A DNA stretch of 38,265 nucleotides, taken from assembly GCA_026014875.1 (NCBI GenBank), contig JAOZHO010000024.1, positions 1 through 38,265 of the forward strand, read 5' to 3'. The stretch comes from Candidatus Bathyarchaeota archaeon. Lineage in GTDB: Archaea > Thermoproteota > Bathyarchaeia > TCS64. How positions within the stretch are numbered: the first letter of the stretch is position 1; each line of letters starts with the position of its first letter. The notes under the pieces were generated by a model. That model did no database searches, was not told where the DNA came from, and saw nothing but the letters and a program-made list of their open reading frames with translations. The translations under genes and the position numbers were made by a program. Positions 1-38,265 of the stretch are shown one piece after another.

Positions 1-22
1 GACAAAAGGAGGAAAAAGTTAG

Positions 23-643
23 ATGGCAGATGTAATCGGACTCTGGATCTCGGCTATCCTAACGATAATGATCACCACCCTGGCGTGGAAGGACACCCCC
101 GTCTCCAAGACGGCGGAGCACATCTACCTAGGCGTGATTACAGCCAACAGCATCGTGATGGCATGGGGTAACATCGACAGCGTCGGCATACAAAAGATCA
201 TGTCAGGTCAGTTCTTGTACATAATACCGGTGATACTCGGCATCATGGCCTACGCACGGTACTCCAAAGAGAACTTCTGGATCTACAGGTACCCCATTGC
301 ACTCGTCGTCGGGATCGGCGTCGGGACGGCAATGAGTGGCCTCGTCGGGGGAAGCGTCCTCGACCAGATCAAAGCCTCCTTCTGGAATCTCAACGTGCCG
401 GGGGACATCGGTGCCAGCTTGAACAACCTCATCATGGTAGTGACCCTGGTGAGCGCAATGATGTACTTCATCTTCACGATAAAAGCTACGAGAAGCCCGA
501 TAGCCATAAAGCTAAGCACCTTCGGGCGCTACGCTATGATGGCAGCATTCGGATACTCCTTCGCCAACACCATCGCCACAAGGATCAACCAGTACGCAGG
601 CAGGATAGCATTCCTAATGCTGGAGTGGCTCCAGCTAGGATAG
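23..643 (+). CDS. Six-helix integral membrane protein, unknown function
   Basis: I do not recognise this 206-residue protein. It is mostly hydrophobic, with about six membrane segments near residues 4-22, 33-51, 64-80, 90-110, 132-153 and 167-188. The loops are short. Between helices 4 and 5 there is a small soluble stretch containing Lys, Trp and Asn. No catalytic or transporter signature is visible. The ATG at 23 is preceded by a strong Shine-Dalgarno (AAAGGAGG, positions 5-12) with no room for its own promoter, so it is probably the last gene of an operon that begins outside the window. A T-rich terminator follows directly. The reading frame is clean and codon use matches neighbours, so it is a real gene of unknown role. 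Confidence 0.75.
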   Translation: MADVIGLWISAILTIMITTLAWKDTPVSKTAEHIYLGVITANSIVMAWGNIDSVGIQKIMSGQFLYIIPVILGIMAYARYSKENFWIYRYPIALVVGIGVGTAMSGLVGGSVLDQIKASFWNLNVPGDIGASLNNLIMVVTLVSAMMYFIFTIKATRSPIAIKLSTFGRYAMMAAFGYSFANTIATRINQYAGRIAFLMLEWLQLG

Positions 644-663
644 GTCTAGCAAAAATCCAACCC

Positions 664-682
664 TTTTTATTTTATTTTTTTT
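664..682 (+). terminator. T-run terminator after the membrane protein gene
   Basis: Three runs of T (664-668, 671-673, 675-682) start about 20 bp after the stop codon, with no strong stem before them. This is the usual form of an archaeal intrinsic terminator. The following gene is convergent, so a stop signal is expected here. Confidence 0.55.
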
Positions 683-740
683 AAAAATTAGAGTGTGCCA
701 TCCATATATAGGGCGACTTAAAAAACTCGAGAAGAGGAGA

Positions 741-1895
741 TTACTCCTCGATGATCTCGACGTTCGCTCTAGGTATCGTGACCTCTGTCCCATCGTCGAG
801 TCTAACCACCAGGACCCGAACCTTTGATCCGGACTCGACCCTCATGAGCTCCACCGGAAGGCTCGCCACCTTCCCTATAGCTCCGAAGTTGGGCTCCCTA
901 ATGATCCTCACTGGAGTGCCCGAAGTCATGCCCGCCGAGAGGCCTTCCTTCTCGAGTTCCTCCTTCTCATCGTGAGGGATGATGATCTCAGGCCGGAGTA
1001 CCCCCGCCCTGATCTGCGTGGCGCCGTTGATTGCGGCCACGTATCCCTCGAAGCTCTTCAAGAGGTCGAAGGTTCGAGTGGACATGTTCATTTTACCAAA
1101 ACCCTCAGTGATGATCAGAGTGGTGCCTATCTCCTCGTGGCCGGTAATGGCGACGCCTATGGCTTCCCCCATGATTTCAGTCACATCCGTATAGTTCATG
1201 CCACCCGCCACCAATCCTGCTACGCCTATCTTCGCAGCTCTTTTGAACGCCTCGAGTGTGATGAGGCTACCCCCAATGAGAATATGTCCCTTGTCTTCCT
1301 CGGATATCCGTTCGGCGGTAAGTTCATCCTCGGGAGAATCCACAACGATCCTGACCTCCCCATGAGCCTCCCCCCCAAGTCCGAGGATCCCCTGTATGAA
1401 CGCGGCCTGGGTCGCGACCACTACGCCCTCTCGGGGCATAATCCCGACGACTTTGCCTGGGATATACGCGTTCACCTCCACCGGGACTGGTTCCGGGCGT
1501 ATTATGACTTGGCCTGTGAGTTTAGAGATCGACTCGATCTCTCCATCCATTGGGGATGTGACCTCCCTATTGATGAGACCGAACCACGCCTTGTAATTAC
1601 CGAAGACCTCTCCTTTCTGGAGCTTGTCACCCTCTTTCTTGTAAAGGAAGTCGTGGATCTCATTCTGATCGATTCCTAGAATGGCTGAAACTTTGACCAG
1701 TCGGGGATCCCCGGGGACCTCGGTCTTGGCGACGATTGTATCATAGGAGACGCTGGCTCCCTCTTCCACGAGGATGTCGCCCAATAGGGGTAGACGCCTC
1801 TCCTTGCTCACGGTCATCAACCTCTTCACCTTGAGGCCGGGTGTATAAGCGAATGCTTCAGTATTTTTTTCCGAGTCATTGTTTTCTGTCATCAT
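741..1895 (-). CDS. Barrel-sandwich (lipoyl/RnfC-like) protein paired with a MutL-type ATPase
   Basis: This 384-residue soluble protein begins with a polar tail. A region at about 20-165 follows, with short beta strands and glycine turns (for example EVTSPMDGEIESI) typical of barrel-sandwich hybrid folds such as biotinyl/lipoyl or RnfC-type domains. No lipoyl or biotin attachment lysine is obvious. A central alpha/beta part (about 165-290) has glycine-rich stretches (ILIGGSLITLEAF, GVAGLVAGGMNYTD). The C-terminal 60 residues look like a KOW/SH3-type barrel. Its ribosome binding site GAGGAGG overlaps the stop codon of the MutL-like gene upstream (10-bp gap), so the two are almost certainly co-translated and act together. 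The family function is unknown to me; a scaffold or partner of the ATPase is an inference. Confidence 0.8.
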   Translation of the reverse strand: MMTENNDSEKNTEAFAYTPGLKVKRLMTVSKERRLPLLGDILVEEGASVSYDTIVAKTEVPGDPRLVKVSAILGIDQNEIHDFLYKKEGDKLQKGEVFGNYKAWFGLINREVTSPMDGEIESISKLTGQVIIRPEPVPVEVNAYIPGKVVGIMPREGVVVATQAAFIQGILGLGGEAHGEVRIVVDSPEDELTAERISEEDKGHILIGGSLITLEAFKRAAKIGVAGLVAGGMNYTDVTEIMGEAIGVAITGHEEIGTTLIITEGFGKMNMSTRTFDLLKSFEGYVAAINGATQIRAGVLRPEIIIPHDEKEELEKEGLSAGMTSGTPVRIIREPNFGAIGKVASLPVELMRVESGSKVRVLVVRLDDGTEVTIPRANVEIIEE

Positions 1896-1905
1896 ATCAT
1901 CCTCC

Positions 1906-3747
1906 TCAGTACAGCTTGCCGATCATCTCTGCGGGATACATCTCAAGAACAGCGAACCACTCCCTCAACAGCGTCCTCCGGGCCTCAGCCTCATCGGGCA
2001 GCTGGATTGGTCTGCCCCGTCCGTCGAGGATGACTCCGCCGATTCCGCCAATAACCTTCGCCTCGAGACTCTTCCCAGGCTCAGCGCCCACATCCAATCC
2101 ATGGGCAGGCTCCACCAAAGCGTCAACTTCGACGCCCTCCGGGAGCTTGATGCGTTTAATCTCTCCTCCTCGCACCGTTTCCTGGAATTCGGATCCATCC
2201 GGGGCAGTCCAACTCACCTTCATGACCTCGCTGCCCTGGGAAATCATTCCCTTCGGGGCGATGTTGGTACCTAGCCTGACAAGGCAGTCCTTATCGAATA
2301 TGTTCCAGGCGGCATCCCTGTAGACGGTGGATAGCACCCCTAGGTGAGGCATCATGAAGACGCTGTCCTGGAACATCCATGTCACCCCCTCAGGCTGCCA
2401 AGCATCCGTGAGGATCATCATGCTCTGGATCCTGTCGGGAGCGTGGCTCAGAAGACCGCCGGTTCCAGCGATGACCTCAAGGGTTAGCATATCGATGTAG
2501 GTCTCAGCGAGTTCCTGGTCGAAGAAAGTACCCCGATCCATCCCTTCGCCTAGCTTCATGCCCTTGAGCCTCGTGGCGATACTCTTATGATGTCCCAAGC
2601 CCAGCCGGAGAGCCTCCCTAGCAACAGAGTGCTCGATAATGAGCTCCTCGAGGGTCTGGGGGATGGTTGTGGGGCGGATCATCTTGTTTGAGAGGCGCCG
2701 CCCGATATCCTCCTCATCCCTGCTGAAGGGAAGCCAGCGCATGATGTCCCCGAGACCCGCCTCCTTCATCACGTTGCTCACGCTGTAACTCATCCCCAAG
2801 TTCGCGCTTACACTCCTGACGAAGCGAGAATCAACGACCGAATACACATTGGTGGTAGCCCCTCCGAGCCCGACGCCAATGGTATTCTTTTTGAACGTAT
2901 CAGCGATAAGCTGAATTGACATCCCCTCCCCCGCCGGGGTAGGCATGATATCTACGTCCGTCCACTTCATGAGGCGTGGATAACCCGGGGCGTGGCTCAT
3001 GACGTGCTCCATGAAGAGCTCGTGGACGGCCATGCGAGCCGGCTCAGTGTTCTCTACCTCGAGGACTGGGCGAAGGTTGTCGACTATCTCGAGAGCAAAA
3101 TTCTCCCCGAGGAGTCTCTGAGCCTGCGGCCGCACGTCCTTGTTCCCAGCATAAACAAGGGGAAGATTGTATGAGACCCCGAGCCGGGGCTTCGGATCGG
3201 CGGCCTTTATGAGCTCGATGAGCTGGATGACGTGGGTCGTATCGCCGCCGTCGGTGCCCCCGGCAACCAGAATCATATCCGGTCGAAGGCTCCTGATTCT
3301 CCTGATTTTCTGGTAGGGGGCCCTACCGTCGTCCTCAGCGAAAACATCCATGACTATAGAGCCCGCCCCGAGGGCGGCCCTGTTGGCGCTCTCCGCTGTG
3401 ATCGCCTTGATGAACCCTCCCACCATCATCTGGAGGCCTCCCCCCGCGCTGCTGGTGGTGCAGTAAAGGTCGACGCCGGATCCATGTTCATAGGGAACCG
3501 TGATCCCGCTGCCGTCCGGGGCGAGGATCTTGTGGCCGGTGAGCTCCTCGATCTCCCTGACTGCGTTCTGTACCCCCATGGTGACGTCCTCGTAGGGTGC
3601 CTCCACGGTTGTAGGGGCCTCGCCGGCAACGACGAACCTCCACTCTCCCGACTTGTTGGAGAAGAACCGCGCCTTGGTCGTCGTGCTCCCTACGTCTGTG
3701 ACTAGAATGTATTCCATGTCTTCAGGGGCTTTCTTGAGTTTCGCCAT
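1906..3747 (-). CDS. MutL/GlmL-family ASKHA ATPase (glutamate mutase-associated type)
   Basis: This 613-residue protein matches the MutL (GlmL) family, ASKHA-fold ATPases encoded beside coenzyme-B12 aminomutases and thought to reactivate them. This is not the DNA mismatch-repair MutL. Visible signs are the first phosphate loop near residues 17-30 (VTDVGSTTTKARFF), TTSSAGGGLQMMVGG in the middle of the N-terminal lobe, the VAGGTDGGDT motif, and the second nucleotide loop VGLGGATTNVYSV. Length is close to bacterial homologues, but the gene lacks its usual neighbours mutS/mutE or OraS/OraE. It is the first gene of a two-gene operon and is divergent from a D-aminoacylase-type gene across 174-180 bp. 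The family call is firm; the client enzyme is unknown. Confidence 0.88.
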   Translation of the reverse strand: MAKLKKAPEDMEYILVTDVGSTTTKARFFSNKSGEWRFVVAGEAPTTVEAPYEDVTMGVQNAVREIEELTGHKILAPDGSGITVPYEHGSGVDLYCTTSSAGGGLQMMVGGFIKAITAESANRAALGAGSIVMDVFAEDDGRAPYQKIRRIRSLRPDMILVAGGTDGGDTTHVIQLIELIKAADPKPRLGVSYNLPLVYAGNKDVRPQAQRLLGENFALEIVDNLRPVLEVENTEPARMAVHELFMEHVMSHAPGYPRLMKWTDVDIMPTPAGEGMSIQLIADTFKKNTIGVGLGGATTNVYSVVDSRFVRSVSANLGMSYSVSNVMKEAGLGDIMRWLPFSRDEEDIGRRLSNKMIRPTTIPQTLEELIIEHSVAREALRLGLGHHKSIATRLKGMKLGEGMDRGTFFDQELAETYIDMLTLEVIAGTGGLLSHAPDRIQSMMILTDAWQPEGVTWMFQDSVFMMPHLGVLSTVYRDAAWNIFDKDCLVRLGTNIAPKGMISQGSEVMKVSWTAPDGSEFQETVRGGEIKRIKLPEGVEVDALVEPAHGLDVGAEPGKSLEAKVIGGIGGVILDGRGRPIQLPDEAEARRTLLREWFAVLEMYPAEMIGKLY

Positions 3748-3853
3748 CCTTTCCTTTCCCTCATTTATTCTAGATGTTCAATAACTCTACAAGACGGTGA
3801 ATTTAGCTTTTAGGATAGTTTGAGGATCCTTCGTATTCTCTAAATACAGGAAA

Positions 3854-3867
3854 TTGAAAGCGTTCAA
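3854..3867. promoter_or_regulatory. Short inverted repeat in the MutL / amidohydrolase divergent spacer
   Basis: TTGAA-AGCG-TTCAA forms a 5-bp-arm inverted repeat about 60 bp before the amidohydrolase start and 107 bp before the ATPase start. It lies just upstream of the TATA-like box for the right-hand gene, which would suit a shared operator. Arms this short can arise by chance. Confidence 0.25.
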
Positions 3868-3886
3868 GCTCAATTGATTCGTAGAA

Positions 3887-3904
3887 AATTAATTATTACT
3901 TAAA
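3887..3904 (+). promoter_or_regulatory. TATA-like promoter for the first amidohydrolase
   Basis: An A/T-only stretch (AATTAATTATTACTTAAA) is centred about 30 bp before the ATG at 3928. No Shine-Dalgarno lies in front of that ATG, so transcription probably starts at or next to the start codon (leaderless). Confidence 0.5.
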
Positions 3905-3927
3905 GGCTAAAGATAGATTGATTGAAC

Positions 3928-5571
3928 ATGTGGAATTACCTAATCAAAAATGGATACGTTGTGGATGGAACCGGGGCACCATGGTTCAAAGCGGACGTCG
4001 CCATCGAAGGAGAAAAGATTGTCGAGATCAACAGGAGGCTCCCCGCCTCGAAGGCGGACACGGTCATCGACGCCAAGGGGCTCGTCGTTTCTCCAGGCTT
4101 CATCGACATGCACAGCCACGCAGAGATCCCGTTCATCGCCTACCCTACGGGAGACTCTATGATCCACCAGGGGGTCACCACCCAGTTCGCCTGCCAATGC
4201 GGGACCAGCGGAAGTGGCCCCCTCAAGGGCGCAGCCCTCGAAGCCGTAAAAAGAAGAACCAAGCAAGCTCACGACATCGAGGTCGACTGGACGACCCTAG
4301 CAGAATACATGGCGAGGTTCGAACGCCAGGGCTGCAGTATCAACGGAGCATTCCAGGCGGGCCACGGAACTGTCCGCCTCTGCGTATTGGGATGGGAGAA
4401 TAGAGCCCCCACCAAAGACGAGCTGGACGAGATGAAGGCTCTAGTCGCCCAGACCATGGAGATGGGAGCCTTCGGCCTCTCCACCGGACCAATGTACACC
4501 CCGGGGAACTACGCGGAAACCGATGAACTCATCGAGCTCGCGAAAGTCGCCGCAATGTACGGGGGAGTCCACACGAGTCACGACCGGCGCAGGGGCTGGG
4601 AGAGCGACCCCCGAGGCGGAAGGGACTTTATCACCACCACCATCGACAGCGAGATCTGGTCCATCATGGAGGTCATCAAGATCGGTGAAGAAGCGGGTCT
4701 CCCAACCACCTGGACCCACGCCAAGGCGTGCGGAGAGGTGAACTGGGAGAAATCCTTGGACAAATGGTTCAAGATCATCGAAATGGCGAGGCGCCGGGGC
4801 GTAGACGTCGCCATAGACGTCTATCCTTGGACCTTCAGGGGCGGCATAGTCCGTGGATTCCCCACCTGGGCCGAGGAGGGAGGACCCGAGAAGAAACGGG
4901 AGCGCCTCAAAGACCCTAAGATGTACAAGAAGATCAGGGCATACGTGAAAGAGATGATGGAAACCACCCTCGCCGAGCACACCTGGGACAGGGCTCTGAT
5001 ACTGACTGCCACCGAGGAAGACCAGGACCTGGTGGGAAAGTTCATGACCGAGGCAGCCGAGATGAGGGGGATGGAGCCCGTCGACCTCTACCTTGACAGG
5101 ATAAGGGAGGACAAGGAGCTCGGAGGCATCGGTCAGGCGATGCACGAAGAGGATGTCAAGGCGCTCCTCAAGCACCCCCTCAGCATGGTGGGCACCGACG
5201 GCTCCCCCCTCCCCGCGAACTACCACAGGCTAGTGCACCCCCGGAACTACGGGACATTCCCGAAGATACTGAGAAAGTACGTCCGGCAGGAGAGGGTGCT
5301 GACCCTGGAGGACGCGATCAGGAAAATGACATCGGCCGGCGCGACGAAGCTAGGGCTCATGGACAGAGGAGTCCTGCGGCCGAATTTCTGGGCCGACGTC
5401 ACCGTCTTCGACCCCCTCAACGTGAGGGAGCTTGCAACATACCAGGACCCCATCCAGCTCCCCGAGGGCATCGAGTACGTCTTCGTAAACGGCACACTGA
5501 CCATCGAGCACGACAAGCACACCGGGGCCCTAGCGGGGAAGCCTCTGAGGCATAAAATCGCCGAGGACTAG
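3928..5571 (+). CDS. D-aminoacylase / N-acyl-D-amino-acid deacylase family amidohydrolase
   Basis: This amidohydrolase-superfamily enzyme has about 547 residues. Counting from ATG 3928, the metal motif His-x-His is H62/H64 (IDMHSHAE). The conserved cysteine of D-aminoacylases is in ACQCG (C91 by alignment to its paralogue). Later metal-ligand histidines are in HTSH and WTHAK, and the catalytic aspartate is in GTDGS. The family hydrolyses N-acyl-D-amino acids or related N-acyl/peptide substrates in the cytosol. Where the paralogue at 9022-10665 has the classical HLRDE stretch, this protein has HDRRR followed by a different loop, so its substrate probably differs. A TTG at 3922 is also in frame. 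I prefer ATG 3928 because the TATA-like box lies about 30 bp ahead. It is divergent from the MutL-type operon. Confidence 0.88.
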   Translation: MWNYLIKNGYVVDGTGAPWFKADVAIEGEKIVEINRRLPASKADTVIDAKGLVVSPGFIDMHSHAEIPFIAYPTGDSMIHQGVTTQFACQCGTSGSGPLKGAALEAVKRRTKQAHDIEVDWTTLAEYMARFERQGCSINGAFQAGHGTVRLCVLGWENRAPTKDELDEMKALVAQTMEMGAFGLSTGPMYTPGNYAETDELIELAKVAAMYGGVHTSHDRRRGWESDPRGGRDFITTTIDSEIWSIMEVIKIGEEAGLPTTWTHAKACGEVNWEKSLDKWFKIIEMARRRGVDVAIDVYPWTFRGGIVRGFPTWAEEGGPEKKRERLKDPKMYKKIRAYVKEMMETTLAEHTWDRALILTATEEDQDLVGKFMTEAAEMRGMEPVDLYLDRIREDKELGGIGQAMHEEDVKALLKHPLSMVGTDGSPLPANYHRLVHPRNYGTFPKILRKYVRQERVLTLEDAIRKMTSAGATKLGLMDRGVLRPNFWADVTVFDPLNVRELATYQDPIQLPEGIEYVFVNGTLTIEHDKHTGALAGKPLRHKIAED

Positions 5572-5585
5572 ACCTCCTCGACCCC

Positions 5586-5591
5586 TTTTTT
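5586..5591 (+). terminator. T-run terminator after the amidohydrolase
   Basis: A run of six T after a C-rich stretch, 15 bp downstream of the TAG stop, with another TTT shortly after. It separates this gene from the next TATA-like box at 5613. Confidence 0.45.
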
Positions 5592-5612
5592 CTCACTTTC
5601 AGGTTCAGCATC

Positions 5613-5623
5613 ATTATTATTTA
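5613..5623 (+). promoter_or_regulatory. TATA-like promoter for the 5642/5686 transcript
   Basis: TTATTATTTAT is centred near 5618. The standard archaeal spacing puts the transcript start at about 5642-5645, that is, on the ATG of a 15-codon mini-ORF rather than on the main gene at 5686. Confidence 0.45.
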
Positions 5624-5641
5624 TCCGAATCTTAGGATTCC

Positions 5642-5689
5642 ATGGGATTAACTCCAAGCTTCGCCGAGGAGGCTTCGCTAGGACTATGA
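5642..5689 (+). other. 15-codon leader ORF overlapping the next start (ATGA)
   Basis: ATG at 5642 opens 15 codons ending in TGA at 5687-5689, which overlaps the ATG at 5686 in the classic ATGA coupling arrangement. It contains GAGGAGG (5666-5672), a ribosome binding sequence 13 nt ahead of the 5686 ATG. The predicted leaderless transcript would start on this mini-ORF. Whether the peptide is made is unknown. Confidence 0.35.
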
Positions 5690-6051
5690 GAAAGAATGAG
5701 CCCTACCACTTCGTCAGGTTCCTCTGGGCGGCCACAGTTGATTTGAAGGCCATGGAGGAGGAACTCGCCGAGTACGTCATCGGCTGGAGGGTTCCCCCCG
5801 AGACCGAGTCCAAGATGCACTTTCACATTTACAACCTGAGGGAGCTCAAGCTCAAGGCGGACACGCTGAACGCCTTCATATCCCTCACCAGGGCAATCCT
5901 CTTCCAGAAGGAGCGCGCCCCCTTCACCCCCAGGGACATGGAGTTGAGGAGGAGGATTCTCGAAATCTACCCTCGGAACAGGCCGACGCCCTTCCCCTTC
6001 CTCGTCAACGACGAGCCCAAGTTCGAGGTCAAGGAAGGGATGCCGGCTTAA
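5686..6051 (+). CDS. Small soluble protein of unknown function (121 aa)
   Basis: I do not recognise this protein. It is soluble, charged and mostly helical, with a histidine/aromatic-rich N-terminus (PYHFVRFLW), a KMHFHIYNLREL strand-helix stretch in the middle and a proline-rich C-terminal part (RNRPTPFPFLV). There is no signal peptide or membrane segment. The alternative reading on the other strand (5632-6108) has the arginine/glycine/proline-rich look of a shadow frame. This frame has a balanced protein composition and a start coupled to a leader ORF, so I take it as the real gene. It sits between an amidohydrolase and a peptidase, which could mean a role in peptide metabolism, but nothing in the sequence shows that. 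Confidence 0.55.
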   Translation: MRKNEPYHFVRFLWAATVDLKAMEEELAEYVIGWRVPPETESKMHFHIYNLRELKLKADTLNAFISLTRAILFQKERAPFTPRDMELRRRILEIYPRNRPTPFPFLVNDEPKFEVKEGMPA

Positions 6052-6111
6052 CCGGATCGGGGTCAGACCTGTCCCTTCATCCGCCTCTCGGGCGAGGAGG
6101 GGTTCCACAAG

Positions 6112-7506
6112 TCACCTTATGGAGTCAGGATGCCACTTGAGCTGCACCCTGAGGGTGTCGGCCATGCCGCTCTCCTCCAGACGCTTCACGATCTCCTCCA
6201 CCGGAGTCCTCTCCGCGATGACGCCGGGCTCGTTGGCCAGATGGATCAGCGAGTGGGCGAGGACCATCGCGGCGTCCTTCAGGTTCTTGGGGACCACCTT
6301 GTCGATGGTATCCGCTGAGGTGTGAGTCCATCCCCGACCGACCCTAGCGACCTCTGCAGGGCTCCGGTATCCCGAGAGGAAGACCGCGGGTATCCCCTGC
6401 ATGTAGAAGGGCCAGTGATCCGAAGAGGCGGCCATGGCCCTGCCCACCGTCATGTTGTAGTTCATCCTGCCTGCGAGGTCCTGGAGATAACCTGCGAGGG
6501 AATCGGGGCCATAGACCTTGTAGACTTGGTCCGCGACCCGCCCGGCGCCGTCGCAGTTGATCATGAGGTCGATGTGCTTGAGGTCGTCGCTGTGCTTGGC
6601 TGCGTAGCAGGTGGAGCCGGTGACCCCGATCTCCTCTGCGGAGAAACAGACGAAACGGATTGTGCGCCTGAACTTCCCTTTATGCTTCGCCAAGGCTCTT
6701 GCCGCTTCCATGATGACCACAGCCCCCGAGCCGTCGTCAAGGGCGCCCACAGCGATGTCGTGACCCTCGTAATGGGCACCGACCAGGATGACCTGATCCT
6801 TGAGGTCGGTGCCGGGGATCTCTCCTACGACGTTCCAGGACTCCGTGTCGGGAGTGATGACGTCGGTGGTGGTGATCCTCACCTTGGCCGTGTCTTTCTC
6901 GAGCATCCGAATCAGGTAGCTGCCAGTCTCCCAGCTGACCCCGATTCCGGGAATCTCTCCGGCCATCCTGTACGCGGGTCGGAGGGAGCCCGTGGGCATG
7001 AGCTGCCCGGGGTTGTGGTTCACGAATATGAAGCCGATGGCTCCGTATTTTACGGAATATCCGTACTTTGTGCGCCGGTGAACCATGGCACCCGACGGCC
7101 TCGGCTGGCTTGTGCAGAGGACTATCTTGCCCTCTATCTCTTTCTTCTTGGCCTCGAATAGCTCGGGGAACCCGGGTCCTAGGTAGATTATGGCCCCTTC
7201 GATGCCCTCCGTGGGGGTTGGGGGGCAGAGAGCGAGGGACTGGGTGTAGAGGTCCATCTTCCTGGGTTGGAGTAGCTCCAGCTTTGCCTCGCCCCGCCGC
7301 CATCCCACGTATAGAAAGTCGTCGAGGGAGACGTTGTCGAGCCCATACTCTCTGAGCTTGGATGCGATATACTCGGCTGAGGGCTTTTCTCCTTCGGTGC
7401 CTGCGAATCGGCTTCCGAACTCGTCGCATAGATGGAGTAGAGTTTCATATGCCTCGTTGGATGACCAGATCTCCCCGAGGACGTCCTTTTCGATTTTACT
7501 CGTCAT
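6112..7506 (-). CDS. M28-family zinc aminopeptidase with inserted PA-like domain
   Basis: This 464-residue metallopeptidase carries the two-zinc M28 site: GAHYEGHD, the bridging aspartate in GALDDGSG, the catalytic Glu pair in SAEEIG, the aspartate in NCDGAG and the last histidine in GWTHTSADT. Residues about 75-215 form a PA-like insert (EGAIIYLG, GKIVLCTSQP, YGAIGFIFVN). This is the usual layout of M28 aminopeptidases and carboxypeptidase Q relatives. No signal peptide is visible, so it probably trims imported peptides in the cytosol. It is divergent from an MFS carrier across about 100 bp containing two TATA-like boxes, one for each direction, which suggests joint control of uptake and cleavage. 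Confidence 0.92.
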   Translation of the reverse strand: MTSKIEKDVLGEIWSSNEAYETLLHLCDEFGSRFAGTEGEKPSAEYIASKLREYGLDNVSLDDFLYVGWRRGEAKLELLQPRKMDLYTQSLALCPPTPTEGIEGAIIYLGPGFPELFEAKKKEIEGKIVLCTSQPRPSGAMVHRRTKYGYSVKYGAIGFIFVNHNPGQLMPTGSLRPAYRMAGEIPGIGVSWETGSYLIRMLEKDTAKVRITTTDVITPDTESWNVVGEIPGTDLKDQVILVGAHYEGHDIAVGALDDGSGAVVIMEAARALAKHKGKFRRTIRFVCFSAEEIGVTGSTCYAAKHSDDLKHIDLMINCDGAGRVADQVYKVYGPDSLAGYLQDLAGRMNYNMTVGRAMAASSDHWPFYMQGIPAVFLSGYRSPAEVARVGRGWTHTSADTIDKVVPKNLKDAAMVLAHSLIHLANEPGVIAERTPVEEIVKRLEESGMADTLRVQLKWHPDSIR

Positions 7507-7534
7507 GAAACCGCCGATTACTAGGGAGCCACGG

Positions 7535-7543
7535 CGTTTATAG
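7535..7543 (-). promoter_or_regulatory. TATA-like promoter for the M28 peptidase
   Basis: On the minus strand CTATAAACG is centred about 33 bp before the ATG at 7506, giving a predicted start a few bases ahead of the codon. Confidence 0.45.
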
Positions 7544-7574
7544 CAGTTGCAGGTGAAACCTCGATTTTCGCCGT

Positions 7575-7587
7575 AAATCTATTTATA
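7575..7587 (+). promoter_or_regulatory. TATA-like promoter for the MFS carrier
   Basis: AAATCTATTTATA ends 24 bp before ATG 7612, placing the transcript start on or next to that ATG. An upstream in-frame ATG at 7594 would be too close to the box to be transcribed, so this site decides the start codon. The core TAAATCTATTTA is also palindromic. Confidence 0.5.
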
Positions 7588-7611
7588 CCGAGTATGGCCT
7601 CGCGATGGCAT

Positions 7612-9006
7612 ATGAAGTTCGAGTACACCCTGGGGCTCGTATTCTTCGGTCTCACTCTGTCTGCCTACTTGATTCTTTTCGGGTTGGGTCGGAAGTGGAG
7701 GAGGGAGTTCGAAGCCCGGGGGGTCACTTACTGGCAGGCCCCTAAGGAGGAGAGGATGCGGGAGCTCATATCCGAGGTCTGGCGCCCTAAACTTATCGCC
7801 CTCTTCTACGGCCTCGCTTACTTCGCTAATGGATACATGAAGATCACGTTCTCTATGTGGGCTCCTCTGTATCTGATGCAGGTCAGGGGTATGAATACTT
7901 TTGACACCGCCCTGTTTCTGGGGCTCGTCTATGTTTCGTGGCAGTGGAAAATGTTCATTGGAATGATCTCGGACGGTTTCCCCGTTCGATTCAGGGGAAA
8001 TACCTACAGGAGGCATCCCCTGTTCGTGGCGACGGGTGTACTGAGTATTATTGCCATCCTGGGATTCGTTGTCACCGATCTTAATGCCGTCCCTGTATGG
8101 ACGGTCTTTTTCCCCCTGTGCCTAGCTATGACCACTGCGGGAGCTCTCTTCGATATCGCTGCGGACTCTTATGCGGTGGATGTGACTCCGCCTGAATGGC
8201 ACGCCAGGGTTCTCGGTGGGGTTAATACCTTCGGGATGGCGGTGGGGGGCATCGCTGCGAGCCTTCTGAGCCCTGTGATTATTTCGTGGGCTGGTTATCG
8301 GGGTGTGTTTATCACGGGGGGGCTCGTGGGGCTCTTAGCTTTCCTGTTCTTGATCTTGAAGGAGCCGAAGCTGGAGGCTGAGAGGGTGTTCAGCAGGGAG
8401 GCCATTGCGTTCACGTTCACCGAGAAGTCTGTGCTCATTGCTGCCCTCCTCATGGTCGGCTCTGCAATAGGGACGCGGAGGATCAGTAATCCCACTGGGG
8501 GGATGTTCAGCCTGGTGATGAATGAGATCGTGGGCGGTTTTACACCTGAGAGGGCGGGGCGGATCTCGGTCTTGGTTCTCCTTTCCGGGATCCCTGCCTC
8601 CGTTATTGGGGGGATAGCTGCGGATCGGTGGGGGCATAAGCGGATCTATTTCATTGCGGGGTTGGGGGTGATGGTGACGGGCTACCTGTGGATGACCCTG
8701 AAGCCGGGGATGGTGACCTGGTTCATCGTCCTTGCGGTGATCTCGAATTTCGTGGAGAGAATAAACTCCGGAGGCCGCATGGCGCTCATGGCGGACTCGA
8801 CCCCCCTGGCGTTGTCGGCGACGGTGTTCCAGATGTACATGAGCTTCTCCTGGATAGGAAATATCCCAGCGAGCATCATCATAGGCTACCTGCTTCCCCG
8901 GGATATGCCTCTGCTTTTCGCGGTTCTATCCAGCTTCACGTTGCTGCCTCTGTTCCTTGTCAGGTACTTGAAGCCTTTCGAGGCGGCGAAAGCGACTACA
9001 GTGTAA
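7612..9006 (+). CDS. Major facilitator superfamily transporter
   Basis: This integral membrane carrier has 464 residues from ATG 7612 (or 470 from 7594). It has an extra N-terminal helix, a charged cytosolic linker with Lys/Arg/Glu, and then about twelve membrane segments. The MFS motif A is clear at the start of the second half as GGIAADRWGHKR. A weaker form in the first half reads GMISDGFPVRFRG. Substrate cannot be read from sequence. The divergent M28 peptidase and the convergent D-aminoacylase (15-bp gap at the 3' end) suggest peptides, amino acids or acylated amino acids. Many codons end in G or T, unlike the C-ending usage of the amidohydrolase at 3928. Confidence 0.85.
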   Translation: MKFEYTLGLVFFGLTLSAYLILFGLGRKWRREFEARGVTYWQAPKEERMRELISEVWRPKLIALFYGLAYFANGYMKITFSMWAPLYLMQVRGMNTFDTALFLGLVYVSWQWKMFIGMISDGFPVRFRGNTYRRHPLFVATGVLSIIAILGFVVTDLNAVPVWTVFFPLCLAMTTAGALFDIAADSYAVDVTPPEWHARVLGGVNTFGMAVGGIAASLLSPVIISWAGYRGVFITGGLVGLLAFLFLILKEPKLEAERVFSREAIAFTFTEKSVLIAALLMVGSAIGTRRISNPTGGMFSLVMNEIVGGFTPERAGRISVLVLLSGIPASVIGGIAADRWGHKRIYFIAGLGVMVTGYLWMTLKPGMVTWFIVLAVISNFVERINSGGRMALMADSTPLALSATVFQMYMSFSWIGNIPASIIIGYLLPRDMPLLFAVLSSFTLLPLFLVRYLKPFEAAKATTV

Positions 9007-9021
9007 AAAAGAAGGGGGGAT

Positions 9022-10665
9022 CTACCTCTTCCTCAGGACTTTTCCGGCGAGAGCCCCTGTATGTTCTTCCTCGTCTATGGTTAGGACTCCGTTCACGACG
9101 ACGTAGGGTATCCCTTCAGGGTATAAGATGCTCTTCTCTGGCGGGGTGTATTCTGCCTTGTCGATGACGGTCTCTGGGTCGAATACGGTGACATCGGCCC
9201 ACATCCCTTCGGCGATGAGGCCCCTGTCCAGTAGGCCGAGGCGTTGGGTTCCCAGGCTGGTCATTTTCTTGATGGCTTCCTCGAGGGTGAGAACGCCCCA
9301 TTCGCGGACGTATCTTCCGAGGACTCGGGGGTATGCACCGTAGAATCGGGGGTGGACGGCGGGGTTCCTCTTCACGAGGGGTCCATAGGGGGCGTGGATG
9401 CGGCCGTCGCTGCTGGTCATGACCCATGGCTTCTTCATCATCTTGTTGACGTTCTCGTCGGACATGTTGAAGCTGATGAAGCTGAAGCGGCCCTCGACCT
9501 CCCCGGCGACGCTCTTCTCGACGTGGTCGGTGTAGATGTCGACGAGGGTGTCCACGGGGTCGTCTCTGCCCAGCATCTCTGTGATCTCGGCGATGGTCTT
9601 CCCGATGTACTCCCGTTTCAGGGGATAGTTGCGTATGAGTGCAGCCTGGGGGCCTCCCCGGACCTCCATCACCCGTTCCAGCTCGTCCCGGATCCGCTTT
9701 CGGGTCTCCGGGTCTTTGAGCCTCGCCAGGAGCCCCTCGTCGCCCCCCTCCCGGGCCCATGCGGGGCTCCACGAGAATGGGCTGGAGCCGCTGGCGGGGT
9801 AGGGGTACTGGTCGGCTGTGATGTCGACTCCTCTGGCCCGGGCTTCCTCGATGATCCTGAGGATCTCGTCGCATTCGTGCCAGTGGGGTTTGGAGAGGAT
9901 CTTGAAATGGGCGATGTGCCCTGGGAGGCCGGCCTTTTCGCTGATCTCGATTAGCTCCTTGACGGCCCCTATGGGGTCTCCTCGATCCCCCTCGTCTCTG
10001 AGGTGGCTCGTATGGATCCCGTCGTGTTTCGCCGCGGCTTTGGCGACCTCGATTACCTCTTCGGTCTCCGCCCATGACTGGGGGATGTACCGGAGGCCTG
10101 TGGTGATTCCGAATGCTCCCGCTTTCATCGCCGTCTCGACCTCGGCGTACATGGCTTCGAGCTCTCCCCGGGTGGGGGCTCTCATCTCGTAGCCCATGAC
10201 GTATCTGCGGACGGTGCCGAATCCGATGAAGGGGGCGACGTTGACCGAGGTGCCTATGGACTCTATCTTCTTGAGGTATTCTTCGAATGTGGACCAGTCG
10301 AGTTCGAGTCCGGCGTCGAAGAATGCGGGTGTGTCCCTTCGAAATTGTTCTTTGAGGGGGTCGTTGAGGGGGGCTGCTCCTGATCCGCAGTTGGGGAATA
10401 CGAGGGTGGTGACTCCTTGCCGGATGTAGCTCTCGGCTTGGGGGTTCACCATGATGCTGGTGTCGGAGTGGTTGTGTACGTCGACGAACCCGGGGCTCAC
10501 CACGAGGCCTTCGGCGTCGATCACCCGTCCGGCATCGGCTCCCTTTAGTGGGCCGACCTTGGCGATCTTTCCATCCTTGATGCCGACGTCGGCTTTGAAC
10601 CAGGGGTTCCCGGCTCCCGTGATGACTTTTCCGCCTTTGATCAGGATATCGTACATATATTTCAC
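9022..10665 (-). CDS. D-aminoacylase / N-acyl-D-amino-acid deacylase (canonical motifs)
   Basis: This 547-residue amidohydrolase is a clear paralogue of the protein at 3928-5571. It shares PWFKADV near the N-terminus and GLVVSPGF before the metal site. Visible residues: H64/H66 (VDVHNHSD), C93 (FPNCGSG), the histidine stretch HTSHLRDEGD, the next ligand in HIAHFK and the aspartate in TSSDGRIH. All are canonical for D-aminoacylase. The likely reaction is hydrolysis of N-acyl-D-amino acids (or similar N-acylated peptides) to free amino acid and carboxylate in the cytosol. Start: ATG 10665 or ATG 10656. A TATA-like box 29 bp ahead favours 10665 as leaderless, while an AGGTGA sequence better suits 10656. 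It is divergent from the EutA-type gene. Confidence 0.92.
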   Translation of the reverse strand: MKYMYDILIKGGKVITGAGNPWFKADVGIKDGKIAKVGPLKGADAGRVIDAEGLVVSPGFVDVHNHSDTSIMVNPQAESYIRQGVTTLVFPNCGSGAAPLNDPLKEQFRRDTPAFFDAGLELDWSTFEEYLKKIESIGTSVNVAPFIGFGTVRRYVMGYEMRAPTRGELEAMYAEVETAMKAGAFGITTGLRYIPQSWAETEEVIEVAKAAAKHDGIHTSHLRDEGDRGDPIGAVKELIEISEKAGLPGHIAHFKILSKPHWHECDEILRIIEEARARGVDITADQYPYPASGSSPFSWSPAWAREGGDEGLLARLKDPETRKRIRDELERVMEVRGGPQAALIRNYPLKREYIGKTIAEITEMLGRDDPVDTLVDIYTDHVEKSVAGEVEGRFSFISFNMSDENVNKMMKKPWVMTSSDGRIHAPYGPLVKRNPAVHPRFYGAYPRVLGRYVREWGVLTLEEAIKKMTSLGTQRLGLLDRGLIAEGMWADVTVFDPETVIDKAEYTPPEKSILYPEGIPYVVVNGVLTIDEEEHTGALAGKVLRKR

Positions 10666-10685
10666 CTGTGATGTGATGCTCGTTT

Positions 10686-10702
10686 GATTATTTACATTTA
10701 TG
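10686..10702 (-). promoter_or_regulatory. TATA-like promoter for the second D-aminoacylase
   Basis: The minus strand reads CATAAATGTAAATAATC, centred about 29 bp before ATG 10665. It shares a 107-bp divergent spacer with the EutA-type gene. Confidence 0.4.
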
Positions 10703-10737
10703 TAGTTCGGAGACTCGGCGATGTTTCCCGGGGTTTG

Positions 10738-10746
10738 TTTTTAATA
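10738..10746 (+). promoter_or_regulatory. TATA-like promoter for the EutA-type gene
   Basis: TTTTTAATA is centred about 30 bp before the ATG at 10773. This supports that ATG as a leaderless start and argues against the in-frame TTG at 10752. Confidence 0.45.
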
Positions 10747-10772
10747 GACGGTTGCAGGTACAGCAGTATATC

Positions 10773-12227
10773 ATGGCTGAGGAGATCGACTTGGGCGAGG
10801 GGGGGAAGGGGGAGCTGCGCCATTTTAATAGCGTGGGTATCGATATCGGTTCCACCACCACTCAGTTGGTATTCTCTAGGCTTGGCCTCGGTTTCGTTGA
10901 GGAGACGCATAAGTTCGATATCGTTGATCGGGAAGTCGTTCATTATTCGGAGATCTGTCTGACGCCGTTTCATGATGATTATACCATTGATACGGAGGGT
11001 TTGAGGGGGATTCTCGGGGATGCGTATAGGGGGGCCGGGTTCGAGGCGGAGGACATTGACACCGGGGCCATCATCATCACAGGGGTTGCTGCTCTCCGTC
11101 ATAATGCAGCGAGGATCTTGGAGTTGTTCTCGGGTCAGATGGGGAGGTTCGTGGTGGCCACTGCGGGGCCTAATTATGAGGCGATTCTGGCGGCCCATGG
11201 CTCGGGTGCTGTGGAGTTGTCGGATCGGCGGCTTAAGACGGTGATGAATGTGGACGTGGGCGGGGGGACTTCGAAGATCGCGGTGATCCGGAGGGGGGAG
11301 GTGGTGAAGACCGCGAGCGTCTTCGTGGGTGCCCGCCACGTGGTTTTGGATGGTGAGGGGCGGGCGTTGAGGGTGGAGGAGCCCGCGGAGATCGTGGCCT
11401 CGGCTAATGGGTTCGGGGTCTCCGTGGGGGAGGTGGTCTCCGGGGAGGAGCAGGCGGCCATGGCGTCGTCGTTGGCGGATTCTCTTTTCGAGTTGATCAG
11501 GGGTGAGCCGTTGTCGCCGTTGACGGAGAAGTTGATGCAGACCCCGCCGCTGGGGTTCGATGGGCGTGTGGATGTCGTGTTCTTCTCGGGGGGTGTCTCG
11601 GAGTATGTGTATGGTTATGAGGAGCGGGATTTCGGGGATATCGGGTTGCTCCTGGGGGAGGAGATCCGGAGGCGGATGTGCGATCTACCTATGGTCGTGG
11701 CGGAGCCCGTGGAGAGGATCCGGGCGACTGTGATCGGTGAGTCCCAGTACACTCTCCAGGTGAGTGGGACGACGAATCTGATCTCGGATCTGGGGTTGCT
11801 GCCTATCCGTAATCTTCCGGTGGTGGCGCCTCGGTTTGCGAGTAGTGTGCTCTCGGTGGAGCAGATGGAGGCGGAGATCCGGCGGGCGTTGGGGATGCAT
11901 GATCTGGATCCGGGGAGGGATGCCTTTGCGTTGGCGTTTGCGCGTTCGGTTATTAATCAGCCGTCTTATCTTCAGATGAAGGGGTTGTCGGAGGCTGTGG
12001 TGGGGGTGCAGCGGGGGAAGGTGGAGGCGGGGGAGCCGTTGGTGCTGGTGTTTGAGGCGGATATCGGTATGGGGATCGGTCGGGTGATCCAGGAGGAGGT
12101 TGCTCCGGGGTGTGCGTTGATCTCGATCGATGAGGTGAAGCTGAGCGACTTTAACTATGTGGATATCGGTGAGCCGACGGGGGACCGGGGGTTCATCCCG
12201 GTGATCATCAAGTCGCTGGTCTTCTAG
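10773..12227 (+). CDS. EutA-family ASKHA ATPase (ethanolamine ammonia-lyase reactivase type)
   Basis: This protein of about 484 residues belongs to the EutA family, ASKHA-fold ATPases that exchange damaged coenzyme B12 on ethanolamine ammonia-lyase. Visible elements are the first phosphate loop VGIDIGSTTTQL, the second loop NVDVGGGTSKIAV and the adenosine-site stretch FFSGGVSEYVYG. A C-terminal part (ADIGMGIGRVI) is less characteristic. No eutB/eutC, microcompartment shell or cobalamin gene is in the window, so the client is unknown. It is divergent from the canonical D-aminoacylase, just as the MutL-type ATPase is divergent from the other amidohydrolase. The plus strand here is extremely rich in G and T (GGG, TTG, GAT codons). 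The family call is strong, the ethanolamine role weak. Confidence 0.85.
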   Translation: MAEEIDLGEGGKGELRHFNSVGIDIGSTTTQLVFSRLGLGFVEETHKFDIVDREVVHYSEICLTPFHDDYTIDTEGLRGILGDAYRGAGFEAEDIDTGAIIITGVAALRHNAARILELFSGQMGRFVVATAGPNYEAILAAHGSGAVELSDRRLKTVMNVDVGGGTSKIAVIRRGEVVKTASVFVGARHVVLDGEGRALRVEEPAEIVASANGFGVSVGEVVSGEEQAAMASSLADSLFELIRGEPLSPLTEKLMQTPPLGFDGRVDVVFFSGGVSEYVYGYEERDFGDIGLLLGEEIRRRMCDLPMVVAEPVERIRATVIGESQYTLQVSGTTNLISDLGLLPIRNLPVVAPRFASSVLSVEQMEAEIRRALGMHDLDPGRDAFALAFARSVINQPSYLQMKGLSEAVVGVQRGKVEAGEPLVLVFEADIGMGIGRVIQEEVAPGCALISIDEVKLSDFNYVDIGEPTGDRGFIPVIIKSLVF

Positions 12228-12286
12228 GCTCGACGGTCGGTGTCCTTGAGCGCGTGGGGTGCGGGGGGCCCCTCCTTTAAAAGATG

Positions 12287-12293
12287 TTTTTTT
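12287..12293 (+). terminator. T7 run after the EutA-type gene
   Basis: Seven T residues 60 bp after the TAG, preceded by a G/C-rich stretch (GGGGGGCCCCTCC). It lies just ahead of repeat copy A, whose T tracts could add further stop signals. Confidence 0.4.
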
Positions 12294-12298
12294 CTGGG

Positions 12299-12420
12299 TT
12301 TCTGTTTGGGGTTGTTTTTGGGGTTGTTTTGTTGTTTGGCGGGTTTTTTTGGGTCTTTGTTTTGCTGTTTTGCTACTGAATAGCCCCTGAACAGCTACTG
12401 AATTGCTCGGGTGGGGGTTT
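12299..12420 (+). repeat. G/T-rich dispersed repeat, copy A
   Basis: About 120 bp, nearly devoid of A and C on the plus strand over its first 70 bases, ending in two direct copies of GCTACTGA (12372-12379 and 12394-12401) 22 bp apart. It aligns in the same orientation and order with 14468-14586, sharing exact blocks such as TTTCTGTTTGGGGTTGTTTT, TTGTTGTTTGGCGGGTTTTT and CTGAACAGCTACTG. There is no coding potential. It fills most of the 303-bp gap between the EutA-type gene and the MFS gene; the remainder (12421-12530) holds nothing I can identify. Confidence 0.8.
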
Positions 12421-12530
12421 CCGGGTGTTTTTAGGGTTCCTTCCGGTGAAATGAGGTTCGAATTAGTTTGGATGGGATATGTTTCTTGTTCCCCTATTCT
12501 TTTCTTCGCTTCGCCCTTATCCGCGCTCGC

Positions 12531-13784
12531 TTATTCGAACACCTTCTCGGGTTCATGGACGCCAAACCAGAAGACCGCAGCAGCAACCAAGCCGATGACA
12601 GCCGAGAGCTGGAAAGGCAACTGTGGATAAAACGTTTCCCAGAGCCAACCACCAAGCACAGAGGACGGTGCAGCGACAACCGCGGTAAGGGTGCCTATCA
12701 CGCCGTTAACGGTAGCCCTCTTATGTGAGGGAACAATATCGGCGATCAACGCATTCCACGCAGACCCCCCAGCCCGAACACCACCGCCCCCGAAAGCCAG
12801 TCCAACCGCGTTGACAGACATCACCAGCATGTATGGCGTGAATCCAGAGACAGACGTCATGAAGTACTGTGTGACGGGCGCGATGACCCTTGAGACCATG
12901 ATATTGTTCTTGCGCCCGTACTTGTCGGAGAGTATACCGCTGGGAAGTGTGAGAACCATCTGCACAAGGCCGGCAATGGATGTGATGATCCCTAGATTGG
13001 TCGGGGTTATCTTGATGATGTCGAGGGCGTAGAGATTGATGTAGTCAAACACCAGCCTCCCCGAGAAGCTACCGATTATAGATACTATTATCATGATAAA
13101 AATCGGTCGCGGTAGCTCCTTGAAGGTCTGGGCCTTGGGTAGTATTGGGGGCCTCTTGCCGGTCCTATGAACGACCGTCTCCTTTAGATTGAAGAACCTT
13201 ATGATGATCCCTAGGATGGAGGCACCGATCTGCAGCATGAGAAACACCCTGACGCCCCTGTAGAGTCCGTACGTGTCTACGAGGAGTCCACCTAGGAGGG
13301 GGGCGATTATGCTGGGGATGCGTGTGATCGTATTGTAGACCCCATAACCGGAGCCCCGCCTCTCGCTGGGGAGAGACTCAGCGATTATGGCGTTGAAGGC
13401 AGGCATGTATAGGCTCGTCATGCCAGCCACCATGGCTCCAGGAATCACCCACTCCCAGCTGGGAGCCATGAGGTAGAAGACCGGACCGAGAGTCCTAAAG
13501 ACCGTGCCTGCGAGGATCAGCTTCCTCCTTCCGTACCTGTCGGCTATCAGCCCCCCTGGCAGCTGGAATAGTAGGCTCTCAGCTGTGGCGATCATTGAGA
13601 AGATGCCGATGTCTGTAATTGAGGCTCCCAAGTAGTTTTGTAGGTAGAGGGCCCAGAAGGGGCGATACCCCTGCCCCATCATGCCCCAGAGGGCGACGGT
13701 GACGGATATCGCCATAATGTTCTTGTTGCTGAATACATCCTTGAATATGGAGTAATATTCCTCTAGCCTGCCTTTTCGCTCCAT
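12531..13784 (-). CDS. Major facilitator superfamily transporter
   Basis: This 417-residue carrier has about twelve membrane helices. MFS motif A appears in both halves: GGLIADRYGRRKLI near residue 77 and SGILSDKYGRKNNI in the second half. A short charged N-terminus (MERKGRLEEYY) precedes helix 1. Unlike many genes here it has a clear Shine-Dalgarno (AAAGGTGG) just before the ATG and a leader. The gene lies between the two G/T-rich repeat copies together with a broken nitroreductase, and upstream palindromes suggest regulation. Substrate is unknown; the two-motif-A layout is that of drug/solute antiporter-like MFS families. Confidence 0.88.
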   Translation of the reverse strand: MERKGRLEEYYSIFKDVFSNKNIMAISVTVALWGMMGQGYRPFWALYLQNYLGASITDIGIFSMIATAESLLFQLPGGLIADRYGRRKLILAGTVFRTLGPVFYLMAPSWEWVIPGAMVAGMTSLYMPAFNAIIAESLPSERRGSGYGVYNTITRIPSIIAPLLGGLLVDTYGLYRGVRVFLMLQIGASILGIIIRFFNLKETVVHRTGKRPPILPKAQTFKELPRPIFIMIIVSIIGSFSGRLVFDYINLYALDIIKITPTNLGIITSIAGLVQMVLTLPSGILSDKYGRKNNIMVSRVIAPVTQYFMTSVSGFTPYMLVMSVNAVGLAFGGGGVRAGGSAWNALIADIVPSHKRATVNGVIGTLTAVVAAPSSVLGGWLWETFYPQLPFQLSAVIGLVAAAVFWFGVHEPEKVFE

Positions 13785-13844
13785 TGTACCACCTTTTTTT
13801 AGAAATTATTAGAGAAGTAAATGTGTGGAGTTAATATATTGTTG

Positions 13845-13855
13845 TATATTTAAAG
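13845..13855 (-). promoter_or_regulatory. TATA-like promoter for the MFS gene
   Basis: The minus strand reads TTTAAATATAC about 65 bp before the ATG at 13784. It predicts a leader of about 35 nt carrying the Shine-Dalgarno AAAGGTGG, consistent with a leadered rather than leaderless transcript. Confidence 0.4.
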
Positions 13856-13870
13856 TCAAACGCGCGCGCA

Positions 13871-13899
13871 TTTACTAGTAAACATGATGTGATACATCA
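13871..13899. promoter_or_regulatory. Adjacent palindromes upstream of the MFS promoter
   Basis: TTTACTAGTAAA (13871-13882) is a perfect 12-bp palindrome. Two bases later TGATGT-GAT-ACATCA (13885-13899) has perfect 6-bp arms. Both lie just upstream of the TATA-like box on the MFS side, where archaeal activators or repressors commonly bind. Function is inferred from symmetry and position only. Confidence 0.4.
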
Positions 13900-14128
13900 A
13901 AATTTATAGTTATATTAAGTGTTGGCTTCTTTTAATAGATTGGCTCCTATCTTCTATTTCTCGTTTACTAGGAAATCGAAGTCTTCTCTTCGGCTTCTAT
14001 GGTTGGTACAACAAGCACGTAACATGTATTTTCCCTTAGAAATTGTATCAGTGATCATCCAAAAGTTGATTTTATACAAATCAGCTAAGATATTTTTGCG
14101 CGCGCATGATATTATGAAGAAAAGGGCG

Positions 14129-14465
14129 TTATAGGGATTTTGAGCAATATTTTTCCCAGCTAACAATAGTGTCAAGGCTCTTTCTTTCCTTAGGCGCTGG
14201 TATCTCATCAGGTACTCCTAGAGGTATTACCGCGATAACCTTGAAATTATCTGGGATATTTAATATGTTCTTAACCAATTCTTCCCTACCTGTCTGCCCC
14301 ATCCAACATGTTCCAAGACCTAGATTTGTAGCAGCTAATACGATATGTTCTAACGCTATTCCTAGATCGTTAATACACCAATTTTGAGACGCTTCTTGAT
14401 CGGCTAAACCAACGATCATAACAGGAGCTTCAGCTGCCCATTCTCGTTTAGCTAGTTTTTTTATA
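14129..14465 (-). pseudogene. N-terminally truncated nitroreductase-family gene
   Basis: The frame encodes the C-terminal two thirds of an FMN nitroreductase: AAEAPVMIVGLAD, the helix with DLGIALEHIVLAATNLGLGTCWMG, KVIAVIPLGVPDEIP, then the RKSLDTIVSWEKY ending typical of the family. The normal N-terminal FMN-binding arm (RRSIR-type motif and first helices, about 60-80 residues) is missing. Upstream of IKKLAK the frame reads straight into G/T-rich repeat copy B as a low-complexity Gln/Asn/Pro/Lys string, so the apparent start at 14554 lies inside the repeat. The N-terminal half is not found beyond the repeat. I take this as a broken gene, though a shortened expressed protein cannot be excluded. 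Confidence 0.75.
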
Positions 14466-14467
14466 GT

Positions 14468-14586
14468 TTTCTGTTTGGGGTTGTTTTGGGGGTTGATTTG
14501 TTGTTTGGCGGGTTTTTCTTGGTGTTCTGGGTGTTGTTTTGCTACTGATAGCATCTGAACAGCTACTGGTTTGCTTGGGGGGTTGG
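14468..14586 (+). repeat. G/T-rich dispersed repeat, copy B
   Basis: Second copy of the repeat at 12299-12420, same orientation, with the same terminal pair of GCTACTGA / GCTACTGG elements (14541-14548 and 14562-14569, 21 bp apart). Its left edge coincides with the truncation point of the nitroreductase fragment. Its right edge is followed by the promoter region of a methyltransferase. No inverted terminal repeats or target duplications could be seen by eye. Confidence 0.8.
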
Positions 14587-14640
14587 CGGGGTTTTCACGG
14601 GTCGCGCGCGGCCGGTGTTTCCACTCGATTCTTATCTCCT

Positions 14641-14653
14641 CTTATCTTTACAT
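14641..14653 (+). promoter_or_regulatory. TATA-like promoter for the methyltransferase
   Basis: CTTATCTTTACAT is centred about 25 bp before the TTG at 14671, which supports that codon as the start. Confidence 0.35.
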
Positions 14654-14670
14654 TGATCTGGGGGATAGGA

Positions 14671-15477
14671 TTGGGCAGGCATTGGACCGAGAGGTTGTTC
14701 ATCGATTATGCCTCGCTGTACGGGGTCCAACTCGAGGAGAGACTCGAGAGGACCGGCGTGGAGGTGGAGGGCTTGATGAGGCTCTTCTCGGAGCACGGGG
14801 TGCCCCCGGGGGGAACGGTCCTCGACCTCGCCTGCGGCATAGGGCGTCACTCCATTCTCCTCGCGGAGAAGGGGTACAGGGTCGTGGGGGTCGACATCTC
14901 GCCTCCCTTCATCAAGAGAGCCGAGGAGCTCGCGGCCGAGAGGGGCGTCTCGGGTCGGGTCGAGTTCATGGTCGGTGACATGAGGCGGGTGGGGGAGCTC
15001 CTGGGGGACCGGGGGGAGTCCTTCGATGTCGTGGTCAACCTGTTCACATCGCATGGCTACTGGGATGAGGCTACCGACGGGGCCATCTTCAGCCAGGCAT
15101 GCGGTTTGGCGAAGCAGGGTGGCATCTTCGTCATCCATACGGTGAACCGGGACTATCTCGTGAGGCATTTCCAGGCCATGGATGTGAGCTACGGGGAGGG
15201 AGGCCGTGTCATGATAATGGAGAGGCGTCTGGACCTCATGAGCTCTAGGATGTTCAACGTCTGGAGATACTACGAGCAACAGGGAGACGACCTGGAGCAT
15301 CTGAGCACATTCGAGATTGACCACAGGGTCTACTCACTCCACGAGCTCGTGAGGCTGGTCGAGAATGCTGGATGGAGCTATCATTCGAGTTTTTGGGGGT
15401 ACGACATGGAGCCAGTATCCACCGATGCCTTCGGACTGGTATTAGTGGCTAGGAAGGAATCAGGAGAGATGGATTAG
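14671..15477 (+). CDS. Class I SAM-dependent methyltransferase
   Basis: This Rossmann-fold methyltransferase has about 268 residues. Motif I is VLDLACGIGRHSILLAEKG, followed by the acidic strand VVGVDIS and a motif with EFMVGDMRR. The family shows a short N-terminal lead (WTERLFIDYASLY) before motif I, which fits a TTG start at 14671. The open frame reaches back to 14539, but that would read through repeat copy B and is unlikely to be translated. The target molecule is unknown. The 3' end overlaps the stop of the convergent MFS gene by a few bases. Confidence 0.82.
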   Translation: MGRHWTERLFIDYASLYGVQLEERLERTGVEVEGLMRLFSEHGVPPGGTVLDLACGIGRHSILLAEKGYRVVGVDISPPFIKRAEELAAERGVSGRVEFMVGDMRRVGELLGDRGESFDVVVNLFTSHGYWDEATDGAIFSQACGLAKQGGIFVIHTVNRDYLVRHFQAMDVSYGEGGRVMIMERRLDLMSSRMFNVWRYYEQQGDDLEHLSTFEIDHRVYSLHELVRLVENAGWSYHSSFWGYDMEPVSTDAFGLVLVARKESGEMD

Positions 15478-16736
15478 TCTGTGAATAAACCCGAGTCGTC
15501 TTTCTTCGAGTTCAACTCGTCGTATCCGGCCTCGGGGATGTACTTGATGATCATGGGCATCCTGACGAGTCCATCGACGACGATCATGAAGATGAACGGT
15601 GCGAGGTAGCCGACATGGTCCCACAGGTACCCGCCCAGCAGGCTTGCGGGGACCGCCAGCAGGTGGAATGCGCCCATGCTGAGCGCGGTCATCCTGGCCC
15701 TCTGGTGGCTCCCCACCAGCTCCACTTCCTTGGCTTGCCAGGCGACGTTGGTGGCGTCGTTCATCCCCATGAGTAGCCACGCTAGGAGGAGCAGCCATCC
15801 CCCGCCTCCCCAGAGGAAGATGACCGCGGAGAGGTACATCATGAGCCTTCCCCCGATGATGAGCTTCTTCCTCCCGTACATATCGGTGAGACGCCCCACG
15901 AAGGGGGATAGGACGATCCGGGTCAAAGCCCTCACGGTGACCATGAAGGCGATGGCCATCGCGGAGGCCTCCCAGACCAACGAGGCGTAGACCATCCAGA
16001 AGGGGCCGACGAGCCCCACGGTGATGCTCCCGAGGCTCTTCATCAGGACCCACGAGCGAGCCCCGTCTATGGACAGGACCTCCCGGTAGTCCGCGATCAT
16101 CTGGCTGAACGAGAAGGGTGCGGGCTCCCCCTGCCTCCGGGGGGGCGTCAGATAACGCCAGACGAAGGCGACGATGGACAGGGAGAGCACTATCTGGAGG
16201 TAGTAGAGGGGTCGGATGCCGTCCGCATCCATCCCGCCGAACCAACTCACGACGGCCCCGCCGGCCAGCCCCGCGAAGAGGATCGGGCTCATGACGAAGA
16301 GATTCGCCAGGCCATACACAGTTCCCCGGGAGCCGTCGTTGACGCTGTTCGCGTACATCGCCTGCCACGCGGGCTGGAGGATGCCCTCCGAGACGCCGAA
16401 CAGGATGAAGGCCACCGCGAGCCACGACAAGTTGGGGCTCAGGACATAGACGAGGGGAACCAAGACGCCCACCGCCGCCCCCACTAGGAAGATCGACTTC
16501 TTGTCCCCGCGATCAGACATCCACCCTGTGAGAACAGAGAAGAGCGTGGAAAACGCCAGCCCGAGGGAGCTCAGCATCCCCAGCTCCGTGCCGGATGCCC
16601 CCAACGCGAATATGAAGAGGGAGTTGTAGGGGTTCATGTTGACGATGAAGTTGGCGAGGGAGTTCCTGGCCATCATCACCTTGAAGTTACGGGGGAGTCC
16701 GCGGAGAAAATCGGTGAGGTTTATCGTTCGAGTCAA
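15474..16736 (-). CDS. Major facilitator superfamily transporter
   Basis: This 420-residue, twelve-helix carrier has motif A in both halves: GWMSDRGDKKSI near residue 70 and GRLTDMYGRKKLI in the second half. The N-terminus is short and basic (FLRGLPRNFKVMMARN). It is divergent from another MFS gene over a 201-bp spacer with several repeated CACTCG motifs and a nested palindrome, and convergent with a methyltransferase. Its A/G-ending and C-ending codons are normal for the window. The substrate is not evident. Confidence 0.87.
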   Translation of the reverse strand: MTRTINLTDFLRGLPRNFKVMMARNSLANFIVNMNPYNSLFIFALGASGTELGMLSSLGLAFSTLFSVLTGWMSDRGDKKSIFLVGAAVGVLVPLVYVLSPNLSWLAVAFILFGVSEGILQPAWQAMYANSVNDGSRGTVYGLANLFVMSPILFAGLAGGAVVSWFGGMDADGIRPLYYLQIVLSLSIVAFVWRYLTPPRRQGEPAPFSFSQMIADYREVLSIDGARSWVLMKSLGSITVGLVGPFWMVYASLVWEASAMAIAFMVTVRALTRIVLSPFVGRLTDMYGRKKLIIGGRLMMYLSAVIFLWGGGGWLLLLAWLLMGMNDATNVAWQAKEVELVGSHQRARMTALSMGAFHLLAVPASLLGGYLWDHVGYLAPFIFMIVVDGLVRMPMIIKYIPEAGYDELNSKKDDSGLFTD

Positions 16737-16788
16737 ATGAAGTCGTCAAGCCACCTACGTGAAATATACGTCTCTACACTGACACATT

Positions 16789-16937
16789 CACTCGAATAAA
16801 AATCCTTCAGTTTCAAAAACGGATCACAGGCGCATATGGAGTGAAAAGACCATGTTTTTATTGCACTCGTGATCGAGGAGCGAACGAGTCATAGGAAAAC
16901 ATAAAATGGTACCTGATCACAATGTGAGTTTCACTCG
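16789..16937. promoter_or_regulatory. Three CACTCG direct motifs in the divergent MFS spacer
   Basis: CACTCG occurs at 16789-16794, 16864-16869 and 16932-16937, each preceded by TT within two or three bases (TTCACTCG, TTGCACTCG, TTTCACTCG). The middle copy is also the left arm of ACTCGT-N13-ACGAGT (16865-16889). The spacing is about 75 and 68 bp. Repeated motifs between two divergent transporters suggest binding sites of one regulator. Confidence 0.4.
16896..16908 (+). promoter_or_regulatory. TATA-like promoter for the right-hand MFS gene
   Basis: AAACATAAAATGG lies 30-40 bp before the GTG start at 16938, directly upstream of the nested palindrome. Confidence 0.35.
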
Positions 16938-16944
16938 GTGATCA
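16914..16944. promoter_or_regulatory. Nested palindrome over an MFS start codon
   Basis: A 31-bp element with exact nested symmetry: TGATCAC, 3 bp, GTGA, 3 bp (GTT), TCAC, 3 bp, GTGATCA. The right outer arm contains the GTG start codon at 16938. A dimeric repressor bound here would block transcription start or ribosome entry. The symmetry is plain in the sequence; the function is inferred. Confidence 0.5.
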
Positions 16945-18143
16945 ACATAGAAGATAATGAAAAGTCCTCCCTAGGCCGGTTTATGAGTCCCAGCCTCCTC
17001 ATCATGATCCTCACCCACCTGCTGGTCCACGCCGCAGGGAACATGCGCTCCACCCTCTTCCCCGTCCTCAAGGCGGAGTTCAGCCTCACCTACCAGCAGA
17101 TCGGCCTCATCGTTGCGATCCCCAGCATCTGTCAGTTCCTTATAAGCATCCCCAGCGGGATGGCATCCGACAGGTTCGGGGCCAAGAAGCTCGTTGCGGG
17201 GAGCATCGTGCTTGCCGCGGTGGGGGCCCTCCTGGGGAGCGTCTCCACGACCCCCCTGATGTACATCGTCGCCACCACCCTCCTCATCCTCAACTCCACC
17301 ATCTACCATCCCCCGGCCCAGAGCTTCATCTCCGACATCGCAAGCCCCCGGGACCGCTCCAGGGCCCTGGGGATATGGTTCGCCGGGGGCACCACCGGGG
17401 TCGGCCTGGGCCCCATCTCCATCACCATCCTCATGGGGCTCTTCGCATTCACCTGGAGGCAGGTCTACGGCTTCTGGATCATCCCCATCCTCCTGGGGCT
17501 CGTAGCCATCTATTTCGTAAAGACCCCTGCCGAGATTGTGAAGAAGGAGGTCCGGGACTCTTGGGAAGAGGAGAAGACAGTGGACACCCTCCTCAACTCC
17601 AACATGATCTTCCTCCTCCTCTCCGGCACCGTGAGGCGCTTCGGGGGAGGCCTCACCACCGGATTCTTCACCATCTGGCTCGCAGAGGCCCAGGGATGGA
17701 ACATCGGCCAGATCGGGATCATGCTCGGGATCAGCTCCCTCATCGGCCTCATCGCCAGCCCCCTCGGAGGGGAGCTTGCCTCCCGGTACGGGGAGAAGAG
17801 ACTGTTCGTGGCCACCCTCTTCGGCTCCTACTCCTTCTTCGCCCTAGCCTTCTTCCTCAAGGGGTACTGGCCCTTCATGATCGCCTACATCATACACAGG
17901 TTCTTCGGCATCCTCGGCATGCCCGCCAACATGACCCTCACATCCCGGCTCTCGCCCCCCAAGCAGAGGGGCGTCGGATTCGCCCTCTCATCCATACCCG
18001 AGAACGTCATCATGCCAATCGCCGCGTTAGTCGCCGCCTACATCGCCGACTCTTACGGGCTCTACCCCATATTCATCGCGACATCGGTGATATACTTCAT
18101 CGGGCTCGCAATCCTCCAGATTGGAGTGCGGATCGAAGACTAG
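16938..18143 (+). CDS. Major facilitator superfamily transporter
   Basis: This 401-residue carrier has about twelve helices. MFS motif A reads SGMASDRFGAKKLV near residue 77, with GELASRYGEKRLF in the second half. The helix with FAGGTTGVGLGP resembles the glycine-rich motif of oxalate/formate and nitrate/sialate-type anion MFS carriers, but this is weak evidence for substrate. The GTG start at 16938 is chosen from the upstream TATA-like box; ATG 16983 is a fallback. Codons are strongly C-ending. It converges on an F420-type oxidoreductase. Confidence 0.87.
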   Translation: MINIEDNEKSSLGRFMSPSLLIMILTHLLVHAAGNMRSTLFPVLKAEFSLTYQQIGLIVAIPSICQFLISIPSGMASDRFGAKKLVAGSIVLAAVGALLGSVSTTPLMYIVATTLLILNSTIYHPPAQSFISDIASPRDRSRALGIWFAGGTTGVGLGPISITILMGLFAFTWRQVYGFWIIPILLGLVAIYFVKTPAEIVKKEVRDSWEEEKTVDTLLNSNMIFLLLSGTVRRFGGGLTTGFFTIWLAEAQGWNIGQIGIMLGISSLIGLIASPLGGELASRYGEKRLFVATLFGSYSFFALAFFLKGYWPFMIAYIIHRFFGILGMPANMTLTSRLSPPKQRGVGFALSSIPENVIMPIAALVAAYIADSYGLYPIFIATSVIYFIGLAILQIGVRIED

Positions 18144-18169
18144 CCCCAAAAACCCCCCCTCGACACGAG

Positions 18170-19177
18170 CTAGAGACGGGGGGCGACCTTCTCGGCGAAG
18201 AGCCTGAGACCGTCGAGGCTCGGCATGTCCCCGAACCGGATCACGAACAGGCCGACACCCAAATCGACGTACCGCCTCAACTGCTCGACGCACTCGTCCG
18301 GGGTCCCCGCTATGTAGGTCTCCTCGGCCTTCCCCAGCCACTCCTCGAAGGGCTCCGGGACCCGGTTCGCCTCCCATCGCCCCCTCATGTCCTCCAGGTA
18401 ATCCTCCCGGGTCGGGTGGACCACCACTCCCAGGTTTGTCGATTTGGTGATCTCGCCGTAGTCCCTCCCCACATCCTCGCAGTGGCGCCGGAGGGCATCC
18501 ATCCGCCTCTCCACGTCCGCGAGGGACCCCCCGAAGTTGCTGGCCTCGGCGTACTTGGCAACCAGCCTCAGGGTGAACCCCTCCCCGCCTCCCCCGATCA
18601 TCACCGGCGGATGGGGCTTCTGGACCGGCTTGGGTTCAGAGTATGCCCCGCTGAGATTGTAGTGCCTCCCCTCGAAATCGGTGCGCTCCCGGGTCCAGAG
18701 GCTCTTGATGATCCTCACAGACTCCCCCAGCATCTGGAGCCGGACCTCCGGAGAAGGCCAGTCGAGCCCCCTCTCGGAGCACTCCAGCTCGGACCAGCAC
18801 GCCCCTATCCCCAGCTCCAGACGCCCCCCCGAGACGATGTCCAGTGTCGAGGCCATCTTCGCCAGGAGCCCCGGGTGCCTGTAGAGGTTGCAGATCACCA
18901 TGCTCCCCAGCCGCACCCGCTCCGTGAGGGTCGCGAGCCAGGTCATCGTGGTCCAGCACTCGAGGCGCTCCCGGCACACCTCCCGGCTCAGATGATCCGA
19001 GACCCAGACGCTGTGATACCCCAGCCTCTCCGCTTCCAGCGCCGCCTCCCGCACCACCCCCACGTCCAGCCCACCGTAGCGGTACTGGAGGGCATGGTAG
19101 AACGGCAGGGGCCGGGGGCCCGAGGGCACCATGATAGGGAGCATCACGCCGAAATCAACGTCGCCCAAACGTCTCAC
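18170..19177 (-). CDS. LLM-class (luciferase-like) F420-dependent oxidoreductase
   Basis: This 335-residue luciferase-like TIM-barrel flavin/F420 enzyme has the features typical of the family: DFGVMLP at the first strand, YHSVWVSDHL, RVRLGSMVICNLYRHPGLLAKMASTLDIVSGGRLELGIGACW-type central strands (split here across about residues 88-130) and PHPPVMIGGGGEG before the cofactor phosphate loop. It ends with VDLGVGLFVIRFGD. Members in archaea use coenzyme F420 to oxidise or reduce small substrates, and the exact reaction varies. It is a single gene, convergent with the MFS carrier with 26 bp between them, so no operon partner gives a clue. Confidence 0.88.
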   Translation of the reverse strand: MRRLGDVDFGVMLPIMVPSGPRPLPFYHALQYRYGGLDVGVVREAALEAERLGYHSVWVSDHLSREVCRERLECWTTMTWLATLTERVRLGSMVICNLYRHPGLLAKMASTLDIVSGGRLELGIGACWSELECSERGLDWPSPEVRLQMLGESVRIIKSLWTRERTDFEGRHYNLSGAYSEPKPVQKPHPPVMIGGGGEGFTLRLVAKYAEASNFGGSLADVERRMDALRRHCEDVGRDYGEITKSTNLGVVVHPTREDYLEDMRGRWEANRVPEPFEEWLGKAEETYIAGTPDECVEQLRRYVDLGVGLFVIRFGDMPSLDGLRLFAEKVAPRL

Positions 19178-19350
19178 CCGTTTGAGGAGGCCCCTCAGGC
19201 GATTTAACCTGTTGCCCTCACGGGGGATCTGGGCGCAGCGGTCATCTGCATTTAATTTCTAGAATGTTCCGAAGCCGTTCATCATGGTTTTCCCGGGGCC
19301 AGTGAGGCTCCATGAGAATGTGAATGAAAAATTACTTGGAATATAGACTA

Positions 19351-19359
19351 ATAAACATA
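19351..19359 (+). promoter_or_regulatory. TATA-like promoter for the 19378 methyltransferase
   Basis: ATAAACATA is centred about 23 bp before the GTG at 19378, with further A/T-rich sequence on both sides. There is no Shine-Dalgarno, so a leaderless start is likely. Confidence 0.45.
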
Positions 19360-19377
19360 ATATCCGATTAAGAGAGT

Positions 19378-20133
19378 GTGAAATCAACCCAAAGAGATTG
19401 GGAGAGAGTATTTCAATACGACCACAACTCAAGCAGCCGAGTTTCACTATTCGCCAATATGGACAGCCCTGTACGAAAGCGTCTGACAAATATTTTTCAG
19501 GAGTTTTTCGGAAAAGATGGTTTGATTTTGGATGGTGGTTGTAGTGAGGGTGAATGGTGTTATTCATTAGAGAAGCGGGGATACAGGACAATCGGCATCG
19601 ACATCGTCCCCGGTGCGATTAAGCACGCCCACAGCATCGGAAGACAGAACGGCGCAGAGTCAGTCTTCCTGATCGGCGACGTTACACGGCTCCCCTTCAG
19701 AGAAAATGTTCTCGGGGGCTACATCTCCCTGGGGGTCGTGGAGCACTTTAGATTCAGAGAAGATGTGACCAGAGCCCTCGCGGATGCGAAAAGGTCGCTT
19801 GCCCCAGGAGGCAGAGCGTTCTTCGCGCTGCCGGGGCTCCTTGTGTGTCTTCGTAACAGCCTGAGCCTCTTGATGACCGGGGATAAGGTCGGGATGTATC
19901 ACAAGTACATCTCGAAGAGCTCGATGGAGAGACTCCTCAGATCTGTGAGCCTCAGAGTGTTGATATCGAGGCATGAGAAGGGATGGTTGGGCCTCAGCAA
20001 CATCGTCGATGGGATCATAAAAAAGTTCGGCAGCAATGGACTCAGGGAGAGACTGATTATTTTCTGGTCCAACCGAAGACCGGTATGGTTTCTCTCTGGA
20101 AACTATTTCTGGACGGAAAAAGTGTTAGATTAA
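19378..20133 (+). CDS. Class I SAM-dependent methyltransferase
   Basis: This 251-residue methyltransferase has motif I at ILDGGCSEGEWCYSLEKRG, the acidic strand TIGIDIVPG, then LIGDVTRLPFRENV and GGYISLGVVEHF (motifs II-III of the Methyltransf_11 type). The C-terminal third, with SLLMTGDKVGMYHKY and NRRPVWFLSGNYFW, resembles methyltransferases from glycan or surface polysaccharide clusters. The first 60 codons are clearly richer in A/T than the rest, suggesting a mosaic or recently acquired 5' end. It is a single gene facing the convergent CapA-type gene. Confidence 0.8.
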   Translation: MKSTQRDWERVFQYDHNSSSRVSLFANMDSPVRKRLTNIFQEFFGKDGLILDGGCSEGEWCYSLEKRGYRTIGIDIVPGAIKHAHSIGRQNGAESVFLIGDVTRLPFRENVLGGYISLGVVEHFRFREDVTRALADAKRSLAPGGRAFFALPGLLVCLRNSLSLLMTGDKVGMYHKYISKSSMERLLRSVSLRVLISRHEKGWLGLSNIVDGIIKKFGSNGLRERLIIFWSNRRPVWFLSGNYFWTEKVLD

Positions 20134-20182
20134 GGCCAGTTTGAGAGAAAAATAGTTCAAGGAAAAAAGGAGGGGAGAAGGG

Positions 20183-21487
20183 TTAGACCTTCACGGTCCC
20201 GATGCCGTTCTCGATGGTTATCTCGGTCCTGTAGGGCTCCGAGAGCTTCTTCATGATCCCCACGATATCGGCGCCCTCCTCCTCGTCCACGAACATGGGC
20301 CTCCCCCTCTGGCTCCGGGGCTTGTCCTGTCCCAGCTCCACGGGGTAGAGCTTCAGGCTGCTGAGGGTGTCTCCCTCGTACTCCATGAACGGGATGACGC
20401 TGATCCAGTACTTTCTGTCTTTGGTGAACCACTTCGAGGCGGGCCACCCCGGCCGGGGGGGTGCATCCGTCCGGGTGTCGTAGGCGTCGGACACGGTCCC
20501 CTTGTAGGGGTCGAGTTTGTAGCGTTCGTAAAAGTCGGCGGGCATCTTGTAGACTGTCTCGTTCTGGAATATGAAGTCCCCCAGGCTGTAGAAGATGGGC
20601 TTACCGTCCCTGATCTCGATGCCCCTCATCGCGTGGTGGCCGTGGCCTATGAAGGCGTGGGCTCCGGCGTCGATGGCTTCCCGGGCGAAGGTCTCTATGA
20701 ACTCCGCGGGCTGCTCCCTGTCGTTGGGGAGCCCCTCGTGGGCGTGGAGGCTGAAGAGCACCCAGTCCGCCATCTTCGCGGCGTCCCGGATCGATTCCAG
20801 GTTCCCCTCCATGTCCCCCTTGTGGGGCTTGGTGTGCATCCCGACGTCGTCTCCCACCACGAATTTCTGGCGCAGGAAGAGATGGGCGTCCTCGGGCTGA
20901 ACGAGCTCGGGGATTCCCAGCGTCTCCTCTAGGCCCTTGATGGTCTCCAGTGTCTCCTCCTTCACGGTCCAGTGGGTCTCGACCCTCAGAGGGTTGAGCC
21001 CCGGCCTCCCCTGGAGGTCCCTCCGGGCGTCTCCGGCGCGGCCGAATGAGGCGTAGCTCGAGGACGCCGAGATGAGGGCCACTCTTCCTTGGGGGTATTC
21101 TTTGTAGGCGGGGGCTCGGGCCTCGGCGAGGTCCTTCCCGGTGCCGGAGTGGAGGACCTCCGCGGCGTCGAGGTGATCCCGGGTGCTGAAGAGCCCCCCG
21201 TAGAGGTAGTCGAGGCTGTGGTTGTTGGCGGTGGAGAATATGTCGTAGCCCATCCACTTGAGTTCGTCGATGATGTAGGGGGGGGCGCGGGTGTATGTGC
21301 CCCCGGATTCGGCTGAGGGCCAGATCCAGTCCTCGTAGTCGTGGAGGAGCATCTCGTGGTTGGTGAACGCGATGTCCGCGGATCTGATGAGTTTCACCAT
21401 TTCGAGGAACTCGGGCTCGGAGTGGACGCTCTGCCTCAGTGTGATGAGGGAGTCCCCCGTGGCGACCAAGCTGATATTCTTCTTCAT
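20183..21487 (-). CDS. CapA-family metallophosphoesterase-like protein
   Basis: The CapA/PgsA domain (calcineurin-like fold) covers nearly the whole protein. Visible motifs are SLVATGDSL at the N-terminus, FTNHEMLL, STANNHSLDY, SLHAHEG, GHGHHAMRGIEI and YSLGDFIFQ. In bacteria CapA acts in poly-gamma-glutamate capsule assembly. Archaeal relatives are widespread and mostly of unknown role, and no capB/capC is present here. There is no signal peptide. I start at ATG 21487 (434 aa) because the domain begins within five residues and a TATA-like box lies about 41 bp upstream. The frame stays open to a GTG at 21631, giving a 48-residue polar extension that I judge untranslated. Confidence 0.82.
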   Translation of the reverse strand: MKKNISLVATGDSLITLRQSVHSEPEFLEMVKLIRSADIAFTNHEMLLHDYEDWIWPSAESGGTYTRAPPYIIDELKWMGYDIFSTANNHSLDYLYGGLFSTRDHLDAAEVLHSGTGKDLAEARAPAYKEYPQGRVALISASSSYASFGRAGDARRDLQGRPGLNPLRVETHWTVKEETLETIKGLEETLGIPELVQPEDAHLFLRQKFVVGDDVGMHTKPHKGDMEGNLESIRDAAKMADWVLFSLHAHEGLPNDREQPAEFIETFAREAIDAGAHAFIGHGHHAMRGIEIRDGKPIFYSLGDFIFQNETVYKMPADFYERYKLDPYKGTVSDAYDTRTDAPPRPGWPASKWFTKDRKYWISVIPFMEYEGDTLSSLKLYPVELGQDKPRSQRGRPMFVDEEEGADIVGIMKKLSEPYRTEITIENGIGTVKV

Positions 21488-21523
21488 TACGATACTTCCA
21501 GAGTACACTACAGGACTCGCCTG

Positions 21524-21534
21524 ATAAAATATGC
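21524..21534 (-). promoter_or_regulatory. TATA-like promoter for the CapA-type gene
   Basis: The minus strand CATATTTTATC lies about 41 bp before ATG 21487, giving a predicted leader of about 15 nt. It lies inside the longer frame and so argues for the shorter protein. Confidence 0.35.
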
Positions 21535-21800
21535 GCGAAGGAGGCGAATATCCTCGAAGTGGATGTGCTTCGATCCGGGTTTCGTCTATCTTCTTTTTCG
21601 AGTCTTCGTCCTGCTCTGACATCGGCCCCACGGTCGGGGGGGAAGGGGTCAGTGAAGACGGTGTATCCGTTGAGGCTGGGATGCGCTGAGAGCGGTTTCA
21701 GATTGTTGGTGAGGGGGGTCTTTGGGCAGGAAGATGCGGTGGGGAGGATTAATGCTGCATTAGAGGGGCCGACCGGGGCGATCGAGGAGCCACCGGAAAC
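21535..21800. other. Intergenic stretch, no gene seen
   Basis: Sequence between the CapA promoter and the signalling operon promoter. Part of it is open as an upstream extension of the CapA frame (to 21631). No other coding, RNA or repeat signal is evident. Confidence 0.4.
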
Positions 21801-21810
21801 ATAAAATAAT
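21801..21810 (+). promoter_or_regulatory. TATA-like promoter of the signalling operon
   Basis: ATAAAATAAT, followed by a further A/T-rich patch to 21820. The expected transcript start is about 21830, a dozen bases ahead of a 10-codon mini-ORF at 21843. Confidence 0.5.
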
Positions 21811-21842
21811 CCAAATTAAATGAGGATTTAGTGGAGAGTAAC

Positions 21843-21875
21843 ATGCCTATAGGAGTAACTCTCGCTCAGATATGA
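21843..21875 (+). other. 10-codon leader ORF with ATGA overlap and hairpin
   Basis: ATG 21843 opens MPIGVTLAQI and stops at TGA 21873-21875, overlapping the ATG of the next gene (21872) as ATGA. GGAG at 21833-21836 lies six bases ahead of its ATG. GAGAGT (21834-21839) can pair with ACTCTC (21858-21863), a hairpin that would cover both this start and an internal AGGAG. The arrangement suits translational coupling or leader control. Confidence 0.4.
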
Positions 21876-22201
21876 AACAGGATCAACAAGCAGTCTTGGA
21901 GTTGTGGGAGAAGAACATCCGAATGCTCGCCGACCGCACCCTTGAGCCGATGACCGTCGCCCAGTCCAAGGAACAGACCACTGAGTACGTCGAAGCCTTC
22001 ACCGTCGCCATCGAGCCGGGTCAATTTGAGGACATCACCCAACCCGAGTTCGAGAATCTGCTGTCGATGATCGATGACATCAGCGCATGCAGAGAGGGGC
22101 AGGAGGGGGGACTGAACGAGGAGAGGATAGGGATCATCCGTAGCAACGTCGGTAAGATCGGAGTCATTCTGAGGGATCTCAGAGAGAAGGATAAGGTCTA
22201 A
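21872..22201 (+). CDS. Small helical protein resembling RsbRD N-terminal domains
   Basis: This 109-residue all-helical soluble protein resembles the RsbRD_N (RsbR/histidine-kinase N-terminal) helical domain: LWEKNIRMLADRTLEP at the start, then a middle helix with EFENLLSMIDDISACREGQEGG and a last helix ERIGIIRSNVGKIGVIL. In that family a pattern like (S)xxRxxQGxxxxE is usual. It is the first gene of an operon with the giant histidine kinase (22-bp gap), so it may act as its separate sensor or partner domain. The similarity is by pattern only and is tentative. Confidence 0.55.
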   Translation: MKQDQQAVLELWEKNIRMLADRTLEPMTVAQSKEQTTEYVEAFTVAIEPGQFEDITQPEFENLLSMIDDISACREGQEGGLNEERIGIIRSNVGKIGVILRDLREKDKV

Positions 22202-22223
22202 GGGGAATAAGGAAGACAGCCCG

Positions 22224-25200
22224 TTGATTGGAAGCGGCATTCGTGTGCTTCACGTGGACGACGAGCCGGAGCAATGCGTCTTCGTGAAGCTCTTCATCAA
22301 GGAGTTCGACCCAAGCCTCGAGGTAGAGTCGGCGCCTTCGCCCATAGACGCGTTGAGGCTCCTCGAAGAGCGGTCCTTCGACTGCGTGGTCTCGGACTAT
22401 CAGATGCCGGGGATGGATGGCGTCGAGTTGGCCCGCAGGATCAGGGAGACGAGCGGTATTCCCTTCATCCTCTACACCGGTCGGGGGAGTGAGGAGGTGG
22501 CTGAAAGGGCGTTTGGTGTAGGCGTCGATGATTATATCCGGAAAGAGATTCACCCCACCCACTACCAGGTGCTGGCGAGGAGAATCAGATCCGCGGTGGA
22601 GGAGCGGAAGGCCCTCGAAGAATTGATCCGGTCCGAGGAAAGGTACCGAACCCTGCTGGAGCAGCTCCCGGACCCCGTAACCGTGCGCATCGGGGATAAA
22701 CGGGTCTATGTCACCGAGCGTGCGGCGGAGTTCTTGGGATACGATAGTGTCTCCGACCTTCTCATCGAGGAAGACTCGTATATAGTCGCTTCGAATGATC
22801 GGCCGTTCGTCAAAGACCGGAGGGAGAGGCGGGAGAAGGGCGAAGAACTGCCGAGCATGTATGAGATAAAGATGCGTAAAGTCGATGGGTCAACGGTTGA
22901 TGTCGAGGTTCACACGGCCCCCATCGATTATCAGGGCACGCCAGCCCTCATGAACATCATGAGGGACATCACCGAGCGCAAGAAGAGAGAGGAGGAGGTT
23001 ATCTATCTTAACAGGCTGTTACGTGCGATCCGCAACGTCAACCAGCTCATCGTTCATGAGGGGGACAGAGATAAGCTGCGGGATGGGATCACCCGACTCC
23101 TCGTTGAATCGGGAGGCTACTTCAACGCTTGGATAGTGTTGTTCGACGGGGAGGGACGCTTCGTCTCTGCATCTCAATCGGGTCTCGGCGACGGGTTCCA
23201 ACCGCTCCTTGAGATGATTGAAGGAGGCGAACCCCCTGAGTGCGGCAGGAAGGCGCTGGAGCAGCCCGGCGTCCACGTGATCGGAGACCCTGTGTCAGAG
23301 TGTGCTGACTGCCCACTATCTGGAGGCTATCACGGCAGAAGCGGCCTGAGCGTCCGCCTCGAACATAGCGGCACGGTCTACGGTCTGCTGGCGGCCTCGG
23401 TGCCCAGACACATGATCACGGAGGAGGAGAGGATGCTGTTCGGGGAGATCGCTGAAGACATAGGATACGCCCTCCATTCCATGGAGGTGGAGGATGAAAG
23501 GAAGCGCGGCGAATGGACTCTTGGAGAGCGCGTGAAGGAGCTCAACTGCTTCTATGGCATCTCCAACCTAGTAGAGTCAGGCCTCGACATCGAAGGGATC
23601 CTTGGGGGCGTCGTCGCCCTGATTCCTCCCGCAATGCAGCATCCCGTGGAGGCATGTGCGAGAATCACCCTTGATGGACGGCGTTATGAGACCGACAACT
23701 TTAGGGAGACCTCTCAAGCGCTGTCCGCCGACATCAAGATACAGGGTGAGAACGTCGGCTCGCTAATGGTCTGCTATCTTGAGGAAGTGCCTGAAGGCGA
23801 AGGGGAGATGTTCCTCCCTGAGGAGGGGGAACTGGTCAACGCCCTAGCTGAGAGACTGGGCAGAATCACAGAGCGCAAGAGGAGGGAGGAGGAGCTGAGG
23901 AGGTCTGAGGGACAGTTCAGGCTTATCCTCGAGTCTGGGATGGATGGCGTCTCCATCGTCGCAGATGACAAGCTGGTGTACATGAATGATCGATTCTGCA
24001 AGATGCTAGGCTATGATGATCCGTCGGAGCTTCTCGGGCTTGAGAGCATGGAGATCGTTCATCCGTCGAGCAGGGATCTTCTCAGGGAGAAGAAGAGAAA
24101 AAGGGAGCAGGGCGACACGGAGCCCGCACTATATGAGCTAGAGATGTTGAAGAAGGATGGCTCCACATTCACATCTGAGGCGTTGACCTCGGTGATCGAG
24201 TACGAAGGCAAGCCCGCGAGACTCGGGTTCAACCGGGACATCACCGAGCGGAAACGGTACGAGGAGAGGCTGAAGACCCTACATAGGCACGTCGCCGAAC
24301 TCAATAAAGTAAGTACAATGGAAGAAGTGTACGCGTTCACACTCGACGCTATGGAGAGGGGCCTAGGCTTCAGCAGGGGCGCATTCCTCGTCGTCGAAGG
24401 GGAGAACTTGATGGACGTGATGCTGAGAGGGCTCAACGAGGATCGTCCGTATACCCTTCCTCTCGATGGTAAAGGGTTGACGGTGAAAGCGATGAGAACC
24501 GGAGAATCCGTCCTAGTCCCCGATGTCAGTCTCGACCCCGATTACATCGATGTAGGCGTCGGCATCAAGTCCGAGCTCGTAGTTCCCGTTAAAATTTATG
24601 GCGTTGCTGCGGCTGTCTTGAACACAGAGAGCACGGAGCTCGACGGATACACAGAGTATGACCAAGTGATTCTAGAGATTCTTGCCGAGCACGTCGCTTT
24701 CGCCATGAAAAGAATCTCTGATGAAACGGTGAGAGAGAGGTACCTGGATGGACTTGAAGCCCTCCACAGATACGCACCCGAACTCGCTCAAGCTGAGACC
24801 CTTGCAGAAATAGGCGAGAAAACCTTCGACGCCATTGAGAGCGTTCTCGGATTCGAGTTTGGCAGCCTGAGCGTAGTAGAGGGAGACCTCCTCCGACACG
24901 TTTACATCAGGGGATTCGAGGGAAGAGAGCCCCTCGAGATGCCCCTGGATGGACCAGGGGTCACCGTGAGGGCTGTGAGGACAGGGGAGACCCAACTCGT
25001 GCCGGACACTCGAAAGGACGAAGACTTTGTTCCTGGTTATGCAGAGGGGGCCTATGAAGTCATCTCGGAGCTGGCTGTGCCGGTGAAGATTGATGATGAG
25101 GTTATGGCTGTCCTGAATGCGGGGAGTGACAGAGTCAACGCTTATGATGCGGACGACAGGAGGCTTCTGGAGATCCTGACCCATCACGTCTCCTCCGCCC

Positions 25201-25916
25201 TCGACCGTCTCAAGCGCGTGGATTCCCTGGAGCGCCTGGTAAAGGAGCGGACCGAGGAACTCCTAGACGTAGAGTGGATGATGGCTGCAGGCAGGGTAGC
25301 CGCGACGATGGCTCACGACCTCCGGAGCCCCCTCCAGACAATAAAGAACACACTTTTCCTCCTGAAGAAGTCTCCGCAGAACGCTAGCAGCCTGCTCGAG
25401 CGCCTCGACAGAGCCGTAGATCGAACCAACGGGCTGCTGGAGGAATTCCGCAGCAAGACCCGGCAGGAGCCCCTCAGGGTCAAGGAAACCGACCTCGCCG
25501 CCCTCATCCGCACGACGACGGGAGAAGCGGCAATACCCGAGCATGTCGAGGTGAGGCTCCAGCTTGGAGCGGGCCTCGAAGCGGTCACGATGGACCCGTC
25601 GAGGGTGCGCCGAATGCTGGATAACCTAGTAATGAACGCGGTAGAGGCATTACCCAAAGGCGGCAACCTGACCGTCACAGCGGAGAAAGAGGACAACAGG
25701 ATCGTGATCAACGTTTCAGACACGGGCGTGGGCATCCCGGACGAAGCGATGGCAAACCTCTTCAAGCCATTCCAGACTACAAAGAAAGGCGGACTGGGCC
25801 TAGGCCTAGCCTACTGCAAGAGAGCCGTCGAGGACCACGGAGGCACCATAACAGTCGAGTCCAAGGTGGGAGAAGGAACCACGTTCACCATCAGCCTACC
25901 GCTACGAGAGGAATAA
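22224..25916 (+). CDS. Multi-domain sensor histidine kinase with N-terminal receiver
   Basis: This 1230-residue cytosolic hybrid kinase has no membrane segments. Approximate order: receiver 4-125 (LHVDDEP, phospho-acceptor D58 in SDYQMPG), PAS 135-255 (ending MRDITERKK), GAF-like 260-425, GAF-like 430-550, PAS 560-680 (NRDITERKR), GAF 690-835, GAF 845-1000, dimerisation helix with H1031 in MAHDLRSPL, then HATPase with N-box DNLVMNAVEALP, G1 DTGVGIP and G2 GGLGLGLAY. The two C-terminal GAF domains are near-duplicates of each other (LDGKGLTVKAMRTGESVLVPD versus LDGPGVTVRAVRTGETQLVPD). The start is TTG 22224, behind AAGGAAG. It is followed without a gap by a receiver protein. Input signal unknown; the PAS/GAF domains suggest redox, gas or small ligands. 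Confidence 0.93.
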   Translation: MIGSGIRVLHVDDEPEQCVFVKLFIKEFDPSLEVESAPSPIDALRLLEERSFDCVVSDYQMPGMDGVELARRIRETSGIPFILYTGRGSEEVAERAFGVGVDDYIRKEIHPTHYQVLARRIRSAVEERKALEELIRSEERYRTLLEQLPDPVTVRIGDKRVYVTERAAEFLGYDSVSDLLIEEDSYIVASNDRPFVKDRRERREKGEELPSMYEIKMRKVDGSTVDVEVHTAPIDYQGTPALMNIMRDITERKKREEEVIYLNRLLRAIRNVNQLIVHEGDRDKLRDGITRLLVESGGYFNAWIVLFDGEGRFVSASQSGLGDGFQPLLEMIEGGEPPECGRKALEQPGVHVIGDPVSECADCPLSGGYHGRSGLSVRLEHSGTVYGLLAASVPRHMITEEERMLFGEIAEDIGYALHSMEVEDERKRGEWTLGERVKELNCFYGISNLVESGLDIEGILGGVVALIPPAMQHPVEACARITLDGRRYETDNFRETSQALSADIKIQGENVGSLMVCYLEEVPEGEGEMFLPEEGELVNALAERLGRITERKRREEELRRSEGQFRLILESGMDGVSIVADDKLVYMNDRFCKMLGYDDPSELLGLESMEIVHPSSRDLLREKKRKREQGDTEPALYELEMLKKDGSTFTSEALTSVIEYEGKPARLGFNRDITERKRYEERLKTLHRHVAELNKVSTMEEVYAFTLDAMERGLGFSRGAFLVVEGENLMDVMLRGLNEDRPYTLPLDGKGLTVKAMRTGESVLVPDVSLDPDYIDVGVGIKSELVVPVKIYGVAAAVLNTESTELDGYTEYDQVILEILAEHVAFAMKRISDETVRERYLDGLEALHRYAPELAQAETLAEIGEKTFDAIESVLGFEFGSLSVVEGDLLRHVYIRGFEGREPLEMPLDGPGVTVRAVRTGETQLVPDTRKDEDFVPGYAEGAYEVISELAVPVKIDDEVMAVLNAGSDRVNAYDADDRRLLEILTHHVSSALDRLKRVDSLERLVKERTEELLDVEWMMAAGRVAATMAHDLRSPLQTIKNTLFLLKKSPQNASSLLERLDRAVDRTNGLLEEFRSKTRQEPLRVKETDLAALIRTTTGEAAIPEHVEVRLQLGAGLEAVTMDPSRVRRMLDNLVMNAVEALPKGGNLTVTAEKEDNRIVINVSDTGVGIPDEAMANLFKPFQTTKKGGLGLGLAYCKRAVEDHGGTITVESKVGEGTTFTISLPLREE

Positions 25917-27185
25917 ATGATGCACGACACCGGACGAGAAATAATCGAAGCGGGGGCAAGTCTCCGCGTGCTACTCGTCGACGACGACGTGGACCTCTGC
26001 GACAGCCTCGCCGAGATCCTCCGAGGCGAAGGAATCGATGTGACCCCCGTCAACACGGGCTCCATGGCTCTGAAGGCGGTGGAGACCGGACGCTTCGACG
26101 CCTTCATCATCGACGTACGTCTCCCCGACATAGACGGCCTAGAGATCCAGGAACGGCTCCGGCAGACGGATCCCGATGCCGGCGTACTGATGCTCTCGGG
26201 CGCCGCCATCCTCGAAGATGTCGTCGAATCCCTCAACAAAGGGGCCGACGCCTTCATCCTCAAACCCGTCGACCCCGAAGACCTCATCTCCAAACTTGGC
26301 CGGGTGACGAGGCTCAAGATGCTGAGGCGGAAGCTGACGAGATCCGAGGAGAGATTCAGGGGCATCGCAGAGAGAAGCTACGACGGGATCATAACATTGG
26401 ACCCCGAGGCGCGCATAACCTACGTCTCCCCCTCGGCGAAGCGGATATTCGGCTACGACCCCACCGAGATGACCGGGAAACCCCTGAGAGGCTTCTTCCC
26501 AGAGACAGGGCCCCCCCAGCTAGCTCAAGCCCTCGAAGAAGTCAAAGGGGGCGTGGATGTGGAAAGCCTGCAGCTGGAGATAACCAGAAAAGACGGTTCC
26601 AACGCCTACTTGGAGATCAACGCCTCCCCGATCCGTAGGGATGATGAGGCGGTGGGAGTCCAGCTGATCGCCCGAGACATCACCGAGAGGAGACTGGCGG
26701 AGATCCATCTGAGGGAGCTAGTCTACAGCTTTAACGACGTCTCCCCCGGTGAATGTTACCTCCACTCGTCCCACGACGACGCTTACCGAATCTACGCCGA
26801 CCTCGCCCTCCACGGAGTCCCCGGGCTCTGCCTCGCCAGAGACAACCCTGAAAACCTGGTCTTGGAGTACGGCCTCTCACCCGAGAGCGTCGTCCTCATC
26901 TCCTCGAGGCCGCTGGGAGGCTTCAACGCCGTCTCAGACCTCCAAGGGGTGAGCAGGATCATCAGCCGTTTCCTCGCTGAGAGCGAGGCGCCGGTGGTGG
27001 TGCTTCTGGATGGCTTGGAATATCTGGTGAGCCGCTTCGGCTTCGATGCAGTCTATACTTTGATTCAGGAGAAGCGGTTCGACTTCCTGGAGGCGAAAGG
27101 CGTCATGCTTGTCCCCTTCGATCCCTTAACGGTGACAGACAGGGAGAAGGCCCTCCTCGCCAGCGAGATCAAAACCCTCAAATAG
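25917..27185 (+). CDS. Response regulator REC-PAS-DUF835
   Basis: This 422-residue protein has a receiver domain (about 16-135; LLVDDDVD, phospho-acceptor D66 in IIDVRLPD, Lys in LKPVDPED). It continues into a PAS domain (about 142-265, ending ARDITERRL) and a DUF835 domain (about 278-420; GECYLHSS near its start, SPESVVLISS, VVVLLDGLEYL). DUF835 is an archaeal domain of unknown role, often fused to signalling modules. There is no DNA-binding domain, so output is probably through protein contacts. The ATG directly follows the stop of the kinase gene (TAAATG), so the two are co-translated and the kinase is the obvious phospho-donor. Confidence 0.92.
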   Translation: MMHDTGREIIEAGASLRVLLVDDDVDLCDSLAEILRGEGIDVTPVNTGSMALKAVETGRFDAFIIDVRLPDIDGLEIQERLRQTDPDAGVLMLSGAAILEDVVESLNKGADAFILKPVDPEDLISKLGRVTRLKMLRRKLTRSEERFRGIAERSYDGIITLDPEARITYVSPSAKRIFGYDPTEMTGKPLRGFFPETGPPQLAQALEEVKGGVDVESLQLEITRKDGSNAYLEINASPIRRDDEAVGVQLIARDITERRLAEIHLRELVYSFNDVSPGECYLHSSHDDAYRIYADLALHGVPGLCLARDNPENLVLEYGLSPESVVLISSRPLGGFNAVSDLQGVSRIISRFLAESEAPVVVLLDGLEYLVSRFGFDAVYTLIQEKRFDFLEAKGVMLVPFDPLTVTDREKALLASEIKTLK

Positions 27186-27208
27186 CCGGCGAATCCCGCG
27201 AAGAAAAC

Positions 27209-29404
27209 CTAACCAGATGCTTCATCGCGCACCTCTTCGGCGATGACCCCCTCTTCATCGTCGACGAGGATGTGACTCAAGTAGTCGTCGAGGTTCGAGC
27301 AGCCCACCACCTCGATCTCGAAGTCCTCGGGGTTGACGCTGTGCTCCAGGTTCCTCTGGGGTATGAGGACCTTCCTGAAGCCCCACGCCTCCGCCGCCTT
27401 AATCTTCTCATAGAGCCCGCTCACCGCCGTCACACGGACCTCATCGTCAGAGCCCACGTTGATCTCCCCGGTCACGGCGACGTCCTGCCTCATGGGACGC
27501 CCCCTGCGCGCCAGGGTGCGGGCCCGGCTCCCCGAGATGAGGGAGCAGATGAGGAGGGTCATGGTGACCCCGGCGCTGGGCCCATCCACCCCCTGACTCT
27601 GGGAGAAGTCGATATGGGTGTAATAGTGCTGGGCGATGTCCACGTTGTACCGCTTCAGTATCACGGTACGCACCTTAGCGATGCTATCGTCAATCCACGT
27701 CCCATCCCTCGCTATCCCCGTGACCTTGTAGAAGCCCCGGGTGCTGTCATCGGGACTCTTCCGATGCATGTAAGCGGCCACCTTGAGAATGGTCCCCGTC
27801 CTCTCCCCGCTGAAGCTGTCCGAGACCACCGCGAGGCCGTAGATGCTCCCGAAGGAGGTCCCCCGGGGATCGATCTCCAGCAGGGCGCCCCGCTCCTCGA
27901 TCTGGCGCTCCAAGATCTGCTGCTGAATGGTCTTGCAGTGCTCCGCCACCGCCTCCCGGACATGCGACGCCTCCACGAGCTCGAGGCCCTGATTGAGAGC
28001 GAGCTGCCCGGCCGTCTTGAGGACCCCGATGATGGGCCTGAACTTGGTGACCAACGAGTCCCTCTTGTCGCTCCGCCTCCGGCCCTCGTTCACGATCTCC
28101 TCGCAGGCCCCCCGGCTGAAAGGGGGCAGCCTGAACCGGCTCACCTCCTGGGCGATGAACTGGACATACTTTCGGCGATTCTCCACCGTGCTGGGCATGT
28201 CGTTGTTCATCCGGATCACCCGCCCATACCCATAAATCCTGTCCATGAGAGCGGGATGGATGCGGCTCACCGCGTCGAAGTTCCCCGCCGCCACCAGCAA
28301 CGTCAGGCAAGGGATGGGATCCGTCGAGACCGCGAGGGCAGAGGTCCCCCCGCCGTCGTGCATCGCCCTGTGGGCGATGGGGAGTTGCCCGTCCTCCAGC
28401 ACCGTCAGCAACGTGGTCGCCTCGAAGGGCTGAAGATTCTTCACCTCATCGATGTAGAGGATCCCCAAATTGGCCCTGTGAACATCCCCCGCGGTGACCC
28501 TCTGATGCTCCGGGGTCCCCAGCCTCCCCGTCTGATACGGGTCCCAGGCGATGCTCCCGAAGAGCTGGACGCTCGAATGCCCCGAGGCATCCACGAACGG
28601 CGCAGCACCCTGACTGTTGTCGACTATCAGCTTCGGGGCAATGGACCGAATCGCCCCCCCGATCCCCCAGGCCTGCGCGCCCTGACGCCTCTCCACGTAG
28701 ACGCTCAGGATGAACGCCATGAAGAGCAGGAAGCCCCCCTTGACTATCTTGTCGGAAATGCTGGCGAACGAGATCATGACAACCCCTCCAGAGGCTCCCG
28801 CGGCGAGCCCATCCAATGAACGCCAAGCCAAGTAGTTCTTGACGAGATCGAACAGGCCGCCCCCGAGGAAGGCGAATCCGAGGACGAGGATCAACCAGAA
28901 CGCAGCCTTGAAAGCCACGTTGTAGGCGGTCCTCTCCTCCTCCTCGGGCTTCTCCCGGGAGACGATCGCCCTCCCCTCCCCGGCCTCGTGGACGCTTATC
29001 CTCGGAGCGCTCGGGTTGACCTCATTGGGCCAGCACAGAACGTCCTGGGACTTGAAGCCCTCCACCTCGTACTTGGCGGTCAAATGGGCCGCGAGGGCTC
29101 TCCCGATGAGGCTCTTACCCGTCCCCGGGTCACCGAGGAGCAAAAGGAACGGACCGGGGGGCACGGTCTTACTCTGAGGCCTCTTAGACCCCGGGTCCCG
29201 CCAGCCGTCGAAGGCCCCCTCGCTCCGGATCCATTTCAGCTTGTGGATCCACTCGTCCAAGACGAGGTTGCACTCCTCGAGAGCCTGCTCCTGACCGACG
29301 ACCCAGTCGAGAAGGTTGGAGCTCACCGGGAATCCCCGGGTGCTCTCGAACAGCCCCCAATCCCACCTGACCCCTCGCAGCTCCTCGACTTCTTCCCCGA
29401 ACAC
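27209..29404 (-). CDS. lonB: Membrane-anchored LonB-type ATP-dependent protease
   Basis: This 731-residue archaeal Lon has the Walker A GDPGTGKS (K97), a membrane region with two to three helices inside the AAA+ domain (about 165-245; WLILVLGFAFLGGG and GGFLLFMAFILSVYV), and Walker B LGILYIDEVKNL. The S16 protease domain has catalytic S610 (DGPSAGVT) and K667 (YEKIKAAEAWG). It degrades misfolded membrane and soluble proteins on the cytosolic face. It is about 100 residues longer than usual archaeal LonB. The Ser-Lys distance is about 57 rather than the usual 43, owing to an extra Arg-rich stretch (SGSRARTLARRGRPMRQ) and a changed loop before the lysine. Start GTG 29404. It converges on the signalling operon. 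Confidence 0.93.
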   Translation of the reverse strand: MFGEEVEELRGVRWDWGLFESTRGFPVSSNLLDWVVGQEQALEECNLVLDEWIHKLKWIRSEGAFDGWRDPGSKRPQSKTVPPGPFLLLLGDPGTGKSLIGRALAAHLTAKYEVEGFKSQDVLCWPNEVNPSAPRISVHEAGEGRAIVSREKPEEEERTAYNVAFKAAFWLILVLGFAFLGGGLFDLVKNYLAWRSLDGLAAGASGGVVMISFASISDKIVKGGFLLFMAFILSVYVERRQGAQAWGIGGAIRSIAPKLIVDNSQGAAPFVDASGHSSVQLFGSIAWDPYQTGRLGTPEHQRVTAGDVHRANLGILYIDEVKNLQPFEATTLLTVLEDGQLPIAHRAMHDGGGTSALAVSTDPIPCLTLLVAAGNFDAVSRIHPALMDRIYGYGRVIRMNNDMPSTVENRRKYVQFIAQEVSRFRLPPFSRGACEEIVNEGRRRSDKRDSLVTKFRPIIGVLKTAGQLALNQGLELVEASHVREAVAEHCKTIQQQILERQIEERGALLEIDPRGTSFGSIYGLAVVSDSFSGERTGTILKVAAYMHRKSPDDSTRGFYKVTGIARDGTWIDDSIAKVRTVILKRYNVDIAQHYYTHIDFSQSQGVDGPSAGVTMTLLICSLISGSRARTLARRGRPMRQDVAVTGEINVGSDDEVRVTAVSGLYEKIKAAEAWGFRKVLIPQRNLEHSVNPEDFEIEVVGCSNLDDYLSHILVDDEEGVIAEEVRDEASG

Positions 29405-29685
29405 CGATCATTCAACTCTCTGATGCCTTGAATTCCCGAAGGACTCCACCTGTGCGTTCTCCATGGATCGTATGATTGATGGAATGACGCCTATACGGCC
29501 TTTATGGCGCGATTGGTTTCACGAAACACGCAATTGGTCGGCCCATCCGATTCAAATTTCATCGTAATGATTGATAAGAATTACTTGAGAATTTGTTACG
29601 GACCTCGATATATTGTATGTGTATTAAGCGTTAAAACTCAGGAACTCTTCCAAGATTCAATTGCATTATTAGTTAAGGGTAACCA
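29405..29685. other. Intergenic region between lonB and the surface protein
   Basis: Divergent spacer, A/T-rich to the right. It holds an inverted repeat GTTTC-AC-GAAAC at 29515-29526 and a short open frame (29504-29692) without protein character. I see no gene. It must contain the lonB promoter, but no convincing TATA box is visible on the minus strand. Confidence 0.4.
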
Positions 29686-29695
29686 ATATTAATAT
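29686..29695 (+). promoter_or_regulatory. TATA-like promoter of the surface protein gene
   Basis: ATATTAATAT, a perfect 10-bp palindrome, is centred about 36 bp before the TTG start at 29726. It implies a leader of about ten bases. Confidence 0.45.
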
Positions 29696-29725
29696 CCCCC
29701 GAGTAGTGTATTTCCCTGAATAACT

Positions 29726-32700
29726 TTGCTCGGACAGCGCAAAAAACTACTTTTTTCACTGCTGGGTTTAGTTATTTTATTTTCTTCAAGCATTATCAGC
29801 GCCACCCAATATATGGGGGGGATACCGGGCGCATCAATCGGGATGGCGCAGGCCGCCCTCCCGGACTATCCAATACACGTCATTGTAAACCCCCCGACAG
29901 ACTATAGCAGTCTCATCATCGCCTCGCATGAGAACGACCTCACACAGGGCAACTGGATAGAGCTTGGGGGAGGAGCCCCGCTCGAGATACCCGACTTCAG
30001 CCTCACATTCACAAGCCCCGGCATGGTAGAGTACCTGAACAACGGCACCACCGTCAACTTCATCCGGAGCGTCACCAGCAGCGAGGTGATATACCCCCTC
30101 AATGTTCACAGGGCGTACGCCACCGGAGACACGATCAACGGGACCTTCTGGGGTTCACCGAGCTTCGCCGGCCTCGACGTGGATTTCAAGCTGCTGAGAT
30201 ACGAGTCCTTCACGGAGATGCGCAACTTCCTTAGAGACATATTTACAGGTGACATGGCATCCCTGCGGGCCAAGCTCACCAACCCTCACTGGAGCGCGTC
30301 GAAGACCCTGGACTCCAACGGAGACGCGTCCTTCACGGTCACCCCCAACCCCGGGGCCGGGGACTACCTCCTGGTGGTCCTGAGGGAGGTCGGCGCCTCA
30401 TACCCCAAGACTCTCTATCTCTACTCCGCCACAGTCGTCGAGGTCCTTGAAAGGGACATAACCGTCACCGCTCCCGCCGAGGTCGCCCAAGGCGACTTCC
30501 TGGACGTCGGCATAGAGGTCCACGGAAGCCCGGGCTCCTTCATCTACGGATCCGCCCTCATCAAGAGATCCGCCTACTCTGCAGACTTGGGGTTAACGAG
30601 CGACGGCACGGGCGAGGGGACGGAGCTCCGAGTCAACGGAGCCCTGGTCGCCAACGGCAGCCTGGCGGCGGCCATCTCCTCCGGGAACATCGGCGCCTCA
30701 TTCTTCACGCCGACCTACGTCATAGAGCTCCTGAAATCCATATTTGATTCCAACGCGGTCTCCGTGGGATTCACCGGGATGACACCCTCAAACAACGCCT
30801 CGACCTCCCTGGCGACATCGGATCTCAGGGGAGGCGAGTACGTGCTCATCACGGCGGTATGGCAGGACTATGTTGACCGCATAGTAGCGTTCAACCAAAG
30901 CTATGTGAATATAACCATAACCACGCCTTCCGGAGGCGGAGCCGCGCCCCCGCCGCCCCCCGCACCAACGGCCGAGGACCTCGAGGAACTCCCGGCGGAG
31001 GAGGCGGCCGACATCGTCGATTCCCTGCCCCCGGAGGAAGCAGCGGATCTCATGGAGGAAGTCGATTCAAGCATCGCAGCCGATATCATAGAGGAGATGA
31101 CCGTTGAGGACGCCGCGGACATTATCGAGGAGATGAACACCACCGCCGCAGCCGATATTATCGAGGAGACCGACATCGAAGTCGCTGTGGATATTATCCT
31201 GGAGATGGACTGCGTCAATGCCGCTAATATCATCGAGGAGACCGACACCCAGATCGGTGCAACCATCATTGAAGAAATGGAATTAGCCTGTGCCACGGCG
31301 TTAGTCAATGAGATAGAGGAGGAAGTCGCCGCCGAGATCATGTCTGAGGTTGTCCTTGGGACAGCTGTGGAGATCTATGAGGAGGTGGAGGATATGAGCG
31401 AGAAGGAGGCGGGCGACCTCCTCAGCGCCGCCGTCGAGACGAATAACACGGAGGCCTTCGCCGAGATATTGTTGACGGTGAGTGATAACGCGACCGTGGG
31501 CGGTCTGATTGGGACCGATCCCGAGGATGGCGCGGTCTTGGTCGAGGAGATGGCGGAGATAGATCTTGACGCCGCCGCTGAGAAGGTGGAGGCTATGGTC
31601 AAGCACAAGGCTAGGAAGATGACCGAGGAGGAGCAAGATGAATTCATGGAGAAGGTGGGAGACATCATAGAGGAGGTCACAGTCGACACCCTGGTAGCAC
31701 TATTCGTCGAGATCGCCAATCTCCCCGAAACACCGTCCACGGTGGCGGAGATCTTCGAAGTGGTTGATATCGCCGTCGTCAACGACGTGGTGAACGCCTG
31801 GGTCTCGACCGGGGCCCTCTACGAGCTCGTCGACGTCTTCGGATTCGTCTCCGACGAGACCCTCGGAGACGTGTGGCGGGAGATGAGAGACTCCAGGAGG
31901 ACGACACTGCGTCCCTACTTCACAGCTGCCATCCAGGAACGGCTTCCAGAGCTCCCCGTCTTCGGGAAGCCCGAGGTTGTGATCCACCTCAAGGGGGCCA
32001 GGGAACCCGGGGTTCAGCTCGCCGCAATCGAGAAGGACATGCCCCACGTGAAATGGTCCATCGTCTACGGCGAGCTAACTGAATACGACCTCGAGGGGGC
32101 CGTGATGCTCATCATGGTTCAATCTAACCCGTTGTTTGGCTATTCCAGCGACGAGTTCGAGGTGGTGAAAGGATGGCTGGACGAAGGGGGCAAAGGACTC
32201 TGGATCGCCTCGGACAGCGACTTCGGAAACGACGCGCTCCGCCAGACATCGGCCAACGAGGTTCTGGAGTATATCGGCAGCGCACTTCGCATCGAGTCGG
32301 CTTCAGTGGAGGACCCCTTCTCTAACGGTTACGCTCCATACAGAGTCCTCGCCGTCAGCGACAACGCTGACCCGGAGTTCGGATTCCTCGTCTCGGGAGT
32401 GAATCGCAGCCTGTTCCACGGACCCGGGACAATCATCGGGCATAAGGATGGCAGATACATCAAGCTGGAGGAGGAGAGCATCGATAACGTCCACGTGCTC
32501 ATGACAACCACGAGTTATGGCGTTATAGTCAACAGCATGGAGCCCCCGCCTCAGGCCCACGAGGCGGGAGAAGTGGGAGCCATCCCGGTGATGGCCTTGG
32601 AAATAGACCCGGAGAACACAAACGTGATCATCGCCTCCGGAGACGCGCCTTTCGGCCACTTCATGGGGATGTACAAGCCGGAGCTGATCAGACCAGATCG

Positions 32701-33157
32701 ATACGGCCCCGACGCGAACCCCCAAGAGGGCGCCAGACTGTTCGAGAACATCGTCGACTACGTGACCCAGTACTCGGGGCTCATCCTCGGATACGCAAAG
32801 ACCATCGATACCCAGGACATCGAGACGGCGGACCTTGAGAGCCAGACCACGCTGCTCCAGACCCAGATCAGCGTCCTCGAGAGTAGCGTCACCAGACTGA
32901 AAGTTGAGCTTTCTAACTTGGAGGGGGAGATACCCGGCCTGGAGAGCCAGGTCGGGGAGCTGGGCACCCAGATGAGTGGGCTTGAGGCCACGGTCTCCAC
33001 GCTGAACGAGGAGCTTGCCTCATCGAGGAGCTCCGCAAACAGCTGGCAGCTGTACACGGTAATGTTCCTTTTGGCCGGCATAGCCGCAGGGTTCTTCATT
33101 AATCAGCTTCCGGACCTCGCCGAGCGCGCCCGGGAACAGTACCCCCAGCAGTACTGA
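29726..33157 (+). CDS. Large secreted surface protein with 12-residue tandem repeats, C-terminal anchor
   Basis: This 1143-residue exported protein starts with a signal peptide (RKKLLFSLLGLVILFSSS, cleavage about residue 28-40). Residues 45-400 are beta-rich extracellular domains resembling those of methanogen surface proteins (low certainty). A Pro-rich linker (GGAAPPPPPAP) leads to eleven tandem 12-residue MgtE_N-like helical repeats (422-553) and further helical sequence to about 740. Then comes an alpha/beta domain of GATase-like/DUF4350 appearance (about 750-1015; PEVVIHLKGA, WIASDSDFGND, NVIIASGDAPFGHF). A coiled coil (about 1030-1100) and a membrane helix (YTVMFLLAGIAAGFFI) with a short cytosolic tail end the protein. 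The TTG start is chosen for its position before the signal peptide and after the TATA-like box. Likely cell-surface structural or sensing role. Confidence 0.85.
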   Translation: MLGQRKKLLFSLLGLVILFSSSIISATQYMGGIPGASIGMAQAALPDYPIHVIVNPPTDYSSLIIASHENDLTQGNWIELGGGAPLEIPDFSLTFTSPGMVEYLNNGTTVNFIRSVTSSEVIYPLNVHRAYATGDTINGTFWGSPSFAGLDVDFKLLRYESFTEMRNFLRDIFTGDMASLRAKLTNPHWSASKTLDSNGDASFTVTPNPGAGDYLLVVLREVGASYPKTLYLYSATVVEVLERDITVTAPAEVAQGDFLDVGIEVHGSPGSFIYGSALIKRSAYSADLGLTSDGTGEGTELRVNGALVANGSLAAAISSGNIGASFFTPTYVIELLKSIFDSNAVSVGFTGMTPSNNASTSLATSDLRGGEYVLITAVWQDYVDRIVAFNQSYVNITITTPSGGGAAPPPPPAPTAEDLEELPAEEAADIVDSLPPEEAADLMEEVDSSIAADIIEEMTVEDAADIIEEMNTTAAADIIEETDIEVAVDIILEMDCVNAANIIEETDTQIGATIIEEMELACATALVNEIEEEVAAEIMSEVVLGTAVEIYEEVEDMSEKEAGDLLSAAVETNNTEAFAEILLTVSDNATVGGLIGTDPEDGAVLVEEMAEIDLDAAAEKVEAMVKHKARKMTEEEQDEFMEKVGDIIEEVTVDTLVALFVEIANLPETPSTVAEIFEVVDIAVVNDVVNAWVSTGALYELVDVFGFVSDETLGDVWREMRDSRRTTLRPYFTAAIQERLPELPVFGKPEVVIHLKGAREPGVQLAAIEKDMPHVKWSIVYGELTEYDLEGAVMLIMVQSNPLFGYSSDEFEVVKGWLDEGGKGLWIASDSDFGNDALRQTSANEVLEYIGSALRIESASVEDPFSNGYAPYRVLAVSDNADPEFGFLVSGVNRSLFHGPGTIIGHKDGRYIKLEEESIDNVHVLMTTTSYGVIVNSMEPPPQAHEAGEVGAIPVMALEIDPENTNVIIASGDAPFGHFMGMYKPELIRPDRYGPDANPQEGARLFENIVDYVTQYSGLILGYAKTIDTQDIETADLESQTTLLQTQISVLESSVTRLKVELSNLEGEIPGLESQVGELGTQMSGLEATVSTLNEELASSRSSANSWQLYTVMFLLAGIAAGFFINQLPDLAERAREQYPQQY
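30989..31384 (+). repeat. Eleven 36-bp tandem coding repeats
   Basis: Residues 422-553 of the surface protein fall into eleven consecutive 12-residue units with consensus (L/M/T)-x-x-x-x-A-A-D-I-I-E-E, for example MTVEDAADIIEE. There are no indels, so the unit is exactly 36 bp throughout. The first units match the MgtE N-domain pattern LPPEEAADLLEE; later ones diverge. Confidence 0.85.
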
Positions 33158-33276
33158 TCTCCCCCGGAGGGGCTGACGGTGAAAAAATACTTCAAAGACG
33201 GCCACCCATGGGTCTGACGCGCGAGGAGAGGCTCCCGGATCAGGACGACTCGAATCGAAACATCTGAGGCGAAAGA

Positions 33277-35217
33277 TTGACGCAAAGAACCAGGTTAAGG
33301 GAACTCGTCCTCTTTCTACTGTTGATTTCGCCCCTTCTCACGGTCACAGTTCAGGCTGAGGTCTCCTCCTTGGAGGTCACCCCGGCCTCCCCGTCGCAGG
33401 GGGACGTCGTGACGATCCGGATCTCGGCTCAGCCCGAGGAGGAGGTCGCAGTCATAATCTCTTTCTCGAAAACGTTGAGCGTTGTTGACGGCGAGTATGA
33501 GTGGATCCTTGAAGATGTTCTTGTCCCCTCGACGCCCAACCGGGTCTCGGTGAGGGCTGAAAACATTGAAGACTTGGTTGTTGCGGTCAAGATCTTTCTA
33601 TGGATTGCACAAAGCGTTGATGCCTCTGAGGGGATAGCGATCATCTCCCGAAGCAACATTCCAAAGGGAACTTACGATATTAGGATCCGTGGAAAGGCCG
33701 TGACCAATGCATCGGGGGTGACGCTGGACGTCATCGCGAGCACCACGGTGAAGATGGACTCCGCCGGAACCTACGATTACAGCTACAACACGAGCAACAT
33801 ACCCCTCGGCACGTTCACGGTGGAAGCGGGATCCATCAAGAAGACGGTGAACCTCAACGAGAAGGACTCATCTCCACCCCCCGCCCCTGCCGAGCTCGCA
33901 ATCAGGGACCTCTCGGTATATCCTCCTGTTTCCACTGTCGGTAGCGAGATCCGCGTTACAGCCATGATCATCAACACCGGCTGGCGGCTTGAAGACAGCG
34001 TGATCGGTTTCTCCCTGGATGGCGAACCATATTTCGAGGAGCAGGTTTCCCTCGAACCGGGAGAGTCCAGGTATCTGGATTTCAGATTAACCGGGCTCGA
34101 GGAGGGATGGCATATATTGACCGTCATGGATTCATCCCAGAGCTTCGTCGTGATCCCCGCTCAGACGGAGGACACGGCTTCAAGGATCTTCGAACAGCTC
34201 AAAGGCGTCCCCTCCGAATTGGCAGCCAACATCCTCGACAACGTCTCACCCAAGGATACATCCAATGAGACCACACGGGAAAAGGAGCTCGGGATCTCGG
34301 AGGCGATCAAGGTGATCGAGTCAGCCGTTGAACTCGGGTTGACGAGCCCATTTTCGACGCTACTGCTGAACATGGAGAAGGACCAGAGCGCCACCCTCCT
34401 AATCTCGGTTGACCCCCGGGGAGGCTCCGCCCTGCTCAAGTCGATGTACGAGACCGCCCCCCAGAGGTGCGCCGCCCTCGTCGAGGCCGCGACCAGCCTG
34501 GAGATCACGGGCGTGGTCGAGATCCTCGACCTCGTTGAGACGGATCTACTCTCCCGAGTCCTCCTGGAGATCGCGCGACTGCCCTCGACGCCTTCCACCG
34601 TGGCCCGGCTGCTCGAGGAGATGAGCGATGAGAGGGTCATGGCGGTTGCACGATCCTGGATCGGTGACGGGCATCTCCGGGAGCTGGGGCTGGTCCTGGA
34701 CGAGGCCCCGGAGGAGATGCTGAACACTGTGACCGGGAACCTAGAGAAAGAGGACCAGCTCCTGATGCTACAACATCTCCTGCCTGAGACATTCGCCCAG
34801 ATCGACCCCGGTCTCCTGATCCTCCCCGATCTCTCAGTCATCGACGTATCCGTGGACAGAGCGGCTGCGATGATATATCTCGTCACCGTGGACATCAGGA
34901 ACACGGGAGTCGAACCCTCCGGCGTCGATGTGACGCTGACCGTGGACGGATCGAGGACGGATACGTTCACCGTCGACGAGATCCTAGCAGATGAGGGGCT
35001 GACGGTGGAGTTCCACTGGGAACCCGACGCCGTCGGGAGCTACAGGATCGGCGCTGTGGTTGACGGCGATAACGAGGTATTCGAGATCAGTGAGAATGAC
35101 AACACGGGATACATGGACGTGGTGGTCGAGAGACCCCGATCATTGACCGGAATCTATCTGGCGGCGGGGGCACTAGTGCTAATAATTGCAGGTGTTCTAT
35201 ATCAGAAATTTAAATGA
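33277..35217 (+). CDS. Secreted, membrane-anchored CARDB surface protein
   Basis: This 646-residue protein has a signal peptide (LRELVLFLLLISPLLTVTVQA) and an N-terminal beta domain (about 30-195; SPSQGDVVTIRIS) like those in methanogen extracellular proteins. Next is a first CARDB adhesion-type domain (about 205-295; IRDLSVYPP, IINTGW), and a helical middle (about 300-515). A second CARDB domain follows (about 520-620; LPDLSVIDVSV, DIRNTGV, DNTGYMDV). A C-terminal membrane helix (GIYLAAGALVLIIAGVLY) ends in a short basic tail. The helical middle shares a stretch with the preceding surface protein (LPSTPSTVARLLEE versus LPETPSTVAEIFEV). Start TTG 33277 behind a weak GAGGCG. Probably expressed with its neighbour, 119 bp upstream. 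Confidence 0.85.
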   Translation: MTQRTRLRELVLFLLLISPLLTVTVQAEVSSLEVTPASPSQGDVVTIRISAQPEEEVAVIISFSKTLSVVDGEYEWILEDVLVPSTPNRVSVRAENIEDLVVAVKIFLWIAQSVDASEGIAIISRSNIPKGTYDIRIRGKAVTNASGVTLDVIASTTVKMDSAGTYDYSYNTSNIPLGTFTVEAGSIKKTVNLNEKDSSPPPAPAELAIRDLSVYPPVSTVGSEIRVTAMIINTGWRLEDSVIGFSLDGEPYFEEQVSLEPGESRYLDFRLTGLEEGWHILTVMDSSQSFVVIPAQTEDTASRIFEQLKGVPSELAANILDNVSPKDTSNETTREKELGISEAIKVIESAVELGLTSPFSTLLLNMEKDQSATLLISVDPRGGSALLKSMYETAPQRCAALVEAATSLEITGVVEILDLVETDLLSRVLLEIARLPSTPSTVARLLEEMSDERVMAVARSWIGDGHLRELGLVLDEAPEEMLNTVTGNLEKEDQLLMLQHLLPETFAQIDPGLLILPDLSVIDVSVDRAAAMIYLVTVDIRNTGVEPSGVDVTLTVDGSRTDTFTVDEILADEGLTVEFHWEPDAVGSYRIGAVVDGDNEVFEISENDNTGYMDVVVERPRSLTGIYLAAGALVLIIAGVLYQKFK

Positions 35218-35481
35218 TATTACCACCTAAAAAAATCTCGAGTGGGGGTCGCGACACTTACTGAGGTATAAACGTTCATTTATCATTACTTCCCTATTCC
35301 AAATGAGTTTCAGAGAATACTATAGAATAGTATAATGAATGTGAAGGGGGTCTATTTTTTTCCTGCATATTAATTATTCTTAGTTTATTTCTATTTAGTG
35401 TGTATTAACTACCCTTATATTTTTATTAAAATTAAGACCGTATTGACACCCGCGCGACCTGAGTTCCTATAAGTACGCATG
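35218..35481. other. A/T-rich intergenic region, no gene seen
   Basis: Strongly A/T-rich spacer after the surface proteins. A T6 run at 35355-35360 and other T tracts could end the surface operon. No open frame or RNA signal is convincing. Confidence 0.4.
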
Positions 35482-35496
35482 ATAATTTTTTAATTA
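35482..35496 (+). promoter_or_regulatory. TATA-like promoter for the 35517 methyltransferase
   Basis: ATAATTTTTTAATTA is centred 28 bp before the ATG at 35517. No Shine-Dalgarno is present, which indicates a leaderless transcript. Confidence 0.5.
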
Positions 35497-35516
35497 GTGA
35501 ATGTCTTTTTGTTTTC

Positions 35517-36182
35517 ATGGATAAACGTGGGACTGTCCTATCCCAAGTGATTTCCCGTCTAAACCTCATTCAACCGAAAATACTAGACCTAGGATGCGGC
35601 AATGGCGCTCAGACAAAATATATCATGAAACTAGTTTCTGCAACAGAAGCCTATGGCATTGACATAGACCAAACAAACCTCAAAGAAGCCGAAAAAAATG
35701 GGATCAAGGGACTCAGAGCTGATCTAAACACCGATAAACTCCCGTTTGACGACGAATACTTTGATTTAATCATTTTATCCGAAGTAATCGAACATTTACT
35801 GAACCCAGACAACGCCCTAGAGGAAGCATATAGAGTGTTAAAATCCGGAGGGACCTTCATCGTCACGACCCCTAACTTATCCAGTTGGATGAATAGAATC
35901 TATCTCCTTTTAGGATATCAACCACCTGATATGGAAGTATCAACGAAAATTAGAGTCGGTAACCCATGGAGGACGGGGTCACTTTCAGGACACATTCGCC
36001 CTTTCACTGCGCTGGCAATGAAAGAACTACTAGAGTATTATGGCTTTACTGTGAAGCAAATACGAAGTTTTTCGCATGAAAGAGGATCTCTTCCATATCT
36101 TCTCTATCTACTAGATGTTGGCTTCTCGAATCGATACACCCTTGCACATTGGAATGTTTTTACGTGCACATGTAGAAAATAA
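35517..36182 (+). CDS. Class I SAM-dependent methyltransferase, A/T-rich gene
   Basis: This 221-residue Methyltransf_11-type enzyme has motif I ILDLGCGNGAQTKYIMK, acidic strand YGIDIDQTN, KLPFDDEYFDLIILSEVIEHL (motifs II-III split here for clarity around residues 80-100) and VLKSGGTFIVTTPN. The C-terminal part (SGHIRPFTALAMKELLEYYGF) resembles methyltransferases that act on sugars or lipids of the envelope. Codon use is A/T-ending (AAA, TTA, GAA, ATA), quite unlike the G/C-rich neighbours, and both flanks are A/T-rich, so horizontal acquisition is likely. Confidence 0.85.
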   Translation: MDKRGTVLSQVISRLNLIQPKILDLGCGNGAQTKYIMKLVSATEAYGIDIDQTNLKEAEKNGIKGLRADLNTDKLPFDDEYFDLIILSEVIEHLLNPDNALEEAYRVLKSGGTFIVTTPNLSSWMNRIYLLLGYQPPDMEVSTKIRVGNPWRTGSLSGHIRPFTALAMKELLEYYGFTVKQIRSFSHERGSLPYLLYLLDVGFSNRYTLAHWNVFTCTCRK

Positions 36183-36320
36183 AATATCAATAATTATCGT
36201 AGATTCTGTTTTTTCAAAAAAGGTATTCTGAAAAAAGCGCATCTAAAGTTTTCTTGACTCGTCGTTTACAGTTGATAATAATTTCTGGTTTTGAGTACCC
36301 CACGCGCGGCACTACCACAG

Positions 36321-36330
36321 AATTATTAAA
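36321..36330 (+). promoter_or_regulatory. TATA-like promoter for the small membrane protein
   Basis: AATTATTAAA, centred about 33 bp before ATG 36359, predicts a start 5-8 bases ahead of that codon. It disfavours the in-frame TTG at 36350. Confidence 0.4.
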
Positions 36331-36358
36331 CCCGAGCCCCAACTAGGGTTTGATAAAT

Positions 36359-36613
36359 ATGGCTAATGACCGAGCGCTCGGTGGTCTAATCTTCCTGGGA
36401 AGCCTCGCGGGTATCGTGATTTATTTCTGGTTGCTGTTCATGTCGCCGTGGACGTTGCTGACTATTCAGGTCTCCGCACTCCTAGCGGTGGGAATGGTCC
36501 TGCTCATCATGGCGTGGATCGGCTACACCCTGGCGACGACGCCTCCCCCAATGCCCCTAGAGGATTTCGACTTCGAGACCGAGTCGGAGGAAGAAGAGGA
36601 AGCCTCCGAGTAG
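36359..36613 (+). CDS. Small two-helix membrane protein with acidic tail
   Basis: This protein has about 84 residues from ATG 36359. Two membrane helices (about 8-27 and 33-55) flank a short loop with SPWTLLTIQ. They are followed by ATTPPPMPLEDF and a highly acidic C-terminal tail (TESEEEEEASE). The compact design and strict hydrophobic pattern look like a conserved archaeal small membrane protein, but I cannot name a family. It is a single gene with its own promoter and a T6 run (36678-36683) downstream. It could be an accessory or regulatory subunit of a membrane complex; nothing proves this. Confidence 0.7.
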   Translation: MANDRALGGLIFLGSLAGIVIYFWLLFMSPWTLLTIQVSALLAVGMVLLIMAWIGYTLATTPPPMPLEDFDFETESEEEEEASE

Positions 36614-36677
36614 GATTATCGAGGATAATTCATTAGGGCTTAAATTTACCGGATAGAACCGTTGGGCTACAATGCCC

Positions 36678-36683
36678 TTTTTT
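36678..36683 (+). terminator. T6 run after the small membrane protein
   Basis: Six T residues after a GCCC, 65 bp downstream of the stop codon, followed by A7 (36692-36698), which would serve the opposite strand. Confidence 0.35.
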
Positions 36684-36819
36684 CTTGTATTAAAAAAACA
36701 GCGAGACAACAGTTAGGTTGATCTAGTTCAAATTATGTTTTTTCGTTTACCTCTGGGTTCAACCTCCAACGGGGGCTAAGGGCACGTGAAACTCGATACT
36801 AATGCGCGTACCATTACGC

Positions 36820-37599
36820 TTAGAGGAGATAGGGCATGACCGCCAGGAGCACCACGTTATTCACAGCGTGGATGAGCACAGGCTCGACCAGATTCCTCTT
36901 CTTGTAGTACACCGCACCGAGGACGAGCCCCCCGACGAAGGTGAAAAAGAGCTCGGGTATACTCCTCCAGACGAAGTGCATCGCACTGAAGTAGAGGGCG
37001 GACCAGAAGATGCCCGAGGCGACGCCCAAGGACTTTATGATGCTGTTCTGGATTATCGCCCTGAAGAGAATCTCCTCCCCCAGGGCCACGAAGAAGAGCA
37101 TGTGCACCACGGTTTGGGCGAAGTAGCGGACGTCGAAGGTAGGGGTCACCGCCGCTGGTCTGAGGATGGTGTACTCGACGACCCCCATGGGGATGCCGAT
37201 CGCCAAGCCGATGAATATGGCGCTCTTGAGGTTCGTGAAGGCCATCCCGAGGCTCTCCAGACTGATGTTCTCGGTGTGGATCCTCCAGAAGCAGAGGGCC
37301 AGCACCAGGGAATAGACTGCGGGGACCAGGAGCTCCTGTTTGAAGAAGAACCAGGGGAGGGCGGACATGAGCATCATGTAGATGAAGAGGAGGGAGATGT
37401 CCTCCACGATCTTCGCCATCTCCTCGGAGACGTTCATCACCGAGAGGAGGCCGTAGGTGACCAGCAGGGTGACCAGGACCAGGAGGATGCCGATGGACTC
37501 GCTGATGTAGACGATGATGTACTCCACCGTGAACAGGACGATGGCGAGGACGAGGAGGGCGGCCTGGCTGGGATAGTTATCCGGCAGATTCAGCCGCAT
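36820..37599 (-). CDS. CPBP-family intramembrane glutamic protease (Rce1/CAAX-like)
   Basis: This 259-residue protein has about seven to eight membrane helices and the three CPBP motifs: ALGEEILFRAII (catalytic Glu pair and Arg), FSAMHFVW (first histidine) and LIHAVNNVV (second histidine and Asn). Such proteases cleave prenylated proteins, bacteriocin or signal-anchored substrates within the membrane. The gene starts 4 bp after the archaeosortase-like gene on the same strand, so the two form an operon. Exosortase E type proteins in bacteria carry a fused CPBP domain, so this pairing of separate genes supports a joint role in processing surface proteins. Confidence 0.9.
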   Translation of the reverse strand: MRLNLPDNYPSQAALLVLAIVLFTVEYIIVYISESIGILLVLVTLLVTYGLLSVMNVSEEMAKIVEDISLLFIYMMLMSALPWFFFKQELLVPAVYSLVLALCFWRIHTENISLESLGMAFTNLKSAIFIGLAIGIPMGVVEYTILRPAAVTPTFDVRYFAQTVVHMLFFVALGEEILFRAIIQNSIIKSLGVASGIFWSALYFSAMHFVWRSIPELFFTFVGGLVLGAVYYKKRNLVEPVLIHAVNNVVLLAVMPYLL

Positions 37600-37603
37600 C
37601 GAT

Positions 37604-38265
37604 TCAGCCTTCCCCCCGCTTCATCCTGGGATCGCTCATCCTCAGATACGCTAACAAAGCCACCATGTAGAACCCGGTGAAGAAGACGTAGCCGAGCCAG
37701 CTGTGGAGGCTCCAGAGGGCCCCGCTGCCGTAGACTTTTCCGGCCCAAAGGGTGATGGCAAGCTTCACAGAGTTGACGACGATCAGGGCGACGGTGCCCA
37801 GGGAGGCCAGCTTCAGGGTGGAGTTTAGATCTTTTTTCTGGTCGAGGTGCATCAGGCCCACCAGTAGGAGGAAAATGGAGATGGCGGGTATCGATGAGCA
37901 CCCCCGGTCTATCATGAGCTTCACCGCCTCCCCAGACCGGGAGATGAAGGAGGCCTCGTTGCCGTTCCAGATGACGCCGGCGCCAGAAAGGCCGAGGAAG
38001 AGTCTGGTGAGGACGGCTGCGATGTCGACGAAGACGTCGCCCAGGGTCGACTGGATCAGGGAGGGGGAGAGGAAGGTCATCACGGACAGCGCAGTGTAGG
38101 GAAGGAGTATCTTCCAGAGGGTGGGGGTGACAATCAGTGTGGCTCCGTAGCCCACCAGGAAGAAGATCATGGTAGAGGCGTGGAGATACTGGTGACGGGG
38201 CAGGAACTCGGTGTTCCTCATGAAAAAGAGGGGGAACAGGGTCACGGCCAGGCCGAACAGCCTCC
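37604..38265 (-). CDS. Archaeosortase/exosortase-like membrane transpeptidase, 5' end outside window
   Basis: This multi-helix membrane protein (at least 213 residues) has the three exosortase-type landmarks in order. The catalytic cysteine is in DRGCSSIPA (codon 37898-37900). A helix NSVKLAITLW has Lys (37763-37765) where the family normally has Arg. A histidine (37703-37705) lies in LHSWLGYVFF, matching the HDxLG-type third motif. Archaeosortases cut and transfer C-terminally tagged surface proteins to lipid. The frame is open through the GTG at 38245 to the window edge (reading RLFGLAV just before), so the start is beyond 38265. The family call rests on motif order and topology and is probable, not certain. 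Confidence 0.65.
   Translation of the reverse strand, partial: RLFGLAVTLFPLFFMRNTEFLPRHQYLHASTMIFFLVGYGATLIVTPTLWKILLPYTALSVMTFLSPSLIQSTLGDVFVDIAAVLTRLFLGLSGAGVIWNGNEASFISRSGEAVKLMIDRGCSSIPAISIFLLLVGLMHLDQKKDLNSTLKLASLGTVALIVVNSVKLAITLWAGKVYGSGALWSLHSWLGYVFFTGFYMVALLAYLRMSDPRMKRGEG

Follow-up and report, generated by a model that had tools for sequence, protein, structure and literature searches.

We find that the MutL-type ASKHA ATPase encoded in the window analysed here very probably belongs to a system that joins it to an unnamed partner protein, P384, and to a membrane cassette containing DUF6754. The window, 38,265 nucleotides in length, spans an entire contig of a 96% complete Bathyarchaeia MAG, and it was examined within a comparison set of 61 genomes comprising its own genome and 60 relatives. 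The MutL-P384 pair, natural fusions of its two members and their co-localisation with the cassette extend from Bathyarchaeia to many bacterial phyla. Literature searches returned no paper on a MutL-P384-DUF6754 system and none on DUF6754 (PF20539), which is described merely as a domain of unknown function; its link to MutL-P384 comes from the present analysis.

The gene for the 613-residue ATPase (positions 1906-3747, minus strand) is followed after a gap of 10 bp by that for P384 (741-1895, also minus strand, 384 residues), a protein with no family in Pfam or NCBIfam. MutL followed directly by P384 is the arrangement at 18 of 18 MutL loci in eight genomes of the family, and in a wider set MutL lies directly upstream of 49 of 68 P384 copies. 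Some lineages carry P384 away from MutL; where the two are apart, a MutL match was found elsewhere in 13 of the 14 genomes tested (one a fragment only). MutL and P384 are fused into single proteins in four bacterial genomes. Genome contigs contain at least 571 relatives of P384, and column identity averages 59% over 65 archaeal and bacterial sequences. A Foldseek search with the predicted model of P384 (AF2, pLDDT 86) gave a C-terminal KOW/SH3 match and a weak RraA match, and PDB sequence searches with MutL, P384 and EutA gave nothing of note. An AccA-like gene adjoins P384 in some WOR-3/Stahlbacteria loci. P384, the constant neighbour of MutL, had been overlooked in the first reading of the window.

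The cassette consists of DUF6754 and three unnamed membrane proteins, TM2, P280 and TM4, and the order DUF6754-TM2-P280-TM4 is kept in bacteria and archaea. Its last gene, TM4, lies in the window (23-643, plus strand), cut from its cassette partners by the contig edge; the hydropathy of its product suggests several transmembrane helices, and homologues are found near MutL-P384 in relatives. The genes for DUF6754, TM2 and P280 close another contig of the same genome, C44, whose final bases recur at the start of the window; the DUF6754 gene there (L148, 10033-10812) is a clear PF20539 member at 191 bits. The set in this genome comprises positions 741-3747, TM4 and the three genes at the end of C44. 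Among the 61 genomes, MutL occurs in 30, DUF6754 in 30 and both in 27 (Fisher 8e-11, a value dominated by clade), and presence or absence of the two within the order gave no statistical signal. By position, 24 of the 52 MutL genes have a DUF6754 gene no more than 8 kb away, against 1.7 expected. DUF6754 genes can outnumber those for MutL, as in one genome with 15 against 3 (G014), and a small protein of about 100 residues accompanies the system at many loci. Foldseek searches with DUF6754 produced weak matches alone, none significant (best E 0.008), and the anti-phage defence models of PADLOC-DB matched none of the seven proteins searched.

We propose that P384 is the constant partner of MutL and that the pair would work with the four-subunit membrane cassette. 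MutL would run through ATP-driven conformations and, via P384, may assemble, activate or reactivate the membrane complex; this activator mechanism, drawn by likeness to what MutL relatives do for B12 enzymes, is put forward tentatively. Gene neighbourhoods suggest amino-acid or peptide catabolism as the setting, because amide and peptide hydrolases adjoin the loci in Bathyarchaeia and glycine cleavage genes do so in several bacterial lineages (MutL comes after GcvT, GcvH, GcvPA and GcvPB in 12 bacterial loci). Taken whole, as an undescribed ASKHA-membrane system that has MutL for its ATPase and includes P384, the cassette, an activator role and a catabolic setting, the explanation has in our judgement about an even chance of being right. 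Archaea and many bacterial phyla may even share a new type of ATP-driven membrane machine, one that uses an ASKHA ATPase of the reactivase kind, outside its known role with B12 enzymes, to power or maintain a membrane complex for amino-acid or peptide metabolism; we hold this broader reading with rather less than even confidence. The system is strongly conserved, and its components and their gene order are now defined well enough to be tested.

One alternative is that MutL-P384-DUF6754 is an amino-acid or peptide transport or sensing complex which feeds, or co-regulates, hydrolases and transporters encoded next to it, with D-aminoacylases functionally linked to it. The window encodes two amidohydrolases assigned to the D-aminoacylase family by similarity to solved enzymes, AH1 (3928-5571, plus strand, ATG at 3928; PF07969 and PF01979 above cut-off) and AH2 (9022-10665, minus strand; PF07969). 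AH2 matches both enzyme halves of D-aminoacylase (PDB 1m7j, E 9e-75) and of N-acyl-D-glutamate deacylase (3gip, E 5e-73), and AH1 and AH2 are 43% identical, which bears out their preliminary description as paralogues. Set beside known D-aminoacylases, AH2 is one of many paralogues in its own genome, where it finds 20 matches with at least eight strong D-aminoacylase paralogues among them, and its substrate is a prediction from sequence. In 15 cases, against 4.1 expected, a D-aminoacylase gene is no more than 10 kb from DUF6754, so that a looser link between D-aminoacylases and the cassette survives, although these loci are partly syntenic and not independent. Genes of the AH2 subfamily occur near the cassette in several genera, hydantoinase-like genes and S58, M20 and M14 peptidases occur near the loci of relatives, and the glycine cleavage genes at bacterial loci point the same way. 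However, many bacterial loci have other neighbours and no transporter fold was recognised, and we regard a transport or sensing complex as unlikely.

A connection with B12 would be retained, with a different client, if MutL-P384 maintained a cobalamin-dependent radical SAM enzyme or a corrinoid methyltransferase. Of 16 B12-binding proteins with the length of a radical SAM enzyme among the strongest matches listed, 6 are encoded no more than 6 kb from MutL or DUF6754 in relatives, against 0.7 expected; five such genes that were checked carry Radical_SAM and B12-binding, and in two loci (L055 and L173) one B12-binding radical SAM gene sits between the cassette and P384. This over-representation leaves room for a B12-related role. 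A UroD-like/corrinoid pair also lies about 4 kb from a second cassette of the window's own genome (L149), and a similar pair is found on the MutL contig of a relative (G016, L154). Against these stand matches of corrinoid-protein length, which are not enriched (2 against 1.3 expected, again among the strongest matches listed), the two B12-binding radical SAM genes of the own genome, neither of which is near MutL, and five bacterial loci (L070, L094, L096, L101 and L137) in which no MutL-linked B12 mutase was found. On balance we consider a radical SAM or corrinoid client improbable.

Glutamate mutase and ornithine 4,5-aminomutase have MutL/GlmL and Or-4 as accessory ATPases, and the window MutL might be supposed to act as an ordinary reactivase for a coenzyme-B12 aminomutase whose genes lie elsewhere in the genome. 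Corrinoid proteins are indeed present there, and in a profile search the protein matches PF13941 over its full length (370 bits against a cut-off of 27; residues 14-488, model positions 1-450 of 450), an ASKHA ATPase domain that it has in common with GlmL and Or-4. It differs from these in a C-terminal extension of about 125 residues past the Pfam MutL domain, in scores below all the NCBIfam cut-offs applied (GlmL 199 against 475, Or-4 192 against 600, GlmL family 129.5 against 204 bits), and in its steady partner, which is P384 and not an aminomutase. One bacterium provides an in-genome control (G458): its canonical MutL, above the Or-4 cut-off at 610 bits, lies next to ornithine aminomutase, beside OraE and OrtB, and its four extended MutLs adjoin P384 or P384-like proteins. 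Family searches for B12 enzymes gave four B12-binding-domain matches in the window's own genome, namely two radical SAM proteins, a protein encoded just upstream of an MttB-family gene and a corrinoid protein whose gene follows a UroD-like one; all are of methyltransferase-type corrinoid or radical SAM kinds, and no adenosylcobalamin mutase is among them. None of the 20 window genes scanned encodes a B12 enzyme, in agreement with the preliminary description. The diol/glycerol dehydratase large subunit had no match in the 61 genomes, and control genomes gave no match either. An ordinary reactivase is largely contradicted already and highly improbable, and the suggestion that hydrolase products feed B12-dependent mutases or lyases finds no such enzyme in the genome. 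MutLs of this type readily acquire the label of glutamate mutase accessory protein, which could pass as evidence that uncultured archaea and bacteria ferment glutamate by a B12-dependent route; in this 96% complete genome that reading fails.

The two ASKHA genes are each divergent from a D-aminoacylase gene, MutL from AH1 across a spacer at 3748-3927 and EutA from AH2 across one at 10666-10772, as first reported, and this repeated pairing had been read as a sign of an undescribed pathway or of ATPases that work directly with the hydrolases. Of the 61 genomes, the own genome and one of the same genus are the two in which MutL has a strong AH match at a distance of 6 kb or less (2 against 1.1 expected), these two loci form one syntenic block with 90-99% protein identity, and the EutA-AH adjacency likewise occurs in the own genome and that same sister species (G002) alone. 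Since the adjacency does not extend beyond a single block at genus level, the refuting observation named in the preliminary description has been made for both pairs, and we reject a conserved AH-ASKHA operon given the single block, the many paralogues and the chance-level proximity of AH to MutL. That MutL and EutA act directly on the adjoining D-aminoacylases as activators or subunits, for which the divergent adjacency of both pairs and its retention in the sister species might speak, is scarcely credible when these genomes encode many D-aminoacylases with no ASKHA gene in their vicinity. AH1, the D-aminoacylase next to MutL, counts as a local neighbour and not as a core part of the MutL-P384-DUF6754 system. 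Something undescribed does appear to be involved, as had been proposed, but the data support neither B12 enzymes fed by D-aminoacylases nor a direct ATPase-hydrolase partnership. In two Bacillota loci (L075 and L076) the gene next to MutL-P384 gave weak matches of 28-31 bits and encodes a different amidohydrolase, not a D-aminoacylase. A literature search returned no paper joining Bathyarchaeia with D-aminoacylase.

The EutA-type ATPase (10773-12227, plus strand, ATG at 10773) matches PF06277 over its full length at about 408 bits, in likeness to the EutA that serves as reactivating factor of ethanolamine ammonia-lyase (PMC5821096). Bacillota EutA genes score 436-691 bits and, unlike the window gene, had EutB alongside in 10 of the 10 loci inspected; EutB was found in none of the 61 archaeal genomes, with a positive E. 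coli control. Of four other EutA loci in the family, three adjoin TldD/TldE (three species, one other genus) and one is near an M28 peptidase. EutA stands apart from the MutL system as a rare, orphan ASKHA protein, and neither ATPase here serves a recognisable B12 mutase or ethanolamine lyase.

Between AH1 and EutA lie further local neighbours of the system, an M28-family metallopeptidase with a PA domain (6112-7506, minus strand), an MFS transporter (7594-9006, plus strand) and AH2. A small protein of 121 residues (5686-6051, plus strand) has no Pfam match, and an antisense ORF that is longer than this gene (5632-6108, minus strand) is probably spurious; the syntenic locus of the sister species has a 121-residue ORF in the corresponding position (L042, 14434-14799).

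We found the four genes where the preliminary description had placed them, and family matches bear out their identities. MutL (1906–3747, reverse strand) matches PF13941 over its full length (370 bits) and EutA (10773–12227, forward strand) does so with PF06277 (408 bits), while the amidohydrolases divergent from them, AH1 (3928–5571, forward) and AH2 (9022–10665, reverse), were assigned to the D-aminoacylase type and are 43% identical. Both spacers are also correct, with ATG starts at 3928 for AH1 and 10773 for EutA; AH1 and AH2 are separated by genes for an M28 peptidase and an MFS transporter. The source genome (2.5 Mb, 51 contigs, 96% complete; the window is its contig C35) was compared within a set of 61.

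EutB, of ethanolamine ammonia-lyase, was detected in none of the 61 genomes by a search that recovered the E. coli control; whereas EutB stood alongside EutA in all ten Bacillota EutA loci inspected, EutA of this archaeal family lacks it and is an orphan. The repeated ASKHA/D-aminoacylase pairing does not hold as a conserved unit. D-aminoacylases are numerous across the 61 genomes (AH2 has 20 matches in its own), and only 2 of 109 strong AH matches lie within 6 kb of MutL, against 1.1 expected, both in one block common to this genome and G002. EutA, present in 6 of 61 relatives and over cut-off in 1 of 398 genomes sampled from the phylum (this one), adjoins AH2 in the same two genomes, adjoins TldD/TldE in three genomes of a single genus (G006, G012 and G016) and has an M28 peptidase nearby in G019. 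Because AH/MutL counts are near chance and EutA neighbours vary, the pairing is a single local arrangement.

The constant partner of MutL is P384, a 384-residue protein (741–1895) encoded 10 bp after MutL on the same strand and matching no family in Pfam or NCBIfam. A homologue directly follows MutL at all 18 MutL loci in eight genomes of the family. Scanning genome contigs with a P384 alignment gave at least 571 relatives, the best 80 of which come from Bathyarchaeia, Bacillota, WOR-3, Fermentibacteria, Poribacteria, Zixibacteria and other lineages. MutL is immediately upstream in 49 of the 68 copies with room upstream, and 13 of 14 tested genomes with a separated P384 have a MutL match elsewhere, one of them a short fragment only. 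Four genomes, one of Fermentibacteria and three of WOR-3, encode the two proteins as a fusion. In some WOR-3/Stahlbacteria (L096, L101, L112, L118), P384 is separated from MutL and has an acetyl-CoA carboxylase alpha-like gene nearby. Structural comparison of the predicted P384 model (pLDDT 86) linked its C-terminal region to KOW/SH3 domains and gave a weak match to RraA; one homologue scored weakly, below cut-off, against the Pfam barrel-sandwich domains RnfC_N and Biotin_lipoyl.

Many MutL-P384 pairs, bacterial and archaeal, stand alongside a membrane cassette of fixed order, DUF6754 (PF20539)-TM2-P280-TM4. TM4 (23–643, forward) is the first gene of the window, and the other three genes end contig C44, whose last bases duplicate the window start; the cassette is therefore complete across the contig break. 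G002 has the same arrangement on a single contig (L150), and a second set in our genome is divided between C50 (MutL and P384) and C51 (cassette). MutL and DUF6754 each occur in 30 of 61 genomes and together in 27, a co-occurrence (Fisher 8e-11) that is mostly a clade effect, with no presence-absence signal within the order. Gene position is the stronger evidence for the link: DUF6754 is no more than 8 kb away from 24 of the 52 MutL genes, against 1.7 expected. The DUF6754 model (pLDDT 90) had no significant match in the PDB. At many loci a small protein of ~100–130 residues precedes the cassette or MutL (L148 9717–10010; L070 7654–8043; L171 2463–2768); the copy scanned matched no Pfam family.

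Two kinds of MutL coexist in G458 (Fermentithermobacillaceae). One is a 495-residue protein over the Or-4 cut-off that has OraE, OrtB and an ornithine-racemase-like gene as neighbours; the other is represented by four extended copies, each followed by P384 or a P384-like protein. The window MutL resembles the latter, unlike the Or-4 type, and is of the extended, P384-associated kind.

The partnership of MutL, P384 and the cassette is well supported. In the ASKHA family, reactivases use ATP-driven conformational change to act on the proteins they partner, and we propose that MutL would do this, via P384, to the cassette complex. Amide or peptide hydrolases are often near these loci in Bathyarchaeia, with 15 D-aminoacylases within 10 kb of DUF6754 against 4.1 expected at non-independent loci, and glycine cleavage genes (GcvT, GcvH, GcvPA, GcvPB) are upstream of MutL at 12 bacterial loci; amino-acid or peptide catabolism is therefore a plausible setting. 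The order GcvT-GcvH-GcvPA-GcvPB, then MutL and P384, recurs in several bacterial lineages (L094, L093, L104, L121 and others).

These loci may have a B12-related client, since radical SAM-length B12-binding genes cluster near MutL or DUF6754: among the strongest matches listed in relatives, 6 of 16 lie within 6 kb (0.7 expected), while corrinoid-protein-length matches show no such excess (2 against 1.3 expected). Radical SAM and B12-binding domains were confirmed in several of these radical SAM-length genes. B12-binding radical SAM genes close to MutL or the cassette are at L155 6508–7875, L156 2925–4289, L157 11439–12812, L053 3058–4458, L154 11590–12996 and L055 5064–6515. Our genome has four B12-binding-domain matches. 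Two are radical SAM proteins, neither of them near MutL; of the others, one lies directly upstream of an MttB-family gene and one is a corrinoid protein encoded after a UroD-like gene. A diol dehydratase search matched neither the 61 genomes nor the control genomes.

On C51 (L149, positions 8000–27999; features at 1283–2914 and 5810–14423 of the locus), a further D-aminoacylase lies ~8.5 kb from the second cassette, with a UroD-like/corrinoid pair between them. Within the window, a longer antisense ORF masks a 121-residue protein (5686–6051) resembled by short proteins at L004 (9272–9631) in the same genome and at L182, close to an AH gene. A PGA_cap protein of the capsule synthesis type occupies 20183–21631; in relatives, proteins that begin similarly are encoded close to DUF6754 loci (L174, L176). 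The stretch 22224–27185 encodes a 1230-residue GAF/PAS histidine kinase and, after it, a receiver-PAS-DUF835 protein.
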